Origin: Caldilineaceae bacterium
GTDB taxonomy: Bacteria; Chloroflexota; Anaerolineae; Caldilineales; Caldilineaceae
DNA: 64,000 bases
Direction of reading: 5' to 3'
Assembly: GCA_019637695.1 (NCBI GenBank)
Contig: JAHBVG010000001.1
Coordinates: 62,001 to 126,000, forward strand
Numbering within the stretch: the stretch's first letter is position 1; each line of letters begins with the position of its first letter. A model generated the notes under the pieces. The model made no database searches. It was given only the letters and a program-made list of their open reading frames with translations, and was not told the origin of the DNA. The position numbers and the translations under genes were made by a program. This document shows positions 1 to 64,000 of the stretch, piece by piece.

Positions 1-522
1 GCCTGTCTCGTTGCGACTATAAAAGCCAAGCGAGAGCTTCTGCATGTGGTCAAACAGGTTGACGCGCAGGGCGCGCAGCACATGCTGTCCGCTCCAGGTC
101 ATGCCGAAGAACATCAAGCCGCCGGTGACTGAGCCGAGGATGTAGAGCCCCGTCACAATGAGGACAAGGCGTACCAGCCCGTCGAGTAGATCCTGGCGGG
201 GGGCATTGGCGGGCAAGTCTGCAAACCAGCATCCGCTCTCTGCCGGGGTGAGTTCACCCTGGGAGAGCGGAATCGCAAAGTCGGCGCTAAGGGCGCCAGC
301 GGCTTCACTGGCTACAGCGGGCGTCAGGAAGCAGTCCACAGCCTGGCCGATCAACTCAGGACCGATCACCTGGGTGTAGGTATTGATCACCATTAAGACG
401 CCCACCAGGGAAAGGGTCCACCAATAGGGCTTGAAATATCTACTCAGGCGACGAAGGGTTGCCCCCACACTCACCGCTTTGCGGGCTTCCTGCTGTAACA
501 GACGATCATGACCACCGAACAT
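1..522 (-). CDS. ABC exporter subunit, N-terminal part (runs off left edge)
   Basis: Reading from an ATG at 522 to the window edge gives 174 in-frame codons without a stop. The ATG is preceded by AGGAG about ten bases upstream. The N-terminus is cytoplasmic and basic; a first membrane helix (TLSLVGVLMVINTYTQVIG) is followed by a roughly 60-residue loop rich in acidic and small residues, then a second helix (LVRLVLIVTGLYILGSVTGG) and the coupling-region signature LRVNLFDHMQKLSLGFYSRN typical of type IV ABC exporters. The ATP-binding domain lies outside the window. It follows another full ABC half-transporter on the same strand with a 94-bp gap, so the two probably form a heterodimeric exporter. 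The long loop between helices 1 and 2 is common in one partner of such pairs. Substrate unknown. Confidence 0.85.
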   Translation of the reverse strand, partial: MFGGHDRLLQQEARKAVSVGATLRRLSRYFKPYWWTLSLVGVLMVINTYTQVIGPELIGQAVDCFLTPAVASEAAGALSADFAIPLSQGELTPAESGCWFADLPANAPRQDLLDGLVRLVLIVTGLYILGSVTGGLMFFGMTWSGQHVLRALRVNLFDHMQKLSLGFYSRNETG

Positions 523-616
523 AGTATGGTTACTCCTGATGAGTTAGGTGATAAGAAGAAGCGAAAAAGTGAAGAAGCGAAGAGCAGAGTTCGCAACTCG
601 CAATTCGCAACTCGCA
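523..616. repeat. Family F intergenic repeat words
   Basis: The space between the two ABC genes holds tandem-like short words (GCAACTCGCAATTCGCAACT, then CGCACTACGCACTACGCAC). The same words, on either strand, recur near 33781-33960, 42470-42592, 46205-46250 and 52920-52975. No gene is visible here. Confidence 0.55.
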
Positions 617-2539
617 CTACGCACTACGCACTACCTCCACAACTTCTTCCTCAACATCGGCATCCTCTACCAACTGGCTGCGGTAGATCTCGGCGTAGAT
701 TGGGCTGTTTTCCATGAGATCAGCGTGGGTGCCCTGGGCCGCGATTTCGCCTTTGTCCAGCACAAGGATCTGATCCGCGTTGAGGACGGTGCTAATGCGC
801 TGAGCAATCACAAAACTGGTGCGTCCTCGCATCAGACGATCCAGCGCCTTTTGGATCAAAGTCTCGGTGCCCACATCCACCGAACTTGTCGAATCATCCA
901 AAATTAGAATACGCGGATCGGTGAGCAGGGCGCGGGCGATGGCGATGCGCTGCTTTTGCCCGCCGGAAAGCGTCGTGCCCCGTTCCCCTACCGGGGTCTG
1001 GTAACCATCGGGAAAGCTGAGAATGAAATCATGGGCGGCGGCGGCCTGGGCAGCGGCGATCACCTCTTCGTCGCTGGCGTCGGGCCGGCCAAAGGCGATG
1101 TTATCGCGGATAGTTCCAGTGAAGAGGTTCGTTTCTTGCAGCACGATGCCAATCTGGCGGCGCAGGCTTTCCAGCGTCACCTCGCGCACATCGTGACCGT
1201 CCACAACCACGCGGCCCTCGGATACATCGTAGAAGCGCGGGATCAGATTGATGATCGTCGTCTTGCCGCTGCCGGTGGAGCCTAACAACGCCACGGTTTC
1301 ACCCGGTTTGGCCTCCAACGAGACATGGTTCAGCACCGGTTCCGTGCTGTTAAAATAGCGGAAAGTCACATCCTCAAAGCGGACAGACCCCTCGACATCG
1401 GGCAAAGAAACGGCGTTTGGTTTGTCCGTCACATCGTTTTTGGCGTCGATGATCTCAAAGATGCGGCTGGCGCTGGCCGACGCCTGGCTCATCTGGCTGA
1501 TGATGAAACCAAGTTGCCCAATGGGAAAGAAGACATAGATGAGGTAGAGGCTGAATTTCTGCCACTCGCCGATGGTCAACGTGCCGCCGATGATCTGTAC
1601 ACCGCCAAAGTAGAGTACCGCCGCCTGCCCCAGGTTTGCGATCAAAAAGACGACTGGGAAAAGGAAACTGAAGATTTTAGAGACACGGATCTGCTCTTGC
1701 ATGAAGTCCTCGGCAGATTTGTCAAAGCGTTTGAATTCCTCTTCCTCGCGACGGAAGGCTTTGACCACCTTGACGCCCGCCAAATTTTCTTGAAGGATGT
1801 CGTTGAGCGCCGAGAGTTTGCGCTGGACGGCGACGAAGAGCGGCTGGGCCACGCTGCCGAAGATCATAAACATGACAAGCGCGATGGGCAGCACCGGTAA
1901 AATTGCCAGCGTCAAAGACCAATTGGTCCAGAGCAGGATCGCCAGAGAGCCAACCAACAGCACCAGCGCCTGCACCGTCATCAACAACCCCTGGCCGATG
2001 AAAATACGCACTTTTTCCACATCGTCGGTGGCGCGGATCATGAGTTGGCCGGTGCGGTTGCGGTCGTGATAGCTAAAGGAGAGGCGCTGGATCTTGGCGA
2101 AAAGCTCGTTGCGGAACTCAAAGGCTAAATCCTGGCTCACCTTCTGCCCCATGAACGATTGAGCGAAGGCAAAGAGTCCGCGCGCAAGCGAAAAGATCAG
2201 AATAAAGACCAACGCCCAATAGATCGGCGTTTCGGGGTTGGCGGCTACTGTCCGCAATTGTTCAGCGGACATCTCCATGCGGCTGGCAATGGCCGTCTGC
2301 GCTTCTGCGGGGAGCGATTGGGCCTGCTGGGCGACCAATCCTTGCGTTACGGCGTCGATCACATTTTGCACCAATTGGGGAACCACCAATTGCGCGCCAA
2401 TACTGATCAGCAGCGAGACATACGCCAGAACCGTGGTGCGCCGGTAACGTCCCAAATAGCGCATAGCCCGCCCCAGATCGCGCATAGTGGGCCGCGATTT
2501 TGGATCCGCGCCGGATTGGTTTGATCGTCCTCTAAACAA
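617..2539 (-). CDS. ABC exporter half-transporter (membrane domain plus ATPase), degenerate-site type
   Basis: 640 residues, the normal length for a type IV ABC half-exporter. The start is a TTG with a very strong AAAGGAGG seven bases upstream. Residues about 30-340 form six membrane helices with the SFSYHDRNRTGQLMIRATDD coupling segment. The ATPase domain has Walker A GSTGSGKTT (about residue 417), signature LSGGQKQRIAIARALL and Walker B ILILDDSTSSVD. The residue after the Walker B aspartate is Asp instead of the catalytic Glu. This is the state of the non-hydrolysing site in heterodimeric exporters such as TM287/288 and BmrCD. With the next gene it therefore probably makes a heterodimeric drug or lipid exporter (inference). 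A MarR regulator lies just upstream on the same strand. Confidence 0.93.
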   Translation of the reverse strand: MFRGRSNQSGADPKSRPTMRDLGRAMRYLGRYRRTTVLAYVSLLISIGAQLVVPQLVQNVIDAVTQGLVAQQAQSLPAEAQTAIASRMEMSAEQLRTVAANPETPIYWALVFILIFSLARGLFAFAQSFMGQKVSQDLAFEFRNELFAKIQRLSFSYHDRNRTGQLMIRATDDVEKVRIFIGQGLLMTVQALVLLVGSLAILLWTNWSLTLAILPVLPIALVMFMIFGSVAQPLFVAVQRKLSALNDILQENLAGVKVVKAFRREEEEFKRFDKSAEDFMQEQIRVSKIFSFLFPVVFLIANLGQAAVLYFGGVQIIGGTLTIGEWQKFSLYLIYVFFPIGQLGFIISQMSQASASASRIFEIIDAKNDVTDKPNAVSLPDVEGSVRFEDVTFRYFNSTEPVLNHVSLEAKPGETVALLGSTGSGKTTIINLIPRFYDVSEGRVVVDGHDVREVTLESLRRQIGIVLQETNLFTGTIRDNIAFGRPDASDEEVIAAAQAAAAHDFILSFPDGYQTPVGERGTTLSGGQKQRIAIARALLTDPRILILDDSTSSVDVGTETLIQKALDRLMRGRTSFVIAQRISTVLNADQILVLDKGEIAAQGTHADLMENSPIYAEIYRSQLVEDADVEEEVVEVVRSA

Positions 2540-2635
2540 GGCAGCCTCCTTTGGGATAGCGAAGGACAGTGCATGATGGGTCAGCGGTTGTGGGCATCGG
2601 TGGTACGCCCAATGTTACCCGAACGATAGCGCCCA

Positions 2636-3196
2636 TTACGTTTCAGCGGTTCGTTCGGTCGCGTCCGCGGCACAACCTTCCAGATTGGCGTGTCGGATCA
2701 GCGAGCCGTGTAGCTTTTGCAGCAAGATTTGAAGCGATTCGATCTCGTGTGGCGACAGATCGACGGTGAGATCGTTGAGAAAGAGCATGTGTCCAGGCGT
2801 GATCTGGCGCACCAGATCGCGTCCGCGCGCGGTGAGGCGGATCTTGAACTGGCGCAGATCCTCGGCGTCCAACTCGCGCTCGATCAGCTCCTGTTCTTCC
2901 AGCGAGCGCAGATGCGCGCTGACAGTGTTTTTGCTCAGTTTTTGGGCCTGGCTCAGTTGGGTGGGGGAAAGGGATGGGCAGCCCGCCTCTTCTTCACCCC
3001 AGAGGCGCAAGAGAATGCGCCAGCGCGGGGCCGAGAGATCCTCCTTGCGCATGCGCTCCGCCAGGGCCGCATCATAGGCGCTGGCCGCCATTTTAATCAG
3101 GCGCAGAAGTTCAACACCGTGCATCTGGCTGACGCCAAGACCGGTGATGGCGCGCAAAAACTTTTCGTGAACAGAAGAATCAGGATGATGACTCAT
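2636..3196 (-). CDS. MarR-family transcriptional regulator
   Basis: 186 residues from the ATG at 3196 (MSHHPDSSVHEKF). The frame continues upstream but that part looks non-coding. The winged helix-turn-helix is clear: LSPTQLSQAQKLSKNTVSAH as recognition region, then LRSLEEQELIERELDAEDLR and KIRLTARGRDLV as the wing. These are the hallmarks of MarR dimeric repressors, which usually sense small aromatic or toxic compounds. It lies 96 bp upstream of the two ABC half-transporter genes on the same strand, so it most likely controls that exporter. No clear palindromic operator was picked out by eye. Confidence 0.9.
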   Translation of the reverse strand: MSHHPDSSVHEKFLRAITGLGVSQMHGVELLRLIKMAASAYDAALAERMRKEDLSAPRWRILLRLWGEEEAGCPSLSPTQLSQAQKLSKNTVSAHLRSLEEQELIERELDAEDLRQFKIRLTARGRDLVRQITPGHMLFLNDLTVDLSPHEIESLQILLQKLHGSLIRHANLEGCAADATERTAET

Positions 3197-3275
3197 GGAA
3201 CCGTCCAGTGGCAATTGATGGTCACAGGCCGAATTGTACGCCATCGAACTAAATTGCGCAAGAATCCTGGCTTCC

Positions 3276-3397
3276 AATTGAAATGGGTGTGTTCAAAATG
3301 GTTTGAAGCGGAATAGGCCCGCCCACGTACCGTCCCGGTCGCACGAAGGTGTGCTTACTCCGCGTCCCAACTGGATTTGAACACACCCAATTGAAAT
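3276..3397. mobile_element. 104-bp MITE-like element with 9-bp target duplication
   Basis: The element proper is 3285-3388. It begins GGGTGTGTTCAAA and ends TTTGAACACACCC, a perfect 13-bp terminal inverted repeat. It is flanked on both sides by the direct repeat AATTGAAAT (3276-3284 and 3389-3397). It has no coding capacity, so it would need a transposase from elsewhere. The rest of the space to the tRNA terminator (3398-3615) shows only a short word related to the ACCACGAAGACAC repeats and no gene. Confidence 0.75.
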
Positions 3398-3615
3398 GAA
3401 CCACAAAGACACACAAAGGTACACGAATGTTGAGTTGTGCGGTACTGCACAGATCAGCCATGTACGTATCAACAGCGAGCCAAAGCCCGATGCGCTATCC
3501 TGTGGACAACGGAATTGCTCTGTGGAGAGAAGACTGGGGAATTCGCCAGGCGCGGTTCTCTGGACAGCGAAGGTGTTCGCAAGGACGGCACTCCTGGCTG
3601 ATATGTCTCTTCCAT

Positions 3616-3654
3616 AAAGAGGAACGCCGCCCATCTGGGCGGCGTTCCTCTTTT
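3616..3654 (-). terminator. Terminator hairpin behind tRNA-Arg
   Basis: A near-perfect stem, AAGAGGAACGCCGCCCA on one arm and its complement on the other with a 2-3 base loop, lies directly downstream of the minus-strand tRNA. It ends in a short T-rich run, as expected for an intrinsic terminator. Confidence 0.8.
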
Positions 3655-3657
3655 GTG

Positions 3658-3729
3658 TACCCCCGACAGGACTCGAACCTGTGCTTCTGGCTCCGGAGGC
3701 CAACGCTCTATCCACTGAGCTACGGGGGC
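3658..3729 (-). tRNA. tRNA-Arg (anticodon CCG)
   Basis: Read on the minus strand it folds as a full cloverleaf of 72 bases: acceptor GCCCCCG pairing with CGGGGGT, D stem GCTC/GAGC, anticodon stem TTGGC/GCCAG with loop CTCCGGA (anticodon CCG), four-base variable loop, T arm ACAGG-TTCGAGT-CCTGT, discriminator A. CCA is not encoded. The first acceptor pair is G-U. It decodes CGG arginine codons. Confidence 0.95.
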
Positions 3730-3799
3730 GGATTGTATGAAGAGTACACGTCTTTATATCACAGAACGCCGCCATCTGGCAAATTCTCCGCAAACCCCA

Positions 3800-3899
3800 G
3801 GTGTGTCCCAGATGGGGACGCTCAGGTCGGGTGCGTGACCCGGCCGCCGCCGGTCACGGACCGGCGAGGAGCATTCTCACCCCAAATTTGATACGCACC
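3800..3899. repeat. Family B palindromic repeat, long copy
   Basis: About 100 bp running from GGTGTGTCCCAG to GATACGCACC. The outer ends are loosely inverted, and the centre is the stem-rich GTGACCCGGCCGCCGCCGGTCAC. A shorter copy in the opposite orientation is at 15339-15416. The inner GGTCACGGACC also occurs in family A. No gene lies in 3730-4024. Confidence 0.7.
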
Positions 3900-4024
3900 G
3901 AACCCTTCCCACTCCCTTGACCGCCCTGCCAGGGGAGTGTATGATTGGGCCAGCACTACCCAATGACCATAAGAACGACGGGTATCGACAGACGCCTGCT
4001 TTCGGAGAGTTTGAAGGAGTTCTC

Positions 4025-4810
4025 ATGTCTGAAACACCAGTCCTGGATCCGATAGATGACGAACTTGTGATCCCAGCACCGGATATCTCTCATCTTGTCA
4101 CAGAGGATGACACACCTGTGGACAATATTTTTTCCGAGCGCCAGATAGCCCTGCTGCGTGAGACGCTCTACACTTCCTGGGAGGGGCCGGGTAACGGCCG
4201 CACTTTCGTCGCCATGGGCAATGTGGCGCTCTATGCCACCAACTATCTGCCGCCCCTGGTGCCAGACTTGCTTTTAAGCCTGGATGTCACGTTGCCAGAT
4301 GAGCCGACGCTCAAGGAGCATCGCAGCTATTTTATCTGGCTCTACGGCAAACCGCCCGAAGTGGTCATTGAAATCGTCTCCAACCGCAAAGGCGGCGAAT
4401 TGAGTAACAAACTCCTCGACTATGCGCGGCTGGGAGTCTCCTATTACATTGTCTACGACCCCGAAGCGGAACTGAGCCACGAGCCGTTACGCACCTTTGT
4501 GCGCCAGGGCGCACGTTTTGTTGAGACCGACGAGCGCTGGCTGGCCGAAGTCGATCTGGGGTTGACACTCTGGCAGGGTATCTATGGAGGTATGGAGGGT
4601 CTCTGGCTGCGTTGGGTGGATTCCAGTGGTGCGCTCCTGGCGACCGGCCCCGAGGCCAAAGCGCACGAACAGCAGCGCGCCGAACAGGAACGCCAACGCG
4701 CTGAACAGGAACGCCAGCGCGCCGAACAGGAACGCCAGCGCGCCGAATTGCTTGCCGCCAGGCTACGCGAATTGGGTGTTAACCCCGAAGAAATTCTGAA
4801 CAGTCTCTGA
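4025..4810 (+). CDS. Uma2-family (DUF820) PD-(D/E)XK endonuclease-like protein
   Basis: 261 residues from the ATG at 4025, chosen because AAGGAG precedes it; the open frame begins further upstream without an SD sequence. The core matches the Uma2 restriction-endonuclease fold: PDLLLSLDVTLPDE (motif with the metal-binding Asp), PEVVIEIVSNRKGGELSNK (Glu and Lys) and YARLGVSYYIVYDPEAE. The C-terminus carries a run of EQERQRA heptad-like repeats predicted to be a coiled coil. The family is greatly expanded in Cyanobacteria and Chloroflexi; its biological role is poorly defined. It stands alone, convergent with the giant gene on its right. Confidence 0.88.
   Translation: MSETPVLDPIDDELVIPAPDISHLVTEDDTPVDNIFSERQIALLRETLYTSWEGPGNGRTFVAMGNVALYATNYLPPLVPDLLLSLDVTLPDEPTLKEHRSYFIWLYGKPPEVVIEIVSNRKGGELSNKLLDYARLGVSYYIVYDPEAELSHEPLRTFVRQGARFVETDERWLAEVDLGLTLWQGIYGGMEGLWLRWVDSSGALLATGPEAKAHEQQRAEQERQRAEQERQRAEQERQRAELLAARLRELGVNPEEILNSL
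4682..4744 (+). repeat. Three 21-bp in-frame tandem repeats in the Uma2 gene
   Basis: Unit GAACAGGAACGCCAGCGCGC plus one base, three copies, with a partial copy just before. It encodes EQERQRA and lengthens the C-terminal coiled coil. It is a likely site of copy-number variation. Confidence 0.85.
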
Positions 4811-4847
4811 AAAACAGTGTGACTTACGTACCAGGTTAGCGTCTCTA

Positions 4848-4883
4848 GAGACCTGCCAGGTTTCAGAAAACCTGGCAGGTCTG
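4848..4883. terminator. Family D hairpin, probable bidirectional terminator
   Basis: ACCTGCCAGGTTTTC-type arms form a near-perfect 13-14 bp stem around a small loop between two convergent genes (stops at 4810 and 4897). The same hairpin type, with CGGG instead of CAGG, occurs three times at 22211-22306 in a divergent space. It is therefore a repeat family co-opted here as a terminator. Confidence 0.6.
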
Positions 4884-4896
4884 CTTCACCGTCCAC

Positions 4897-7800
4897 TCAC
4901 CGTGTCACCGAAGGGAGATAGATCTCCGTACTTTCCTGCGGCTGCTGGGTGGGATCGGTTGGATTCCGGCTCAACAGCGGCAGGAAGATCTGAAGAGCAG
5001 GCAATGGATCGGGCGTCACCCCTGGCGGCACAGGAATATCTACAACGATGCCCCGGCTCACCTGCGTACTCTGGCCGGCGAGATCCAGCGCCCGCACGGT
5101 CACGGGCAGCGTGCCCGAATAGATATTGCTCCCCATCCACTGGAGTGTACTCCACTCACCGTTGGGGTGTAGCGTAACATCCTCAAATGCGCCGTTGCCC
5201 ACCCGTACCTGCACAGTCGAGACGCCCACGGTATCGCTGACAGTTCCACTGAAGCGAACAACGCCGCTGCCGGGTGCCAGCGTATCCTCGGCCTGGAGCG
5301 TCATCGTTGCCAGCGTCAACAGAGGCGGCTGCGTGTCCACGGTGAAGCGGATCGGGTGCGGCGATGTCTGCGTACTGCCCGCCCAATCCACGGTTCGGAA
5401 ACTCAGGGAGTGTTCCCCTTCGCCCGCCATTCCCACAGGGACTACCCGCAGCAGGCGGCGTATATCCTCGCTCTGGGCAAACGAGAGCGTCTGCACCGAC
5501 GCGCCGTTGAGGAGAATCGTCACCTCGCGCAGCGGTTGCGCTGAGGACGCGGCTACCGTCACCGGCAGCATCGCCGCCGTTGTTCGCCCCGTTGAACCAG
5601 GGGTAGCCGGGACAATTGCGCCATCCTGCGGGGCGACGGAAAGCGCCCTGGGCAAGCCATCGTCGACCGGGGGCGGCGCGCCCGTCGGCGTGAACCGCGC
5701 CGTTGTGCAGTTGCCGTAGAGATCGCAGGCTGTCGCTGCGCTTTCGGGTTCGTAGGCGGCTTCCCAGCGACGACATTGGAGACTGAGCCGGTTGCGCATG
5801 GTCAGATCGGGGAAAAGCATACGCAGCCATGCTGTATCGAGATAGCCGCGCTCCCCCTGCGCAATTCCCCCACAGGGAGTAACAAAGCCCCTCTCGCTAA
5901 GGTGGAGATCTTCGGCGCTGATGGCATAGCGCACCTCATACTTGGGTCTATCATCTACAGGATCGCGATAAAATGCGCCAGAGGGTTCGACACTCAGGTT
6001 GACGGTGGGAGCGCGGGTATCGATGATCCCGCGCCAGAGACCTGCCACCAGGCGGCGATTGCCCAGCGTATCAACCGTATAGAGATCGATCTGATGGAAC
6101 CCCTCTATGTTTTGGGGGACCGTCATGCTCCATGTTGTGGACAAAACGCCCACGCCGGATTGGGTCAGGCGGACGTTGCGACGGGGAGTATCGGCGGACG
6201 CGAAGAGGCTATCTACTTCCTCAGACGAGAGGCTGCGGCGGATCAGCAACAGCGCGTCCAGCCAGCCGTCGAACCCTGCGCCGATGACGAGGGCATCCGC
6301 GCTGGTGAAATCCCCGGCGACGGCGAGATCGGCGTGTAGCATGCCATCGATATAGAGCCGCGCCCGCCCCGTCGTCCGATCCACTGTAGCCACGATGTGA
6401 TGCCAATGGCTATCGTTGAGGGCCGGACCGCCGCTGACGGTGACGCCGTTGAGATCAACCGCAACCCGTCCGGCCTGCAAGCGCAATTTCAGCGCTCCCT
6501 TGTGGAGGACCGTGCCCGACATGGCATCCGTCTTGATCCAGACTTGCAGACCGAAACTCGTCGCCGCGTCAAAATGAAGACTCGAGTTGTCTTCGATCTG
6601 GAGCGACTCGCCTGCGCGGAAGCGCACGGCACCGTCGATCCGCCCCGCTTCCCCTGCCAGCGGGCAGGGCGATCCCAGACAGACTGCATGGTTCTGTTGC
6701 AATGTATGGTCGGCAAACCAGAGCGCGCCGGATGGTTCGTCCAGCGCCAGCGATAGGACCGTATCCGAGAGTACCGCCAACTGATCGATGGGGACAAAGG
6801 CGGCGTGCGCTGCGGCGACGCCAGTGGTATCGCTGAGGATTCCGCTGAAAACAAGGCTGCCTGTGATCACGTTTTGGTTGGTTAACGGCGCAACGAGCAG
6901 GGCCTCTGGAGCGTCGCTATCCAGCGTCAAGGCTACCGTGGCGCTGGCGAGGGTCGATCTGGCCGCGTCCGTGGCCGGGTCGAGACGATTGCCCACCTTG
7001 TCGGCGGCGCGCACGCGGATCTCATACGCGCCTGTGGCCTTGACCATCTGCTTGGGCAGTAGATACTCGATTGACCAGGTTGTTCCCGAAATCACCACCC
7101 CTTGCCAGCGGGTGGGCGAGATGGCGCTTTCACCCATGCGCGTGAGCAACAGTTCGGCGCTCTCTGCGGCTACGCCGCTGCCAGGTCGCGCCCCAATCGG
7201 CGGATCGAGGATCTGGCCGGTCAACTGCACAAGCCATTGGCCGCTTGCGCTGCGTTTAGGCCGCAATGGATTGGCCAGGGCATCGACAGTCATCTGTGGC
7301 GGCGTCCCGTCGGCAACCAGGGTGACACCGCTCCCAGGCGTCTCCTGGTTGCCCACGAGATCTCGGGCGCGGCTACGGATTGTGTATGCGCCCTCTGCGG
7401 GTACGGTTAATGCATAGACCCAGGTCGCTGTGCCCTCTGCCGCTGTAAATGTACCGGCGTTGACGCTCACCGCCACCTCGCCCACGCCGGAGCCGGCATC
7501 ACTTGCCTCGCCAGCCAGGATCAAGGTCTGCGCGGTGTTGCCTGCTTTGATGTAGCTTCCTTCACCCAGCGACCGAATTTGGGAGGTGGGCGGTGTGCTG
7601 TCCACAGTCAGCGTCAAGGTGGCGCTGGCCATGGGTGTCAACGAATTGCCAGACTGGATCGGCTCCAGCCCGAAGCGAGTATAGGCGACTGCATCGCCAG
7701 CCGCGGCCGCTGTCAGGCAGAAATTGGGCAGCCGGCCCCGATGGTAAAGCGCCAGCGCCTGATTTTCGCTCAACGCCACCTCGTAGATCTGCACCTGGTC

Positions 7801-10800
7801 AATGTCGCCCTGGAAGAAGTTGATCCCAGTCTGCAAGCTGCCGATGCGGATTTCCGCGGGTGCTGTCAGAAAGGCGGACGAGGCAGAACCAACGTCGACG
7901 CGCACACCGTCAAGGTAGAGGGCCACTGCGCCGGAAAGTCGTTGGCGCGTCGCCACAACAAAATGCCATTGGCCATCGGCCACAAAGTCACCGTGGAAGG
8001 TAGAGTCGGGCTTGCCAATGCCGAACATCAGGCGACCGTTGCCCACAGAAAGGCCGAAATCATCTTGGACTCCGGTCACTTCGGCGTCGACCAGCCCCAT
8101 GCCGTTGTACCAGGCGTCCTCGTTTCCCGCTACCTGCGTGGTCTTGAACCAAAGGGCAACGGTAAAATCTGCCGAGACCATGCGCGGCAGACGCAGGGCG
8201 TCGTCTACACCGTCAAAGGTGAGGGCGTAGGGTGAAACGCGCGGAGAGGGCGCTCCCGGCGTCGTCCCCGGCATGGGGCACTGATCAGTGTCGCATAATA
8301 CGTTGTAACCATTGCTCGAACCATCGCGCAGAGTGGTTGCGCCGGGCAATTCATCAAAAGGCAGATCGAGGACGAGCCTCTCCGTCCACGCCGGCGAGGG
8401 ACAGGCCAAAGCCAGGGCGGGCGCATCATCTACGGCGCGGGTAAAGGTGAGCGAATGTTCAGGGTTGCCGTCGATCAATGGCTGGGCGTCAGCGTCCAGC
8501 GCCATCACCATCAGACCATTGCCGAAGGTGGGGGCCGCTACGATCCACGCGCCTGCGTCGGCGCGCCAGAGGACCCGAATGCGCTTGTCGATGGGGAAGG
8601 AGGTGTGGATCTGCCGCCCCTGTTCCAGCCCATCCATCAGATACCCAACCATGCCCAGCGCATCCCCTAAATCGATATAATCGAGGCGCAGGGCGCGGCG
8701 ATGGATCGGATCATAGGCAATGGCCGGGCGATAGGCGGTGGGCGTCAGATTCTCCGCCAGGCGGACGGCTGCGCCTGTGGGCACGGCAGGATTGGCGGCG
8801 ACGCTGTCGCGTCCCCATAGGTCCTGTGTACCGCGGCGCTTCCAGAGCAGGCGATAACCGCTGTCCACCTCGATCACTTCCAAATCCACTCCTTGCGTGC
8901 GACGCAGATCGTCGATTTCGGCTGTGGACAGGGTATTGGTTGGGCGGACGAGTGGCGGCAATTCAGCGCTGGCCCATGAGACCGGCGTCCCTAGGTGGCC
9001 GCCCAATTTGTCCACTCGCTGGGCGAGAAGCGTGGAGACTACCTGGATCTGGAAGCTATTGTTGTTCAAGCTCTGCACGCTGTAGGTGAACCGTTCCCAC
9101 ACAACCAGGAAGTCTTCACCGTTGGCGGCGACCACCGGCGCGTAATCGTGCGCGCCCGCCGGCGCGAAGATCTGGAAGCCTGCGCCGCCAAAGGTATTGC
9201 CTCTCTGGATCGCGCCGAGAACTTTGCTGGGATCGCTGCCCATTTGCTGGCTGCGCACAAACAGGCATTCACCGCTGGCAAGACAGGCTACGTTGGGAGG
9301 ATCCTCGCTGCGGCTATACTGGTTGACCGCGCGGCCAAAATAGTCCGCCGCGGCATCGGTGACGAAATAGAGCAGACTGGCGTTCTGCTCATCACTTCCA
9401 TTGACCCGCCTGGTGAGAAAAGAGAGGTGATAGCGATCCGGCTGTAACGGATCGGCGGCCAGCGAGGGTAGATTCTTCTGGCTCTCGGCCACCGCGATCT
9501 CTCCCTGGCTGGCGGCCATCCACGCCCAGCCTGCGATTTGGGAAGTCAGCCGGGCGAACCCGGCGCTGGTCAGCACAGCCTGTCCGCTGGCGTTGGCGTT
9601 GACTGCAAGCGTAATCGCCGTCGACGCCTGCGGCTGACCGTCGAAGCGTATATACCGTGGCGAACCCTGGGGCGCAGGGAGGGCAGCGCCGCTGTGGGTG
9701 ATGGTGAAAGAAGCATCCTCAAAGGCCACACCGCTGCTGCTTAATGTGGTGGTATAGACCAGGGATTGGCCGGGCCGCACATACTCTCTGGGTGCGTTGC
9801 TGCTGACGCGCACTGCCAGCGGATTGCCGTTAGGTGAGAGCGGATGGTAGGGTCGTCCCTCGCCGTCGACGCGCGCCGCAGGGTTGGGCGACAGAGCCAG
9901 ATCCCGCTCCAGGCGGTCGCTGAGGCCGTCGCCGTCGCTGTCCGCAGAGAGGGGATTTGAGACCGCACGCACACTCAATCCGTCAACGGTGACAGTCCAA
10001 CCGCCGCGCCATTGCGCCGTGGGCTGCACGCGACCATCCACCAGGGCATAGACCTGATGGTAGACTTCCTCGGCGTCGCTCAGGCCATCACCGTCCGTAT
10101 CGGCGCGCGCCGGGTCGGTGCCCAGTCTAGCTTCCTGGGCATCGGTGAGGCCGTCGCCGTCGCTATCCCAGGCCAGGGGGTTAAAGCGTGCGCCAAGCTG
10201 GCGGCGGCTGAGTTCAAACTGGTCGCTGAGACCGTCGCCGTCGCTATCTGAGCGTCGATCATTGGGATCGATGGCGGTGGGCAGACCATCATTGTCGGCG
10301 TCGTTGACCGCGGGGAAGCGCTGATCCCAGGCCAGCCGGGCGCCGCCACCGGGCGCATCGGCCAGGGCCATGAAGCCGTCCACAGTTGCGGGCAGAATGT
10401 CGAAGCGGATATCGCTCACCCGGTTGCTCGTCGTTCCCTGATGATCGCGGCGGTTACAGATGGGGATGGGTACAAAAACAAGCCAGAGCGTCCAACATTC
10501 CAGGGCCGGCAGCGCGTAGCCCGTGTTGACGTAAAACTCAAAGGGACGATCCAACCCGGCGGCGAGAGTGACATTGTCTACTCCCTGGTTGGTCGTTGCA
10601 TATCCCCCGTAGAGCGCCTTGTTGAACGTCCATGTGCCGTATTGTTTCACGTCGCGCCATTCGTTGTTCATCTGCCCGGTGTTGACCTGTACCAGATCAG
10701 GGCGCGGTTCGACTGTGATCCGATGGCGAACTGTGGTGTCGCGCATACTCTCCTCGCTGTACATCCACAGATAGCTGTTCGCCAGTAGGGTGCGCGGTCC

Positions 10801-13800
10801 TTTGTGGACGGCGGTGGTGGTGAAGGATAAAGAGAGCGAAAGGGGATTGTCCTCGACAAAGCCGCGCGGGCTATTCGCCAGCCGAATGTCGGGCGGACCG
10901 GCGATCACCAGATCCTGACGGTCGGTGTCGATCATCAATTCGTAGGCGTAGAAGGTATCGGTGACGCCTCCGATGATCAGCGCGCTGATGCTGAAACAGT
11001 TTCCCTCGTCTACGCCCGCGCCAATACAGATGAAGGAGATGAGTACATCGATAATGGTGAGCAAGGCGACAAGGATACCGCCGATCACTGTGGTAGAGAG
11101 GACGGCCAGCGCAATCAGGTAGAGGGTGGCAGCGACGGTCTGAAAGAAGGCGCGGTTGATGGCCGGACTGCCCGCCGACGCCCCGCTCTTGACCCAGCCA
11201 TCGATGAAAAAGCCCCAGGCCACGACGATTCCCACCACCGCGCCCACCGCACCAGCCATTTTGGCGCTGCCCCCCAACGCGGCATTGCCGCGCAGCACGC
11301 GCAGATAGGCGCTGCTCAGGCTGAGGGCGATGCCCTGGCGCACGAGCAAATTGGCCCATTTCACAGCGAGCATCAGCGGTTGAATCATGCTCATATAGAG
11401 CGTCAGCCCCAATGCCACCACGTTGGAGACAATGCGCGCGGCCAGTTCGCCCGGCCAGACAGCCCTGGCGAGCAGACCCACGGCAATGGCAGCGATGATC
11501 AGCGTTACCTTGCCCACGACGGCCAGCTTCCCTGCCGTGGAACTGCTCTGGTGATAGCGCGAGACGGCGGCGGAAACCTGTGGATTGAAGACAATGCGAT
11601 TGGCCGATGCGCGGCTCACGTCGTTCACGGTAACGCCGATGGAGGCCAGGACCGCGACCGGATCGACAAACCAGATCAGAATGACGTAGCGCGCCACCGA
11701 CGCCAGGATCGAACGGGAGGCGCTGATGGCGCTGAACGCGGTGCGCGCTTCCAGATCTGTCCAGACCGTGGCAGGGTCAAAGAGAATATTGACGCCGCTC
11801 TGTACCACCTGACCGGTGCCGCTCGCCAGGGCCAGATAGTAGATCTGTCCCAGAGTCAGCCGTCCGGTCGTGATGTCGGCGCTATCGCCCGGCTCTGTGG
11901 AGATCTCCCCATAGCGCCGCGCCAGTTCATCCCAATAGCCATCCAGCGGACAATCCTGCCAGATCGGCGCACCGCCTGCCCCAACCTGGGCGCAATAGGG
12001 CCTCCACTGCATCCAGGCCAGCACATCCTTTTCCACGGCAGGCTGGCCGGATGGGGCCAGGTTCAAGGTCAATCGTCCCTGGGCAAAGGTGGCATACCCT
12101 GTGCCTTTGCCCAGTTCGTCCAGACTCAGGCTACGATAGCTTTCTTCGCGCAGATAGGTGAGGGTCGGGGTCAGCGGTTGGGAGGCAGACCAGCGGGGAG
12201 AGAAGATGCGACCGAGCAGCGCTTTTGTGGTGGTCATTACCGTGGTGGCGACGGCCAGGTCAAGAGAAGCGTAGCTCAACCGCTCCACTTGCAGGGTATT
12301 GGAGAGATTCCAGCGCTGATCGAGCGAGACAGTGCTATTGGTGTCGCGATCAAAACGGCGAGCGATCTCGGCCACCGTGAGATCGCGCTGGCCGTTGCCG
12401 TCGGCGTCGCGCCCGGCCAGGAAGGTGCGCTCCAACCCGGCGCTAAGCGCCCACAGCGCAGTATCGTCATGTAGATTATTGTCCACTCCAGGATCTTCGT
12501 AGACAATAGCAGTCTCCACGCCGTGATCCTCGCGCAGGCTGAAGCCGGTGAGCGTCCAGCTATCGGGGTAGGTTTGTACCACGGTCGGTTGGTTACGGAA
12601 AGCGAAATCAGAGCAAACACCCCATTGGCTGCGGCGGCAACTGTCCAGCATCATCTGCACTACCCAGACCATGCGCACTTCGTGGGGCGCACCCCATGCA
12701 GCAGCGGGCAAATAGGGAATACGTGCCGTAAAGGCAACGCGAGCCTGAGTGGCGCGGTCGGTAACAATGTTGAGCGGCACATAGAGCAGCTTGCCGACGA
12801 TGGGGCTGCCTGGTGTGCCGTCGCTAGTCAGCTCGGTGCTGAAGATATTGAAGGGCGTCAACTCTGCCTGAGCGGGCAGATTAGTGTTCGTGGTGCTGGG
12901 GATGCGGATCTCCAACATGGGCAACAGCCGCAGATCGTTGATCCCTCCAACGCCTCTGTCCCAATCCTGGAATTGACCATCGGTGTCATAGGGCCAATCC
13001 AGAAGATTGTAGGCGTACCAGAGGTGATCTGGATCGGTAGGGCGTAGTTGCAGATCGACCAGGGTGAGGACGCCCGCTTGCAGACCGTTGAGGGTGAAGG
13101 AGAAGGGCTGTGTCTCTGCAAATGCAGCGTTGCCATTGCTTCCTCGCAGAACCGTCAGCGGAGAAAGGTCTTCGGCATCGGGAACACCGTCGTTATCGTC
13201 GTCGTCGTCAAAGAGATTGGGCGCACCGTCGCCGTCGGTATCGTCGGGCCATCCATCCCCGTTCAGATCGGTCTGCCACTCTTGACCGTCGGAGATACGA
13301 TCTCCGTTGCTGTCGATCTCCAGTGGGTCTGTGCGCCAGATGACGCCGCCCAGATTGAATCCTTTTACCTCGTCGCCGTCGTTGATGCCATCGCCGTCGG
13401 TATCGGCCAGGAGCGGGTTGGTGGCGATAATCGATTCCTGAAAATCGCTAAGGCCGTCGCCATCTGTATCGACCTCGGCGCTGTTCATGTACGGATTTGC
13501 GCTCTGCGCTTGAAGGGGATCGGCGTGGGGATCGAAGTTACGGCTGGCGCTGAGGGCGTGGACTGTGCGCTCCATCTCACTCTGCTGCTCTTCGAGTTGG
13601 CTAGCGGCAGCCTCAGCAGTCTGGCGATCCAGGAAGCGCAGCATGGGGAGATTACCCAGCAGCGGCTCCACCACGAGGATCGCACAGAGGGTAAGTGGCG
13701 CGGCGCGCATGAGCAAAGCGGTGCGGCGATAGCAGATCAGCAGTGTACACAGGCCGACAATTACAAGCAGCACAGGTAGATAAGGTATATGCCCGCCGAG

Positions 13801-14610
13801 CCATAATTGCGTGGCGGCCCATAAAGAGGCCGGACCAGCCGAGGCCTTGCCAAAGTTGGAAAAATCGACAGTGATGTGCGCGTGAACGCGCTCGTCGTTC
13901 TGGGGAGGAAAGCGCAGATCGAGGATCTGTCGCAAGGGCAACCCATCCTCGCCGATCCAGAGTTCACCCTGTCCGTTCATCTGCGCGTAATAATCGGATG
14001 CTTCCAGGGTAACGCCAGGGGGCAATTTTCCCTGCTCTAGATAGGCGCGCTGTAGCTGATCACGCACATAGGCGGCAAAGGCAGGACCGTTGAGGCTGAA
14101 TCGATAGCGGGTAAAGGAGATCCCCATGCGCTCTTCGGCAGCGCCCTCGCTCACCTCTTCAATCGAAGCCAGGTAGGCCATAAAATCTGCGCCCGGCGCA
14201 ACCAAACTGGTGAAATCACTAGCGGCCTCCCAATCGCCCATCCCCTGGCGCACCTGGGTTTTGCCATCTGCCACACGCACCTCGACGCCGCTGTTGCCCA
14301 CAAGGCTCCCTCCCTGAGACCATAATTTCAAAGAGAGAGTCTGATGATCCAGATCACTCTCTCCTTCCAGGTAGATACGCTCCTCGCGGCTCTGTCGCCC
14401 TACATTGGCAAGGGTGGGCAGGGGATCGACCGTTTGCACAATATCGGTGCTAAATCGATAAGAACCAATCTGCTGCGCACGTTTCCAGGCTGCTGTCACC
14501 GCATCGCTGGTTTGAAGGGAAGCCCAGCCCAAAGCGATGATCACGCCTGGTAGAATAAAAAAAAGAGCGAGCGGAAACAGCGTTCGGCACAAACGGGATC
14601 GCGTGATCAC
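4897..14610 (-). CDS. Giant multidomain membrane/surface protein (3237 aa)
   Basis: One uninterrupted frame from a GTG at 14610 with AGGAGAG upstream. Order of parts (approximate residues): signal/membrane helix 13-31; soluble domain to 260 resembling lipoprotein-carrier folds (SYRFSTDIVQTVDP); two or three helices 277-320; calcium-binding thrombospondin type 3 repeats (DTDGDGLSD and variants) 380-485; a long beta-rich region; a cluster of hydrophobic helices 970-1215; a second calcium-repeat block 1433-1570; a first LamG-like domain (LTFDGVDDALRLP) 2080-2290; Ig-like repeats; a second LamG-like domain 2617-2813; more Ig-like repeats. It ends in two copies of a short motif, IFLPLLSR and, at the very end, IYLPSVTR. 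Likely a surface or adhesion protein; no enzyme motif recognised. The terminal motif may be a sorting signal (inference). Confidence 0.9.
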   Translation of the reverse strand: MITRSRLCRTLFPLALFFILPGVIIALGWASLQTSDAVTAAWKRAQQIGSYRFSTDIVQTVDPLPTLANVGRQSREERIYLEGESDLDHQTLSLKLWSQGGSLVGNSGVEVRVADGKTQVRQGMGDWEAASDFTSLVAPGADFMAYLASIEEVSEGAAEERMGISFTRYRFSLNGPAFAAYVRDQLQRAYLEQGKLPPGVTLEASDYYAQMNGQGELWIGEDGLPLRQILDLRFPPQNDERVHAHITVDFSNFGKASAGPASLWAATQLWLGGHIPYLPVLLVIVGLCTLLICYRRTALLMRAAPLTLCAILVVEPLLGNLPMLRFLDRQTAEAAASQLEEQQSEMERTVHALSASRNFDPHADPLQAQSANPYMNSAEVDTDGDGLSDFQESIIATNPLLADTDGDGINDGDEVKGFNLGGVIWRTDPLEIDSNGDRISDGQEWQTDLNGDGWPDDTDGDGAPNLFDDDDDNDGVPDAEDLSPLTVLRGSNGNAAFAETQPFSFTLNGLQAGVLTLVDLQLRPTDPDHLWYAYNLLDWPYDTDGQFQDWDRGVGGINDLRLLPMLEIRIPSTTNTNLPAQAELTPFNIFSTELTSDGTPGSPIVGKLLYVPLNIVTDRATQARVAFTARIPYLPAAAWGAPHEVRMVWVVQMMLDSCRRSQWGVCSDFAFRNQPTVVQTYPDSWTLTGFSLREDHGVETAIVYEDPGVDNNLHDDTALWALSAGLERTFLAGRDADGNGQRDLTVAEIARRFDRDTNSTVSLDQRWNLSNTLQVERLSYASLDLAVATTVMTTTKALLGRIFSPRWSASQPLTPTLTYLREESYRSLSLDELGKGTGYATFAQGRLTLNLAPSGQPAVEKDVLAWMQWRPYCAQVGAGGAPIWQDCPLDGYWDELARRYGEISTEPGDSADITTGRLTLGQIYYLALASGTGQVVQSGVNILFDPATVWTDLEARTAFSAISASRSILASVARYVILIWFVDPVAVLASIGVTVNDVSRASANRIVFNPQVSAAVSRYHQSSSTAGKLAVVGKVTLIIAAIAVGLLARAVWPGELAARIVSNVVALGLTLYMSMIQPLMLAVKWANLLVRQGIALSLSSAYLRVLRGNAALGGSAKMAGAVGAVVGIVVAWGFFIDGWVKSGASAGSPAINRAFFQTVAATLYLIALAVLSTTVIGGILVALLTIIDVLISFICIGAGVDEGNCFSISALIIGGVTDTFYAYELMIDTDRQDLVIAGPPDIRLANSPRGFVEDNPLSLSLSFTTTAVHKGPRTLLANSYLWMYSEESMRDTTVRHRITVEPRPDLVQVNTGQMNNEWRDVKQYGTWTFNKALYGGYATTNQGVDNVTLAAGLDRPFEFYVNTGYALPALECWTLWLVFVPIPICNRRDHQGTTSNRVSDIRFDILPATVDGFMALADAPGGGARLAWDQRFPAVNDADNDGLPTAIDPNDRRSDSDGDGLSDQFELSRRQLGARFNPLAWDSDGDGLTDAQEARLGTDPARADTDGDGLSDAEEVYHQVYALVDGRVQPTAQWRGGWTVTVDGLSVRAVSNPLSADSDGDGLSDRLERDLALSPNPAARVDGEGRPYHPLSPNGNPLAVRVSSNAPREYVRPGQSLVYTTTLSSSGVAFEDASFTITHSGAALPAPQGSPRYIRFDGQPQASTAITLAVNANASGQAVLTSAGFARLTSQIAGWAWMAASQGEIAVAESQKNLPSLAADPLQPDRYHLSFLTRRVNGSDEQNASLLYFVTDAAADYFGRAVNQYSRSEDPPNVACLASGECLFVRSQQMGSDPSKVLGAIQRGNTFGGAGFQIFAPAGAHDYAPVVAANGEDFLVVWERFTYSVQSLNNNSFQIQVVSTLLAQRVDKLGGHLGTPVSWASAELPPLVRPTNTLSTAEIDDLRRTQGVDLEVIEVDSGYRLLWKRRGTQDLWGRDSVAANPAVPTGAAVRLAENLTPTAYRPAIAYDPIHRRALRLDYIDLGDALGMVGYLMDGLEQGRQIHTSFPIDKRIRVLWRADAGAWIVAAPTFGNGLMVMALDADAQPLIDGNPEHSLTFTRAVDDAPALALACPSPAWTERLVLDLPFDELPGATTLRDGSSNGYNVLCDTDQCPMPGTTPGAPSPRVSPYALTFDGVDDALRLPRMVSADFTVALWFKTTQVAGNEDAWYNGMGLVDAEVTGVQDDFGLSVGNGRLMFGIGKPDSTFHGDFVADGQWHFVVATRQRLSGAVALYLDGVRVDVGSASSAFLTAPAEIRIGSLQTGINFFQGDIDQVQIYEVALSENQALALYHRGRLPNFCLTAAAAGDAVAYTRFGLEPIQSGNSLTPMASATLTLTVDSTPPTSQIRSLGEGSYIKAGNTAQTLILAGEASDAGSGVGEVAVSVNAGTFTAAEGTATWVYALTVPAEGAYTIRSRARDLVGNQETPGSGVTLVADGTPPQMTVDALANPLRPKRSASGQWLVQLTGQILDPPIGARPGSGVAAESAELLLTRMGESAISPTRWQGVVISGTTWSIEYLLPKQMVKATGAYEIRVRAADKVGNRLDPATDAARSTLASATVALTLDSDAPEALLVAPLTNQNVITGSLVFSGILSDTTGVAAAHAAFVPIDQLAVLSDTVLSLALDEPSGALWFADHTLQQNHAVCLGSPCPLAGEAGRIDGAVRFRAGESLQIEDNSSLHFDAATSFGLQVWIKTDAMSGTVLHKGALKLRLQAGRVAVDLNGVTVSGGPALNDSHWHHIVATVDRTTGRARLYIDGMLHADLAVAGDFTSADALVIGAGFDGWLDALLLIRRSLSSEEVDSLFASADTPRRNVRLTQSGVGVLSTTWSMTVPQNIEGFHQIDLYTVDTLGNRRLVAGLWRGIIDTRAPTVNLSVEPSGAFYRDPVDDRPKYEVRYAISAEDLHLSERGFVTPCGGIAQGERGYLDTAWLRMLFPDLTMRNRLSLQCRRWEAAYEPESAATACDLYGNCTTARFTPTGAPPPVDDGLPRALSVAPQDGAIVPATPGSTGRTTAAMLPVTVAASSAQPLREVTILLNGASVQTLSFAQSEDIRRLLRVVPVGMAGEGEHSLSFRTVDWAGSTQTSPHPIRFTVDTQPPLLTLATMTLQAEDTLAPGSGVVRFSGTVSDTVGVSTVQVRVGNGAFEDVTLHPNGEWSTLQWMGSNIYSGTLPVTVRALDLAGQSTQVSRGIVVDIPVPPGVTPDPLPALQIFLPLLSRNPTDPTQQPQESTEIYLPSVTR

Positions 14611-14646
14611 AAATCTCTCCTCTGTTTGATGGGGATCCTCCCACTA

Positions 14647-15210
14647 TCACACAAACGGCAACATCCGGCGCAGCAGCCCATCGCGCTGGATCAATTGGTG
14701 TTTGAGAACCAACCCCACATGCACGGCCAACACGATCAGAATGAGCCACGCCGTGCCGATGTGGGTCCAGCGGGCAAGGGCGGCCAGGATCTCAGATTGG
14801 GGGATGGGGTTGGGCAGATGGACCCGGCTGAAGAAATGGACGCCATAGTTCCCAGCCATGACGTAGAGATAGCCGCTAATGGGCATGATGAACATGGCGA
14901 TGTAGAGGATGCGCTCATACCAGTGGATGATACGCCGTTCGGTCCGCGTGAGTGTTTCCGCCCAATTGGGCAGGCGTGTCGTCTTGCGCCAGGTGTAACG
15001 GAAGAGGATTACCAGCAGCGCGATCAGCCCGATGGATTTGTGCCAGTTGTAGAGCGTGCCCTGGCGAAAGCCACCCAGCGCGGTCTCGTGCTGCTCAATG
15101 CCCAACATGGCGAAGGCGACGATGTACTGATTGGCAAAGATCAGAAAGACCAGCCAATGAAACATCTTGGTGACGGCGCCATAGTGGGTTGACGTGTTTT
15201 TCCAGCGCAT
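14647..15210 (-). CDS. Cytochrome b561 family membrane protein
   Basis: 187 residues with four predicted membrane helices, the usual size for bacterial b561. Candidate haem ligands are in FHWLVF (helix 1), NWHKSIG (helix 2), IHWYERILY (between helices 2 and 3) and AVHVGLVLKHQLIQRDGLLR (helix 4). The pattern TLYNWHKSIG near helix 2 and a closing VLKHQLIQRDGLLRRML are typical. The family moves electrons between the quinone pool and small acceptors such as superoxide. It sits 36 bp upstream of the giant gene on the same strand; co-transcription is possible, a functional link unknown. Confidence 0.9.
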   Translation of the reverse strand: MRWKNTSTHYGAVTKMFHWLVFLIFANQYIVAFAMLGIEQHETALGGFRQGTLYNWHKSIGLIALLVILFRYTWRKTTRLPNWAETLTRTERRIIHWYERILYIAMFIMPISGYLYVMAGNYGVHFFSRVHLPNPIPQSEILAALARWTHIGTAWLILIVLAVHVGLVLKHQLIQRDGLLRRMLPFV

Positions 15211-15338
15211 AGGATAACGCTCCCTTTCCTGGGTGTGGAGAGATCAGCCAACTTGAGTTGTATAAATCGAAATGGCAACATGGAAGTTATCTATTATACC
15301 TCTGGTGAATCAAAAAAACACTTCAAGTCGATTGGAGA

Positions 15339-15416
15339 GGTGCGTCTGAATTTGGGGTGAGAATGCTCCGCGCCGGTCACGGACCCGACCTGAGCGCCAG
15401 CAAACTGGGACGCACT
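15339..15416. repeat. Family B palindromic repeat, short copy
   Basis: It runs from GGTGCGTCTGAATTTGGGGT to GGGACGCACT and is the reverse complement of the copy at 3800-3899. Compared with that copy it lacks about 20 bases in the centre. The surrounding space 15211-15511 contains no gene, only this repeat and the terminator that follows. Confidence 0.7.
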
Positions 15417-15438
15417 CGATTGGGGAGGAATGACGAGG

Positions 15439-15485
15439 AAAAGCAAATGCCCCTGGAACCTGAGGTTCCAGGGGCATTTGCTTTT
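15439..15485 (-). terminator. Strong intrinsic terminator
   Basis: A long perfect stem, arms AAAAGCAAATGCCCCTGGAACC and complement around a 2-3 base loop, flanked by A and T runs on both sides. It lies 26 bases after the stop of the small gene at 15512-15634 on the minus strand. Confidence 0.85.
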
Positions 15486-15511
15486 CGCGGATCGCTAACC
15501 TTGCTCATCCA

Positions 15512-15634
15512 TCAATCCGAGTCTAGCCGGTGGTGCAGCCAGTTCACCAATCGATTACGATGGAGAACAGCGGAGACTGAAAAGAAGATCACGGTCGCTG
15601 TTGCACCTGCGCCGAGCGCAATGGTAAGTTCCAT
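15512..15634 (-). CDS. 40-residue single-span membrane protein
   Basis: Starting from the ATG at 15634, the frame reads MELTIALGAGATATVIFFS, then VSAVLHRNRLVNWLHHRLDSD and a TGA stop. AAGGAGG, almost the perfect Shine-Dalgarno sequence, sits nine bases before the ATG, and a strong terminator follows the stop. The first half is one hydrophobic helix; the second is a short basic and histidine-rich amphipathic tail. I do not recognise a family. Small proteins of this shape often bind larger membrane complexes or act as type I toxins, but nothing here decides between these. Confidence 0.65.
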   Translation of the reverse strand: MELTIALGAGATATVIFFSVSAVLHRNRLVNWLHHRLDSD

Positions 15635-15761
15635 TTGAGTTGGCCTCCTTTGCCTTGGGGGATCAGCAAATTCGGGCTCTAAATTTAACCTTCCCCTACT
15701 TAAAACGAGAGCGAGTATCGGATATTAGATATTGGGTGCTGCGGTCTGCCTGCCGTCATTC

Positions 15762-16790
15762 TCACAGCATGATCATGGCCTTGAGGAACCCGTCTGGGCG
15801 CTGTCTGGTCATGGCGAGGGCGTCGCCCAATTCGGCAAGGCCGAAGATATGTGTACAGATGCTCGCCGGGTCAAGCTTGCCAGCCGTCGCCGCCTCAACC
15901 GCTAACTCTAACCCTTCCAATTGCATCTGCGGGTTGCGTGTATGGGCGTTGATTACTTCCAATCCGCGCTGATGCCACATCTGCAAATTGATCTGTCGCA
16001 ATCCATCCTGATGATAGCCAGCAATGATGAGCTGCCCGTTGAACGCTGTCAATTCAGTCGCCAAATTCAACGGCGTCTGCTTGCCTACCGCTTCAAAAAC
16101 GACTTTACAACGCTTACCTCCGGTCACCGATTCTACATAATCAATAATCTGCTCAGGATCTGCGGTTAAGGAAAGCGTATGCGCTGCACCCAGAAAACGA
16201 GCCAGATCCAGCGTGAACGGGCGGCGCGAGAGGGCGATGACCTCGGCGCCAGCCGATGCTGCCAGATTGGTGAGCAGTGCGCCAAGGATGCCGACGCCCA
16301 CCACCGCTACCCTGTCGCCGTCCCTTACCCGTGAACGCTGAAAGACATTCATGGCCTGGCTCAAAATCGCGCTAGGAAAGGGGATTGTGCCCAAACTTGC
16401 TGGCAATCGCGCCACCTCTTCGCTGTTGGCAAGGACATATTCGGCGAAAGCGCCTTGCGAAAGCGTTGCTACCCGATCCCCTACCAGCACATTGGTCACA
16501 TCTGGACCCACAGCGGCGACCCAACCCCATCCTTCGTGCCCAGGATGACCTGGGGTGAGAGGATACTCGGTGCGGCCGTGACCTTCCCAAACAGGCAGAT
16601 CGCAAGGGCAAACGCCGCACCCCTCAATCTGGATCAAAACCTCACCTGCTTTGGGCCAGGGCAGGGCAACTTCTTTCAGATAGACTTTTCGTGGACTGTC
16701 GATCACAGCCGCCATCATCGTACGTGGCAATGGTTTCATTGAAAAAACAGGGCTGATCGTGCGAATCGTGGGGCGGATCGCTGCCAGCAT
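15762..16790 (-). CDS. Zinc-type alcohol dehydrogenase family protein (MDR superfamily)
   Basis: 342 residues from the ATG at 16790, which has AAAGGAGG at good spacing. The N-terminal GroES-like half has GCGVCPCDLPVWEG and GHPGHEGWGWV (residues of the catalytic-zinc site), and the Rossmann half has VAVVGVGILGALLTNLAAS. The structural-zinc loop with four cysteines is absent. Substrate binding is likely a sugar alcohol or alcohol oxidised with NAD(P); exact substrate not predictable. It stands alone between the small membrane protein and pta. Confidence 0.88.
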   Translation of the reverse strand: MLAAIRPTIRTISPVFSMKPLPRTMMAAVIDSPRKVYLKEVALPWPKAGEVLIQIEGCGVCPCDLPVWEGHGRTEYPLTPGHPGHEGWGWVAAVGPDVTNVLVGDRVATLSQGAFAEYVLANSEEVARLPASLGTIPFPSAILSQAMNVFQRSRVRDGDRVAVVGVGILGALLTNLAASAGAEVIALSRRPFTLDLARFLGAAHTLSLTADPEQIIDYVESVTGGKRCKVVFEAVGKQTPLNLATELTAFNGQLIIAGYHQDGLRQINLQMWHQRGLEVINAHTRNPQMQLEGLELAVEAATAGKLDPASICTHIFGLAELGDALAMTRQRPDGFLKAMIML

Positions 16791-16833
16791 AAAATTTCCT
16801 CCTTTGATCAAGCAGAGAATACTGCGAATTGAT

Positions 16834-16913
16834 AACTACTAAGCCCTGCTCTAGCCAGTTCAGTGACCTGGTGGCGGGTCACGGACCCGCCTGGAGCATG
16901 GGGCTTAGTAGTT
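16834..16913. repeat. Family A palindromic element, copy 1
   Basis: 80 bp with perfect 13-bp inverted ends, AACTACTAAGCCC and GGGCTTAGTAGTT. Inside are two smaller palindromes, around CAGTGACCTGG and CGGGTCACGGACCCG, so it can fold as a three-way cruciform. The flanks GCGAATTGATA (16824-16834) and GCGAATCGATA (16916-16926) look like a slightly decayed target duplication. Copy 2 is at 33824-33902. Confidence 0.75.
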
Positions 16914-17014
16914 ACGCGAATCGATAATGTGTGGTTATCTTACCATTGCCGAAGAAGGGGAAGGGGTAGGATATTCCCTATTGGGGGGTAGGTGATTCAC
17001 CCATATACGCAAAA

Positions 17015-17049
17015 TGGCGTATTGCATTTTTGAAAAATGCAATACGCCA
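17015..17049 (-). terminator. Terminator hairpin downstream of pta
   Basis: Perfect stem TGGCGTATTGCATTTTT with its complement, ending in A and T runs, 24 bases after the pta stop on the minus strand. Confidence 0.7.
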
Positions 17050-17072
17050 CGATAAACGCTGTCAGAACTTGC

Positions 17073-19259
17073 TCAGGCCAGTTGCGCAACCTGCAAACTC
17101 TGGACAGCCTGCTCCGCTTGAATGGCGGTGACGGCGATTGTATAAATAATATCGTCTACCAGCGCGCCACGCGAGAGATCATTCACTGGCTTGCGCAAGC
17201 CCTGGAGTACTGGGCCGATGCTGATGACATTGGCGCTGCGCTGTACAGCTTTGTAGGTGGTATTGCCTGTATTGAGATCAGGGAAGATGTAAACTGTGGC
17301 GCGTCCGGCCACGGGGCTACCGGGCGCCTTGCTTCTAGCGACTGATTCAATGGCGGCGGCGTCATATTGCAGCGGACCATCGATGAGTAGATCCGGGCGC
17401 AGGGAGCGGGCGATCTGCGTGGCTTCGCGCACCTTTTCCACATCGCTGCCCTCGCCAGAGGTCCCTGTGCTGTAGCTGATCATGGCAATGCGCGGGGTGA
17501 TCCCAAAGGCGATGGCTGTATTGGCGCTCTGGATGGCGATATCAGCCAGCTCCTCGGCGTTGGGATTGGGATTGATGGCGCAATCGCCGTAGACCAGCAC
17601 CTGTTCGGGCAGCAGCATGAAGAAGATCGAGGATACGATCCTGGCGTCGGGGCTGGTCTTGATCAATTGGAGCGCCGGTCGCACTGTGTTCGCCGTGGTG
17701 TGGACTGCGCCAGAGACCAGCCCATCCACCTCGCCCTGGGCCAGCATCATCGTCGCCAGCACTACATGATCTTCCAAATATTGTTCGGCCATCGGCGGGG
17801 TCAATCCCTTGTGCTTGCGCAGCTCAACCAGCGGCGAAACATAGCGATAGCGCACAGCATCGGGGTCAATGATCTCGATTGAAGAGGGCAGCGTCACCCC
17901 TTGCGCCTCGGCCACTCGTTCGATCTCGTGCGGTTTGCCGATCATGACGCATTGGGCCAATCTTCGTTCCTGGCAGTACGCGGCGGCGCGCACGGTGCGC
18001 GGTTCATCCCCTTCGGGCAGCACAATGCGGCGGTTGACCTCACGCGCCCGCTGGGTAATCCGGTAGCGGAAGGCGGCTGGCGACATGCGCGGTTCACGGG
18101 TAACGCTGATGCGTTCTTGCAGCCAGCCGATGTCCAGATGGCGGGCGACAAATTCCATCACCCATTCCACCCGTTCCAGATCGTCGAGCGGCACTTCGGG
18201 GTTGAAGGCTTGCAATTGGGTCGCAGTCAGATAGGTATCATCCTCCACGAGCAGCAGCGGAAGCCCTGTATCGAAAGCCCGTTCGCATAGATCCATCACC
18301 CTCGGATCGGGGTAAATGCCGCTGGTGAGCAACAGCGCAGGCACAGGAACGCCGTTGAGCGCAGCCATGCAGGTCGCCAAAATCACATCGTCGCGGTCGC
18401 CAGGGGTCACAATCAAAATGCCAGGCCGCAGCGCGCTGCTCATGTTGGCGGCAGTGCGGGCGCCGATGGCGATCTTGGTAATGCGGCGATGTTGCATCTG
18501 CCCACGGTTGAGGATCCTGGCCCCCAGGTAGTCGGCGATGTCGCTAGTGCGCGGGGCCACCAATTCCTGCTTCCAGGGGATGCAGCCAATCACGTGGAAA
18601 GTGCTGTTGGGGAAGACCGGGCAGGCTGATGAAATATCCTCGCTGTAGCCGTTCATGCCCAGTTTAAGTTCTTCGATTTCGGGCATGATGTCAGGTTTAA
18701 CGGCGATACCGGCTATCTTGGGCACATGGACTTTGTTGACAATACAGCCCATGACTTTAGCGTCGTTGATGCCGCCGAAGACGCGCGCTGCCAGTTCGAT
18801 ACGGTTGGCAATTTCTTCTGGTTTTTGACCATTCGCCGAGGTCACGAGGATCACCTCGGCGTCGAGCGTACGCGCAATGTCGGCGTTCAACTGATCGGCG
18901 TAGGTCTCAGAGCCGGTGGGGACAAGCCCCTCCACGATCACCACGTCGGCGTTGGCGGCAGCCTCTTGATAGGCGCCGACGATCTCTTCCATGAGTTGTT
19001 CCTTTTGGCCTTCGCTGAACAACTGTTGGGCGTGGCGAATGTCAATGGGGATGGGCGGCGTCAGCGGTGTGGTCTTGCGGACGAAGTAAGTGGAGCGCTC
19101 TGGCCCAGATTGTCCGCTGCTGGGTTGGGCAATCGGTTTGTAAAAACAGACGCGCAGCCCCACCCGATCCAGAGCGCGTACCATGCCCAATGAAACTGAA
19201 GTCAGGCCCACGCCTGGGCCGGTGGGGGCAATGTAAAGAGTGTGTTTGGCAGTTGTCAT
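17073..19259 (-). CDS. pta: Phosphate acetyltransferase
   Basis: 728 residues, the long form of Pta. The ATG at 19259 is preceded by AAGGA and lies five bases past the ackA stop; the open frame also runs upstream into ackA but without an SD. The N-terminal part is the BioD-like P-loop domain (IAPTGPGVGLTSVSLG), the middle a DRTGG-type regulatory domain, and the C-terminal third the catalytic domain (VLPEGDEPRTVRAA, LVSGAVHTTANTVRPALQ, SYSTGTSGEGSDVEKV, GPLQYDAA, VYIFPDLNTGNTTYK). It converts acetyl-CoA and phosphate to acetyl phosphate, the partner reaction of AckA. Confidence 0.97.
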   Translation of the reverse strand: MTTAKHTLYIAPTGPGVGLTSVSLGMVRALDRVGLRVCFYKPIAQPSSGQSGPERSTYFVRKTTPLTPPIPIDIRHAQQLFSEGQKEQLMEEIVGAYQEAAANADVVIVEGLVPTGSETYADQLNADIARTLDAEVILVTSANGQKPEEIANRIELAARVFGGINDAKVMGCIVNKVHVPKIAGIAVKPDIMPEIEELKLGMNGYSEDISSACPVFPNSTFHVIGCIPWKQELVAPRTSDIADYLGARILNRGQMQHRRITKIAIGARTAANMSSALRPGILIVTPGDRDDVILATCMAALNGVPVPALLLTSGIYPDPRVMDLCERAFDTGLPLLLVEDDTYLTATQLQAFNPEVPLDDLERVEWVMEFVARHLDIGWLQERISVTREPRMSPAAFRYRITQRAREVNRRIVLPEGDEPRTVRAAAYCQERRLAQCVMIGKPHEIERVAEAQGVTLPSSIEIIDPDAVRYRYVSPLVELRKHKGLTPPMAEQYLEDHVVLATMMLAQGEVDGLVSGAVHTTANTVRPALQLIKTSPDARIVSSIFFMLLPEQVLVYGDCAINPNPNAEELADIAIQSANTAIAFGITPRIAMISYSTGTSGEGSDVEKVREATQIARSLRPDLLIDGPLQYDAAAIESVARSKAPGSPVAGRATVYIFPDLNTGNTTYKAVQRSANVISIGPVLQGLRKPVNDLSRGALVDDIIYTIAVTAIQAEQAVQSLQVAQLA

Positions 19260-19263
19260 AAGC

Positions 19264-20490
19264 TTATCCTTCTGCGATTCCTTGCCGAACGAGTTCAATG
19301 GTATCGGCGGCGATCATAGCTTCTTCGTTGGTGGGCACGACCAGCGCCAGGGTCGAGCCATCCTGTGTGATGGCGCCGTTGCTCTGGCGTCCATGCCCGG
19401 CGTTGCGCTCTGCATCCACGCGGAAGCCGAGGATGGCGAGATGATCCAGCGTTTTGGCGCGCACCAGGGCGGAATTTTCGCCGATCCCACCCGTGAAAAT
19501 CATAGCATCGATGCGGCCCAACGGCACTGCCAACGCGGCTAGGTACTTGGCTAGCCGGTAGCAGAAGACGTCGATGGCAAGCTGCGCCCGATGGTCGCCA
19601 GCGGCAGATGCAGCCTCCAGCGCCCGCATGTCATTGTTCAACCCCGAAAGGCCGAGCAGTCCACTTTTTTTGTTCAGCAGATTGGTAACGTCGGCCAGAC
19701 CGATGCCCAATTGATTGCTCAAAAACTCGTGCAAACTGGGATCGACGTCGCCGCTGCGCGTCCCCATGACCAGGCCCTCCAGCGGGGTCAGCCCCATCGT
19801 TGTGTCCACACTGCGCCCGTTGAGGACAGCGGCGGCGCTGCATCCGTTGCCCAGGTGCGCGCTGATCAGGGCGAGATCCGCGTCAGGGCGGTCGAGCATC
19901 TGCGCGGCGCGGCGGGTGACGTAGCGATGGCTCGTTCCGTGAAATCCATAGCGGCGCACGCCATGTTGCTCGTAGAGTTCATAGGGGAGGGCGTAAAGAT
20001 AGGCATGTTCCGGCAGCGTCTGATGGAAGGCCGTATCAAAGACCGCCACCTGTGCCAGATGAGGGAACAAAGCCTGCGCGGTTTTGATGCCGAGGACGTT
20101 GGCCGGGTTGTGCAGCGGGGCTAGATGGCTCACCCTTTCGATCTCGGCCAGCACCGCAGAGGTGATGGCTGTAGACCGGGTGAACGATTCCCCACCGTGG
20201 ACGACGCGATGGCCGATCCCTGCCAATTGTGCAGTCAGCGTCCCCCCGTAGCGGCTGCCCACGATCTCTTCCAATCGGTCGATGATCGCCTCCATCGCCC
20301 CCCGGTGATCTGCCCTGGCGATGGGTTGGCTGCCGCGGGCATCCTCTGTCTTCCACCCCAGTTGCGCCTCTGGCTGGCCCAGCCGCTCGGCCCATCCGCT
20401 TACCAGTTGGGTGTCCGCGCCTGTGTCGATTAAGGCAAATTTGATGGACGAACTGCCACAGTTGATCACAAGAATCGTCGAACCGTTCAT
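19264..20490 (-). CDS. ackA: Acetate kinase
   Basis: 408 residues, normal for AckA. Signatures of the acetate/propionate kinase family are present: INCGSSSIKFALID at the N-terminus, GHRVVHGGESF, FDTAFHQTLPEHAYLYALP, YGFHGTSHRYV, HLGNGCSAAAV and FTGGIGENSALVR. It makes ATP from acetyl phosphate in fermentation, or activates acetate in the reverse direction. It is first in an ackA-pta operon with a five-base gap. Confidence 0.98.
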   Translation of the reverse strand: MNGSTILVINCGSSSIKFALIDTGADTQLVSGWAERLGQPEAQLGWKTEDARGSQPIARADHRGAMEAIIDRLEEIVGSRYGGTLTAQLAGIGHRVVHGGESFTRSTAITSAVLAEIERVSHLAPLHNPANVLGIKTAQALFPHLAQVAVFDTAFHQTLPEHAYLYALPYELYEQHGVRRYGFHGTSHRYVTRRAAQMLDRPDADLALISAHLGNGCSAAAVLNGRSVDTTMGLTPLEGLVMGTRSGDVDPSLHEFLSNQLGIGLADVTNLLNKKSGLLGLSGLNNDMRALEAASAAGDHRAQLAIDVFCYRLAKYLAALAVPLGRIDAMIFTGGIGENSALVRAKTLDHLAILGFRVDAERNAGHGRQSNGAITQDGSTLALVVPTNEEAMIAADTIELVRQGIAEG

Positions 20491-20599
20491 CGCTGATGTG
20501 TCTTCCTCAAAGTAAATTGGTTTCCGATATGATCAGATTTAACGCAAAGATGCAAAGGTGCAAAGCAGCGGTAGTAAACATAGCCGCTGCTAGTGTATC

Positions 20600-20705
20600 G
20601 TCAAGCATAAAATTGAGGGGTACGGGCGCGGCTTGCTGCGCCTGGTGTGCAGAGAGGGCGCCGCTTGCTGCGCCCGTACCCTGTTTCAATCAATTCATGG
20701 CTGAC
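20600..20705. repeat. Family C palindromic repeat, copy 1
   Basis: It runs from GTCAAGCATAAAATTGAGGG to CAATTCATGGCTGAC, whose ends are imperfect inverted repeats, around a GC-rich core GGGTACGGGCGC...GCGCCCGTACCC. It is over 85 percent identical by eye to 46099-46202. The rest of 20491-20902 shows only words such as TCTCTGCGTCTCTGCGTT near 20830 and no gene. Confidence 0.8.
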
Positions 20706-20902
20706 ACGCCACTAGCTGCGGTTTTTCTCGAAGATGAAACTGTGCGGCTGAAAGCACGCGCCTACATCACAAGCTATTTTCTTAACGCTCAATCTCCTCA
20801 CCTCTTCTCTCTGCGCCTCTGCCGCTCTGCGTCTCTGCGTTATAGGGCTCTCATCGTCTTAAGATACCACAATGTAAGCGCAATTCCGTGTATCCACTTA
20901 TC

Positions 20903-22099
20903 CTATCTGCGGTGGATGGCGCGGCGGGCCATCAGGGTGATGGCGATGGCCGCGGCCAAGAGGATCGGCACGACGCCATACGCCCATTGAATGCCCACCT
21001 GATCAGCCAGCGCGCCGAGGATCTGTGGGGCCAGGAAGATCGCCACGCCTGCGGCTAAGGAAATGCGCGCGCTGACAGTATCAGCCCTGTGGCTGGCAAC
21101 ACTGACGGCAGCCGCCAACGTCAATGGGAAGAGGTTGGCGACCCCCAGCCCGGTGACAAAGAGTCCACCCAACGCGAGCGGGATGGATGGCGATAGCCAA
21201 AAGAAAGGAAAGCCGATCCCTACCAGCAGCAGCGCGGTCAGCAGCATCGACATACTTTCGTAGCGGCGGGTCAACCGGCTGCCCATGAAACGCCCAATCA
21301 CAATCGCCCCAAAGAAGATGCTCATGGCCGCCGATGCGCCGGTTGGGGTCAGCCCGGTGGAACTCTGCATAAAGGCTGCGCCCCAAAAACCCATGCACCA
21401 TTCCATCGCCACCGCTGTGAAGATGACGCCCCACAGCAGCCAAAATTGAGCGGGGAGTCGTTGCGCTGCTCTTGTAGAGGTCTTCCCCGCGGCGTGCGAC
21501 GAGTGATCCTCGCGCTCGGGGATGAGGACGCGCCGAAATTGGAAGAAAGCCACGACCCAGCCCAGCACCATTACGAGCAGCGCCCAACGCCATCCCAGCG
21601 TCGCTGCCTGAAATGCACCGATGAGCGACGGCGCGGCCAGCGCGCCCATACTCGCCACTACGTTCGACTCGGTGAAGGCCGTTGCCCTGCGTTCGCCATG
21701 TCGATCCGACAGCCCGGATTGGAGGGTGACGATCAGCATCCCGCCCAGCGCGCCCATCAACCCTGCGCCCAATACGGTGAAGATCGATCTATTCGCAAAG
21801 GTTAAAAGGATCGCCCCCATCGCCATCCCCGCGCCGCCAATCCAGAAGATCGGGCGCCGTCCCCAGCGCGCCGCCGCCCGATCTGCGCTCAAGCCGGAGA
21901 CGATCATCCCCAGCGCCATGGCCGACGCGTGGAACCCGGCCACCGTGTAGCTCAAATTCAATTCCTGGCGCAGGAAGGGGATGGCCGGTCCCAGCGCTGC
22001 CTGCAAATAGGCGAAATAGGCCAGCATCCCATAGGCCAGCCAGGTGAAGCGGTCGCGGACGAAGATCGGAGTTGTGGCGGTTCCAGCGGAATGCGGCAT
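20903..22099 (-). CDS. Major facilitator superfamily transporter
   Basis: 398 residues with about twelve predicted membrane helices. Typical MFS signs are SGLSADRAAARWGRRPIFWI (motif A-like loop between helices 2 and 3), and the repeated motif in the second half, GRFMGSRLTRRYESMSML, after a basic central loop (LIPEREDHSSHAAGKTSTR). The fold resembles FucP/YbjJ-like sugar or drug carriers, but the substrate cannot be read from sequence. It is divergent from the dehydratase gene; the shared upstream space is filled by family D hairpins. Confidence 0.9.
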   Translation of the reverse strand: MPHSAGTATTPIFVRDRFTWLAYGMLAYFAYLQAALGPAIPFLRQELNLSYTVAGFHASAMALGMIVSGLSADRAAARWGRRPIFWIGGAGMAMGAILLTFANRSIFTVLGAGLMGALGGMLIVTLQSGLSDRHGERRATAFTESNVVASMGALAAPSLIGAFQAATLGWRWALLVMVLGWVVAFFQFRRVLIPEREDHSSHAAGKTSTRAAQRLPAQFWLLWGVIFTAVAMEWCMGFWGAAFMQSSTGLTPTGASAAMSIFFGAIVIGRFMGSRLTRRYESMSMLLTALLLVGIGFPFFWLSPSIPLALGGLFVTGLGVANLFPLTLAAAVSVASHRADTVSARISLAAGVAIFLAPQILGALADQVGIQWAYGVVPILLAAAIAITLMARRAIHRR

Positions 22100-22210
22100 A
22101 GAGGCGAAGTTCCCCAGTAGAATTTACGGCGAAAGATCCATCCGCAGCAATAGCGGACGACTCTCTTTAGTGTACCGTAGAGGGATAGATTTCCGAAAGA
22201 TGTAGCAGAA

Positions 22211-22306
22211 ACCTGCCGGGTTTTCGGTCTGGTAACCTGCCGGGTTTTCTGCAACCCGGCAGGTTTTTGCTACTAGACCCGCCGGGTTACAGAAAACCCG
22301 GCAGGT
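22211..22306. repeat. Cluster of family D hairpins in a divergent promoter space
   Basis: Two full hairpins (22234-22266 and 22277-22306) and one half copy (22211-22225) built from ACCTGCCGGGTTTTC and its complement. They lie between the divergent MFS and dehydratase genes, so they do not terminate either gene. They match the hairpin at 4848-4883 apart from CGGG/CAGG changes. Confidence 0.8.
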
Positions 22307-22383
22307 GCAGAGATCCCGGTAAAATGGATCTATGGTAGAATGCGGGGACAATCGCCGATTGACCTCACCCTAGAAATCCAGCC

Positions 22384-23343
22384 ATGCCAACCCTGTTTGA
22401 TGAAATCCAGATCGCAGCGGAGCGCATCCGCCCCCATGTGGTGGAGACGCCGCTGATCCCATCGCCGGCGCTGAGCCTGCGCACGACGGCCAGCGTCTAT
22501 CTCAAATTGGAGAACCGACAGCACACCGGATCGTTCAAGCTGCGCGGCGCCACCAACAAGATCCTCAGCCTGAGCGACGAGGAACGCGCCCGCGGCGTGG
22601 TCACTGCGTCGACGGGCAACCACGGATTGGCTGTCGCCCATGCATCCGCCCAACTGGGCGTGGACGCCACCATTTACCTGCCGGAGAGCGCGTCGCCGCA
22701 GAAGGTGGAAAAGCTGCGTCGCTTCCCCGTGGATCTGCGCTTCGTGTCCGGGGACGCTGTCAACGCCGAGATCACGGCGCGGCAGGTGGGGGAACATGAG
22801 GGATGGCCCTACATCTCGCCCTATAACGATGCGCAGGTGATGGCCGGGCAGGGGACCATCGGCGTGGAATTGCTGCGCCAGCGCCCCACCCTCGACGCTG
22901 TTTTCATCTCGGTGGGCGGCGGCGGACTGATCGGCGGCATGGCCAGTTATCTCAAAGCCATGAAGCCGGAAATTCAGATCATTGGCTGTCTGCCCATCAA
23001 CTCGCCGGTGATGGCCGAATCGGTGCGCCAGGGGCAGATCGTAGAGATGGAGACGCTACCCACCCTCTCCGACGGCACTGCCGGCGGCATTGAGGAAGGG
23101 GCAATCACCTTTGCCGCCTGCCAGCAATTTGTAGACGAGTGGATGCTGGTGGGGGAGCGCGAGATCGCCGACGCCGTCCGTCTTGTGTATCAGACGCACG
23201 GCGAAGTGATCGAAGGGTCTGCCGGGGTCGCCATCGCTGCGCTGTTAATACGTCCCCAGCGCTGGCAGGGTCAGACCGTCGCCGTCGTCGTTTGTGGCGG
23301 CAACATTGACCCGGCAATATTCGATAAGATCATCGCAGAGTAA
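22384..23343 (+). CDS. PLP-dependent serine/threonine dehydratase family enzyme
   Basis: 319 residues, the length of single-domain fold-type II enzymes; it has no C-terminal ACT regulatory domain. LENRQHTGSFKLRGATNK holds the PLP-binding lysine, TASTGNHGLAVAHASAQLG binds the phosphate or substrate, and SVGGGGLIGGMASYLK is the glycine-rich cofactor loop; CGGNID closes the fold. It is closest in type to catabolic threonine dehydratase, serine racemase and threo-3-hydroxyaspartate ammonia-lyase; which one cannot be decided here. The mutarotase gene follows 39 bp later. Confidence 0.92.
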   Translation: MPTLFDEIQIAAERIRPHVVETPLIPSPALSLRTTASVYLKLENRQHTGSFKLRGATNKILSLSDEERARGVVTASTGNHGLAVAHASAQLGVDATIYLPESASPQKVEKLRRFPVDLRFVSGDAVNAEITARQVGEHEGWPYISPYNDAQVMAGQGTIGVELLRQRPTLDAVFISVGGGGLIGGMASYLKAMKPEIQIIGCLPINSPVMAESVRQGQIVEMETLPTLSDGTAGGIEEGAITFAACQQFVDEWMLVGEREIADAVRLVYQTHGEVIEGSAGVAIAALLIRPQRWQGQTVAVVVCGGNIDPAIFDKIIAE

Positions 23344-23382
23344 AAGGTTAACGCAAAGGGGCAACACTTGAGGAGAAAATCG

Positions 23383-24291
23383 ATGAATCACTCTTTGCAG
23401 AGACTCAATCAACGCTTCGCCCTGGCCGACGCCCTCTCCTTTGTGGCCGGTCCTGGGGATCTGCCCACGGCGCGCATCCACAACCGGCACGCCCGCGCCG
23501 AGATCTGCCTGCTGGGCGCGCATATCCTCTCATTTCAACCGCACGGCGAGGAGCCGGTCCTGTGGATGAGCCGGGAGAGCAATTTCGCCGTGGGCAAGGC
23601 GATCCGCGGCGGCATCCCGGTCTGCTGGCCCTGGTTCGCCGGTCATCCCACCGACAGCAGCAAACCATCCCACGGATTCGTGCGCACTGCGCTCTGGTCC
23701 GTGACGGATACGCGCAATTTGGCGAATGGCGAAACGCAGATCGAACTGGGGATCGAAAGCAATGAGGAGACGCTGGCGCTCTGGCCCCATCGTTTCGAGT
23801 TGCGGCTGCGGGCGACCGTGGGGACGACGTTGACCGTCGAGTTAATCAGCCACAATCCCGGCGAAGAGGCGTTCACCTACACCGGCGCGCTGCACAGCTA
23901 CTTCACCGTGGGCGACTCTACCGAGATTGCTATCCACGGGCTGGCGGATGGGGATTACCTCGACAAGACTGAGAGCTTTGCCCGCAAGACGCAGCGCGGC
24001 CCGATCCAGATCAGCGGACCAACCGACCGCATCTATCTCGACACCGACACCGAGTGCGTCATCGACGATCCTGGGTTGGGACGGCGCATCCACATTGGCA
24101 AGAGCAACTCTCACACCACCGTGGTATGGAACCCGTGGAGCAGCGGCGCGGCCCGCCTCCCCGACTTTGGCGACGACGAATACAGGGGCATGGTCTGCGT
24201 GGAAACCGCCCGCGCCGCTGAGGACGTGGCGACTGTCCCCGCGGGGGGAGAGGATCGGTTAACGGCGCGGATTTGGATCGAGAGAGAGTGA
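23383..24291 (+). CDS. D-hexose-6-phosphate mutarotase (aldose 1-epimerase family)
   Basis: 302 residues from the ATG at 23383, preceded by AGGAG. YeaD-type signatures are present: ARAEICLLGAHILSFQP, PVLWMSRESNF, IRGGIPVCWPWFAGHP, PSHGFVRTALWSV, TYTGALHSYFTVGD and VVWNPWSSGAA; the histidines in PSHGFVR and ALHSYF are the expected catalytic pair, with the glutamate near MVCVETARAAEDVATVPAGG. It interconverts alpha and beta glucose-6-phosphate. It is convergent with the Dabb gene. Confidence 0.93.
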   Translation: MNHSLQRLNQRFALADALSFVAGPGDLPTARIHNRHARAEICLLGAHILSFQPHGEEPVLWMSRESNFAVGKAIRGGIPVCWPWFAGHPTDSSKPSHGFVRTALWSVTDTRNLANGETQIELGIESNEETLALWPHRFELRLRATVGTTLTVELISHNPGEEAFTYTGALHSYFTVGDSTEIAIHGLADGDYLDKTESFARKTQRGPIQISGPTDRIYLDTDTECVIDDPGLGRRIHIGKSNSHTTVVWNPWSSGAARLPDFGDDEYRGMVCVETARAAEDVATVPAGGEDRLTARIWIERE

Positions 24292-24423
24292 CTGGGGATT
24301 AGTGACTGGGGATCGCGTACAGCATCCCCAATCTCATAATCGCCCAGTCGCTTTCAACACGACATTCGGCGACTAAGCGATTTCAGAAATTCGACACAAT
24401 CCCAGTCACCTGTCATCTGTCAC
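24292..24423. repeat. Family E intergenic repeat between convergent genes
   Basis: Begins GTGACTGGGGATTAGTGACT and ends CCCAGTCACCTGTCATCTGT: imperfect inverted arms of the words GACTGGGGATT and AATCCCCAGTC. It contains GCGATTTCAGAAATTCGACA, which recurs almost unchanged at about 29170. It may act as a loose bidirectional terminator. Confidence 0.65.
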
Positions 24424-24747
24424 CTATCCATTCTTCACCCAATAATCGAGTACCAGCACCTTCTCCACATGCGGACGCAGCACAGCGCCGAATGCCTTGT
24501 GGTCGGGGTGAGGCAGGTAGACAGCGCGGGCATCCTCATCTTTGAAGGTGACGAAGAAGCAGTGGGTGTAGCCATCGGCGCGGCCTTCGATGCTAACATC
24601 GACCCCCCACTCGAAATCGTGGATGGCGTCGATCTTGGCGGGCAGACCGCGGAAGGCGTTTTCGATCTCCGTGATCTGTTCGGGCGTGGTCCCCTCTTTG
24701 AACTTGAAGAGGACGACGTGGCGGAGAAGAGGTTGAGATTCGGGCAT
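24424..24747 (-). CDS. Dabb (stress-responsive A/B barrel) domain protein
   Basis: 107 residues, a single dimeric alpha-beta barrel. The conserved start RHVVLFKFKEGTTPEQITEI, the centre HDFEWGVDVSIEG and THCFFVTFKDEDARAVYLPH, and the end ending in VLVLDYW are characteristic. AAAGGA precedes the ATG. The function of the bacterial family is unknown; members fold as ferredoxin-like dimers. Family E repeats flank it on both sides. Confidence 0.93.
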   Translation of the reverse strand: MPESQPLLRHVVLFKFKEGTTPEQITEIENAFRGLPAKIDAIHDFEWGVDVSIEGRADGYTHCFFVTFKDEDARAVYLPHPDHKAFGAVLRPHVEKVLVLDYWVKNG

Positions 24748-24862
24748 GAGTTTGTCCTTTGGGAGATTGGAGATTAGAGATTGGGGGATTGGTGATAGGT
24801 GACTGGGAGTGCGTCAAGCCTCTGCAATCCCCTAATCGCCCAATCGCCTAATCTCATCGGAT
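24748..24862. repeat. Family E intergenic repeat
   Basis: Arms GATTAGAGATTGGGGGATTG and CAATCCCCTAATCGCCCAAT are imperfectly inverted around GTGATAGGTGACTGGGAG. No gene is visible. It separates the phosphoesterase from the Dabb gene. Confidence 0.6.
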
Positions 24863-25639
24863 TTACGACACATTGTCGCCGCGTAAAAACTCTGCTACAT
24901 GCTCCGCGCCGGGGAAGCGGATCGCATCCATGAGATCGAGGATGGCCTGCCGATCCCACGGGACTTCGCGGCGTTCATAGAGGTAGCCGCTTTCGTCCGC
25001 GCTGAGGATACCGTAGCTAGCGTTGAGGCTGGGCACGCGCGGATTGGAGACGCTGGCCGGATTGACCACGCGCACGCGGTGACCGTTCTCCAATTCGACG
25101 GTCCGATCCACCGGAACATGGGTGTGGCCGACGAAAACAAGATCCGCTGTGCAGCCATGAAAAAGTTCACGCATCTCCGCTTCGGGCGTTTCCATCGTCA
25201 CGCCATCGCCAGTATCGGTCCCCGGCGAGGCGTGGACGAGGAGTACTTGTGCGCCGTCGAGTAGATCCACTCGCTGTTCCAATGGAATCTGGTGCAGAAA
25301 GGGCAGCCAGCCGGTGGTGGTCACTGCCCCAGCGGTCCACGCCAGCGAGGCGACGATTTCTACATAAATCTGGACCTTGTGGAGATCCCCCACGCGCTCT
25401 TCAAGGTTCGCAAACGGCAGATCGCCTGTGAGCAGGTAACGATCCGTGTTGCCGCGCACGATCCGCTGGTTGGGGATGGCGCGAATCTGCTCCAGCGCCA
25501 GCAGCGGCTGCGGTCCCAGCGCGCAGAGATCGCCCAAAATCCAGGTTGCGTCCACGCCGCCGTGGGCTTCAATGTCCGCCAGCACTGCGTCCAACGCCAG
25601 CCGGTTGCCGTGGATGTCTGAAAGAATGGCAATCTTCAT
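24863..25639 (-). CDS. Calcineurin-like metallophosphoesterase
   Basis: 258 residues from the ATG at 25639 (MKIAILSDIHGN), which has AGAGGAT as SD; upstream codons look non-coding. All metal-binding motifs are present: SDIHGN, ILGDLCALGP, VRGNTDRYL, LLVHASPG and FVGHTHVP. It belongs to the YfcE/MJ0936-like group of phosphodiesterases; the natural substrate is unknown. It lies on the same strand as the ECF sigma/anti-sigma pair but 177 bp away. Confidence 0.93.
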   Translation of the reverse strand: MKIAILSDIHGNRLALDAVLADIEAHGGVDATWILGDLCALGPQPLLALEQIRAIPNQRIVRGNTDRYLLTGDLPFANLEERVGDLHKVQIYVEIVASLAWTAGAVTTTGWLPFLHQIPLEQRVDLLDGAQVLLVHASPGTDTGDGVTMETPEAEMRELFHGCTADLVFVGHTHVPVDRTVELENGHRVRVVNPASVSNPRVPSLNASYGILSADESGYLYERREVPWDRQAILDLMDAIRFPGAEHVAEFLRGDNVS

Positions 25640-25816
25640 CGATCCTCTACCTTCCTTTGTGAACAGGTTCCGTTCATGGTTCCGCTGCGAAAAGGGCAAA
25701 AGACCGAGTTTTTGATGACGATGCTCTCCTGAGAACTCAAGTCAATGCCACGAAAAACTCCGTTTTTGCAGTTGAGTTGTTCATTATCCACCAAAACGCG
25801 CCATTGGGCGAATGGA

Positions 25817-26233
25817 TCACAATTGGGTAGCGCGCAGCCGACGCGAGGTGACGGCGTACCCCGCCCAGCCAATCAGCCCCACCGCCGCCATGACCAGCGC
25901 CATGTATGGGGCGTCGGCCCAGATCCAGCGCACGCCCTCTGCGCCAAAAGTGAAGGAGACTGTCATGCCGCTGAAAAAGATTGCGGATGCCATATAGAGC
26001 GCACGGCGCCGCAGCAAAGTTTGAGTGGTCTGTAATGCTTTCATCTCGTCCTCCTGATTGGTTGAACCGTTGTCGAGTTTGGGTAGTTTGAGATCTCCTT
26101 GCCGCTGTACCATCTGGGCGAACTCGTCATCCTGGGCCAGGAAAGCCTCGACCAGCGCGTTGGTGTCGTCGCTGGCTTCACCGGCTAGGTACAAAGGCAG
26201 CAGATCGGTGATCACATCACGGGTAATTTTCAT
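25817..26233 (-). CDS. Probable anti-sigma factor, two membrane helices
   Basis: 138 residues. The N-terminus MKITRDVITDLLPLYLAGEA is the start of many zinc-finger-like anti-sigma domains, but the HxxxCxxC zinc residues are missing. Two hydrophobic helices follow (MASAIFFSGMTVSFTFGA and YMALVMAAVGLIGWAGYAVT) and a short basic end. It begins 11 bases after the sigma gene stop, with AAGGA overlapping the end of that gene, so the two are translationally close. It likely holds the sigma factor at the membrane until a signal arrives (inference). Confidence 0.8.
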   Translation of the reverse strand: MKITRDVITDLLPLYLAGEASDDTNALVEAFLAQDDEFAQMVQRQGDLKLPKLDNGSTNQEDEMKALQTTQTLLRRRALYMASAIFFSGMTVSFTFGAEGVRWIWADAPYMALVMAAVGLIGWAGYAVTSRRLRATQL

Positions 26234-26244
26234 GGCTATGTTCC

Positions 26245-26727
26245 TTACTCACGTTGCGCGGCCAGTTTGAGCCGAGCGCGGTGAACTTTGACTTTGGCTG
26301 CGGCAACAGAAATGTCGAGGATGGCGGCGATCTCCTCGTAGGGCAGATCCTCTTCCACACGCAGGATCAGGGCGACGCGGTCGATCTCAGGAAGCGTTTG
26401 CAGAACGCAGATCACACGCGCCAGTTCCGTGCGCTGTTCGTTGATCTCCGTCGGTGATGGACTGGTCGAAGTCAGCTCGTCGCTAAGTTCCACCTGCCGC
26501 TGCGCCTGCTTGCGCGCCTGTAAATAGAGATTGCGCGCAATTGTGAAGAGGTAGCCCTTGACCGTCGCCATGCGCACCCGATCAAAACCCGCCCAAACGC
26601 GCACAAAGGTCTCCGCGGTGATGTCGTCGGCTTCGTCGCCGTCGCCGCAGAGCCAGAAAGCAAAGCGGCGTACATCGGCGGCGTACCGAGCATAGAGTTC
26701 GTGGAAGCCCAGCGGCGCGTCGTTCAT
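26245..26727 (-). CDS. ECF sigma-70 factor
   Basis: 160 residues, normal for extracytoplasmic-function sigma factors. Region 2 is YARYAADVRRFAFWLCGDGD plus ADDITAETFVRVWAGF; region 4 is LPEIDRVALILRVEEDLPYE followed by EIAAILDISVAAAKVKVHRA. No region 3. The ATG at 26727 has no SD within 20 bases, unlike nearly every other gene here, which suggests a leaderless transcript. Operon with the anti-sigma gene. Confidence 0.95.
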   Translation of the reverse strand: MNDAPLGFHELYARYAADVRRFAFWLCGDGDEADDITAETFVRVWAGFDRVRMATVKGYLFTIARNLYLQARKQAQRQVELSDELTSTSPSPTEINEQRTELARVICVLQTLPEIDRVALILRVEEDLPYEEIAAILDISVAAAKVKVHRARLKLAAQRE

Positions 26728-26763
26728 AGCTATACTATTGTCGAGGGGGCGAAAAGTTACACC
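26728..26763 (-). promoter_or_regulatory. Possible ECF-type promoter of the sigma operon
   Basis: Reading toward the sigma gene: TGTAACTTTTCGCCCCCTCG, then ACAATAGTATAGCT and the ATG. TGTAAC resembles the AAC-containing -35 element of ECF promoters and lies about 30 bases before the start, as expected if transcription begins at or next to the ATG and the operon is autoregulated. Visual call only. Confidence 0.25.
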
Positions 26764-26796
26764 TGATCGCGGATCACGTTACGGCTGTGGCGATTG

Positions 26797-28620
26797 CTAT
26801 TCCAATACAAACACAGCTAGTTCATAGCCAGCGAGCGAAAGATGGTCCAAATCCGCCGCTGTGGCCTCCCCCGTCGCCGCGTCGAAGCGGATGGGGCGAC
26901 CGTCGGCGCTGAGTGTGGCGCGCACGGTCAGCGGCGCGCGCTCCTCGTTGAAGAGGAGGTAGATCTGATAGCCGTTCTTGATGATGTGGCGCACGCGCAG
27001 CGCGGGCGACGGCGGATCGACGATCACATCGGGCCAGGTGAGGGCGTCGATCCGCTCGATGAGATCGTCAGCGGGAAAGTGGATCAGCCGCCCGGCCTGC
27101 GCCAATCGATCCAGCGCAGGGATGGCGCGCGGATCGGGCTCGTGGGCTATGATCACGGCGGCGTAGTGGATACCCACAAGATCGACGCCATCCTCATCCA
27201 CAATGGCATCTTCCCATAGGTGGCGCTCTTCGAGATAGTTAAAATCGCGCTGATGTTGGAAGCAAACTTTGGCCGGTTCCCAGGGCAGATAGTCCGCTGC
27301 GCCGAGGATGGCGATCTGGCAGACGTGCGCGGCGTCGGTGTTGAGCCACGAGAGACGGCGGCAGCGGTCAGCGTATTGGGGGAAGCGATCCCACCACGGG
27401 CTGTTGGGGCCGACATCGGGCGGGCGTTCGTCGCGACGGATGCCGCGCACGGAATAGTAAAAGGCGTGGGGGATGATCTGGTTGACGCCGCGCACGAAGC
27501 ACCAATCGGCCAGCCAGTTCATCTCGGCCCAGGTCAGCTCATGGCCGTACGCGCCGCAGCATTCGTTGGTGTTGCGCCGTCGCCCCAGGTGGATCATGGC
27601 CGAGGAGCTGCACTTGCCCTGTGTGGCTTGTTCCCCTTCCAACGCGGACGGCTCGTCGGGCAGCACCCAACGCCAGACCAGATCCTGGCCGGGGATGTGA
27701 AAGTAACGCTCGGCGCCGATGTCATCCCCGCGGGCGGGGTGGCCGGTGAGGGGCAGACCGTGGCCCTCGCACCACTCAAAGAGTTGACGATACCATGTCT
27801 CTTCCATGCGCAGAGCGACGGCGCGCTCATAATCGCGGCGATAGCGGACGGCATCAACTTCGTCATCGTACCAGAGCGCGGGTAGGCGCGGTGTAAAATC
27901 GTAGCCGAGGATGCGATTGACGTGTTCGAGGATGCCCGTCGTCCCCGCAATGACGCCCCGTTCGCGCGGACGCCCCACCGGGCTGGGTTCATCTGTAAAG
28001 ATCGCCATGACGGTCTTGCCGAAATACTGTGAAAACCGGGCGGCAAAGCTGTCGTAGACGTGACGAATGAAGCTGGCCACAGCGTCCGGGTTGAGCAGAT
28101 CTCCGGCGGGCGGCTCGTCCTCGGCGGGGCCGTCGCCGATGTAGTGGATGCCGCGGATGAAGGCGTCCAACGGGCGGTCGATGACGGCCATGCGCGCGCC
28201 GTTGCCCCGTTCTACCACGGCGGCCAACGTTTGGTCTGGTGGAAGCGGCGGCAGATCCTCGCCCGCGGCAAGATCGATCTTATCTAAACAGCGAGTTTGA
28301 AAGCGGGGATTTTCGGCCACCACCTGCCCTGCGGACGATCCCGACGGGTACATGCCCTCGTCGTAGAGAATGACAACCATGCCGCGGCGTTCGGCCTCGG
28401 CGATGGCAATGTCGTAAAAATGGAGCAGTTCGTCGGACATCCACCCTAGCGTGCGGGGCAGCCCCACGCGTGGATGGATCACAAAGCCGTGGGCGCCGTG
28501 ATCTTGAAAGTCGCCGATCTGGCGCACGATCTCTGCTTCGTCGAGATCGTCGTTCCAAAACCAGAAGGGCATGACGCTGAATTCAGATGACGGGTTGCGT
28601 AGTTCATCCCAAAATGACAA
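26797..28620 (-). CDS. GH106-like glycoside hydrolase (alpha-L-rhamnosidase type)
   Basis: 607 residues from a TTG at 28620 with GAGGTGAT as SD. The N-terminus MPFWFWNDDLDEAEIVRQI and HGFVIHPRVGLPRTLGW, then GMVVILYDEGMYPSGSSAGQ, is the barrel start seen in the GH106-like family. Later TPSP-type carboxylates (AIFTDEPSP) and CCGAYGHELTWAEMNWLADW fit a catalytic barrel. No signal peptide, so probably cytoplasmic. Typical GH106 enzymes are longer, so the fine specificity is unsure. It begins three bases after the GIY-YIG gene stop; transport genes are not adjacent. Confidence 0.78.
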   Translation of the reverse strand: MSFWDELRNPSSEFSVMPFWFWNDDLDEAEIVRQIGDFQDHGAHGFVIHPRVGLPRTLGWMSDELLHFYDIAIAEAERRGMVVILYDEGMYPSGSSAGQVVAENPRFQTRCLDKIDLAAGEDLPPLPPDQTLAAVVERGNGARMAVIDRPLDAFIRGIHYIGDGPAEDEPPAGDLLNPDAVASFIRHVYDSFAARFSQYFGKTVMAIFTDEPSPVGRPRERGVIAGTTGILEHVNRILGYDFTPRLPALWYDDEVDAVRYRRDYERAVALRMEETWYRQLFEWCEGHGLPLTGHPARGDDIGAERYFHIPGQDLVWRWVLPDEPSALEGEQATQGKCSSSAMIHLGRRRNTNECCGAYGHELTWAEMNWLADWCFVRGVNQIIPHAFYYSVRGIRRDERPPDVGPNSPWWDRFPQYADRCRRLSWLNTDAAHVCQIAILGAADYLPWEPAKVCFQHQRDFNYLEERHLWEDAIVDEDGVDLVGIHYAAVIIAHEPDPRAIPALDRLAQAGRLIHFPADDLIERIDALTWPDVIVDPPSPALRVRHIIKNGYQIYLLFNEERAPLTVRATLSADGRPIRFDAATGEATAADLDHLSLAGYELAVFVLE

Positions 28621-28623
28621 GGA

Positions 28624-29130
28624 TCACCTCTCTTCATTGCTATACCGTTGGCGGTCGGCCCAGCGGTTTGCCTGTTCGGCATCGTGGATCATGCGATTGG
28701 GGCTGCGCGGACGGCGACCTTTGGCGGTAGGCGGGTTGTAACAGGCAGGCAGCGGCGTCGGCAGCCGGTTGAGCATCTCGTTGAGACAGGGCGCGTACTG
28801 CTCGATCAACGCAGCCTCGGCTGCTTCGACGCTATGGCCAAGCGTTGCAAATTGTAGATCCTGCGAACCCATCAACTCGACGGTGAAGTGCAGCGCCCGC
28901 GGCCAGTTCATGAGAATAAAGCGCCCGATCAGCGACCGTCCCTTGAAGCCATCAATGAGATGGGTCCACACCCGCGTGAAGGCCGTCTGCGAGCGCCCAA
29001 CGTAGAAGACCAGATCCCCGTCGCGGAAAAGGTAGAGATCATACGCCTTCCACGCTTCGGGGCAATCCGCGATCACCAAAAACTGGCGCAGCGCGAGGAT
29101 GGTGGGGGTGAGTGGACGTTCGAGAGTCAT
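28624..29130 (-). CDS. GIY-YIG domain protein
   Basis: 168 residues. YDLYLFRDGDLVFYVGRSQT is the GIY-YIG strand pair (Y-L-F replacing G-I-Y), followed by an arginine in TRVWTHLIDG and the metal-binding glutamate in ALIEQYAPCLNEMLNRLPTP. This is a nuclease fold; catalytic residues appear kept, but activity is unproven. The C-terminus is basic (KGRRPRSPNR). It precedes the GH106-like gene on the same strand; I see no functional link. No good SD is visible at the start. Confidence 0.75.
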   Translation of the reverse strand: MTLERPLTPTILALRQFLVIADCPEAWKAYDLYLFRDGDLVFYVGRSQTAFTRVWTHLIDGFKGRSLIGRFILMNWPRALHFTVELMGSQDLQFATLGHSVEAAEAALIEQYAPCLNEMLNRLPTPLPACYNPPTAKGRRPRSPNRMIHDAEQANRWADRQRYSNEER

Positions 29131-29222
29131 TGGTGATTTGTGACTGGGGATTGGGGATTAGGCGATTAGGCGATTTCAGAAGATCGACACGATCTCAATC
29201 CCCAGTCCCCGATCCCTAACTT
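29131..29222. repeat. Family E intergenic repeat
   Basis: GACTGGGGATTG at 29150 and CAATCCCCAGTC at about 29195 form a perfect 12-bp inverted pair. Between them, GCGATTTCAGAAGATCGACA matches the copy at 24292-24423. Confidence 0.65.
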
Positions 29223-30167
29223 TCACGCAACCCGGCTCAACAACGGCTGACCATGCAGCCCTGCGAGCAAATTGTCCACTGTGCGCTGGGCCATGCCGAT
29301 GCGGGTCTGGCGGGTGGCGCTGCCCAGGTGCGGGGCGATGATCAGGTTGGGCAACGCCAATAGTGGATGATCCCGCGGCAGCGGCTCCGGTTCGGTGACG
29401 TCGAGGGCAGCGCCGGCGATCCACTTTGCGGTGAGCGCTTCGAGCAGCGCGTCGTGATCCACCACACCGCCGCGGGCCAGGTTGATGAGATAGGCGGTGG
29501 GCTTCATCTGGCGCAGTTGATCGCGCCCGATCAGGCTGCGCGTCTCTGGCGTCAGCGGCACGTTGAGCGTCACAAAGTCCGCCTGGGCCAGCAGGTCGGG
29601 CAGGGCGGCGTAGGTGGCGCCGGTTTCCGCCTCGGCGTCGAGATTGCGGTTGCGGTTGTGGTAGAGGATGGTCATATCGAAGCCGCTCGCCCGCCGCGCC
29701 ACCTGTTTGCCAATGGCGCCCATGCCGATGATCCCCAGCGTCGAGCCGTAGACCTCGTGGCCGTGGAGAATGCTGGGATCGTAAGCGGTGAATTCGGGGC
29801 TATGGGCGTAACGGTCGCCGATCGCCACATTGCGCGCAATCGCCATAAGCAGGGCGAAGGTCATGTCTGCGGTGGCGTTGTCCACAAAACCGGGCGTGTT
29901 GCCCACGGGGATGCCCCGTTCCCGCGCGGCGTGGAGGTCGATGTGATCCACGCCCACGCCGAAGTTGCTGATGATGCGCAGGTTGGGCATACGGTCCATC
30001 TCCGCGCCGCCAATGTGGGGATGGCCGTAGGTGAGGAAGCCCTCGGCCTCGGCCAGCAGCGCCGGATCGGTCTCCATGCCGCGCCAGAGTTCCACGCGGC
30101 AGAGATCGCCGATCATTTCCAGCATTTGCGGCGGCAATTGGGTCTCGGTCAAAATCAAATAGGACAT
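29223..30167 (-). CDS. D-isomer-specific 2-hydroxyacid dehydrogenase
   Basis: 314 residues from the ATG at 30167, preceded by GGAGAA. The NAD-binding motif GSTLGIIGMGAIGKQVARRA and the three catalytic residues of the family (Arg in NLARGGVVDHDAL, Glu in LDVTEPEPLP, His in IIAPHLGSAT) are all present. It fits glyoxylate/hydroxypyruvate reductase or related subfamilies; the exact substrate cannot be decided. It stands 91 bp upstream of a family E repeat and 91 bp past the sulfurtransferase stop. Confidence 0.93.
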   Translation of the reverse strand: MSYLILTETQLPPQMLEMIGDLCRVELWRGMETDPALLAEAEGFLTYGHPHIGGAEMDRMPNLRIISNFGVGVDHIDLHAARERGIPVGNTPGFVDNATADMTFALLMAIARNVAIGDRYAHSPEFTAYDPSILHGHEVYGSTLGIIGMGAIGKQVARRASGFDMTILYHNRNRNLDAEAETGATYAALPDLLAQADFVTLNVPLTPETRSLIGRDQLRQMKPTAYLINLARGGVVDHDALLEALTAKWIAGAALDVTEPEPLPRDHPLLALPNLIIAPHLGSATRQTRIGMAQRTVDNLLAGLHGQPLLSRVA

Positions 30168-30258
30168 GGGCAATTCTCCGGTTGATGTACGACGAAATTC
30201 ATTTCTTCCCTCTTTCTCTGCGTCTCTGCCTCTCCGCTCCTATGCATTAAAACTCCCC

Positions 30259-31119
30259 TTACGCGGGATCATCCTCCTGTGTGGCGATGGGACGTGTGTT
30301 GTCGGTGATCCACTCGCTCCACGAGCCGGGGTAGATGCGCGATTCGCCCATGCCAGCGTAGAGCATAGCCAGGGCGTTGTGGGTGGCGGTGACGCCCGAC
30401 CCACAGTAGAAGACAACTTGCTGCGAAGGACGCGCGCCGATGAGCGGACCATAGAGCCGTTTGAGTTCTTCCGCCGGCAGGAAGCGTCCTTCGTGCAGAT
30501 TTTGGGCGTAGAAATAGTTGCGCGCCCGTGGAATGTGACCAGCAATCGGATCGTGGGTCTCGTTCATGCCATAGTAGCGTTCGGGAGCGCGGGCGTCGAC
30601 CAATAGGAACTCGCCGCTCTCTATGTTGCGCGCCACCTCCTCAGCGTCGGCCAACAGTTCAGGCCGAGGACGGGCGACAAACTCGGCGCGAGGGCGACTC
30701 TCCACGCCGCCGCGCGAGGGCCGATCCTCGCCTGTCCATGCCGGCCAGCCGCCGTCGAGGACAGCCACATGCTCGTGACCGAGCCAGCGCAGCATCCACC
30801 AGAGGCGGGCCGCAATGGCGCCGCCCCAGTCGTCGTAGACCACCACCTGCGTTTCGGCGTCAATGCCCCAACCGGAGACCGTCTCCACAAACGCGGCCAC
30901 CTCTGGCAAGGGATGGCGGCTGGTCTTGCCCGGCTCAATCGGGCCGGAGAGATCTTCGTTGAGGTGGGCGTAGACCGCGCCGGGGATGTGCGCTTCCTCG
31001 TAGGCGCGGCGGCCCAGTTCGGGTTCTTGAAGCGAAAACCGGCAATCGACAACGGCCCACTGAGGATCGTCCAAATGATCGGCCAGGTCCGCCGTCGAGA
31101 TAATTGTTGTGTATGACAT
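30259..31119 (-). CDS. Thiosulfate/3-mercaptopyruvate sulfurtransferase (double rhodanese)
   Basis: 286 residues from the ATG at 31119; the frame also runs upstream through pseudogene debris. Two rhodanese domains: an inactive first half (WAVVDCRFSLQEPELGRRAY) and a catalytic second half with the active-site loop VVFYCGSGVTATHNALAM, whose cysteine carries the persulfide. The pattern CGSGVTA is the SseA/TST form. It transfers sulfur from thiosulfate or mercaptopyruvate to cyanide or thiols. Confidence 0.94.
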   Translation of the reverse strand: MSYTTIISTADLADHLDDPQWAVVDCRFSLQEPELGRRAYEEAHIPGAVYAHLNEDLSGPIEPGKTSRHPLPEVAAFVETVSGWGIDAETQVVVYDDWGGAIAARLWWMLRWLGHEHVAVLDGGWPAWTGEDRPSRGGVESRPRAEFVARPRPELLADAEEVARNIESGEFLLVDARAPERYYGMNETHDPIAGHIPRARNYFYAQNLHEGRFLPAEELKRLYGPLIGARPSQQVVFYCGSGVTATHNALAMLYAGMGESRIYPGSWSEWITDNTRPIATQEDDPA

Positions 31120-31210
31120 CGGGGGTATCCACCTTTCTCGTCGTTGATAGGAGCAACACTGGGCTTCATTATAGGTTTGCCCCTGCACTCCGTCAACCGA
31201 ATCCAAGCAT

Positions 31211-31539
31211 CTATTCAATGCCGCGCCGCGCGTAGAACTCGCCCATCTCCACTGTCTTGCCGGTGTCGCTGCTTTCGATGGCGGCGAAGCAGAGGGCGAG
31301 GGTGCGCAGGTGGTTGAGTCCGCTGCATTCGAGTTCAGCGCCATCGCGCACGTGTGCGATGAACGAGGTGAGCAGGGCGTCGGTGTCGTCGTAGAAGGCT
31401 TTGAATCGGGCAGCGGAAGCGGTGTGAGCGCTTCATCCTTCATCTTGGCGTAGGCTAGATCGGCGAAGAGTTGGCGCTGCACAATGACACCGTCGGTGCA
31501 GTCGGTGCGCCATTGGAACTGAAGCGCATCTCAACGACG
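31211..31539 (-). pseudogene. Remnant of a Gfo/Idh/MocA-type oxidoreductase (C-terminal part)
   Basis: The last codons in one frame read FKAFYDDTDALLTSFIAHV and LRTLALCFAAIESSDTGKTV, ending EFYARRGIE and a TAG at 31211, the typical end of Gfo/Idh/MocA dehydrogenases. The preceding part (RQLFADLAYAKMKDEALTPL) is in another frame, a one-base shift near 31400. Upstream, near 31535, it is joined to a truncated GntR gene. So it is a 5'-truncated, frameshifted relic. Confidence 0.7.
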
Positions 31540-31790
31540 ACGGTTCCACGGTTGGCATAACGTTTCACGAGTCCTATTTCGGCCAGGCGCAATAGCCCAT
31601 CGCGGATGGGCGTGCGGCTGACGCCAGCTTCCTGGGCCAGTTGCACCTCTCGCAGCACCGTCCCCGGTGGGATGTCGCCGGAGAAGATACGCTGGTGCAG
31701 CCATTCGTAGGCGTGTTCACTGCGCGAAGTTTCCGATCTGTCGAACGAGTCCACCGGGATACGTTCCTGGCCGTCTGCTGAATCTTTCAT
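31455..31790 (-). pseudogene. Truncated GntR-family regulator
   Basis: From [10 protein letters not shown] at 31790, the winged-helix domain is intact (YEWLHQRIFSGDIPPGTVLR, EAGVSRTPIRDGLLRLAEIG, VKRYANRGTVVVE). After about 85 residues the sequence runs in a foreign frame into the oxidoreductase relic and stops at 31455. The effector-binding FCD or similar domain is gone. A deletion fused the two genes. It could still make a 111-residue DNA-binding fragment. Confidence 0.7.
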
Positions 31791-31813
31791 GGGCAAAAAG
31801 TGAAGTGTCTATG

Positions 31814-32000
31814 ATTGTATGCAAATTGTATTTCGGCGGCCTCCAACATACGATGGATGTTCCACACGCTGGGGTCGCAGGTGGTGGCGTTTGCGCCCGT
31901 GATCGGTCCTGTGCCGCTGCCGAGCATGATGGTGAGTCCCGACGAGAGCGCTTCTTCGATCTGCTGCGGGCAGATGAAATGGATGTGCGGGTCGATGCCG
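31814..32000 (-). pseudogene. ureC: Fragment of urease alpha subunit (ureC)
   Basis: About 62 codons read [20 protein letters not shown], then [20 protein letters not shown] and [16 protein letters not shown]. This matches the UreC segment that carries the two nickel-binding histidines of the HIH motif (usual form [19 protein letters not shown]). Nothing of urease is found on either side, so it is an isolated internal piece, not a gene. The space 32001-32181 up to the lipoprotein gene holds no other recognisable gene. Confidence 0.82.
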
Positions 32001-32181
32001 CGGCACAAAAAACAATCAAAAAAAGCCCGCCGAAAATTGAACATTTGGGGGGATTGCTTCGTCTACATTCGCGTGCGGCTTTCAGGGCAACCGGAAGGGT
32101 TCTCTCGTGATTGTCAAAGCAAGCCGTACACGAAAGAAAGAACAACAATTCCCCCAAACTTTAGAAAGGTAGTTCAAAATT

Positions 32182-33780
32182 ATGAAACAGAAGTATCTAT
32201 TAATCGTAGCCCTGGCGGCGTCGTTGCTGCTGTCGGGCTGTGTGTCGGTGCTGCCAGGATTGGTAGAAGCCTGGTTCACCGTGGCGGGTGTGGAGATCAC
32301 TGGTCCCACAATGCCGATGGAAGATCTGACCCTCTCCCCCGAAGAGGCGCAGGTTGTCGGGCGCGTGAGCGAGCAGGCTGCACAGGATCAGCAGGTTGAC
32401 GTTGATGATGTTGAAATCATCTCTGTTGAGCGTGAAGAGTGGACGGATTCTTGTCTGGGCCTGGGTGGGCCAGCGGAGATCTGCGCCTTTGTAATCACGC
32501 CTGGCTATCGCGTTGTGGTTGAGGTGAATGGCGAGGAATTCGCCTATCGCACCGATCTCACCGCTGATGTCATCCGCGCCGAGGTAGAGATGGCTATGGA
32601 CGATGAGCCTGCCGTGGCGGCGGTACGCGAGCAGGCCGCTCAGGATCATGGCGTTGACGCCGACGCCGTCGAGATCATCTCCGTCGAGACAGTCGAGTGG
32701 CCGGATGCCTGTCTGGGCCTGGCCGGGCCGGATGAGATGTGCGCGCAGGTGATCACACCCGGTTATCGGGTCGTGGTGGCCGTGGATGGTGAAGAGTACG
32801 CTTATCGCACTGACCTGAGCGGCGCAGTGATCCGCGCCGAGGATGGCATGGCTGGCAACGGCTCGGCTGAGGTTGAACCGGCGATGGTCGTGCGACAGAT
32901 GCTCATGCAGCAACTGCACGCCAACTTTGACGAAATCGAAATTGTGGCTGTAGAAGAGAACGAGTGGCCCGGCGGCTGCCTGGGGTTAGCCGCCGAAAAT
33001 GAGGCGTGTACCCTGGCAATTGTCTTCGGCTATCGCATCGTGTTGGCGGTCAACGGCGATGAGTATGTCTTCCGCACGAATCAGGATGCAAGCGTGATCC
33101 GCCTGGAATCCGCCCCCGAAGCGCAGATCGGCGAGACTGTGGTCGAGTGGAGAGCGCCCGCGGATCAGCTTTGCACAGTCGCCCAGATTGGGACCGAGGG
33201 CGTGGCCTTCGGTCTTTGTGGCGGCCCGCTCATGGGCGGCCACTTTGGGATGCCCGAACGCATGGATGACCTGGAAGAGTTCCGCAGCGCCTTTGCTTCG
33301 TTTGAGGTCGATACCCCTGCGGGTCATGTGATCTTCAGCGGCGAAGGCGACGAGGAAGTCACCGCTGCCCAGCAGCGCATGATCGCCGAGTGGGCGCAGT
33401 TGGCGCGGTTGGAAGCTGAGGCCGGTCGCTCTGGCGCAAGCTGGGGATTGGTCTTCGCCTGGCACCGTGAGGGCGGCATTGCCGGTTTTTGCGACGATCT
33501 GACAGTCTATGTCACGGGGATCGCCTCTGCCAGTTCTTGCGCGGCGCAGCAACCCGAGGATCTGGGGCGTGTCCGCCTGGACGCCGAACAACTGGAACAG
33601 ATCTTCGGTTGGGTCGATAGCCTGGCCCCCTTCGAGTATGAGCAGACCGATCCGGCGGTGGCCGACGCCATGACCATCCGTATTGTCTTCTCTGGCGCTG
33701 GCGATGAAGAAGCAACCGATGAGCAGATCGCTGAGATCGAAAATTTCGCCGGTCTTCTCTTCGCTGAGATCGAACAGTAA
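32182..33780 (+). CDS. Lipoprotein with three repeated domains
   Basis: 532 residues. The N-terminus MKQKYLLIVALAASLLLSGC is a lipoprotein signal with lipobox LSGC. Three copies of a roughly 75-90 residue unit follow (about residues 50-130, 145-220, 230-310). Each has the same frame: an EQAAQD helix, VEIISVE, EW-D-CLGL, and GYRVVV-V-GE-YAYRTDL-VIRAE. The paired cysteines in CLGL and in EICAF/EMCAQ probably form a disulfide in each unit. The last third (residues 320-530) is different, with CTVAQIG, VIFSGEGDEEV and a similar VFSGAGDEEA near the end. Function unknown; I recognise this repeat shape only loosely from Chloroflexi proteins. Confidence 0.82.
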   Translation: MKQKYLLIVALAASLLLSGCVSVLPGLVEAWFTVAGVEITGPTMPMEDLTLSPEEAQVVGRVSEQAAQDQQVDVDDVEIISVEREEWTDSCLGLGGPAEICAFVITPGYRVVVEVNGEEFAYRTDLTADVIRAEVEMAMDDEPAVAAVREQAAQDHGVDADAVEIISVETVEWPDACLGLAGPDEMCAQVITPGYRVVVAVDGEEYAYRTDLSGAVIRAEDGMAGNGSAEVEPAMVVRQMLMQQLHANFDEIEIVAVEENEWPGGCLGLAAENEACTLAIVFGYRIVLAVNGDEYVFRTNQDASVIRLESAPEAQIGETVVEWRAPADQLCTVAQIGTEGVAFGLCGGPLMGGHFGMPERMDDLEEFRSAFASFEVDTPAGHVIFSGEGDEEVTAAQQRMIAEWAQLARLEAEAGRSGASWGLVFAWHREGGIAGFCDDLTVYVTGIASASSCAAQQPEDLGRVRLDAEQLEQIFGWVDSLAPFEYEQTDPAVADAMTIRIVFSGAGDEEATDEQIAEIENFAGLLFAEIEQ

Positions 33781-33823
33781 ATAACGCAGTGCGTAGTGCG
33801 TAAGCGATTGTCATCTGCCATGT

Positions 33824-33902
33824 AACTACAAGCCCGTTGCTCCAGGCGGGTCCGTGACCCGTCGCCAGGTCACGGACCTGGCTAGAGCAAGGCTTAGTAG
33901 TT
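33824..33902. repeat. Family A palindromic element, copy 2
   Basis: 79 bp from AACTACAAGCCC to GGCTTAGTAGTT, in the opposite orientation to the copy at 16834-16913. It contains GGCGGGTCCGTGACCCG and CCAGGTCACGGACCTGG. Short direct repeats TCTGCCA lie at 33814-33820 and 33905-33911. Family F words surround it (33785-33810 and 33913-33962). It sits between the stops of convergent genes and may act as a bidirectional terminator. Confidence 0.75.
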
Positions 33903-33947
33903 GCTCTGCCACTTGCAAACCTGCAACCTGCGCCTCTGCTCGACGCG

Positions 33948-34586
33948 CTACGCACTGCGCACTACCTTCGTCTTCAAAAAGATCCCTGCGGCCTCAGTAC
34001 GGTTGGTGACGCCCAGTTTGCCGAAGATGTTTTTGAGGTGATAGCGAACAGTGTTCTCGCTGATCGAGAGCTGGGCGGCGATCTCATGATTGGTGCAGCC
34101 GTCGGCGATGAGGGATAGTACATCCTCTTCGCGTTCGGAAAGCTCGGCCAGGGGACCGACGGACGCGGAAGGACGGGCGGCCAGCCAGCGTTGCGCCGCC
34201 CGTGGATAGACCAACTGTCCGCGCATCACCTGGCGGATCGCCTCGATGGTCTGGCTGGGGAGTTCAGTCTTAAGGGCGATGCCTTCCGCGTCCTGCTCCA
34301 GCGCAGCCTGGATGCTCTCGCCGTCACAGAACGCGGTCAGCACGAGGACGCGCACAGGGATCTGCCGCCGTCGGATCTCGGCCAGCACTTGCAGACCGTG
34401 ATAGGGCATCAGCAGATCAAGTACCACCACATCCACCCGTTCGGTAGCCAGCAGGTCGAGCAGATCCTCGCCATTCGAGACAGCGCCCACCAACGCCATA
34501 TCGGGCTGGCGTTCCAACAGGCCGCGTAGCCCTTCGAGTACCAGCGCGTGATCGTCGGCCAGGACAACGCAAATTCGTTCACCCAT
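33948..34586 (-). CDS. NarL/FixJ-type response regulator
   Basis: 212 residues. Receiver domain: LADDHALVLEGLRGLLE for the acidic pocket, VVVLDLLMPYHGL with the phosphorylated aspartate, VLTAFCDGES for the switch residue and LKTELPSQT for the lysine. The C-terminal LuxR helix-turn-helix is LSEREEDVLSLIADGCTNHE, followed by IAAQLSISENTVRYHLKNIF. Its start overlaps the end of the histidine kinase gene by eight bases, so they form a two-component pair. Confidence 0.95.
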   Translation of the reverse strand: MGERICVVLADDHALVLEGLRGLLERQPDMALVGAVSNGEDLLDLLATERVDVVVLDLLMPYHGLQVLAEIRRRQIPVRVLVLTAFCDGESIQAALEQDAEGIALKTELPSQTIEAIRQVMRGQLVYPRAAQRWLAARPSASVGPLAELSEREEDVLSLIADGCTNHEIAAQLSISENTVRYHLKNIFGKLGVTNRTEAAGIFLKTKVVRSA

Positions 34587-35256
34587 CGCACGGCACCCAG
34601 ACGTTGATCGTCGTTCCCTGTCCGGGCTGGCTGCTCACCCGGAACGCTCCACGCAGCAGGGCAATGCGATCCTGCATGCCGCGCAGCCCCATCCCCGCTC
34701 TTGTGCGCTCCCCGGCCTGCTCCCGATTGGGCGGCGTGAAGCCCTGCCCTTCGTCCATCACCTGCATGTGGATGCGCCCCTCCTCGGCCCAGAGCCGCAC
34801 AAAATGCACCGTCGCGCCCGAATGTCTATAGCTGTTGGCGAGCGCCTCTTGCAACACCCGGTAGAGGCCGATCTTCACGGCCAGGGGGATCGGCTCCGGC
34901 AGCGCGCCCACCGCCAGATCCACCCGATTGCCGGTCTGCTCCTCGTGCTGGATGGCGAGACCGTTGATGATGCTGCCCAGCCCGCGCTGCTCAAACTCCG
35001 GCGGTTGAATGTTACCGATGCAGGCGCGGATCTCGTACAGCGCGGATTGGATCAGGTTGCGGACGCGCGCCAATTGGGCGCGATCGCCGTCGTCTTCGCA
35101 TTCCTGCGCCAACGGTTCGAGCAGGGTGAGCGCGGTGTAAAGATACTGCACCGGTCCATCGTGGATGTCGAGGACAATGCGCCCCAACTGCTGCTCGTTC
35201 ACTTCAAGGATCGAAGGCGTCGCCGGGTTGGGATCGGTTGTGGGCTGGACGTTCAT
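34579..35256 (-). CDS. NarL-type sensor histidine kinase without input domain
   Basis: 225 residues from the ATG at 35256; an ATG at 35307 in the same frame lacks any SD and would add 17 residues. It has the HisKA_3 phosphoacceptor ([20 protein letters not shown]) and an HATPase domain ([71 protein letters not shown]). There is no membrane helix and no sensor domain, so the signal must come from a partner protein. It precedes and overlaps the response regulator. Confidence 0.9.
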
Positions 35257-35310
35257 GCCCCTATCTTGCCGTCCCCCTGCTGTGATGGAGTTGTCAGCCA
35301 GTTCCATGAC

Positions 35311-35379
35311 GCGGCGCGCCTATCGTTGCGGCGCGCCTACCGTTGCGGCGCGCCTATCGTTGCGGCGCGCCTACCCGTT
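35311..35379. repeat. Four tandem 17-bp repeats
   Basis: Unit GCGGCGCGCCTATCGTT (variants with TACCGTT), four copies in a row. Each contains the palindrome GGCGCGCC. They lie in the divergent space between the histidine kinase and isocitrate lyase genes. Confidence 0.9.
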
Positions 35380-35456
35380 TATGTGGGATCAGCCTACCCC
35401 TCGGTGTGTGGACGGCGGCGGGGATCGGTCCTATGCTGGGGGCACGTGCCATATGG

Positions 35457-35486
35457 GTAGGGGTGGACCTCCGTTTCCACCCCTAC
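35457..35486 (+). promoter_or_regulatory. Perfect hairpin in the isocitrate lyase leader
   Basis: GTAGGGGTGGA and TCCACCCCTAC form a perfect 11-bp stem with an 8-base loop. It ends seven bases before the SD of the isocitrate lyase gene, so it would lie in the mRNA leader and could affect translation. The words resemble the core of family C. Confidence 0.45.
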
Positions 35487-35503
35487 AGCAACGAGGAGAT
35501 ATG

Positions 35504-36808
35504 ATGAAACAGAACGGCTCTCAACTGAATGGGATCTTCCACACGCAGGCGCAGAATTTGGCTGCGGGGTGGGCGCAAAATGAGCGGTGGATGGGGATTC
35601 AGCGGCGTTACTCGCCCGAAGATGTGATCGCCCTGCGTCCTTCGCTGCCCATCGAGCATTCACTGGCCCGGCATGGGGCCATCCGCCTTTGGGATCTGCT
35701 GCACACTCGACCCTACGTCAACACCTTCGGCGCCATGACCGGCGCGCAGGCGGTGCAGATGGCGAAGGCCGGGCTGGAGGCGATCTATTTGAGCGGCTGG
35801 CAGGTGGCGGGGGACGCCAATGCCGCCGCGCAGACCTACCCGGATCAAAGCCTCTACCCGGCCAACAGCGCGCCCCAACTCGTCCAAAGGATCAACAACG
35901 CCCTCATGCGCGCCGATCAGATCGAGCGATTGGATGGGCGGGACGGCAGCCACTATTATCTGCCCATTATCGCCGACGCCGAGGCCGGGTTTGGCGGCCC
36001 GCTTAACGCCTTCGAATTGATGAAGGGCATGATCGAGGCGGGCGCGGCGGGCGTCCACTTTGAGGATCAACTGGCGTCGGCCAAAAAGTGTGGACACATG
36101 GGCGGCAAGGTATTGGTCCCCACCTCGGCGTTCATCAATACGTTGCAGGCGGCCCGTCTCGCTGCGGATGTACTCGACGCGCCCACGCTGGTCATCGCCC
36201 GCACCGATTCGCTCGACGCCACGCTCCTCACCAGCGACATCGACGAACGCGATCGCCCCTATGTCACGGGCGAACGCACAGCCGAAGGCTACTATTACGT
36301 GCGCAACGGCATGGAAGTGGCGCTGGGTCGCGCCCTCAGCTATGCGCCCTACGCCGATCTGATCTGGTGCGAGACAAAGACGCCGAGCCTGAAGGAGGCG
36401 CGCGCCTTTGCCGAGGGCGTCCACCGGCACTTCCCCGGCAAGCTGCTGGCCTACAACTGCTCGCCCTCGTTCAACTGGAAGAAGAACCTATCCGACGCCG
36501 ACATTGCCCGCTTCCAACGGGAGCTGGGGGCGATGGGCTACAAATTCCAGTTCATCACCCTGGCCGGCTGGCACACGATCAATTATCAGACCTTTCACCT
36601 GGCCCGACGCTACTGCGCAGAGGGGATGCCCGCCTATGTGGAGCTACAAGAGGCCGAATTCGCCGCCGAGGCCCAGGGCTATACCGCTGCCAAACATCAG
36701 CGCGAAGTGGGCGCCGGCTACTTCGATCAGGTGCTGATGTGCGCCACCGGCGGCAGCGCGTCCACGGCCGCGCTGGTCGGCTCCACCGAGGTGGAACAGT
36801 TTCACTGA
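35504..36808 (+). CDS. aceA: Isocitrate lyase
   Basis: 434 residues from the second of two adjacent ATG codons (35501 and 35504); GAGGAG suits the second one better. Family signatures: [73 protein letters not shown] (the KKCGH active-site loop with the catalytic cysteine at about residue 195), VIARTDS, and [11 protein letters not shown]. It splits isocitrate to succinate and glyoxylate in the glyoxylate shunt. Malate synthase is not in this window. Acetate metabolism by AckA-Pta, 15 kb away, would fit physiologically. Confidence 0.97.
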
Positions 36809-36856
36809 TCGATTCCATTTGAAAGCAATATAGGATTAAGCGGGAAGAGAGTACCA

Positions 36857-36885
36857 TTGTTGACAGCCAAATGTCGTTCTACACT
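36857..36885 (+). promoter_or_regulatory. Possible sigma-70 promoter of the pilin gene
   Basis: TTGTTG, 17 bases, then TACACT. The -35 and -10 boxes each match four of six consensus bases, about 105 bases upstream of the pilin start. Weak visual call. Confidence 0.3.
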
Positions 36886-36900
36886 GAAACCATCAAGAGC

Positions 36901-36936
36901 GGCTGGTTCGCAGTGCTAAACCAAGTAAGACCAGCC
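36901..36936 (+). promoter_or_regulatory. Hairpin in the pilin leader
   Basis: GGCTGGT and ACCAGCC make a perfect 7-bp stem around a 22-base loop, 54 bases before the pilin start. It is part of an untranslated leader of about 100 bases. I see no match to a known riboswitch. Confidence 0.3.
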
Positions 36937-36989
36937 ACCTGGAGAAAGACGTTTTCGCCACTATTTCTATCAACTTTCAGGAGGTTACT

Positions 36990-37205
36990 GTGAACACGCT
37001 GGCATTGGCTTATCTCTATGTACGCAACGCTTTTTCGTCTGAAGAAGGCCAGGGCATGGCCGAGTATGGGTTGATCCTTGCGTTGGTTGCGCTTTTAGCA
37101 ATTGGAGCACTAACTGCATTAGGCGGTCAATTAGGAGACATCTTCCAAAATATTGCTGATACCGTGGGGGGTAGCGGTGCAGGTGATGGTGGTGGCGGCG
37201 GTTGA
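36990..37205 (+). CDS. flp: Flp/Fap-type type IVb pilin
   Basis: 71 residues from a GTG with AGGAGG five bases upstream. The class IVb prepilin signature is EGQGMAEYGLILALVALLAI: a short leader ending in glycine, then the hydrophobic helix with the glutamate at position 3 of the mature pilin. The C-terminus ends in a glycine-rich tail. It is the major subunit of a Tad pilus, cleaved by the peptidase encoded at 39802. Its own terminator follows, so it is probably made in greater amounts than the rest of the locus. Confidence 0.95.
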   Translation: MNTLALAYLYVRNAFSSEEGQGMAEYGLILALVALLAIGALTALGGQLGDIFQNIADTVGGSGAGDGGGGG

Positions 37206-37253
37206 GTTGTGTATGTTGGAACCCGCCACAGGCCACTTAAATTGAATAGCTTT

Positions 37254-37289
37254 CAACAAACAGAGAGCCTTGTGGCTCTCTGTTTGTTG
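37254..37289 (+). terminator. Terminator hairpin after the pilin gene
   Basis: CAACAAACAGAGAGCC and its complement form a perfect stem with a four-base loop, 48 bases past the pilin stop. It separates the pilin transcript from the tad operon. Confidence 0.7.
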
Positions 37290-37314
37290 CATTACAAAAG
37301 TTTAGCCGCCAGAA

Positions 37315-37420
37315 ATAGAACGCAGATGCCGCAGATGCACGCAGGTTTGTCGCAGATCGAAATGTTGTCAGCCTTTCCGATCTGCGTTGATCTTGAAAAT
37401 CTGCGTCATCTGCGTTCTAT
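37315..37420. repeat. Inverted repeat in the space after the pilin
   Basis: ATAGAACGCAGATG (37315-37328) and CATCTGCGTTCTAT (37407-37420) are a perfect 14-bp inverted pair; ATCTGCG words recur between them. With the terminator it fills 37206-37565, which otherwise contains no gene; the promoter of the tad operon must lie near its right end, for example TTGGCA at 37500 with CTTAAT 17 bases later. Confidence 0.6.
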
Positions 37421-37565
37421 TCTTTTCTGCAATCTCCCCATTCGCCCCCTCCTCTAATTCGTTGTCATACCCTCATACACAACAGAAGTACTATTGAGCT
37501 TGGCAACCCTGCGCGCTAAATTCTTAATAGACAATTATTGATCGATGGCGGATTGAGGTGATCTT

Positions 37566-38477
37566 GTGGCACAACGGCGCGGATGGATCTGGCTCTCGGC
37601 AGGGGTGTTGTTGGCGCTTATCGCTGGCTTGTTGACATTTCGGACGGTGAACGAAGCGACCCAGAGCGCGACGCTCTCTCGGCTCGAAGATGTGCCGACG
37701 ATTCAGGTGCTGGTGGCGGCGCAGAACATTCCCCCGCGCCGGTTGCTCGACGAATCCATGGTGAAATTGCAACAGATCCCGGCCACGCTCGTGCCCGAAG
37801 GCTATCTGCGCTCCACGGCGGAGGTACTCACCAAATTCTCCGATACACCCCTGGTTGCCGGCGAGATCCTCTTGCAGCACCGATTGCTCAGCCCCACCGA
37901 CGCCAACGCGCCGGTGATCTACCGCATCAGCCCCGATCAAGTGCTGATCGCCATCCCCGCCACGGCCATGTTAGGGCAGGTGGGGATGTTGGCCGTGGGC
38001 AACCGGCTGGATATCGCCTATACCGTCGCCATCGACTTTAACCAATCTGAAGAGGAGAAGCCCGAAGAATCGCCGGTGACCACCTTCCTCAGCCTGCAAA
38101 ATTTGGAAGTGAAAGCATTGCTGCGTCGCCAGCCTCCTACCGATGAAGGCAGCGCCATGCTGCGCCCAGACGCCATCCTGTTGGCGGTTTCGCCCCAGGA
38201 CGCGCTGGTGCTGAAACATCTCATCGACACAGGCGCGCCCATGGACTTCTTCTTGCGGGCGCCCGGCAACGAAGCGCTCTCCCCGGTTTTGCCCGTGGAT
38301 GCCCGCTATCTCATCGACCGCTTCCAGTTACAGATCCCCCCAGGCGGGGAGATCGCCGCCGGCAGTGGATCGGCGGCCAGCGCTACCCCTGGGGATGAAT
38401 TCAACTTTACGCTGAACACTGTACAACAAAACGCCGCAGACGATGAAGCCCTCGACGCGGATCAGGGTGAACAGTAG
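37566..38477 (+). CDS. cpaB: CpaB-like Flp pilus assembly protein
   Basis: 303 residues from a GTG, SD GAGGTGAT. A membrane helix (WIWLSAGVLLALIAGLLTF) anchors the protein. An SAF domain follows (IQVLVAAQNIPPRRLLDESM, then VAGEILLQHRL) and the RcpC/CpaB beta-rich domain with GQVGMLAVGNRLDIAYTVA and ILLAVSPQDALVLKHLIDTG. It is first of the tad genes here. In two-membrane bacteria CpaB works with the secretin; no secretin gene is found in this locus, as expected in a one-membrane Chloroflexota cell. Confidence 0.9.
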   Translation: MAQRRGWIWLSAGVLLALIAGLLTFRTVNEATQSATLSRLEDVPTIQVLVAAQNIPPRRLLDESMVKLQQIPATLVPEGYLRSTAEVLTKFSDTPLVAGEILLQHRLLSPTDANAPVIYRISPDQVLIAIPATAMLGQVGMLAVGNRLDIAYTVAIDFNQSEEEKPEESPVTTFLSLQNLEVKALLRRQPPTDEGSAMLRPDAILLAVSPQDALVLKHLIDTGAPMDFFLRAPGNEALSPVLPVDARYLIDRFQLQIPPGGEIAAGSGSAASATPGDEFNFTLNTVQQNAADDEALDADQGEQ

Positions 38478-38490
38478 GTCACGTTTCCCA

Positions 38491-38524
38491 AGTGACCTGT
38501 CCGGTATAGTGACTTGTCCGGTAT
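38491..38524. repeat. Two tandem 17-bp repeats before tadZ
   Basis: AGTGACCTGTCCGGTAT and AGTGACTTGTCCGGTAT lie head to tail. Together with GGTCAC upstream and ACCGGAC downstream they give two small hairpins between cpaB and tadZ. Confidence 0.75.
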
Positions 38525-38566
38525 CGAAACCGGACCTATGAGTCCAAAGTTTGCGAAGGAATGGCT

Positions 38567-39799
38567 ATGGCTACGAAACAGATGGACCTGATTTCTGTTC
38601 TAATCCTGACCGATGGCGCTGAGAACGTGAGCCGGTTGCAACACATTTTTGCCGCCGAGAAGCGGTACACGATCCGCTTTGCCAGCAACTTCCAGGATGC
38701 CCACAAAATCTTGGCCCAGGATGCGTTCAAGCTGATCATCATCGATGACCAGTTCAGGGATCTAAGCCCGCTCGACGCTATCCGCAAGTTGGCTGTCCAA
38801 TCGCCGCATCTGCCCATTGTGGCCCTGGCCGACGAAAAAGCGGTGACCTATGTGCGCGATGCCATGTTGGCCGGCGCCCGCGCCTTCACCCTCAAACCGC
38901 TCAACGAATCTGAACTCTTTTCGACGCTGAACCAACTTGTCGAAATCGAGAGCCTGCGCCAGGATAGCCTGATCAGCAAGGGATCTGCCGCAACCCCGCG
39001 CAACCAGATTATCCTGTTGCTCAGCCCCAAAGGAGGGGCAGGCTGTACCATGCTGGCTGTCAACCTGGCGCTTATGCTCCGCCAGAAGACCAACGCCAAA
39101 GTTGCCCTTGTCGATGGGCACGGTTGCCTGGGCGATTTGGAGACTGTCCTCAACCTTCAGGCGCAGTTTACGGCCAGCGACGTCCTCGCCCAGGGGATGG
39201 GGATGGACATTGATCTCATCAAAGGCATGATGACGGAACACAAGAGCGGCGTCCATGTCCTCGTCAGCAGCCGCAACGTGGAAGAAAACTATGGCGCCCG
39301 CATCGACAACTTCGAGAAGATGCTCGCCTACATTCAGGGTGAATATGAATATACCGTCGTAGACGGCGGCGCCATTAACGATGAGCAGACAAGTGTCGCC
39401 CTGAGCCTGGCCGATAAGGTTCTGCTCGTTGTCACCCCCGAAATGACAGCCTTGCAGCGGACTTCGCTCTTCTTAAAAGCGGCGGACGCCAACGACTTCC
39501 CCCGTCAGAAACTCTTTTTGATCGTCAATCGGGAGGGGGTCAAGGGCGGCATCCCCACCGAGGACATTAGCCGCCATTTGAACACCCAGGTGCTGGTCGC
39601 CATCCCCGAGGATAGCGGGCTGATCACCTATTCGCTCAACCGAGGCATTCCTTTGATGACCAGCGACCCCGGCAGCGCCGTCGCCCGCCGCATTGAAAAA
39701 CTGGCCCGGCAGCTTATCCCAGCCAAAAAGGCAGCCGCCCAACCGCAAAAAGGACTGCTCGGACGGCTGACGACCATCATTCAAGGGGGCGTCGCCTGA
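38567..39799 (+). CDS. tadZ: TadZ/CpaE-like pilus-localisation ATPase
   Basis: 410 residues from the ATG at 38567, chosen over the one at 38561 because it has better spacing to AAGGA. Residues 1-125 are an atypical receiver domain (ISVLILTDGAENVSRLQHIF, LIIIDDQFRDLSP). Then a MinD/ParA-type ATPase: LLSPKGGAGCTMLAVNLALM (deviant Walker A at about 155), VALVDGHGCLGDLETVLNL and VVDGGAINDEQTSVALSLAD. It probably marks the assembly site of the pilus machine. It is next to the prepilin peptidase gene by two bases. Confidence 0.93.
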   Translation: MATKQMDLISVLILTDGAENVSRLQHIFAAEKRYTIRFASNFQDAHKILAQDAFKLIIIDDQFRDLSPLDAIRKLAVQSPHLPIVALADEKAVTYVRDAMLAGARAFTLKPLNESELFSTLNQLVEIESLRQDSLISKGSAATPRNQIILLLSPKGGAGCTMLAVNLALMLRQKTNAKVALVDGHGCLGDLETVLNLQAQFTASDVLAQGMGMDIDLIKGMMTEHKSGVHVLVSSRNVEENYGARIDNFEKMLAYIQGEYEYTVVDGGAINDEQTSVALSLADKVLLVVTPEMTALQRTSLFLKAADANDFPRQKLFLIVNREGVKGGIPTEDISRHLNTQVLVAIPEDSGLITYSLNRGIPLMTSDPGSAVARRIEKLARQLIPAKKAAAQPQKGLLGRLTTIIQGGVA

Positions 39800-39801
39800 T
39801 C

Positions 39802-40494
39802 ATGAATATGAGCGCCCCCTTTACGCCGATTGTGGTGCAAATGGCTGCCGGTCTGCTCTGTGGCGGCCTTATCAACTGGCTGGCCGATATCTTGCCCTAT
39901 TGGCGGCAGGACAAAGTGAGGCCGCGCATGGGGAGGGTGCGCTGGTGGATGGTGATGGCGGCCTCTGTGGGGATCTTCCTTTATGTGGGCAGACAGTCGG
40001 GCCTGTTGATCGAGGAGATACGGTTTGACAGCGGCCTGCTTCTCTACGTCTATCTGCCCCTCTTCTTGTTGATCGCCACGATTGATCTCGAACATCGACG
40101 TGTCCTCAACATTGTGCTGGCGCCGACGGCGTTGGCGGCGCTGATCCTGGCCGCCTTCCAATCGCCGTTGGCGCTGGGCGGCGCAGCCCTGAGCGGATTG
40201 GGTGGGGCCATCCTCTTCTTTGCCGTCAACTTGATCCGGCGCGGCGCTATCGGCGCTGGGGATGTCAAGCTCGCCGCGGTGATCGGCATGATCGCCGGTT
40301 TCCCCCAGGTGCTTGTCGCCCTGGTGATTGGCATCATCGCCGGCGGCGTCGGCGCGTCGATCCTGATGGCGAACGGGCGAGTCAGCCGTAAGGGGATGCT
40401 GGCTTACGCGCCTTATCTCAGCCTGGGCGCAGCGGTCGCCCTTTTACATGGTTCACAGATCCTCGCCTGGTATGGTCAGCGCCTGGCCTGGTAA
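39802..40494 (+). CDS. tadV: Type IV prepilin peptidase (A24 family)
   Basis: 230 residues with about six to seven membrane helices. The two catalytic aspartates of the family are in ATIDLEHRRVLNIVLAP and GAIGAGDVKLAAVIGMIAGF (GxGD motif, about residue 150). The cysteine-rich loop of the methylase domain is missing, as in the short Tad-type peptidases. It should cleave the pilin encoded at 36990. It follows tadZ with a two-base gap, pointing to translational coupling. Confidence 0.93.
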   Translation: MNMSAPFTPIVVQMAAGLLCGGLINWLADILPYWRQDKVRPRMGRVRWWMVMAASVGIFLYVGRQSGLLIEEIRFDSGLLLYVYLPLFLLIATIDLEHRRVLNIVLAPTALAALILAAFQSPLALGGAALSGLGGAILFFAVNLIRRGAIGAGDVKLAAVIGMIAGFPQVLVALVIGIIAGGVGASILMANGRVSRKGMLAYAPYLSLGAAVALLHGSQILAWYGQRLAW

Positions 40495-40517
40495 CAGGCG
40501 ACAGGAGGAGAACAGCC

Positions 40518-41444
40518 TTGCCTCTCTTCATCGGTCTTATTGTCATAATCTCGATCCTGGCTATCTTTGCGGGGATCTACCTCACGCTTGGGCCGGATGG
40601 CCTCATGGAGGATCGGCTTGTCACCCATCACGATCCAGCGGATAAATCGTCGCGCAACGCGCTCAAGCACCGCGTCAATGCTCAGATTACCAAAGGGCGC
40701 TGGGGGGCGGGCCTCAACGTGGCGCTCTTTCAGGCGGGCGTCAAGCTCACAGCCGTGGAGTTCCTGTCGATCAACGGGGCGTTGATCACCTTTCTCTTCC
40801 TTGTGGGGTGGATGATCGGACGCAATGTCCTCAGCGGGGTAGGATTGGCGTTGATCATGGCGTTTGCCCCTTCGATCTGGCTCAAACGCAAGAAAGAGCA
40901 GCGGCTGGCAAAATTTCAAGAACAATTGCCCGATGTACTCAACCTGCTTGTGGGCAGTTTGCGCTCCGGTTATGGAATGATGCAATCGCTGCGTCTGGTT
41001 GCACAGGAGATGCCCAGCCCCAGCCGCGAGGAATACGAGCGGGTGACCCAGGAGATCGCCTTTGGCATCCCCTCGACCAAAGCCCTGGGCAATCTGGTGG
41101 AACGCATGGAAAGCAGCGATCTGGAGATGGTGGTCGCTGCCATCCAGGTGCAGAACGAAGTCGGCGGAAACCTGGGCGACATCCTCGCCCAGATTGCCGC
41201 CACCATCCGCGAGCGGATCGAGATCCAGGGGCAGATCCGCTCGATCACGGGGATGCAGCGCGGCACAGGCTATATGCTGGCGGCGATGCCCGTTATCCTG
41301 GGGGTGATCTTGATGCTGATCAACCCTACGTACATGATGCGGCTCTTTGCGTTCCCCTGGTTTTTGATCCTCGTATTTGCAGGGATCAGCATTGTCATGG
41401 GCCTGTTCATGATGAACCGCATGGTCAACAGTATTGAGGTCTGA
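40518..41444 (+). CDS. tadB: TadB-like type II secretion F-domain protein
   Basis: 308 residues from a TTG with AGGAGGAG seven bases upstream. Membrane helices at the start, middle (FLFLVGWMIGRNVLSGVGL) and end flank a cytoplasmic T2SSF domain (FQEQLPDVLNLLVGSLRSGY, VTQEIAFGIPSTKALGNLVE, VAAIQVQNEVGGNLGDILAQ, IRERIEIQGQIRSITGMQRG). This is an inner-membrane platform subunit of the Tad pilus. A second platform gene follows at once. Confidence 0.95.
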   Translation: MPLFIGLIVIISILAIFAGIYLTLGPDGLMEDRLVTHHDPADKSSRNALKHRVNAQITKGRWGAGLNVALFQAGVKLTAVEFLSINGALITFLFLVGWMIGRNVLSGVGLALIMAFAPSIWLKRKKEQRLAKFQEQLPDVLNLLVGSLRSGYGMMQSLRLVAQEMPSPSREEYERVTQEIAFGIPSTKALGNLVERMESSDLEMVVAAIQVQNEVGGNLGDILAQIAATIRERIEIQGQIRSITGMQRGTGYMLAAMPVILGVILMLINPTYMMRLFAFPWFLILVFAGISIVMGLFMMNRMVNSIEV

Positions 41445-41457
41445 TAGGGAAAGTGCA

Positions 41458-42447
41458 ATGGAGATGATCCTGGAGCAACTGATGGCTATTTTGCAGATGG
41501 GGATAGCCACGCTGCAACGCAACGAAACCCGCATGGTGCTTGTCGCCGTCTTGATCGGCCTTGCCTGCTTCCTGGTGGGGTTTGGTTTGTTCCGCGAGTA
41601 TCAGCACCAGGAATTGCAGAGACGGTTGCGCAAACTGGCCGAAAGCACCCACCAGGGCGAGTTGGAAACCGAATCAGAGAGCTTCAACCAGCGTATCCTC
41701 AAGCCCATGGGCCATTCCTTGCTGGCGGTGCTGGGGCGGTTGACGCCCGGCAGTAATCTGGAACTTCTCCGCCGTCAGTTGTTATTGGCCGGGAATCCGC
41801 ACAATCTCGCCGTCATCGATCTGTTGGGGATGAAGATGCTGGCCGGCATCGTCCTGGGGTTATTGACTGGTTTCTACCTCTTCAATGTCACCCAGTTGCC
41901 GAGCTTTTCGGCGATCATGTTTAGCATTGTCGGCGGCGGGGTGGGTCTCTATATCCCGAATTACTGGCTCAAAAATCAGATCTCCAAACGGCAGGAAGAG
42001 ATCATGAAGGCGCTGCCAAATGCGTTGGATATGCTGACGACAATGGTGGATGCGGGGCTGGGTTTCGACATGGCTATGTTGCGCCTCTCGGATCGCTGGC
42101 ACAATGCGCTGACCCAGGAATTTGAGCGGACGGTCAACGAAATGAACATGGGCGTGCGGCGCAGCGACGCCCTGCGCAACATGGCCGAGCGCAACGATGT
42201 CGCCGAGTTGCGCTCGTTTGTCGCCGTCCTCGTGCAGGCCGACAGCCTGGGGATCTCGATTGCCGACATTCTGCACACCCAGAGCGCGCAGATGCGCATG
42301 CGGCGGCGACAGCGAGCCGAGGAGAAAGCCAATAAGATGCCGCTGAAGATGTTGCCCATTATCACCATCTTCATCTTTCCAGCGCTCTTCGCCATCATCT
42401 TAGGGCCGGCTATCCCCTTGATCATGGAATCGATGGCGAACTTCTAA
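41458..42447 (+). CDS. tadC: TadC-like type II secretion F-domain protein
   Basis: 329 residues from the ATG at 41458; the open frame starts within tadB, but AGGGAAAG precedes this ATG. The platform domain shows KALPNALDMLTTMVDAGLGF, GVRRSDALRNMAERNDVAEL, FVAVLVQADSLGISIADILH and RRRQRAEEKANKMPLKMLPI, typical for TadC, with C-terminal helices. It pairs with TadB to form the assembly platform. Confidence 0.95.
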   Translation: MEMILEQLMAILQMGIATLQRNETRMVLVAVLIGLACFLVGFGLFREYQHQELQRRLRKLAESTHQGELETESESFNQRILKPMGHSLLAVLGRLTPGSNLELLRRQLLLAGNPHNLAVIDLLGMKMLAGIVLGLLTGFYLFNVTQLPSFSAIMFSIVGGGVGLYIPNYWLKNQISKRQEEIMKALPNALDMLTTMVDAGLGFDMAMLRLSDRWHNALTQEFERTVNEMNMGVRRSDALRNMAERNDVAELRSFVAVLVQADSLGISIADILHTQSAQMRMRRRQRAEEKANKMPLKMLPIITIFIFPALFAIILGPAIPLIMESMANF

Positions 42448-42592
42448 ACGGATGCCATCTGCAAACCTGCCGTCAAAGCGTAGTGCGTAGTCCGTTACTA
42501 TTCACGCACTACGCGCTATCTCAGCCCTATAAGTTTCAAGTTGAGAATTGTGTTTCTCTGCAACCTGCAAACCTGCAACCTGAGGATGACCT
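42448..42592. repeat. Family F repeat between tadC and the TPR gene
   Basis: AGCGTAGTGCGTAGTCCG near 42478 and CACGCACTACGCGCTA near 42504 are imperfectly inverted. GCAACCTGCAAACCTGCAAC precedes the next gene. The repeat splits the tad operon in two. Confidence 0.6.
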
Positions 42593-44584
42593 ATGGCACT
42601 GAATACTTCCGCCTGGCAAGATCCCCGCTACCAACAAGCCTCTCGCCATGTCCAAAATGGGGCGTGGAAGCCGGCGCTGGAGATGTTGCACGAGTTGCAG
42701 CAAGAGTACCCCGATCAGGCTGAGATCCAACAGTTGATCGAGAGCGCGCAGATCAAAGTCGGGCTGGATCAAAAGCCGGTTTCTGGTCTCTCGCCCCTGA
42801 TGGTAGCCATCCTCCACCGGCGGCGGCTGACTATCACCGCGGTGACGCTGCTGGTGCTGGCCGTGTTGGCGGGCGGGTGGATGGCCTATCAACGGTGGGT
42901 GGAGCCGGCGAGTCTGCTGCGTCGCCAACAGACGATGTTGACACAAACGTTGAGCCTGGCGCAACGTCAACTAGGGCAGGCGATCTACGCTGACGCTGTC
43001 CTTTCGTTTGAGCGCGCTTTGCAAATGGCGCCACAAAACGAGGAGGCGCTGCGCGGGCTGACCGAAGCTCAACGCCAGATCGCACTGGCGGACGATTATC
43101 GCGAAGCCGCCAATCGATTGGAAGCGGGCGATCTGGCGCCGGCGCTGGCGATCTTCCAAGCCCTGCGCGACAAGGATCCAACCTACCGGGACGTTCAGGA
43201 TCGCATCGCGCAGATCCTGCAAACGCTGCAAGTGCAGGAGATCTTCCTCGAAGCTGAGGAGGCGTATCTGCACGGTCGCTGGGCGGACGCCATCCTCCTT
43301 TATAACTTGATCCGCCAACAGCATCTATCCTATCGTTCGACCACGGTGGAACAGCATTTATTCGACAGCTATATGCAAATGGCCGGTCAGAAAATGAAGA
43401 CGGCTGGTCTCAACAACAGCGAATTGGAGCAGACAGCGGATCTCTACCGGCGGGCGCTGGGGCTGCGTCCACGCGATATGGCAGCGCAGGCAGGGCTGGG
43501 GATGTTGAACCAATATCAGCAGGCGCGCAACTTCATGTCCGAGGAGCGCTACAACCAATCCACGCCGCTCTTGGTGACGCTCTACGCCAATGATCCGAAT
43601 CTGCTGGGCGGGGATGGCCGATCTGCGCTGTTTCAATCGCGCATGGGCTACGGCGGGCAATTAGAAGCCGCGGGCAATCTCTTCGCCGCCCTGACGCAAT
43701 ACAACGCCGCCGCCTCGCTGCCTGTGGAAGGGGCGTTGCAGGCGCGGCTGAAGGCGCGTTCCATCGAGTTGATGCTCATGCCCACGCCCACACCCACGCC
43801 TACACCCACGCCCACGCCCACCCCTGATCCGCTGGATGCGATCCTCAAGATGATCGAACCCACGCCCTCGCCGCTGGATCAATTCGTGGGCTGGATCGCC
43901 TTCAACAGCGATCGTCCTGGTTCGCGCAGTGGGCTGTGGGTGATGCGCCCCGACGGCAGCGATCAACAGCCGGTTGTGGACCCCACCAAGTTGTACGATC
44001 ATCTGCGCCAACAGGTCACCTGGTCACCCGACAATCAACGACGCATCTGGGTCGAGGATGACGGCAGCGGCGCGTCGGTGGCGCTCTACATGTGGCGCTA
44101 TGACGTGCCGCCCCACTGGTTGGAAGCCCGCGTCGAACTGCTCAATAACAGCGGCATCAACTATCAGCCATCCTTTTCGCCCGACGGACAGAGCATCGTC
44201 TTCACCTCGCAGCGCGGCGCAGGACCCACCGACGGCAATTGGGGGCTGTGGGGCGACGAGATCTTTCTGATCCGCTTTGGCGACTATAACGCCAGCGGTT
44301 ACGTGCAGCCGATCCGCCTGACCAACAACGATTGGGAATGGGACAAGCACCCCACCTTCAGCCCGGATGGACAGACGATTGCCTTTTGGAGCAACCGCAT
44401 TTCGGGGCGAGCGCAGATCTGGGCGATGAACGTGAATGGAGCCAATCAGCGCAATTTGAGCAATAACGAGTGGAACGATTGGGATCCGCTTTGGATCGTG
44501 CCAAAACGCGAAATCCCTCAACTCAACGATGGCAAAGATCGAGCGCCACTCTTCGACCCGGCCAAGTATACCAGCAAAGAGTAA
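42593..44584 (+). CDS. Membrane-anchored TPR and WD40-like beta-propeller protein
   Basis: 663 residues. Short cytoplasmic N-terminal TPR-like part (YQQASRHVQNGAWKPALEML), one membrane helix (TAVTLLVLAVLAGGWMAYQR, about residues 80-98), then extracytoplasmic TPR-like helices to about 385 (ADAVLSFERALQMAPQNEEA, RWADAILLYNLIRQQHLSYR). A PTPTPTP linker follows (about 395-412), and last a TolB-like PD40 propeller (GWIAFNSDRPGSRSGLWVMR, YQPSFSPDGQSIVFTSQRGA, HPTFSPDGQTIAFWSNRISG). It lies between tadC and tadA, so it may be an outer-surface part of the pilus machine. It does not belong to the standard Tad set. Confidence 0.85.
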   Translation: MALNTSAWQDPRYQQASRHVQNGAWKPALEMLHELQQEYPDQAEIQQLIESAQIKVGLDQKPVSGLSPLMVAILHRRRLTITAVTLLVLAVLAGGWMAYQRWVEPASLLRRQQTMLTQTLSLAQRQLGQAIYADAVLSFERALQMAPQNEEALRGLTEAQRQIALADDYREAANRLEAGDLAPALAIFQALRDKDPTYRDVQDRIAQILQTLQVQEIFLEAEEAYLHGRWADAILLYNLIRQQHLSYRSTTVEQHLFDSYMQMAGQKMKTAGLNNSELEQTADLYRRALGLRPRDMAAQAGLGMLNQYQQARNFMSEERYNQSTPLLVTLYANDPNLLGGDGRSALFQSRMGYGGQLEAAGNLFAALTQYNAAASLPVEGALQARLKARSIELMLMPTPTPTPTPTPTPTPDPLDAILKMIEPTPSPLDQFVGWIAFNSDRPGSRSGLWVMRPDGSDQQPVVDPTKLYDHLRQQVTWSPDNQRRIWVEDDGSGASVALYMWRYDVPPHWLEARVELLNNSGINYQPSFSPDGQSIVFTSQRGAGPTDGNWGLWGDEIFLIRFGDYNASGYVQPIRLTNNDWEWDKHPTFSPDGQTIAFWSNRISGRAQIWAMNVNGANQRNLSNNEWNDWDPLWIVPKREIPQLNDGKDRAPLFDPAKYTSKE

Positions 44585-44595
44585 ACACCACTGGC

Positions 44596-46056
44596 ATGGG
44601 ACTTTTTAACCGTAATGCTGCACAGCCAATAAAACGAATGGGAGCGGTTCCCCCTGCTTATGAGACCGTCTCCCCGTTGCGCCCACCGACGTCACCGGCG
44701 CCGTCGGTCGCGCCGCCCCTCCGCCCGCCGGAGAATTCGCCCAACGGGGCGATGCGCGCCAACGGTCGCGAGAAAGAAGTTCCATCCTCGTTCGTGATCC
44801 TGCGCGATCGTGTGCAGCAAGAATTGATCCGCGACGCCACCCTGCACACCGAACGCATTAGCCTGGAGGATGGTCGCATCCTCATCGAGCCTATCTTTGC
44901 CAGAGCGATCACCGAAGCGGGTCTCGTCCTGAGCCGCGCTGAACGCCAGAGCATCTTCGAGCTGATCCTGGCCGACATCCTCGGCTATGGTCCGATCCAA
45001 CCCTTGCTCGACGACGACAGCATCTCCGAGCTGATGGTCAACGGCCCTTATCAGATCTACATTGAACGGGGCGGCAAACTGGTACTCAGCGACGTCAAAT
45101 TTCAAGATAACGCCCATGTGCTGCGCATTATCGAGCGCATCCTCGCCCCGTTGGGCCGCCGTGTGGACGAAAGCAGCCCGATGGTCGATGCCCGCCTCCC
45201 CGATGGCAGCCGCGTCAACGCCATCATCCCGCCGCTGGCTATTGACGGACCCAGCATCACCATCCGCAAATTCAGCAAAAAGCCGCTCTCTGTGCAGGAT
45301 CTGATCCGCTTTGGCAGCTTTACCGAGGAATTCGCCAAATTCGTCGAAGCTGCGGTGGTCTCGCACCTCAACATTATTGTGAGCGGCGGCACCGGTTCGG
45401 GGAAGACCACCCTGCTCAACGTGCTGAGTAGTTTTATCCCCAGCACGGATCGCATTGTCACCATTGAAGATAGCGCCGAGCTTCAACTGCGCCAGGATCA
45501 CGTTGTTCGCCTGGAGACGCGCCCGCCCAATATTGAGGGCAAAGGCGCCATCCGCATCCACGATCTGGTGATCAACAGCTTGCGTATGCGCCCCGACCGG
45601 TTGGTGATCGGCGAGTGCCGCGGCGGCGAAGCCTTCGACATGCTCCAGGCTATGAACACCGGCCACGATGGATCCATGTCCACGGCGCACAGCAATTCCC
45701 CGCGCGACACGCTGAGCCGCCTGGAAACGATGGTCCTCATGGCTGGGATGGAGTTGCCGCTGCGGGCTATTCGCCAGCAGATCGCCGCCGCCGTGGATCT
45801 CATCGTCCACGTGGAACGGATGCGCGATGGCAGCCGCCGCATCACCCACTGTACCGAGGTCCTCGGCATGGAAGGGGAGACGATCCTCTCGCAGGATATT
45901 TTCAAGTTTGAGGAAGAAGGGGTGGACGACAAGGGCAAGATCGTCGGCCAATTGCGCCCCACCGGCATACGCCCCAAAGTCTTGGATCGTATGAAAGCGG
46001 ATCAGGTCAACTTGCCGCCGGATCTCTTTACCAGCGGGTTGCGACGGCACCGGTGA
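44596..46056 (+). CDS. tadA: TadA/CpaF pilus-assembly ATPase
   Basis: 486 residues from the ATG at 44596; the frame also reads upstream into the TPR gene. A proline-rich N-terminal tail precedes the core. LLDDDSISELMVNGPYQIYI, the typical start of the CpaF domain; VDARLPDGSRVNAIIPPLAI; Walker A SGGTGSGKTTLLNVLSSFIP (about 264); the acidic VTIEDSAELQL; RPDRLVIGECRGGEAFDMLQ (Walker B region) and AMNTGHDGSMSTAHSNSPRD, the histidine motif of secretion ATPases. It drives pilus assembly on TadB/TadC. It starts 11 bases after the TPR gene. Confidence 0.97.
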   Translation: MGLFNRNAAQPIKRMGAVPPAYETVSPLRPPTSPAPSVAPPLRPPENSPNGAMRANGREKEVPSSFVILRDRVQQELIRDATLHTERISLEDGRILIEPIFARAITEAGLVLSRAERQSIFELILADILGYGPIQPLLDDDSISELMVNGPYQIYIERGGKLVLSDVKFQDNAHVLRIIERILAPLGRRVDESSPMVDARLPDGSRVNAIIPPLAIDGPSITIRKFSKKPLSVQDLIRFGSFTEEFAKFVEAAVVSHLNIIVSGGTGSGKTTLLNVLSSFIPSTDRIVTIEDSAELQLRQDHVVRLETRPPNIEGKGAIRIHDLVINSLRMRPDRLVIGECRGGEAFDMLQAMNTGHDGSMSTAHSNSPRDTLSRLETMVLMAGMELPLRAIRQQIAAAVDLIVHVERMRDGSRRITHCTEVLGMEGETILSQDIFKFEEEGVDDKGKIVGQLRPTGIRPKVLDRMKADQVNLPPDLFTSGLRRHR

Positions 46057-46295
46057 GAGGAGTGGGTATTGGATATTGGATATTGGGTATTGGGTAGCGT
46101 CAAGCATAAATTGAGGGGTAGGGGCGCTGCTTGCTGCGCCTGGTGTGCAGAGGGCGCAGCAAGCAGCGCCCCTACCCTGTTTCAATCAATTCATGACTGA
46201 CAACAGTAGTGCGTGAACGATTGTCACCTGCAACTTACAAACCTGCAACCACCAATATCCAATACCCAATACCCAATATCTAATCTGGAGTCCAC
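46057..46295. repeat. Outer inverted repeat enclosing a family C copy
   Basis: TATTGGATATTGGATATTGG at 46066 onward and CCAATACCCAATACCCAATA near 46258-46278 form loose inverted arms. A complete family C element lies inside them, followed by family F words (46205-46250). The block looks like one repeat inserted into another. Confidence 0.6.
46099..46202. repeat. Family C palindromic repeat, copy 2
   Basis: From GTCAAGCATAAATTGAGGGG to CAATTCATGACTGAC. Its core is a perfect 25-bp stem, GGGTAGGGGCGCTGCTTGCT plus GCGCC and complement. In copy 1 (20600-20705) the middle of the right arm is turned around, so the stem is interrupted there. Confidence 0.8.
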
Positions 46296-46718
46296 ATGAC
46301 CAAGAAAAACTTGCTAGTCCACAACATTCAGCGCCGGATCGATCTGGTGACGATGGGGAGCGTGGCGGACACGTTTTGGAGCCGGGGCAAGGGGCTGATC
46401 GGACGAAAAGAGTTGGACGTTGGCGATGGACTGCTCATCTCTCCGTGCAGCAGCATCCACTGCTGCTTTATGTCGATCCCCATTGACGTGATCTATTTGG
46501 ATCGCGACAACCGAGTCGTCGGCCTGGACAAAGAATTGCGCCCCTGGCGGATCGGTGGGATCTACCGGGGCGCAAAACGGGTGCTGGAATTGCCCGCAGG
46601 GACGATTGAAAAGAGCGGCACGGCGGTCGGGGATTGGCTAGAGATTGCTATCTTCCCTCGATATCAACCTCTCACCCGTTCGCGCGCTTCTTCGGAAGCA
46701 TCTTCTTCCACCCCGTAG
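46296..46718 (+). CDS. DUF192 family protein
   Basis: 140 residues. The DUF192 core is present: ADTFWSRGKGLIGRKELDVG, LLISPCSSIHCCFMSIPIDV, IYLDRDNRVVGLDKELRPWR and AKRVLELPAGTIEKSG. It lacks the signal peptide of many members, so it is probably cytoplasmic. The last 18 residues (QPLTRSRASSEASSSTP) are encoded by DNA that is also the 3' end of the tubulin-like gene on the other strand. Members are often next to pilus or secretion genes; no function is established. Confidence 0.88.
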   Translation: MTKKNLLVHNIQRRIDLVTMGSVADTFWSRGKGLIGRKELDVGDGLLISPCSSIHCCFMSIPIDVIYLDRDNRVVGLDKELRPWRIGGIYRGAKRVLELPAGTIEKSGTAVGDWLEIAIFPRYQPLTRSRASSEASSSTP

Positions 46719-49642
46719 AGCAGCCGGCGCTGGCGATCCACCAGGGCGAGTTGATCCAAGTTGGCGTCATTCAACATCATCATCTCCATGTAATAACGGC
46801 GGATGCTGCCCAGATCCTCCAGGGTAAGGCCGTGGACGGTGCGCACAAAGTTGAGGCGGAAGGGATCGTCCGTGGGCAACAGCGTCGAGCGGAACTCGCG
46901 CAGTGTGGTTTCGGAGAGGTCGCTCTCTGCGCTACCCCAGACCGCGGCAAAATCCACGGGGATGCCATGGGCGGCGAGCCGGTCGGCCACATCGTAGTTA
47001 GCGGCGGGCTTGGCGTGGCTCCACAGCGCTTCCAAATAACGGTGGATCAAGTTCTGTTTGCTGGTCCCCTGTGCGCCGTTTGTATGATGGGGGGCAGATC
47101 CATCGCGCCAGAGCAGATGTTCCAGATTGCAGATCTGCGCCAGTTCGCGCACCAATTCATCGCGTACGGCCTGAGCCGAGGCTGCGCTGAGATCCGAGAT
47201 CGTCGCCTGCACGCTTTCGCGCAGCAGATCCTGCATGGCTGCCGAGAGCGGACGCCGATCCTCTTCTTCGAGCAGCAATCCTTCGAGCTTGCGCCGCCAC
47301 GCCACCGAACGCCAGGATGAGCGCAACCGTTCCTCGCTGCGCCGTCCTTCCCGATCTTGTTGGGCGCGCAGATGGCTGCGGCAGAGTTCCCATAGCCGGT
47401 CGCTCACGCGCGGACCGTAGAGATGGGTGGCGGCATAGGCCACAGGCGTGGGGATACCATCATCCACCGTCCACTGGTTGAGCGACTCGTTCGTATCTTC
47501 GAGCGCGCGCGCCATCTCGCGCAACATCTGCGCCAGATGATCATAGGCGCGCAACAATCCCTGCTGTACCCGTTCCTGAAGTTGAGAGGTCAACTCAGCT
47601 TGGGCCAACGCCAACCGCTCGCGCCGCAGCCGCTGGATCCGCGTCAGTCGCCGCCGATAGCTCATGGCGCCGCCTACGTACGCGCCCAGGAAGATCCCCA
47701 ACAGCGTGCCGCCATCCACGATCAGATCAAAAGGACGGTTGAAGGCGATCAAATAGCCAATCGCCACGATCAGCACGGCCAGCACCAACAGCGAGGATCG
47801 CAGCAATGTCCGCCCCAGCGAGGGCTCCTTGAGCACATTACCCTCATAGTGAGCGCGCCACTGACGCAGGGCAAGTTGACGTTGCGCCGTAGCCAGGTTG
47901 CGCTGCCCCGGCGTAAGGATCGTCACCCGCTGGCGCGCCTCTTCCAACTCGGCCTGCCAGATCGCCAATCGACTCTGCGCCTGGCGCAAGCCTGTCGGCG
48001 ATTCAGCCAGCAGCTCGACGAAGGTGCGGCGCATGTAGAGCGCCGCGGCGGGCAGCACCCGTTTGTCATTTTTATTTTTGGGCAACCCGTTCGGGTGTAA
48101 AGCGCCCAATCCCCAGGCATAATCCAGAGCGGAAGCGCCAACCAGCCGGTCGAACTGTTGGGTCACCGTCTGCAAACGATCCTCAAAGGCGGCAAGCCAC
48201 CCGGCGGGGGAGAGAGGGCGCAACTCGGCGGCAATAGACGGCGGCAGCACAAAATTAGGATGGATCGCCAACTCGTCCAGCCCATGCGGCGTCACATTGA
48301 GGAAGAGATCGGGCATCTGCGCGATCAACTGGGCGATGACCTGATCCTGGGTGATGCCCAGATCGATCAAGGACGCCGCCTCAGCTTCTTGCGCGGGATT
48401 GCCCACGGGATCTTCTGCATTCAAGATCACTTCTCGGATCAGCCGTTTTTCCTCTTGTTGGTGAACGGCGCTGAAGATGTAATCCAGCGGCACATAGTCG
48501 CCCGCTGCGCCCATCAAACTGTAGGGGCGCTCGTGGGCGTTGCGCAGATCAATGCCCAACTGCTCTTCCACATGCTGATTGCCATCGGTGGTGATCATCG
48601 CCTCTAGGGCGTTGCCCACAAGGACGCTCAACTCGTAACTGTTGCGTACAAGCCCCTGGTTGCTCTTTTCCCGATCCACCAGGTAGATGCGATCCAACAG
48701 CGAGCGGCCCACCCAGCTTTCGAGCAGACCGCACTGACCGGGCAACGCCGGGAATCCTTCGCCGCGCACCAACGGTTCCACCGCAGATTGGGCCGCAGGG
48801 TGCAGATCGGTGAGCGCTTCCAACTCGGCGATGGACGCAAACGAGACGGCGTCCTCAATGGCGCGATTGCTGTCCCCAGCGTAGCTGCCCGTGGCGAAGA
48901 TGCCGACGATCTGCGAAATGTGGCGCTCGCCCAGATAGTTGAGCAGATGGACGAGTGTAGGCCAGATCAAAGCCGAAGCCAGCGGCTCAAAGAGCGGCGC
49001 TACCACGTAGAGCGTCGTCTGCACAAAGGGATCGCCCGGCGCCAGGTTGTCATGGCGAATGGGCGCGATCAAATGCGCATCCAAGAGGCGCGCCATCTCG
49101 ATCCCTTGGCTCAGCCCGGTCCGAAAGACATCGGCGCGGCGGGCTGGGATCGTATCCTCTTCGCCGCGCCCATTTTTATACTCAACAAAGGTGGGGATCT
49201 GTTGGTTCAACGGCTGCAAAACTGGCGCGGCAGCCTCCAAAAGTTGGCGGGCGCGACGCTCACTATCCACAGTCGCAAGAGGAGTTCCCGCTACGCCGAA
49301 CATACGATGCCCGCTTCCAATCATCCAGCCGTCGCCGCGCAGATCCTGTTGGTGGCGCGCGTCCAGCCGTTCCAACAGTCGCTCCAAATAGAAGGGAGGC
49401 AAGGGCGTCTGCGCGCGCAGCTTGCGTAAATGCAGCGGAACATGCCCATCTGGGGCGAGCGTCCCTTCCGCAAGGAGCGCGGCGAACTGCGTCACCTGCG
49501 TCAGATCCGGCCCCTGCACCTTGCGCGCCCGGCGTTGATCCTGAATCGATTGTATGCGCGGCTGCAAGTGGAGCATTGTCTGCAAGCCCCACCCGCCAAA
49601 ACAGAGTATCGCCGCCCGGCTTCGTGTCGCACCCGTAATCAT
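46664..49642 (-). CDS. Degenerate tubulin-like protein with two membrane helices
   Basis: 992 residues from the ATG at 49642. I align it by eye with the tubulin-like protein at 50238-52790: the first strand ILCFGGWGLQTMLHL matches VVGVGGMGTNTVRAV; TTLYVVAPLFEPLASALIWP matches QLVYVVGSLCGGTGSGMFMD; QIVGIFATGSYAGD matches RVVGIFYLPDVLEE; DRIYLVDREKSNQG matches DFIFLVGRTNREGR. The glycine-rich nucleotide loop GGTGSG is replaced by FEPLAS (about residues 219-224), so it should not bind GTP normally. Residues about 608-660 contain two membrane helices (SSLLVLAVLIVAIGYLIAF, GTLLGIFLGAYVGGAM), absent in the partner. The C-terminal part is alpha-helical. It likely anchors or caps filaments of the active partner (inference). 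Confidence 0.75.
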   Translation of the reverse strand: MITGATRSRAAILCFGGWGLQTMLHLQPRIQSIQDQRRARKVQGPDLTQVTQFAALLAEGTLAPDGHVPLHLRKLRAQTPLPPFYLERLLERLDARHQQDLRGDGWMIGSGHRMFGVAGTPLATVDSERRARQLLEAAAPVLQPLNQQIPTFVEYKNGRGEEDTIPARRADVFRTGLSQGIEMARLLDAHLIAPIRHDNLAPGDPFVQTTLYVVAPLFEPLASALIWPTLVHLLNYLGERHISQIVGIFATGSYAGDSNRAIEDAVSFASIAELEALTDLHPAAQSAVEPLVRGEGFPALPGQCGLLESWVGRSLLDRIYLVDREKSNQGLVRNSYELSVLVGNALEAMITTDGNQHVEEQLGIDLRNAHERPYSLMGAAGDYVPLDYIFSAVHQQEEKRLIREVILNAEDPVGNPAQEAEAASLIDLGITQDQVIAQLIAQMPDLFLNVTPHGLDELAIHPNFVLPPSIAAELRPLSPAGWLAAFEDRLQTVTQQFDRLVGASALDYAWGLGALHPNGLPKNKNDKRVLPAAALYMRRTFVELLAESPTGLRQAQSRLAIWQAELEEARQRVTILTPGQRNLATAQRQLALRQWRAHYEGNVLKEPSLGRTLLRSSLLVLAVLIVAIGYLIAFNRPFDLIVDGGTLLGIFLGAYVGGAMSYRRRLTRIQRLRRERLALAQAELTSQLQERVQQGLLRAYDHLAQMLREMARALEDTNESLNQWTVDDGIPTPVAYAATHLYGPRVSDRLWELCRSHLRAQQDREGRRSEERLRSSWRSVAWRRKLEGLLLEEEDRRPLSAAMQDLLRESVQATISDLSAASAQAVRDELVRELAQICNLEHLLWRDGSAPHHTNGAQGTSKQNLIHRYLEALWSHAKPAANYDVADRLAAHGIPVDFAAVWGSAESDLSETTLREFRSTLLPTDDPFRLNFVRTVHGLTLEDLGSIRRYYMEMMMLNDANLDQLALVDRQRRLLYGVEEDASEEARERVRG

Positions 49643-49648
49643 CAACGT

Positions 49649-49873
49649 TTATTCAACTTCAAATAGTATTCGTGGTAGCCCAGATTGCCGGATGATCGAA
49701 CGCAATGTCCCGGCTCGCACCTCTTTGTGATTTGGTACAGGGACGGTGATGGTCGATCCTTCAAGTTGACGTTGCATAATGATATGGCTGCCGCGTCGTC
49801 GTACTTCGGCAAATCCATGAGCCTCCAAAATTTTGCAGATCTCATCCGCAGAGAGTATCTGGAGCTTAGGCAA
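49649..49873 (-). CDS. hicA: HicA toxin (mRNA interferase)
   Basis: 74 residues from a TTG at 49873, with GGGAG six bases before. It begins MPKLQILSADEICKILEAHG, the common HicA start, and has the catalytic histidine in RRRGSHIIMQ, then TITVPVPNHKEVRAGTLRSI as the double-stranded RNA-binding-like fold, and IIRQSGLP. It overlaps hicB by eight bases and ends six bases before the start of the degenerate tubulin gene. Confidence 0.95.
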   Translation of the reverse strand: MPKLQILSADEICKILEAHGFAEVRRRGSHIIMQRQLEGSTITVPVPNHKEVRAGTLRSIIRQSGLPRILFEVE

Positions 49874-50093
49874 CTGGAACTCCCACTTGCGTGATAAAGA
49901 CTTCGGAAGCCAGCCGTTCACGGATCTCCGAAGGCGATGCCGTCTCGAAGAAGAGTTCAAGCGCTTCGATCAGGTTATGGCGCGCTTCCTCAACGGTTTC
50001 ACCCTGGCTGGCAATATCCAATTCGGGGCAAAGGGCAACGTACCAATCGTCTTCTTTTTCGATAATCGCCGTAAATTGCTGGATCTTTTTCAT
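49866..50093 (-). CDS. hicB: HicB antitoxin
   Basis: 75 residues from the ATG at 50093 with GAGGAT as SD; the open frame extends upstream into repeat DNA. The HicB fold is FTAIIEKEDDWYVALCPELD, ASQGETVEEARHNLIEALEL and FF. No DNA-binding domain follows, so autoregulation may need HicA. It precedes hicA. Confidence 0.94.
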   Translation of the reverse strand: MKKIQQFTAIIEKEDDWYVALCPELDIASQGETVEEARHNLIEALELFFETASPSEIRERLASEVFITQVGVPVA

Positions 50094-50137
50094 GCTATCC
50101 TCAAAGGTTACGATAAGGCCATTCCAAGATTTAAATT

Positions 50138-50211
50138 GATCCACGAAGACACACCAATGGACACGAAGATCAGAGAAAAACTTTGTGTCTCTTCGTGTGC
50201 CTTCGTGGATC
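50138..50211. repeat. Imperfect palindrome before hicB
   Basis: GATCCACGAAG (50138-50148) and CTTCGTGGATC (50201-50211) are perfect inverted ends; ACACGAAGA and TCTTCGTGT extend the pairing inward. The word type ACCACGAAGACAC also occurs near 3398. It lies in the leader of hicBA and could be an operator or a small repeat element. Confidence 0.6.
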
Positions 50212-50237
50212 ATGATTTTTGTGAAATGGCCTAAATG

Positions 50238-52790
50238 TTACCGTCGTCCAGATGAACTCCAGTTTTGGTAATTCGTGCCGGTGATGCGCGTATTGCTGAC
50301 ATGGGACGGCGGCATCTCCGGCGTGATCTCCGGCAGGTTGACCCAATGCGGGTTCAAGTGGAATTCCTCGGTAACGGGGAAATCCTGCATGTTTTCGTAT
50401 TGGGCGCGGAACTCGTCGAGCCGCTCCAACAAGGTGACCGGCAGCCCGTGGACGATCCAGACGGCGTCCATGCGGCTGACATCGCCGGTGGGGACCCACT
50501 TGATGTCCTCTTGCCCGACCATCGCAATCGCCATATCCTGATCGTCGGCGCGGCTGCCCGGCGTCGCCGCCAGACGAATGTGTTCCAGATCGGCGTCGTG
50601 GAAGCTGAAGCGATCCGAATCCCAGCGGATGTAGGGGTTGAGCCGATCCAGCCATTGGTGAATGCGGTTGTTGGGCAGCGGACGCGACGCGCTCACCTCT
50701 TCGCCGTGCTGCACACCAATAATGTGGCGGATGTCCACCAGTTTGCGCACACGGCCAATCAGCCCCGTATCCTCATAGACACTGGTGTTGAGGATCTCCA
50801 ACATCTGCTCGGCGCTGAGCGGATTGCTCTGCGTCAGCAGCCCATCAAGCAGCCGGCCCAGCAGCATCTGCCAATCCTCGGCGTGGACGGCCCCGGCGGC
50901 GCGTTTGTAGAAATGTTGCAGATAATCGCGGCCAATCGCGCCCGTCTCCAATTCATAATAAGTGCTGGTGGTCAGCGTGCCATCGGGGATGCGCGGGTCG
51001 ATGCGATCCGCCATGGCGCTGGCTTCATTATTGGCGCGCACCAGCGCCTGCGCGGCGTTGGTCAACTGGTTGCGGAAGACCTCGCGCATCCGTGTGGCGA
51101 AATGGCCCAGCTCGTCCACCATCATACGCTCGGTGGCGTCGCGGCGCTGATAAAGACGGGCGCGGGCCTTGCGCGTGGCAAGATCGCGCGCCCGTTCGCG
51201 CGCCTGACGTGGGCTGAAGGCGGAGAGCAGCAGATCGCCAAAGCCGCCCGCTAACTGATTCACCCGTTCCCCGGCGCCGCCTTCCTGCGCCAGCAAGGAT
51301 CGCCAGCGCGCCCGATCCTCTTCGCCCACAGGCTGGTTGTCGAGCAGGAAGAGACGCTGGCGGTGCAACGATTCCATAGGCGCGGCGGCAGGGTTGTTGG
51401 GTCCGATCAACTCGGAAAGGGCAATCGCCCCGCGCAGACCGGTCTCGACAATGGCCTGGCGGAAGGCGCGTTCGGCCAGTTCGCGGAAGGAGAGCCACGC
51501 CCCGCGCCCCTCCTCGATCTCGGCGATGATCTCCTCCAGGCGGTCGTTGTTGAGGGCGAGATAGCGCGAACGCATTTCGGCCAACAAGGTCTGCCAGATC
51601 GTCATTACACGCTGGCGTTCGCTGGTGGAGATAGGCTGGCGCGGATCTTGCAAACTCGGCCCGGCGGCAAAGCGGCGGATCACATCCGTGAGGAAGGCGC
51701 GCTGCCAGAATTGGGTGAGCAATTCATCGGGGGCCACAATCGCCGATGCCGCGAAGCTGCTGTAAACGAGAAAATGGCCCGATTTTGTGCGCCGTTCGCC
51801 CACCACTTCACCGGCGGGCAGGTTAGGATTGGCCATACGCTCGCGTACAACGTTCACCTCCAACCCCAGGATCTCGCTGCTGAGGTGGCTGATGGCGGTG
51901 AGTTGGATCAGGTGCGCGGCCAGGTTTTCCGCGTCGGATTTGCGCGCCAGGCTGCGTCCTTCGCGGTTGGTGCGCCCGACCAAAAAGATGAAATCGAAGG
52001 GCGCGTAAGGCGTATCGGGCAGGGCGCGCTGCTCGCTGGGGTATAGCTCCTGGAAGGTCTGCGTCTCTTGGAAGTAGTTGAGTTCCTTGAGCGCGGCGTA
52101 GGCGTTGGCCTTAATGCGTCGGCGCTGTAGATCGCTGGTGATCTCCTCTTCGAGTACGTCGGGCAGGTAGAAGATCCCCACGACGCGGGCGTTGCTGCGC
52201 ACCAATGCGCGCACACGATGCGCCACATCCATAAACATCCCCGACCCGGTGCCGCCGCAGAGGCTGCCCACCACATAGACCAGTTGATAGTTCCCCATGA
52301 CAGGGAAGCCGCGGTTCTGCGCCATCTCCATATCGCGGATCTTATCCAGCGAGGCGTATTTGGTCTCCAACAGCCGCTTAAAGGTGACATAGTTACGGAA
52401 GAACGAGAGCCGTCCAATCGGGCGAAGCTGTTTGGCCCCGTTGTGGATATAGCCCAACGGGATCGACGGATAGTTCCACCAGCGCGCGATCTCCGGGTGG
52501 TTGTCCAAATTGTCCACGAGGCGGGTGGCGTCGAACTTGCCCATGTAGGCGAACTCGTCGGCATAGAGCGGCTCCTGATCGAGCCGGTTGACCAGCGGTT
52601 CCGTGTCCAGCGCCAGCAGTTGGACCATACCGGGCAGTGTGTCGCCGCCCCAGACTTTACGCAGACGGCGTTTGACGGCGCGCACGGTGTTCGTGCCCAT
52701 CCCGCCCACCCCCACCACCAGGGTAGGGTAGATGGTCGCCTTTTCGCCGATCAGTGGTGTCCCGTTCAAATATGTACCGTTTTCGTTCAT
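50238..52790 (-). CDS. Tubulin-like (FtsZ-superfamily, Tubulin_2 type) protein
   Basis: 850 residues from an ATG with GGAAAG upstream. The first strand and loop are TLVVGVGGMGTNTVRAVKRR; an acidic stretch LLALDTEPLVNRLDQEP follows; the tubulin signature loop is YVVGSLCGGTGSGMFMDVAH (GGTGSG at 179-184), corresponding to GGGTGTG of FtsZ and tubulin. Further parts are ARVVGIFYLPDVLEEEI and FDFIFLVGRTNREGRSLARK. After about residue 400 a long helical C-terminal part has no parallel in FtsZ. It is of the type described by Makarova and Koonin (2010) as FtsZ-like proteins linked with VWA proteins in membrane-remodelling loci. VWA, hicBA and a degenerate paralogue flank it. Confidence 0.9.
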   Translation of the reverse strand: MNENGTYLNGTPLIGEKATIYPTLVVGVGGMGTNTVRAVKRRLRKVWGGDTLPGMVQLLALDTEPLVNRLDQEPLYADEFAYMGKFDATRLVDNLDNHPEIARWWNYPSIPLGYIHNGAKQLRPIGRLSFFRNYVTFKRLLETKYASLDKIRDMEMAQNRGFPVMGNYQLVYVVGSLCGGTGSGMFMDVAHRVRALVRSNARVVGIFYLPDVLEEEITSDLQRRRIKANAYAALKELNYFQETQTFQELYPSEQRALPDTPYAPFDFIFLVGRTNREGRSLARKSDAENLAAHLIQLTAISHLSSEILGLEVNVVRERMANPNLPAGEVVGERRTKSGHFLVYSSFAASAIVAPDELLTQFWQRAFLTDVIRRFAAGPSLQDPRQPISTSERQRVMTIWQTLLAEMRSRYLALNNDRLEEIIAEIEEGRGAWLSFRELAERAFRQAIVETGLRGAIALSELIGPNNPAAAPMESLHRQRLFLLDNQPVGEEDRARWRSLLAQEGGAGERVNQLAGGFGDLLLSAFSPRQARERARDLATRKARARLYQRRDATERMMVDELGHFATRMREVFRNQLTNAAQALVRANNEASAMADRIDPRIPDGTLTTSTYYELETGAIGRDYLQHFYKRAAGAVHAEDWQMLLGRLLDGLLTQSNPLSAEQMLEILNTSVYEDTGLIGRVRKLVDIRHIIGVQHGEEVSASRPLPNNRIHQWLDRLNPYIRWDSDRFSFHDADLEHIRLAATPGSRADDQDMAIAMVGQEDIKWVPTGDVSRMDAVWIVHGLPVTLLERLDEFRAQYENMQDFPVTEEFHLNPHWVNLPEITPEMPPSHVSNTRITGTNYQNWSSSGRR

Positions 52791-52992
52791 AAAACTTTCC
52801 CAATCAACCCTGTGGGTAATATTCGTAAGCTGCTTATTTCACCCTAAAGCGGGAGAATCGCCAAATTCAAGCGGGCGCAGAAAAGAAGGCAAAAGGCAAA
52901 GGGTAAAAGGCAAAAATGGTGGCAAGTTGCAGGTGACAATCGTCTACGCACTACGCACCAATCTCTAATTACCAATATCTAATACCTTCCCC
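52791..52992. repeat. Family F words between the VWA and tubulin-like genes
   Basis: AAAAGGCAAAGGGTAAAAGG and GCAAGTTGCAGGTGACAATC, then CTACGCACTACGCACCAATC and TACCAATATCTAATACC. Words related to those at 46066-46280. No gene; the tubulin-like gene's promoter presumably lies here. Confidence 0.5.
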
Positions 52993-55900
52993 TCACCACC
53001 GCGATGACCACGCGTCATCCTGCGCGGGGCTGTTGCGGTTGGTGGATGGGGTGGCGTTGGCGGTTGTGTTGGCCGGCGAGCCGCCCCAATCGATCTCGCC
53101 CCACTGGCTGCCCCACGAAGATCCGCCGTCGGCCTGGCGCGCAGATGCTGTGTCAAACGAGGGCGTGACAAAGGCGGATTCTGCCTCGGCGCTGAAGGTA
53201 GGCGTGGGCAGCGTCACCACCGGTTCCTCTTCGTCGTCGCTGTAGCCGCTGTTGCGCACCCGCGCCAAAATGATCAGCAGAACCAGCAGCGTCAGCGGAC
53301 CCGAACAGAGCAGCAGCGGTAAACTGTAAATCGGCAGCAGCCACCACGCCACATAGCGCTGGAAAGGCGTCGGGCTGCGGAAGCCGATGTCCACCGTGCG
53401 GGTTTCATTGGGCAGTCCCTCGATCCCCAAAACGAGATCGCCAATATAAAAGGTCCCCCGCAACGGGTCGAGGGGGATCGAACGATTGGCGACCAGTGTA
53501 ATCGGTACTTCGTAAAAACCGTTGGCGTTGGGTTCGCCTGTCACCTCAACGGGCAACATCTCGACAAAGTTCTGGTTGAGATCCGCTGCGCCCGCGTCGG
53601 CTTCCCCCGATGCGCTGAGATCGAGCATTTTGAGTGTAAAGGGCGTGGCGCCGTCAAAGCGGATGAGCAACGTCTGCGTGGATCGTTCCCCGGCCCGGTT
53701 GAGATCGCCAAAATTGAGCGCGCCGGCCACTGTCCACGCCAGGTTACGGATGCGCAGCCGGTAATCGATCTGGGATGGGAAGATGTCGAAATCCTCGTTT
53801 GGCCCGCTCAACCGGATCTGCCCATTGCACGCACCCGGTTCCACCGAGCCACTGCTGCGCAATCGGACGGGCAGCGCGTAGCCGTCCCCTTGCGGCTGGA
53901 GTTCCCCCGAAGTCACCGTCAACCCTGCGCAGGAACTCTCGGCCAGCGCTGCGCTGACGCGGAAGGACCTGCCCCGTTCAAAGGTAAGCGGCAGCAGCGT
54001 TTCCTGATCCACACGGAAATTGGGGGAAGTTTCAAAGATGGTTTCGCCGAAATCGACGATCTGGCTGCTCATACGCGCGGCGGATCGCTCTACGATCAAC
54101 GTCACCGGCAGCACCGGCGCCGGGCGGATCTTCACATCCATGGGGCGACCGGCAGGGTTCATAACAGTCAGCACAATTTCGCCCGTATACTGGCCTGGGC
54201 GCAATCGATCCAGCCCGTCCACGCGGAAGGTAGCAGGCCGCGCCTCGTTTTCATCCACCTCTTCAGAAAAGCGCAGCGTCGCCTCTGTGGCCGCTTCGCC
54301 CGTGTCGGCGCGGGTCAGGGTCAGCGTACCGTTGATCGTACCAATGGCCTGGGTCGTCCCCGCCAGGATCGAAACCGCCCAGCCATCGGCGGGCATCTGG
54401 CCTAGATCGAGGCTATCGGGCAGTCCGCGCAAATAGACCGCCGGTTCCACATTCAGGGCGGTCTCGATCCAATCACCAAAATGGAGATCGCCAGCCACGG
54501 CGCTGAGCAGAAAGCGGATGCTGTAATTGCGTCCGTCGGCAGGTGAGAAACCTTCATTGGCGCAGATGCGATCCACACAGCTCATGATGGCTGAGTAGAC
54601 AGGTTGCCCGGCGTCGTCCACTGTGATGTCCGAAACGTAGACGGTCGCCTGGAGTCCGCCAATGGACACGCCAGGGCCAAAGCCAACTTCCAGTCGGATG
54701 CGTCCATCCTCCAACAACCCTGGATTGGCGGTCGAAGGGGAGAAGACTTCGGCGCGCGGCAGATCGGCGCGGGATGCTAATGTGAAGCTTCTGCGCAACT
54801 GGAAGGGCGTCCTATCCTCGCCGAGTTGGAGTACGACATTGGTTGTGCCGGATGGCAGGGGCATGGCTGCCAGGGCGCTGTTGCCGCCAAACGTTGGGAT
54901 CGCCGTCTGCCCATCGAGCAAAATCGGCTCTCCGGCAGCAGGACCGGCGCCGCGTGCCACGATCATGGGGGCGCTGCCCGCCGGATAATACCGGACCGAG
55001 GCTGGGCTGTTGGGTACACTGGGCGGCGGAAAGATCAATTCAGGGTAGCTGTCGGCCTGCACCACGGCAAACGCGCTGGGATCGGCAGTCTCGACGATCC
55101 AGGCGCCGGCAGGTACGTCCCCACTGACGGCGTTGAGATCAATATTATCGTCTTCGAGCAGGCTTTGGGTGACCACAGGGCTATCATCGCGGCGCACACT
55201 GCTGATAGATGCCCGCGGGCTGACAAAGGCAAGCTGTCCTACATCCTGTACGGTGCGGGTGTTGAACGAGAGATATCCACTGGTGTTGCGCGCTGTTACC
55301 ACCGAACGATCTGGCTTCATCGAAGCGAAGATCTCGCTGAAGACGCGCAGCAGATCGGGGGCCGTTTGCGCCTCGCGCACATCCGCGCCGAACTGTCCGC
55401 TCAAAAAGTCACCTGAGCAGCCATCGGTTGGATTACAAAGCACAACGGGGAAGACGAGGACGCCATCGGCGCGCAGTTGTGCGAGATACTGGGCGAAGCG
55501 TCCTTCTTGACCGGCGGCGTTGGCGGGAGAAGTGGGTTCGCCATCGGTGAGCAGCAACACGTATTGGCTGCGATTGGGTTGCCGATTGTTTGCGAGGATG
55601 CGCATGGCGGCTTCTAAACCGAGATCGAGCCGGGTATAGCCGCGTCTCAAATAATCAGTGGGCGGCTGTAGCGACGAGGCGAGGATGCGACGGCGCTCGG
55701 CGCTGCCCGCTTCTTGCAACTCGCCCAGCACGCCCACCCCCTCGACGCCACTATCAAAGCGGATCACGGCGAGGCGGTCCGCGCTATCGGCCAGATGGAC
55801 CAACAGACGCGCCGCCGAGTAGCGCAGATCTTCAGGATCGCTTGGTTCATTGACACTCGGCGCGCGGCAGGGCGGCCCGAAGGGTGTCCCTTGTTGGGGC

Positions 55901-56073
55901 CAGGGCCAGCAGGTGACCATGCTCCCGGAGTCGTCGAGCACCACCACTACGTCGATAGATTTCGTCGCTGGGCCGGTCGGTGGTTCGATCTGCAAAGAGG
56001 GCGCCGCTGTCGAGGCGTAGGCCATCATCACCACCAGCACAATCGCCAGAAGTCCGGCAGCTGCGTTTTTCAA
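52993..56073 (-). CDS. VWA-domain membrane protein
   Basis: About 1026 residues. I prefer the TTG at 56073 (KNAAAGLLAIVLVVMMAYAS follows as signal peptide) because GAGAGG lies seven bases before it; an ATG six bases upstream sits too close to that SD. The VWA domain begins DVVVVLDDSGSM (MIDAS motif DxSxS) and spans about residues 40-260, with VLLLTDGEPTSPANAA. A long beta-sandwich extracytoplasmic region follows. Close to the end is one membrane helix (YSLPLLLCSGPLTLLVLLII, about 945-965) and a roughly 65-residue acidic cytoplasmic tail (YSDDEEEPVVTLPTPTFSAE). It lies directly upstream of the tubulin-like gene, so its tail may contact the cytoplasmic filament (inference). Confidence 0.88.
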   Translation of the reverse strand: MKNAAAGLLAIVLVVMMAYASTAAPSLQIEPPTGPATKSIDVVVVLDDSGSMVTCWPWPQQGTPFGPPCRAPSVNEPSDPEDLRYSAARLLVHLADSADRLAVIRFDSGVEGVGVLGELQEAGSAERRRILASSLQPPTDYLRRGYTRLDLGLEAAMRILANNRQPNRSQYVLLLTDGEPTSPANAAGQEGRFAQYLAQLRADGVLVFPVVLCNPTDGCSGDFLSGQFGADVREAQTAPDLLRVFSEIFASMKPDRSVVTARNTSGYLSFNTRTVQDVGQLAFVSPRASISSVRRDDSPVVTQSLLEDDNIDLNAVSGDVPAGAWIVETADPSAFAVVQADSYPELIFPPPSVPNSPASVRYYPAGSAPMIVARGAGPAAGEPILLDGQTAIPTFGGNSALAAMPLPSGTTNVVLQLGEDRTPFQLRRSFTLASRADLPRAEVFSPSTANPGLLEDGRIRLEVGFGPGVSIGGLQATVYVSDITVDDAGQPVYSAIMSCVDRICANEGFSPADGRNYSIRFLLSAVAGDLHFGDWIETALNVEPAVYLRGLPDSLDLGQMPADGWAVSILAGTTQAIGTINGTLTLTRADTGEAATEATLRFSEEVDENEARPATFRVDGLDRLRPGQYTGEIVLTVMNPAGRPMDVKIRPAPVLPVTLIVERSAARMSSQIVDFGETIFETSPNFRVDQETLLPLTFERGRSFRVSAALAESSCAGLTVTSGELQPQGDGYALPVRLRSSGSVEPGACNGQIRLSGPNEDFDIFPSQIDYRLRIRNLAWTVAGALNFGDLNRAGERSTQTLLIRFDGATPFTLKMLDLSASGEADAGAADLNQNFVEMLPVEVTGEPNANGFYEVPITLVANRSIPLDPLRGTFYIGDLVLGIEGLPNETRTVDIGFRSPTPFQRYVAWWLLPIYSLPLLLCSGPLTLLVLLIILARVRNSGYSDDEEEPVVTLPTPTFSAEAESAFVTPSFDTASARQADGGSSWGSQWGEIDWGGSPANTTANATPSTNRNSPAQDDAWSSRW

Positions 56074-56275
56074 AACCATTCCTCTCAACGATCCAATCTA
56101 CACAGTCTATACTCGACAAAACGTCATTAGGGCGCGAACGTAGTGCATTGTAACACAACGGAAAAGTGTTTCAAACTATCCATGTGATTATGTCAAGATG
56201 ACGGAGGTAGACCGCAGAGACCGCCACTGGTAGAGGATAACGCATGAGAAAAGGAGGGGGTTCCGAAGAAAGAGG

Positions 56276-56350
56276 GTGATAGGTGATAGGTGACTGGGGA
56301 CTGGGCATCCATGGCGGACTTCCAATCCCCAGTCACCTATCACCTATCAC
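56276..56350. repeat. Family E: perfect 25-bp inverted repeat
   Basis: GTGATAGGTGATAGGTGACT plus GGGGA (56276-56300), and its exact complement at 56326-56350, with a 25-base spacer. It is the cleanest copy of family E in the window. It lies in the space 56074-56356 between the thioredoxin-like lipoprotein gene and the VWA gene; no other gene is seen there. Confidence 0.9.
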
Positions 56351-56356
56351 CACTCC

Positions 56357-57763
56357 CTACTCTCTCGCTTCAGCGAGCAATTCGGTGAGGGCGGCGCTGA
56401 ATTGATCGGCAGGCAGCGCGCCAGGGATGAGACGTCCCTGATCCCCGTAGAGGACGACGAAGGTTGGCGTGCCGCGAACAAAGGGTGAACCATCGGTTAA
56501 ATCGCTTAAGATCGCCTGGTATGTTTCTTGGGCTTCCATACAGGTTTCAAACTGGGCCATATCCAGGCCAAGATCCTCGGCCAGCGAGGTCAGGCCGGCG
56601 TCAACGGTAGCGCTGCTGCCCCATTCCTCTGTGCGCTCAAAGAGAAGATGGTGCATCTCCCAGAACTGCCCCTGATATCCTGCACATTGGGCAGCGCCGG
56701 CGGCAGCCACAGCCTGGGGATGGCTCTGTTCCACAGGGAAGTGTTTGAAAACCCACATCACATCGCCAGGATCGATAAACTGTTCATCCAACACCGGCTG
56801 CGTATTGAGAGCATGTTGACGGCAGAATGGACATTGGAAATCGCTAAACTCGACCACCACCAGCGGCGCATCAGGGTTGCCCCGCCAGAAGTCACCGGCC
56901 ACGGTGAAGCCAGGGTTGTCGGGATCAGGCGATAACCCCTCTTCTTGCGCCCAATAAGGGATCTGCGGTTCGCCCTGTTGTTGCTGTTGGGCCGCAGCAG
57001 GATCTACCGGCGCGCCGCCGGCAAGCATTGTGTCAATATAGTCAGAAAAGATGTTGTAGGGCTGCGCGCCGACCAACCTAAACGCTTCTCCGCTCTCCTC
57101 GTTGACAAAGACGAAGCTGGGTGTGCCGCTAAAGCCCAGCGACTGCGCCTCGGCGACGCTCTCACGCACAGCGGCTTCCTTCACGTCGGCTGTTTCGGCC
57201 AGGCAGGCTGCATAGAGATCAGGATCTGCGCCAGCTTCCTCAGCCAGCCGAGCAAAGACAGAGTCGGGATTGGCAGAGCGCGACCACTCTTGTTGGGCGC
57301 GGAAGAGCAGCCGGTGCATCTGCCAATAGTGGACGATCCCCTGCTCGGCGACACAATTGGCCGCCACCGCTGCTGGGATCGCATTGGGGTGCAGCGTCTC
57401 TAGTGGAAAGTCGCGGAAGACGAACCTTACGTCGCCTTCGGCTACATAATTATCTTTTAGGGCAGGTTCGGTTTGGATCACATGGCGGGCACAGAAAGGA
57501 CATTCGTAATCGCTGAATTCGTAGACGGTAATGGGCGCATCAGGGTTGCCGCGATAGGGGAACCCTTCCGCAGTAAAGCCGACGGGCATACCCTCATAGA
57601 TGGCGGCGGGCGCGGGTTCGGCGGCAGCAACGGGTGTGCTATCTTCCTCGACGACAGGCGCCACAGGCACAGGCAAGGTCGGCATCGTACAAGCTGAAAT
57701 CACGAGCAGCGCCATCAGCACGACGACAAGCCCAATCGTCCTTCCCAATCGATGAATGTGCAT
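56357..57763 (-). CDS. Lipoprotein with two DsbA/thioredoxin-4-type domains
   Basis: 468 residues. The N-terminus is a lipoprotein signal with lipobox VISAC (lipidated cysteine 25). Two DsbA-like domains follow: the first near residues 60-245 with YEFSDYECPFCARHVIQTEP, the second near 285-460 with VEFSDFQCPFCRQHALNTQP. Both have the CPFC redox motif, and both have helical insertions and a cis-proline region (GFSGTPSFVFV and RGTPTFVVLYG). It should form or reshuffle disulfides in exported proteins. Two complete domains in one chain is unusual; most members have one. A glutamine-rich linker separates them. Confidence 0.92.
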   Translation of the reverse strand: MHIHRLGRTIGLVVVLMALLVISACTMPTLPVPVAPVVEEDSTPVAAAEPAPAAIYEGMPVGFTAEGFPYRGNPDAPITVYEFSDYECPFCARHVIQTEPALKDNYVAEGDVRFVFRDFPLETLHPNAIPAAVAANCVAEQGIVHYWQMHRLLFRAQQEWSRSANPDSVFARLAEEAGADPDLYAACLAETADVKEAAVRESVAEAQSLGFSGTPSFVFVNEESGEAFRLVGAQPYNIFSDYIDTMLAGGAPVDPAAAQQQQQGEPQIPYWAQEEGLSPDPDNPGFTVAGDFWRGNPDAPLVVVEFSDFQCPFCRQHALNTQPVLDEQFIDPGDVMWVFKHFPVEQSHPQAVAAAGAAQCAGYQGQFWEMHHLLFERTEEWGSSATVDAGLTSLAEDLGLDMAQFETCMEAQETYQAILSDLTDGSPFVRGTPTFVVLYGDQGRLIPGALPADQFSAALTELLAEARE

Positions 57764-57878
57764 GGGGATCTATCCCTTCTGTGTAGTTATGCGAATAAGT
57801 CTCTACTTGGAAATCTGGCATGGTGAACAGTGTACACGATAGGAGATCCAACTACCAAAGAAAAATGAATGCTTTCGT

Positions 57879-59039
57879 TTATCGCTCACGTCGCAGCCAT
57901 AGCGATGTAAGGATGAGTATCACCGCAGCCATGAATGTTGTCCACCCCATTCTGAGCAACAAGGGGCTACGCTCGAAGACAATCCCCGCTGGCGGCTGTT
58001 GGACGCTCTCGACGGCAAGTACGCTCAATGACTCACGCTGAACGGTCCCGACGCTGGCGGGTTGAGCGATCCCTTCCAGGGCGGCGGCAATCGCCACAAC
58101 TTCCCCTGTCGCTGACAAGATTGCATCTTCCAATCGCGGCGGGGAAAGGACTTCCAGGGGCGGTCGGGTGGCGGTGGGCGTCAGCAGCGATCCCGAAGGC
58201 AGCGGAGGGATCGGCGTCTCGATGGCTGGCTCCCATAGATCACCTTCAAGCAGGATGGCCTGCGCCTCAGCGGTCAAAGTCAACGCAATGTCTGGCGTTT
58301 GGACCAACCCGGGCGCATCGACAAACGGTGTCGGCGTTGCCAGCGGAGATTGTAGATCCTCAAGGCGGGGGGTGGGCGTCACTACGACCGCCGGGATCTC
58401 TGTCGGCGTCTCTGTCGGCGTTTCCGTTGGGGTAGGTGTCAATGTTTCGGTTGGCGTCTCCACGGGTGTGGGAACAGGTGAATCCACTGTCAACGTAGCC
58501 GTCGGTGTAGGCAGTTCTACATCCCCAATGGCGAGGAAGCAGGTCGGCTCTACTGCGATCTCGATTTCGGCGCCATCAGTTCGTCTCAAACTCGCAGCCG
58601 AGAGCGTAAATGAAATGAGGGCAGGTGTGTCTAGTGTCTGGATGCGTACGCCTGCCAGCACGCCATCCACAGCAGAAAAGACGGCGCTGTCGATCCGGTT
58701 GGCGCGGAATTGAATCTGCCCCGGAAAACTCGTTGTCTGCGCAAAATCGAGGGTCAATAGAGCGGTTGATTGCCAGGAATCAACCGTGGGCGTTGTGATC
58801 AAATTCGGATTGGTATAGTCAATGGTTAAGGCCAATTGTTCAAGATCAAGGGCTGTCTGAACATTGCGCAACCGAAGCGTGAACAGCGCCTCTCCTGAAG
58901 TGGCAATCGTTTCAGGTATCAACGCACAACTCAAGATCGGGCGCGTCACCTCCTGCGCCTGCACGAATGATCCGAGCAGCAGCGCCGCCAGCAGCGTCAA
59001 GAGGAGGCGATAGAATGAAGAAACAGGGGTTATTGCCAT
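57879..59039 (-). CDS. Secreted cohesin-like protein with C-terminal anchor
   Basis: 386 residues from the ATG at 59039, seven bases after AAGGA. Signal peptide (LLLTLLAALLLGSFVQA), then a cohesin-like beta domain (residues about 30-185: LTIDYTNPNLITTPTVDSWQ, FPGQIQFRANRIDSAVFSAV). The next part is a PT-rich stalk with tandem TPTETPTE repeats, and the end is one membrane helix (GWTTFMAAVILILTSLWL) with RRER. This layout is that of a cell-surface anchored protein. No dockerin is seen nearby. It is upstream of the thioredoxin-like lipoprotein and VWA genes on the same strand. Confidence 0.82.
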   Translation of the reverse strand: MAITPVSSFYRLLLTLLAALLLGSFVQAQEVTRPILSCALIPETIATSGEALFTLRLRNVQTALDLEQLALTIDYTNPNLITTPTVDSWQSTALLTLDFAQTTSFPGQIQFRANRIDSAVFSAVDGVLAGVRIQTLDTPALISFTLSAASLRRTDGAEIEIAVEPTCFLAIGDVELPTPTATLTVDSPVPTPVETPTETLTPTPTETPTETPTEIPAVVVTPTPRLEDLQSPLATPTPFVDAPGLVQTPDIALTLTAEAQAILLEGDLWEPAIETPIPPLPSGSLLTPTATRPPLEVLSPPRLEDAILSATGEVVAIAAALEGIAQPASVGTVQRESLSVLAVESVQQPPAGIVFERSPLLLRMGWTTFMAAVILILTSLWLRRER

Positions 59040-59614
59040 ATGTGAATCCTTGTCCATAGTATAGTTCAAGGGTGTTAGGTTATGTATAATTGATTGTCAT
59101 TTGCTTAACCTGAAAACCTGCTACTCTGCTAGAATAGCATGGCTTGACTCATCGCTCAACCGCCATACGTGTTAAGGTGACTCCATAGACAAGTTTCCGG
59201 CTCTGTGTTGATTATTCCTACGTTCGCCCTATCACACCCTACGAAATCGTTAAGGATTCTCATTAAGGATGCTTTATTTTATTGAAAATATAGGCATTTT
59301 AGCGTAGTGAATTCATTGTTCTTGCGTTGATTCAAGAGTAGAGTTAAATATATCGACATTCAAGTGTAGAGAAATTGCTATTTTGTAATAGAGATTGTAA
59401 GCAAGTCAATTTGCCAAACTTACTTATCTCCATATAAGATAGCGCGTAAATCTGATAAATTAAATTAGAATTAGCAATGTTGCTGCCTTGTTCAGTGTAA
59501 CTCTTTTACCCCCTCTGCGAACCACTCCCCAGGGTATAGAAGAGAAATAAACTGGCTGATTGTTGTACTATGCTTCAGCAGTGTTTCAAATATGCCCCTC
59601 AAAGGAATTGATAA
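59040..59614. other. AT-rich divergent intergenic region
   Basis: 575 bp without a convincing gene, between the cohesin-like gene (minus) and the large PCP-like gene (plus). From about 59220 to 59480 it is clearly more AT-rich than anything else in the window, with stretches such as ATTGAAAATATAGGCATTTT. It must contain promoters in both directions. I could not pick the boxes with confidence. AAAGGA at 59599 is the SD of the right-hand gene. Confidence 0.6.
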
Positions 59615-62600
59615 ATGGCAGTCAGTAACCCACAGATTGATGATCGTTCTTTGCCTGCGCCAGAAGCCTGGTCAGGCGATGATGAAATTGACCTGCGCCA
59701 ATATATCTGGGTGCTGGTGGCGTGGTGGCGCGAGATCCTGACCCTTTCTATTTTGACGGCTGTCCTCGCTGCCGGCGCAGTGATCGGTCTGCGCTTCCTT
59801 CAAGATCCTGTGTACGAGTCCTCAGCGACGGTGGCGATTGCTCGCACTACCAGTAATATCACCTTTGACGAGCGCTTTCAAACCAATCTCTCAGAACAGA
59901 ATATGACATCGGCGGCGCGCGCTGACTTGTTGGTAGGTACACGACGAGCGGCTCTGGTAGGGTTGGTCTACAACGGGGCAGTGGCAGAGAGCGTGGCCGA
60001 ATCCCTGGCTCCGCTGTTGAGCGAGGAGCAGCGCAACCCATCCCGTCTGCTACGCCGGATCGACGCCAAAATCGTAAAACGGGAAGGTGTCTCCGGCGAG
60101 AGCGATCTGATTCAGATTACCGCCAGAGCGGATAGCCCTGAGCTGGCGGCGGCCATTGCCAACAACTGGGCTTACGCCTATGTGACGCAGGTGAACCAGC
60201 TCTATGGTCAACTACCCGATGAATTGTTGGCTTCGGTCCAGAATGAACTGAGCGAGGCGCAGATCGCTTTTGACGACTCGCAAAGTCAACTCGAAGCGTT
60301 CATTTCCCAGAACGATGTTGCGCGTCTAGATCGGCTGATTGCCGAGAAAAAAGAGATCATCAACAGCTTGCAGGTAGGCAAACAGACAGCCATCAATACC
60401 ATCGTCACTGAGGAATTGCAGGCCCGTCGCCAGATCATCTCCGCCTATATCAACGCCCTCGCCAGTAATCGACTTTTGGCATTTAACAAAGAGCAAGAGG
60501 CCAAGCGTACGCTGATCTCGACTCTGATCGATACTGAGTTCAATAACCGGCTGTCAGCCTTCCAAAAGGATCAGGCCGCCCGCCGTCAACTCTTTGACCA
60601 GGCTGTTCAAATCGAGATCGACAATCTATTGCTGGCGCTCTCGAAGGATCAGACCGCCCGTCGCCAACTCTTCGGCCAATACACCGACGCTCAACTTGAG
60701 AACCAACTGCTGGCTTTGTCTAGAGATCAGGCCGCCCGTCGCCAACTCTTCGACCAGGCCGTTCAGGCCGAGATTGACAATCTGTTGCTGGCGCTCTCGA
60801 AGGATCAGACTGCCCGTCGTCAACTCTTCGGCCAATACACCGACGCTCAACTTGAGAATCAGTCGTTAGCGTTGACAATGGATCAGACCGCCCGCCGCCA
60901 ACTCTTCGACCAGGCCGTGCAGATCGAGATTGACAATCTGTTGCTGGCGCTCTCGAAAGATCAGACTGCCCGCCGACAACTTTTCGGCCAATATACCGAC
61001 GCCCAACTCGAAAACCAACTGCTGGCGCTCTCTAAGGACCAGACTGCCCGCCGTCAACTCTTTACTCAATACGCCGATGCTCAGATCAATAACCAGACGG
61101 TGGCTTTTGCCAGGGATCAAGAAATTCGGCATAGTATCTTCAACCAGTATGTTGATTCACTGGTGAGTAATCGACTGACCGCTGCGCAGAAGGAACAGGA
61201 GGGACGCGCCCGGCTCTTTGCCCAATATGTCAATACCGAGATCGAGAACCGTCTGAAAGCCCTGGCGCAAGAACAGGATGCCAAGGGGCGCATTTTCGAC
61301 GCCTATGCCAATGCCGATACGAGCGCCAAACTGGCCATTTTCAACGAACAGGTCAACGCCAGACTGCAAACGCTGACCCAGACCTACGACACCAAACTCA
61401 AGTTGGAACGATTGATGGCCGACGCCCGTGCCCTGCGGGCCCAGGCAGCCACTGGCGGCGACGCCAGCGCCGCCACCAATAGTCTGGCGCTGTTGCTGCT
61501 TAAATCTGAAGTCTACGGCACAGCCGTGGGCGCGCCTGCCGAACTGCAACTCTTATTGGGCGATCTAAATTCACTCAACATTGGTGCCGACGCACAAGTG
61601 GCCGATCTGGATGCCTTACTTAAGGTGCTAGATGAGCGAATTGAGGAATTGACCAACAGCATCGATACCCAGTCGCAGGTAGTCTTCAACAATGAAGCCT
61701 ACAACCTGTTGAGCGCAGAACGGCCTGAGGACGATCCTCTCTATGCCGCCTTACAGGAAAAGTATCTGGATCTCTTCGCTGTAGGCGATTTAGCCCAGGC
61801 CGCCGACAGTGTGGACAACACAACACTCTCCCAGGCGATTCTAGCCAAATACGAAGAACTCTTTTCAGTGAGCGCCCTGGCGACTGCTGGTGATAGTCTA
61901 TGGCAGGAAAGCGAACTGCTAGACACCGTGCTTACCAAGTACCAGGAGCTCTTTGACGTTGGCGTGCTAGCCAGTTCGTCTGCAGTCTATTCAGATACAA
62001 CGCCTCTCTCTCAGTCTATCCTCGCCCGCTACGAGGAACTCTTCAGCGTAGGGGCATTGGCTGATGTCAGTGCAGGCATACTTGACGAGAGCGAACTCTC
62101 CCAGGCCATCCTCACCCGCTACGAGGAACTCTTTGGCGTGGGCACGTTGGCTTCTGCTTCCAGTGTGATTTCAGACACAACGCCATTGGCAGCGGCGATC
62201 CAGGCTCGCTACGAGGAACTCTTTGGGGTGGGTGCATTGGCGGAAGCAGGCGTGGGTATGTACGATGACAGTGAACTCTCTCAGGCCATCCTCGCCCGAT
62301 ATGAGGAACTCTTTGGCGTGGGCGCATTGCCCACAATTTCCAGTGTGATTTCAGACACAACACCCCTCGCCGAGGCGATTCAGGCGCGCTATGAGGAACT
62401 CTTCGGCCTGAGCGCCCTGGCCATGGCCTCAACCGTGGTATCAGAAACCACACCGCTGGCGCAGATAATTCGTGACCAATACCCCGACCTCTTTACCGTC
62501 GGCGAGCTCTCGGCATTGACTGAAGAGATTACAGAAGCCAATGGTCTCTCCCTTTTAGGCGCTGAACGAGCACAGGAGCTCTTGCAACTGCAAGGGCTAG

Positions 62601-62986
62601 AGGATCTTCCCGCCTACACTGCCGCCGCCGCGCCGCTCACCAAGGCCATTGACTCCCTTGAAAGCGAAATTCAGATTTTACAGGCGCAACGAGAGAAAGA
62701 AGTGACCCGCCGCGACCAACTGACCCGCGCTCGCGATCTCACCCTCAAAACACTGACCACGCTGGACAACAAAAATGCCGAACTCAAACTGGCAGGGACC
62801 GGCGCCAACAGCGAAGTGCGCTTTGCCACCCCCGCCCTGCCCCCACTTGAGCCAATGGAAAGGCTGAGTTTGGTGATGGCCACCGCCCTGGGCGGTATTG
62901 TTGGTCTAATGTTAGCGGTCTTCATTGCCTTCTTTGCTAACTTTATGGGGATACAGCCCTTGTTGCGTAGAGAGCAGGTGGCGTAG
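59615..62986 (+). CDS. Wzz/PCP-like membrane protein with two tandem repeat arrays
   Basis: 1123 residues. The N-terminal DLRQYIWVLVAWWREILTLS and membrane helix (about 33-57), the Wzz domain (VYESSATVAIARTTSNITFD; ITARADSPELAAAIANNWAY) and a second membrane helix near the C-terminus (SLVMATALGGIVGLMLAVFI) preceded by proline-rich PALPPLEPMERL are those of polysaccharide co-polymerases. Between them are 12 repeats of 26 residues (about 268-579) and 9 repeats of 30 residues (about 708-977). No tyrosine-kinase domain. Family members are usually 300-500 residues; the arrays make this one two to three times longer. It should sit in the membrane with a long extracytoplasmic helical stalk controlling glycan length (inference). 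Confidence 0.87.
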   Translation: MAVSNPQIDDRSLPAPEAWSGDDEIDLRQYIWVLVAWWREILTLSILTAVLAAGAVIGLRFLQDPVYESSATVAIARTTSNITFDERFQTNLSEQNMTSAARADLLVGTRRAALVGLVYNGAVAESVAESLAPLLSEEQRNPSRLLRRIDAKIVKREGVSGESDLIQITARADSPELAAAIANNWAYAYVTQVNQLYGQLPDELLASVQNELSEAQIAFDDSQSQLEAFISQNDVARLDRLIAEKKEIINSLQVGKQTAINTIVTEELQARRQIISAYINALASNRLLAFNKEQEAKRTLISTLIDTEFNNRLSAFQKDQAARRQLFDQAVQIEIDNLLLALSKDQTARRQLFGQYTDAQLENQLLALSRDQAARRQLFDQAVQAEIDNLLLALSKDQTARRQLFGQYTDAQLENQSLALTMDQTARRQLFDQAVQIEIDNLLLALSKDQTARRQLFGQYTDAQLENQLLALSKDQTARRQLFTQYADAQINNQTVAFARDQEIRHSIFNQYVDSLVSNRLTAAQKEQEGRARLFAQYVNTEIENRLKALAQEQDAKGRIFDAYANADTSAKLAIFNEQVNARLQTLTQTYDTKLKLERLMADARALRAQAATGGDASAATNSLALLLLKSEVYGTAVGAPAELQLLLGDLNSLNIGADAQVADLDALLKVLDERIEELTNSIDTQSQVVFNNEAYNLLSAERPEDDPLYAALQEKYLDLFAVGDLAQAADSVDNTTLSQAILAKYEELFSVSALATAGDSLWQESELLDTVLTKYQELFDVGVLASSSAVYSDTTPLSQSILARYEELFSVGALADVSAGILDESELSQAILTRYEELFGVGTLASASSVISDTTPLAAAIQARYEELFGVGALAEAGVGMYDDSELSQAILARYEELFGVGALPTISSVISDTTPLAEAIQARYEELFGLSALAMASTVVSETTPLAQIIRDQYPDLFTVGELSALTEEITEANGLSLLGAERAQELLQLQGLEDLPAYTAAAAPLTKAIDSLESEIQILQAQREKEVTRRDQLTRARDLTLKTLTTLDNKNAELKLAGTGANSEVRFATPALPPLEPMERLSLVMATALGGIVGLMLAVFIAFFANFMGIQPLLRREQVA
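60416..61351 (+). repeat. 12 tandem 78-bp repeats (26-residue units)
   Basis: Units of the type QTARRQLFGQYTDAQLENQL plus LALSKD. The middle copies alternate between FDQAVQIEIDNLL and FGQYTDAQLENQL, so the higher-order unit is 156 bp. Central copies are nearly identical, outer ones decayed, as expected from recent internal expansion. Confidence 0.92.
61736..62545 (+). repeat. 9 tandem 90-bp repeats (30-residue units)
   Basis: Units of the type LSQAILARYEELFSVGALAD plus ten variable residues. Ends alternate between D-E-S-E and S-D-T-T-P types in the middle copies, so the higher-order unit is 180 bp. Unrelated in sequence to the 26-residue array. Confidence 0.92.
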
Positions 62987-63060
62987 AGAAGATGAATGGC
63001 AAATGTGTTTGAAAGTCGTATTCTCTGTCACCTGCGACTACCAGCGAAGGAGTGTTGATT

Positions 63061-63933
63061 ATGTTCCTCACCCTACCCAACACCTTCGCCTTTAGCCAAT
63101 CCAGCCTGCAAGCCTATGCCGATTGCGCTCGCCGCTTCTGGCTGGCCTATGTGCAGCGCCTGCCCTGGCCCGCCGTGGAAGCCGGCCCTGTCCACGAGTA
63201 CGAAGAGCAGATGCGCGCTGGTTCCGCCTTTCATCAGGTGATCCAGCGCGCCGAGAATGGACTCGATCCTGACATCCTGGCGGCGCGGCTGCGCGCTCCA
63301 TTGGATGGATGGTTCGACGCCTACCGACGCCATCGACCGGCGCAACTGCCCACCGATCATCTCGAAGTGGAACGTGTGTTGAGCATCCCCTTTGGCAACT
63401 CACAAGGGCAGTTCCGCCTGGCCGCCCAATACGATCTCATCGCCGCCGAACGAGGCGGGCGCGTCGTTATCGTCGATTGGAAGACAAACCGCTACCCCAC
63501 CCGCCGCAACACATTACAATGGCGTTTGCAGACCCTCGTCTATCCCTTTGTGTTGGTCGAAGCCAGCGTTGCCCTGCCCTGGGGACCGGTGGAGCCGGAG
63601 CAGATCGAGATGATCTACTGGTTCACTGCCGCGCCCGACAGCCCGCAAATCTTCCGCTACAGCGCGGATCAACACGCCGCCAGCCGCACCCGTTTGCAAG
63701 GGATGCTGGCCGAGATCTTGAGTGGCAGCGTTGAAGCGGACTTCCCCCTGGCCCCCGATACCGAGGAAAACCGCCAGCGCCTCTGCGCCTACTGCGTCTA
63801 CCGCAGCCGCTGTGACCGCGGCGAGGTCGCCGGTCCTCTGGACGGGCACGCCGAGATCGGCGACTTCTTCGCCGTCGATCTTGACAAAGCGCTGGAATTC
63901 ACACTCGACGAAGTCGAAGAGTTGGCGTTTTAG
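63061..63933 (+). CDS. PD-(D/E)XK nuclease, RecB/Cas4-like
   Basis: 290 residues from the ATG at 63061 with AAGGAG upstream. FSQSSLQAYADCARRFWLAY has the first cysteine; RAGSAFHQVIQRAENG has a conserved His; RLAAQYDLIAAERGGRVVIV then DWKTNRYPTRR carry the catalytic D and D-x-K residues (about 120-140). RLCAYCVYRSRC near the end supplies three cysteines, so with the first one it may bind a 4Fe-4S cluster like Cas4 and AddB. It is a stand-alone nuclease. No cas or add genes lie in the window. Confidence 0.88.
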   Translation: MFLTLPNTFAFSQSSLQAYADCARRFWLAYVQRLPWPAVEAGPVHEYEEQMRAGSAFHQVIQRAENGLDPDILAARLRAPLDGWFDAYRRHRPAQLPTDHLEVERVLSIPFGNSQGQFRLAAQYDLIAAERGGRVVIVDWKTNRYPTRRNTLQWRLQTLVYPFVLVEASVALPWGPVEPEQIEMIYWFTAAPDSPQIFRYSADQHAASRTRLQGMLAEILSGSVEADFPLAPDTEENRQRLCAYCVYRSRCDRGEVAGPLDGHAEIGDFFAVDLDKALEFTLDEVEELAF

Positions 63934-63944
63934 GGAGTCTAAAA

Positions 63945-64000
63945 ATGACAATCAAAGTACTTGAGGCGATTTACGAAAAAGGTGTTTTTCGGATCAAGGC
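63945..64000 (+). CDS. AF2212-type (DUF104) antitoxin, N-terminus only
   Basis: ATG at 63945 with GGGAG seven bases before. The 18 visible codons read MTIKVLEAIYEKGVFRIK, the start of AF2212-like antitoxins (typically VIEAIYENGVFKPL). The rest is outside the window; a VapC/PIN toxin would be expected next. Confidence 0.7.
   Translation, partial: MTIKVLEAIYEKGVFRIK

Follow-up and report, generated by a model that had tools for sequence, protein, structure and literature searches.

Nucleotide-driven assembly is the textbook picture for the FtsZ-tubulin superfamily. According to Makarova and Koonin (2010, PMC2875224) all characterised members of this superfamily form filaments, and operons combining VWA and FtsZl1 (Tubulin_2) genes were already published there. 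T6-H7 was unidentifiable in the FtsZl1 family, whose polymerisation these authors left open, and archaeal FtsZ paralogues missing key functional motifs were noted as well. A reviewer of the same paper objected that FtsZl1, being cytoplasmic, cannot share a complex with VWA proteins, which are extracytoplasmic (PMC2875224). The GAP1-N2 GTPase systems of Firmicutes hold two genes each for tubulin-domain and VWA proteins, and tubulin-containing GTPase systems have been proposed to be signalling or conflict systems (Kaur et al. 2020, PMC7159879).

The locus described here lies in a window of 64,000 nucleotides, which is the whole stretch of DNA that was analysed, from a Caldilineaceae bacterium (GCA_019637695.1, contig JAHBVG010000001.1). 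A Tubulin_2 protein (TUB) is encoded there between a VWA protein and a degenerate relative of TUB itself (TUBX). The reading that we favour, with a probability of about 0.55, is that TUB and TUBX are a duplicated Tubulin_2 pair in which TUBX nucleates, caps or anchors a GTP-dependent TUB polymer at the membrane.

TUB, TUBX and the VWA protein

The features of the locus are as follows.

52993..56088, minus strand: VWA protein, with an N-terminal hydrophobic helix, VWA domain, and C-terminal membrane helix and tail
50238..52790, minus strand: TUB, Tubulin_2 (FtsZl1) protein, 850 aa, ATG start (Pfam PF13809, E 9.4e-60)
52689..52712, minus strand: T1-like loop GVGGMGTN of TUB, residues 27-34 (alignment)
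52239..52256, minus strand: T4 signature GGTGSG of TUB, residues 179-184 (alignment)
51966..51986, minus strand: S6/T6 block FLVGRTN of TUB, residues 269-275 (alignment)
46664..49642, minus strand: TUBX, degenerate Tubulin_2 paralogue by profile homology, 992 aa, predicted membrane hairpin
49580..49600, minus strand: T1-like loop FGGWGLQ of TUBX, residues 15-21 (aligned with T1 of intact proteins)
48974..48991, minus strand: FEPLAS of TUBX replacing GGTGSG, residues 218-223 (alignments)
48656..48682, minus strand: S6/T6 block LVDREKSNQ of TUBX, residues 321-329 (aligned with FLVGRTN of TUB)
47741..47797, minus strand: predicted membrane helix 1 of TUBX, residues 616-634 (mean hydropathy 2.63)
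47675..47731, minus strand: possible membrane helix 2 of TUBX, residues 638-656 (hydropathy 1.55)
46811..46867, minus strand: C-terminal DPFRLNFVRTVHGLTLEDL block of TUBX, residues 926-944 (likeness to the HG block of intact proteins)

By its Pfam score of 203 bits, against a curated cut-off of 27, TUB is a clear member of Tubulin_2/FtsZl1, and the VWA gene at 52993-56088 is its direct neighbour. The first-pass annotation had described an 850-residue protein with an intact GGTGSG, and indeed the frame is open at 50238-52790 (minus strand) and carries the GGTG(S/T)G signature at residues 179-184. G179, G180, T181, G182 and G184 are invariant in an alignment of 19 sequences, as are G27, G29, G30, G32 and N34 of the T1-like loop. 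No membrane segment (hydropathy of at least 1.8) was found in TUB by a hydropathy scan, which covered 26 TUB sequences with none positive. Since the host genome also encodes an ordinary FtsZ (435 bits), TUB is probably not the division FtsZ of this organism.

The frame of TUBX is open at 46664-49645 (minus strand), giving 993 aa from a TTG and 992 from the ATG at 49642, which is the start also in the relatives compared except at locus L026, where the frame extends further upstream. FEPLAS had been reported at the place of GGTGSG in this protein, and residues 218-223 read exactly so; the GGTG(S/T)G loop is thus lost. The replacing block is itself conserved, with E219, P220, A224, L225, W227 and P228 identical throughout alignment A1 (21 sequences), and the GGTGSG of the intact protein at locus L066 falls opposite it in an HMM alignment. 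LVDREKSNQ and G16-Q21 (GGWGLQ) are likewise invariant in these 21 sequences, and because the T1-like loop is invariant a ligand may still bind TUBX.

Two membrane helices had been ascribed to TUBX. One strong segment (2.63) stands, while the second, just after it, is weaker (1.55) and both are predictions; the second hydropathy peaks of relatives are 1.38-2.13, and at least one segment of hydropathy 1.8 or more is present in 26/26 TUBX sequences. The likeness of the C-terminal block to the HG block of intact proteins is suggestive only: hhalign of the C-terminal part of TUBX gave P 1e-3 over 22 columns with all intact proteins, 0.007 with TUB alone and 0.058 with partners elsewhere, and the C-terminal parts of partners compared with those of intact proteins gave P 0.91, with six null controls at 0.11-0.76.

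The VWA protein matches VWA_2 with E 1.1e-5 and 26.4 bits, just below the cut-off of 27. It has hydrophobic segments at residues 4-22 and 923-941. Its VWA domain is probably located outside the cell, with one membrane helix and a cytoplasmic tail. No Rfam match was obtained in 46000-60000 and no PHROGs match for TUB or TUBX; a scan of viral contigs yielded one locus, also with no PHROGs match.

Homology of TUBX with Tubulin_2

No match of the window's TUBX protein to a Pfam or NCBIfam family exceeds the cut-off, and Tubulin_2 does not match it at E 1. This is what would be expected if TUBX were an unrelated helical membrane protein whose blocks align by chance, and the comparison of the narrow TUB and TUBX families by hhalign, with P 0.036, agrees with that explanation. 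Diverse profiles were required since the narrow-family comparison is too weak alone. When TUBX was compared with a broad profile of intact proteins the score was 72.7 (P 5.4e-8), against 27.6 (P 0.032) for the best of 14 controls with the same profile. The TUBX HMM furthermore matched the partner genes L090 (6e-15) and L066 (2.6e-10) among 490 ORFs. After extension with these two, the 13 best matches, the two included, were all Tubulin_2 genes or partners of such genes, and the best new one was the intact Tubulin_2 gene of L070 (E 1.8e-8). In 14/37 genomes Pfam Tubulin_2 matches the TUBX orthologue (E 9e-6 to 7e-4, 20-26 bits), each time within the A1-profile match and always below the 27-bit cut-off. 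TUBX is consequently to be called a homologue and not a member by the Pfam rule, the cut-off being reached neither by the window protein nor by its orthologues.

Structure prediction contributes little to either side. AlphaFold models were built from alignments of 21 rows (TUBX) and 19 rows (TUB). The TUBX model has block-mean pLDDT of 25-65 over the first 380 residues, where it is mostly helical, and pLDDT is also low, 25-57 over the first 300 residues, for TUB, which is a certain Tubulin_2 protein. Among the Foldseek matches listed (50 of 187), the low-confidence TUBX model showed no tubulin resemblance, a point in favour of chance alignment; its matches are mainly helical pore-forming proteins, which we read as chance matches from long helices. 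The low-confidence TUB model matched CetZ (3zid) at rank 4 with probability 1.00 and E 0.025, and FtsZ/TubZ chains too; ranks 1-3 were unrelated proteins and no match reached E 0.001. In a profile search of the PDB the sole match of TUBX was marginal, to a peptidyl-tRNA hydrolase domain (2jva, E 0.0071, profile positions 39-130); this is not consistent with the tubulin reading and likewise favours chance. The same search with TUB gave six matches (E 0.14-1.3), one of them a tubulin/FtsZ chain (3zid, E 0.6). Set against the several kinds of profile evidence and their controls, it is very improbable that TUBX is unrelated to TUB. The tubulin-like nature that the first-pass annotation saw in it is upheld, and profile comparison shows common descent: TUBX is, as judged from its sequence, a diverged Tubulin_2 paralogue lacking the T4 signature.

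Distribution of the pair in Chloroflexota

Within the order of the host, TUBX is present in 37/46 genomes, all of them among the 38 that have TUB, which bears out the proposed conservation of the two genes as a pair. The order VWA-TUB-TUBX is found in 24 of 25 loci; the remaining one, L008, reads TUB-TUBX on a contig that begins inside the TUB frame. A single TUBX frame in the order, that of genome G383, has an internal TGA. Because the genes travel together in related genomes, TUB and TUBX probably work as a pair. Both are under purifying selection: four pairs gave dN/dS of 0.11-0.18 (TUBX) and 0.03-0.10 (TUB). Identity to the window protein is 45-68% for TUBX versus 74-88% for TUB, L026 aside, where the values are 32 and 40%.

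Outside the order but within the phylum, a degenerate partner follows the Tubulin_2 gene in 20/36 loci, so that the arrangement noticed in this one cluster is wider than was thought. These partners were located by gene position and by eye and tested afterwards. In the 349 further genomes sampled from the phylum the A1 profile had no relative; G137 and G238 are among these genomes and hold the partners L090 and L066, which the TUBX HMM does match. In the alignment, GGTG occurs in 0/22 partner rows versus 31/33 intact rows. A membrane segment is predicted in 15/19 paired partners whose later part is present, versus 0/20 paired intact proteins; L064 (at 1.71), L068, L069 and L072 are the four without a clear one. 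Tubulin_2 matched 11/20 paired partners at the limits used, three at E of 0.001 or below and one above the cut-off (L057, 61.6 bits), and Pfam scans gave no Tubulin_2 match for L062, L064, L065, L068, L069, L072, L075, L077 and L082. Tests of individual partners were weak for L069 (P 0.005, 39 columns), L075 (8e-4, 37 columns), L062 (8e-5, 32 columns) and L068 (9.5e-4, HMM E 8.7e-7). The third gene of L091, which has a strong hydrophobic segment at 604, showed no detectable homology (P 0.51).

The partner is not universal, as 9/36 loci, with an intact or single gene, have no recognised partner; one of them, L071, has a large neighbour. At L085-L087 no partner was found and the intact protein itself carries a membrane segment. 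L089 was dropped as a pair, the upstream frame being a VWA protein. The gene after Tubulin_2 on Thermales plasmids looks like a degenerate partner by eye, but this is unsupported (P 0.15-0.2), and the pair is therefore claimed for Chloroflexota only.

In a tree of 58 rows the label partner or intact needs 2 changes, with a mean of 19.1 after shuffling; partner L057 is placed among the intact rows. Such a tree is what a single old duplication behind TUB and TUBX would produce, a reading weakened by the long branches.

One may ask whether the two proteins form an obligate heterodimer or copolymer, modelled on alpha/beta tubulin and BtubA/B, in which TUBX would take turns with TUB in the filament, the empty site of TUBX rendering one interface in two permanent. 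The strict joint inheritance and the gene order fit this, and so does L060, where a single 3513-aa frame holds two Tubulin_2 domains as if a pair had been fused; the first has GGTGSA, and the corresponding position of the second reads GGMSGT. TUBX, however, changes faster than TUB, which one would hardly expect of a subunit that has to conserve two interfaces, and a hairpin in every second subunit would be expected to tie down the whole filament. We regard the copolymer as unlikely.

Proposed function and comparison with known systems

The favoured reading, a TUB polymer with TUBX as its nucleator, cap or anchor, can be set out as follows. TUB and TUBX would go back to one Tubulin_2 (FtsZl1) gene that was duplicated long ago, with labour divided between them. 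TUB would have kept its GTP-binding loops and remained soluble; TUBX would have retained the domain apart from the T4 phosphate loop, which is lost, and would carry a membrane hairpin together with an extended helical region. With GTP, TUB would assemble on the cytoplasmic side into filaments or short oligomers, and the pseudo-tubulin domain of TUBX may bind this polymer as a terminal subunit or lateral partner. Such binding would lead to nucleation, capping or membrane anchoring of the polymer, and the VWA protein might connect the assembly to an extracytoplasmic ligand or the envelope. That a good part of the Tubulin_2-bearing Chloroflexota possess a two-tubulin machine of this kind, with a fast-evolving T4-less pseudo-tubulin as membrane anchor, nucleator or cap that reports to an outside VWA protein, is a tentative extension to which we give somewhat less than even odds.

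A system that forms no filament, with TUB as a GTP switch and TUBX as a membrane receptor or scaffold in VWA-dependent signalling or conflict, must also be considered. Filament elements are possibly missing in the family (PMC2875224), and firmicute and actinobacterial tubulin genes are located in predicted conflict systems (PMC7159879). On three Thermales plasmids, moreover, genes for VWA and Tubulin_2 proteins and one of unknown kind are located next to brxL and further defence-type genes. Against this, no clear defence gene was recognised by Pfam among the nine window proteins around the pair, a PD-(D/E)XK nuclease at 63052 aside, and TUB, TUBX and the VWA protein matched 0 PADLOC families at E 0.1. 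We hold the switch to be a contender, albeit a rather unlikely one.

For the anchored polymer, several known systems offer comparison. Alpha/beta tubulin and BtubA/B are two paralogues with unequal nucleotide use, as TUB and TUBX may be, though the T4 loop is kept in both and neither is known to span the membrane, which sets them apart from TUBX. Plant ARC3 belongs to the FtsZ-like proteins, its GTPase domain being degenerate, and it is not known to be encoded beside FtsZ. Like the role proposed for TUBX, ARC3 is an FtsZ-derived protein acting on active FtsZ filaments, but it is a stromal inhibitor with a MORN domain (PMC5855766). Like the locus, the GAP1-N2 systems bring two tubulin genes together with VWA genes; the tubulin theme is restricted to firmicutes and actinobacteria, and the description, in the portion available to us, names no degenerate or membrane-bound tubulin (PMC7159879). 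They differ also in that the scan of nine window proteins revealed no GTPase besides TUB.

The closest relatives are the FtsZl1/Tubulin_2 systems themselves, of which TUB is a member, with the adjoining VWA gene and an N-terminal domain followed by helical regions (PMC2875224). The accessible parts of that account do not mention that an intact FtsZl1 has a degenerate partner anchored in the membrane, although the anonymous associated families A1-A2 and B1-B9 of its Additional File 6 may include a TUBX-type partner that went unrecognised. Among the titles and abstract openings listed from the open-licence literature in PubMed Central, none gave a description of a T4-less membrane-anchored Tubulin_2 partner. 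The suggestion that the arrangement is new within the superfamily accordingly survives for the anchored degenerate partner, and is narrowed by motif-poor archaeal FtsZ, two-tubulin operons of Firmicutes and ARC3, which precede it.

If the favoured reading is true, this T4-less, hairpin-bearing and co-inherited prokaryotic member would show a cytoskeletal protein turned into its own anchor or cap, and duplication with loss of nucleotide binding would have given prokaryotes their own version of a tubulin devoted to nucleation or capping. The objection of 2010 to one FtsZl1-VWA complex (PMC2875224) would then be answered. The poorly understood VWA/FtsZl1 systems would gain a concrete architecture, in which a soluble subunit that binds GTP is joined by a membrane subunit from its own family and by a VWA protein facing outward.

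Layout and conservation of the TUB-TUBX locus

Three genes on one strand of the window encode a VWA protein, TUB, which is an intact tubulin-like protein of the Tubulin_2 family (PF13809), and TUBX, its neighbour with FEPLAS in place of the GGTGSG T4 loop. TUBX has no match over cut-off in Pfam or NCBIfam.

Features of the locus, the first three in transcription order
56088-52993, minus strand: VWA protein, 1031 aa
52790-50238, minus strand: TUB, 850 aa, Pfam Tubulin_2 E 9.4e-60
49642-46664, minus strand: TUBX, 992 aa
50116-50232: imperfect palindrome of about 117 bases at the start of the TUB-TUBX gap, matching its reverse complement at 70%
49649-50093, minus strand: HicA toxin gene (PF07927, E 1.2e-19), preceded by a HicB-like antitoxin frame (weak matches, under cut-off)
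59615-62986, plus strand: protein of 1123 aa whose matches to Wzz and to GNVR are weak and under cut-off; from these it may be a polysaccharide chain-length regulator

Upstream, the same strand encodes a lipoprotein resembling DsbA and one protein with no family assignment; the opposite strand past TUBX carries genes for a type II/IV secretion ATPase and for a TPR/propeller protein. An ordinary FtsZ is encoded elsewhere in the host genome (435 bits). The HicA and HicB-like genes sit between TUB and TUBX; in two other loci (L018 and L023) this gap holds DNA similar to the HicB-like part, and in L003 the spacing is only a few bases.

TUBX matched 25 loci in contigs from one genome per species, labelled mostly Caldilineaceae or Litorilinea, with a distant uncultured Anaerolineae (L026) at 30% identity. 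VWA, TUB and TUBX are consecutive on one strand in 24 of the 25; the other, L008, has TUB and TUBX, and its contig starts inside the TUB frame. The first-pass annotation had named conservation of the pair in other Chloroflexota genomes as a check, and in the host's order the pair is conserved: counting some contig-end fragments, Tubulin_2 was matched in 38 of 46 genomes and TUBX in 37, all within the 38. The sole Tubulin_2 genome without TUBX (G372) has a weaker Tubulin_2 match (E 2e-26), and TUBX is absent also from all eight genomes without Tubulin_2. One TUBX frame of the order (G383) has an internal TGA. In four pairs dN/dS was 0.11-0.18 for TUBX and 0.03-0.10 for TUB, the widest being the window against L003, where synonymous change in TUBX is 1.4 and near saturation. 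Since these values are accompanied by long invariant blocks in the TUBX alignment, the family is not decaying.

Relationship of TUBX to Tubulin_2

When the narrow TUB and TUBX families were compared directly, their alignment was collinear but weak (P 0.036). TUBX scored 72.7 (P 5.4e-8) against a broad intact-protein profile; the best of 14 controls (the target reversed, the query reversed, unrelated families of the same loci (four) and column shuffles (eight)) reached 27.6 (P 0.032). Searched against 490 ORFs of the phylum loci, the TUBX HMM ranked two degenerate Tubulin_2 neighbours ("partners") first, those of L090 (6e-15) and L066 (2.6e-10), followed by two intact Tubulin_2 genes (0.0024 and 0.011). 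When L066 and L090 were added to the HMM, its top 13 matches, those two included, were Tubulin_2 genes or partners only, and the alignment with the intact L066 protein placed lyViaplyePltsali opposite VYIVSSLCGGTGSGLL. Independently of these searches, the Pfam Tubulin_2 model matched TUBX orthologues of 14 genomes (E 9e-6 to 7e-4) over model positions 197 to 355, beyond the T4 loop, in every case inside a TUBX match. On these profile comparisons TUBX is a Tubulin_2 homologue, as the first-pass annotation had supposed, but not a member by Pfam's rule, because the matches fall under the cut-off.

The T1-like GGWGLQ and, at the S6/T6 place, LVDREKSNQ are invariant in TUBX. The claimed loss of GGTGSG holds throughout the family, with a conserved A-x-L-x-E-P-x-x-x-A-L-x-W-P block at that place, and the claimed membrane helices correspond to a predicted hydrophobic hairpin after the tubulin domain: a segment with mean hydropathy of at least 1.8 is found in 26/26 TUBX and 0/26 TUB. 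The C-terminal block DPFRLNFVRTVHGLTLEDL is similar to one in the intact proteins, with P 1e-3 across 22 columns against 0.11 or weaker in six null controls; the partners as a set gave 0.91 against intact C-terminal parts, and the resemblance is no more than a hint.

AlphaFold prediction from shallow alignments gave N domains of low confidence for both proteins. In a Foldseek search the TUB model is similar to CetZ and FtsZ, with 3zid (probability 1.00, E 0.025) ranked after three chains of unrelated proteins; that of TUBX showed no such likeness, which by the criterion set in the first-pass annotation speaks weakly, model confidence being low, against the proposed tubulin N-domain. The one match of TUBX in a PDB profile search, a peptidyl-tRNA hydrolase domain (E 0.0071), does not fit the tubulin reading and is probably a chance match.

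Degenerate partners across the phylum and plasmid loci

Tubulin_2 was present in 41 of 350 phylum genomes, the window's own included. The survey covered 36 stretches from 31 of the 41; outside it stand G007, G020, G048, G130, G154, G181, G298, G306, G344 and a short G293 match (contig 159).

Surveyed stretches by partner status
Partner after the intact gene, same strand (20 stretches, 18 genomes): L057, L058, L059, L062, L064, L065, L066, L068, L069, L072, L075 to L084
Contig start inside such a partner: L090
Two fused Tubulin_2 domains: L060, 7298-17836, 3513-aa frame; GGTGSA, then GGMSGT at the T4 place, hydrophobic segments between
Third gene without detectable homology, with a hydrophobic segment: L091
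No recognised partner: L061, L063, L067, L070, L071 (large neighbour outside the profile tests), L085, L086, L087, L089
Ending too early to judge: L073, L074, L088, L092

Within the phylum the pattern is not confined to the cluster in the window, some of the 20 loci being closely related and not independent events. At the limits used, 11 of these 20 paired partners had a Pfam Tubulin_2 match. Three of the matches had E 0.001 or better, those of L057 (1e-16), L058 (1.2e-4) and L059 (6.7e-4), and L057 alone passed the cut-off; the unpaired L090 partner also matched (9e-4). A profile of 13 partners (L058, L059, L064, L065, L076 to L084) matched the intact proteins with P 6.8e-12, its 14 controls being 0.12 or weaker; single partners gave 1.5e-16 (L057), 4.3e-9 (L072), 4.8e-8 (L066), 8e-5 (L062), 8e-4 (L075), 9.5e-4 (L068) and 0.005 (L069). 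TUBX matched the 13-partner profile in the region after the tubulin domain (P 1.8e-5).

Of 33 intact rows, with an erroneous row for L089 excluded, 31 have GGTG, the exceptions being L061 and L069; it occurs in 0/22 partner rows, which include the window, L090 and the later-dropped L089. Beyond residue 350 a hydrophobic segment was found in 15 of 19 paired partners with the later part present (the L080 partner is cut short) and in none of 20 paired intact proteins; those under 1.8 were L064 (1.71), L068, L069 and L072. In L085-L087, where the partner was not found, the Tubulin_2 gene lies upstream of the VWA gene and the intact protein itself carries a hydrophobic segment. In a tree of 58 rows the partner and intact labels need two changes (shuffled mean 19.1, 0/500 as low). 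One old duplication would give this pattern; the long branches, and the L057 partner placed among intact rows, weaken that reading.

Three Thermales plasmids (L093 7249-15326, L097 7167-15126, L098 4660-13752) carry VWA, Tubulin_2, an uncharacterised gene of about 680 aa and then brxL; other nearby genes differ between the plasmids and include methyltransferase, helicase, HmaC-like and WYL genes. By gene content these may be a tubulin-containing defence module. On a Thermus thermophilus plasmid (L099 8209-12685) the same ~680-aa gene and brxL are kept, Tubulin_2 is reduced to a C-terminal remnant of 262 aa, and the stretch has no annotated VWA gene.

A putative membrane machine and known systems

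The best reading is a TUB-TUBX-VWA membrane machine in which the pseudo-tubulin TUBX would tether, nucleate or cap soluble, GTP-binding TUB at the membrane, with the VWA protein facing outward; that TUB polymerises, that GTP is used and that the proteins touch are inferences. A reviewer's comment in the 2010 paper (PMC2875224) puzzled over a cytoplasmic tubulin beside an extracytoplasmic VWA protein, and the link between the two would be supplied by a subunit of the tubulin's own family in the membrane.

VWA/FtsZl1 operons are already published in that paper, which remarks that some archaeal FtsZ paralogues are without key motifs. Among the open-licence PubMed Central papers listed by the literature searches, none describes an intact Tubulin_2 protein with a partner that lacks T4 and is anchored in the membrane. 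Published firmicute operons hold two tubulin-domain genes together (PMC7159879). Set against these VWA/FtsZl1 operons, two-tubulin operons and motif-poor paralogues, what appears new here is the T4-less partner with its predicted membrane anchor.

Follow-up and report, generated by a model that had tools for sequence, protein, structure and literature searches.

We found that the VWA gene of this locus, which encodes a predicted single-pass membrane protein with an extracytoplasmic MIDAS domain, is best explained as encoding the transmembrane partner within an FtsZl1/Tubulin_2 locus, a reading to which we give a probability of about 0.5 as a whole. The stretch of DNA analysed, 64,000 nucleotides of a Caldilineaceae genome, is referred to below as the window. 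As judged from sequence comparisons, the VWA protein and the tubulin-like proteins encoded beside it very probably work in the same system. This functional link, already proposed in the first-pass annotation of the locus, is well supported by the co-occurrence of the genes, their conserved order and strand, gene overlaps in relatives and a natural fusion. The features discussed are collected in Table 1.

Table 1. Positions of the VWA gene, its encoded domains and motifs, and neighbouring features in the window.
Feature	Position	Strand	Remarks
VWA single-pass membrane protein gene	52993..56079	-	start at ATG 56079 or TTG 56073
Signal peptide	56002..56079	-	hydrophobic core, Ala-rich, ends ...STAA before P; poorly conserved (mean identity 0.38)
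VWA domain, residues 37-252	55318..55965	-	Pfam, AlphaFold, orthologue conservation
MIDAS motif D-D-S-G-S, residues 47-51	55921..55935	-	T147 and D177 elsewhere in the VWA domain
Tandem beta-sandwich (Ig-like) ectodomain, residues 253-905	53359..55317	-	AlphaFold, Foldseek
C-terminal membrane segment, residues 914-938	53260..53334	-	hydrophobic; followed by positively charged ARVR
Cytoplasmic tail, acidic and predicted disordered, residues 942-1026	52996..53250	-	85-86 residues; AlphaFold, tail comparison
Trp cluster W987..W991G...W996 in tail	53086..53115	-	tail comparison
C-terminal tail motif [DNS][PA]W.[ST].W	52996..53019	-	DDAWSSRW in the window; tail comparison
Tubulin_2/FtsZl1 protein	50238..52790	-	intact GGTGSG loop; Tubulin_2 E 9.4e-60
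Divergent second tubulin-like protein, 993 aa	46664..49645	-	profile similarity to Tubulin_2
Intergenic space with dispersed repeat	52791..52992	.	consensus scan: no promoter- or terminator-like site
HicA-type toxin gene	49649-49960		inserted between the Tubulin_2 and second tubulin-like genes; Pfam
Lipoprotein-like gene, two DsbA/thioredoxin_4 domains (CPFC)	56357..57763	-	conserved upstream neighbour

Architecture and topology of the VWA protein

Positions 52993-56073 (minus strand) form an uninterrupted open reading frame and belong to a strongly conserved gene. An in-frame ATG occurs at 56079, two codons 5′ of the TTG at 56073. The spacing from a GAGAGG sequence favours the TTG as the start, and the N-terminus of the protein is possibly ambiguous by these two residues. 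Pfam analysis of residues ~41-210 returned VWA_2 (E 1.1e-5, 26.4 bits) and VWA (E 9.5e-5, 23.1 bits), both marginally below the curated cut-offs in a single-sequence scan. The MIDAS residues D47-x-S49-x-S51, T147 and D177 were intact, with 96-100% conservation among 23 Caldilineaceae orthologues. Having the DxSxS, T and D residues together with a Rossmann-like fold, the protein has the defining features of the VWA domain superfamily.

The AlphaFold model consisted of a folded VWA domain followed by a long series of beta-strands at residues ~256-900, a helix at residues 926-938 that was modelled with low confidence, and predicted disorder from residue 937 to the end (pLDDT 25-39). Eight conserved cysteines, arranged as four close pairs, were found in the VWA domain and beta ectodomain, and the sole further cysteine lies in the membrane segment. 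Residues 906-941, comprising the pre-membrane and membrane regions, were the best conserved part of the protein (identity 0.75). Using the VWA protein as query, a sequence search of the PDB found no relative. A Foldseek search of the model against the PDB was set aside, having returned only generic beta-domain chains, integrin included, with TM-scores of 0.1-0.2.

Topology was assigned from hydropathy and sequence. The hydropathy and positive-inside pattern agree with a type I single-pass arrangement, and from the respective extracytoplasmic and cytoplasmic signatures it is well inferred that the VWA and beta domains lie outside and the tail inside. The first-pass annotation had described this protein as a signal peptide, a MIDAS domain, one helix and an acidic tail of about 65 residues; the layout held, and the tail proved to be 85-86 residues long. 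A similar layout, with an N-terminal hydrophobic segment, a VWA domain, a C-terminal membrane helix and a cytoplasmic part, recurs in the majority of VWA partners identified in the phylum.

The eight ectodomain cysteines, taken together with neighbouring genes of the DsbA type, suggest an oxidising extracytoplasmic location. The double-DsbA gene upstream of the VWA gene was found at the same place in seven of the eight relatives with enough upstream sequence (L001-L003 and L007-L010; not L005). Several relatives carry an extra single-domain DsbA-type copy directly before the VWA gene; none occurs there in the window. Further upstream, positions 59615-62986 of the window encode a Wzz-like protein (just below the Pfam cut-off) with many near-identical internal repeats of the TARRQLFDQAVQIEIDNLLLALSKDQ type, which sit between its membrane segments.

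Two Trp motifs in a variable, predicted cytoplasmic tail

We compared the cytoplasmic tails of 24 Caldilineaceae proteins, which ranged from 76 to 179 residues and of which only identical proteins had been de-duplicated. The Trp cluster was present in 23 of the 24 tails (mean 4.0 and maximum 10 after shuffling) and the [DNS][PA]W end in all 24 (mean 0.8, maximum 5), shuffles that ignore the relatedness of the sequences. The better argument for the motifs is their contrast with the diverged linkers of the same tails: mean majority identity was 0.48 and 0.33 in the linkers and 0.69 in the C-terminal island. The retention of two Trp motifs in a tail that is otherwise strongly variable suggests a putative cytoplasmic docking site and, since the motifs are present in every readable tail, one that would bind something conserved.

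A genome scan for DPWxSxW followed by a stop codon recovered the VWA gene and, apart from it, isolated matches here and there, with no second conserved carrier. We had also considered a motif shared with the tails of the tubulin (Y..W) and of the second protein (AWR), and dropped it as it is kept in some genera only. Other families have a different cytoplasmic part: that of L060 contains an FHA domain (E 1.5e-7), and those of the L064 and L065 VWA partners are FHA-like, by eye or by a marginal score. The Trp tail is therefore specific to the Caldilineaceae lineage, the part being FHA-like or other outside it.

The tubulin-like pair

The VWA gene was confirmed to lie directly upstream of a tubulin-like gene on the same strand; the product of the latter is a Tubulin_2 protein (Table 1), and the relative position of the two genes is conserved. 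Among 24 orthologues, the GGTGSG loop of the Tubulin_2 protein was invariant except for an S/A exchange at one position.

The second protein of the pair (46664-49645) had no Pfam match. Its family shows a conserved EPL.S at the position of the GGTGSG loop of the GTPase, and a two-helix membrane hairpin occurs mid-protein at residues ~613-660, as seen in the sequence and as helices in the AlphaFold model. When scored with a phylum-wide Tubulin_2 HMM, all 24 members of this family obtained 21-39 bits, against a best score of 4.9 bits among reversed and 20-fold shuffled control sequences. Moreover, orthologues in genus g181 match PF13809 directly (E 9e-6 to 7e-4), as does the second gene of L060, a locus elsewhere in the Chloroflexota (1e-16). 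The HMM scores and their shuffled controls identify the second gene as a Tubulin_2 relative, and the earlier description of a tubulin-like pair was right. An hhalign comparison of the two families gave a weak match (E 0.0023, probability 13%), was useless on trimmed family alignments and was discarded.

With its GTP loop replaced, the second protein appears to lack the usual mode of GTP binding, and from its sequence it is a candidate pseudo-GTPase partner of the first. An AlphaFold model built from a 10-sequence alignment had a mean pLDDT of 54 in the N-terminal half, and because of this low confidence it was excluded as evidence of fold.

Spacer and inserted genes

Between the VWA and Tubulin_2 genes, the first-pass annotation had placed a repeat-filled space of 164 bp (52829-52992). 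The repeat is real, and the VWA stop (52993) and the tubulin ATG (52790) are 202 bp apart; a length of 164 bp is obtained only with an upstream tubulin start. The dispersed repeat (52821-52998) is built from two segments that occur separately (query positions ~60-114 and 102-138), and the genome contains another 40 partial matches to it. In Caldilineaceae without inserted genes, the gap between the VWA and tubulin genes was 10-265 bp. In genus g185 and in L009 it extends over 0.5-2.6 kb and often contains toxin-antitoxin (TA)-like genes, which makes strict co-transcription an unsafe assumption at these loci. The TA-like genes in the spacers of relatives were of AbiEii-type, DUF4258/MqsA-like, DUF4160/DUF2442 and DUF433/DUF5615 kinds. 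At the next junction, which holds the HicA-type gene in the window, the Tubulin_2 and second tubulin-like genes of L001 abut. The spaces of the cluster repeatedly hold TA-like genes (L002, L003, L005, L007, L009 and the HicA gene of the window), in the manner of an insertion hot spot.

Co-inheritance and gene order across genomes

In the ten loci retrieved first, the order was VWA, Tubulin_2, second protein wherever the contig reached, and this three-gene order was found in every Caldilineaceae locus that was readable. The VWA gene preceded the tubulin gene on the same strand in all 27 Caldilineaceae entries compared, that is, 26 loci and the window, with several duplicates among them as some GTDB loci (L001-L010) are genomes also entered under a G handle. 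Of 46 Caldilineales genomes, 38 contained Tubulin_2, 39 the portion of the VWA protein outside its VWA domain and 37 the second protein; six genomes (G301-G304, G324 and G345) lacked all three. The two genomes with the VWA gene only, G336 and G325, carry it close to where a short contig ends, and the G325 genome is 74% complete; G323 has a divergent Tubulin_2 only. Except at contig edges and in one divergent genome, each of the 46 genomes has either all three genes or none of them. A lack of co-occurrence across genomes, which the first-pass annotation had named as grounds for rejecting the link, was thus not observed.

In the Chloroflexota, Tubulin_2 was found in 36 of 301 genomes. A VWA-type membrane gene adjoins it in 25 of the 29 readable long-form loci elsewhere in the phylum, lying upstream in 21 and downstream with overlap in four. 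The reversed order, with Tubulin_2 first and an overlapping VWA gene downstream, was that of L046, L048, L049 and L050, all from one Chloroflexota family, and several VWA/Tubulin_2 gene pairs in the phylum overlap by 4-82 bp. These neighbours were called by the MIDAS motif pattern, with L062 added by Pfam; Pfam confirmed a VWA family in nine of the 11 neighbours run, and L066 and L069 were assigned by the MIDAS motif alone. No VWA gene was detected beside Tubulin_2 in L072, L047, L052 and L053. Tubulin_2 cross-matches of 350-410 aa (L051 and L056-L058), similar in size to ordinary FtsZ, were left out.

In G260 (L068:6299-16840), a single frame of 3513 aa begins its domain series with Tubulin_2 and a zinc ribbon, continues with VWA (E 3.3e-25) and beta-propeller repeats, and closes it with a second Tubulin_2. 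A separate VWA membrane gene precedes this frame. The genome to which the window belongs, a MAG that is 88.8% complete with 5.3% contamination, has 12 VWA_2 matches in 6.8 Mb, a density at which chance adjacency of a VWA and a tubulin gene is expected at well under 1% per locus.

Proposed function and alternative explanations

In the reading that we prefer, the three products would form one membrane-bound complex. The two Trp motifs of the tail would dock onto a partner in the cytoplasm, for which the tubulin-like proteins are the likeliest candidates, and metal-dependent binding outside would be coupled, mechanically or allosterically, to a GTPase-driven assembly on the cytoplasmic side of the membrane. 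Direct docking of the tail to a tubulin-like protein is a speculative step that falls somewhat short of an even chance. That the signal truly runs from outside to inside, rather than the ectodomain being positioned from inside to outside, is likewise speculative and a good deal more doubtful. Unlikely, though worth stating, is a full transmembrane link from adhesion to cytoskeleton, in which the Trp tail of a MIDAS receptor docks a membrane-bound pair made up of a GTPase-competent and a GTP-loop-less protein and surface binding controls a putative polymer.

The strongest rival explanation retains the complex and joins it through the membrane helices. Because the second tubulin-like protein possesses a membrane hairpin of its own, the VWA tail need not be the membrane link; the VWA protein may instead be anchored through its membrane helices or ectodomain, for example against that hairpin, with the Trp tail binding some other cytoplasmic factor. 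The high conservation of residues 906-941 and the different tails of other families fit such a joint, whereas the occurrence of the tail motifs in every readable tail argues for a conserved binding target, and we regard this arrangement as doubtful, if less so than the other rivals to the preferred reading. A transport, secretion or surface-assembly machine, in which the VWA protein would bind substrate on the outside and the tubulin-like proteins would act as drivers in the cytoplasm, is in keeping with the DsbA-type and other secreted neighbours and with a reviewer's comment on the 2010 paper on these genes, where this alternative was put forward (PMC2875224). However, in the loci read, the cluster contains no conserved channel or translocase gene, and this explanation seems quite improbable. 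Least probable is mere neighbourhood, that is, a surface adhesin encoded beside tubulin-like genes with no joint work: the repeat-filled space of 164-202 bp in the window and the TA-like genes inserted in relatives would suit it, but the shared inheritance of the genes, their fixed order, their overlaps in other families and the fusion all speak against it.

Comparison with known systems

The clustering of FtsZl1 and vWA genes in operons was described in 2010 by Makarova and Koonin, who predicted a role in membrane remodelling and noted that many of the vWA partners have signal peptides, membrane segments and an intact MIDAS (PMC2875224). A 2023 study stated that the FtsZ-like sequences carry PF13809, i.e., Tubulin_2 (PMC9871819). 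The locus in the window is therefore a variant of a known system, and the pairing itself is not new. As in that system, a Tubulin_2 protein with a long C-terminal extension adjoins a vWA protein with an intact MIDAS, a signal peptide and a membrane segment, and the host retains a separate FtsZ (FtsZ_C E 4.5e-36, contig C96). Unlike in that system, the next gene encodes a second tubulin-like protein whose GTP loop is replaced, and Trp motifs in the VWA tail take the place of the FHA-like part of some other families. Of the kinase, GTPase and OmpA-type genes that are frequent but not universal in FtsZl1 operons, none was found among the nearby window proteins scanned with Pfam.

Integrin beta and I-domain receptors resemble the VWA protein in having an extracellular MIDAS domain, a beta stalk, one helix and a short tail, and serve here as a working analogy only. 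Neither sequence nor whole-chain structure pointed to integrin homology: the protein is without a sequence relative in the PDB, Foldseek TM-scores were 0.14-0.15, and there is no alpha subunit or known tail adaptor. The BtubA/BtubB and alpha/beta tubulin pairs are similarly encoded by two adjacent tubulin-like genes; in the window, however, one member has a membrane hairpin and no GGTGSG loop, and both members belong to the divergent Tubulin_2 group rather than to tubulin proper.

In the open-licence literature searched, we found no experiment on any FtsZl1-vWA member, and no mention of the Trp-motif tail, the loop-less second protein or the fusion, part of which the supplementary files of the 2010 paper may hold. 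Since its description in 2010, the FtsZl1-vWA system has stood as a prediction. The pair of tail motifs, the single-pass topology, the three-gene set and the fusion now turn a vague idea of membrane remodelling into small, concrete experiments.
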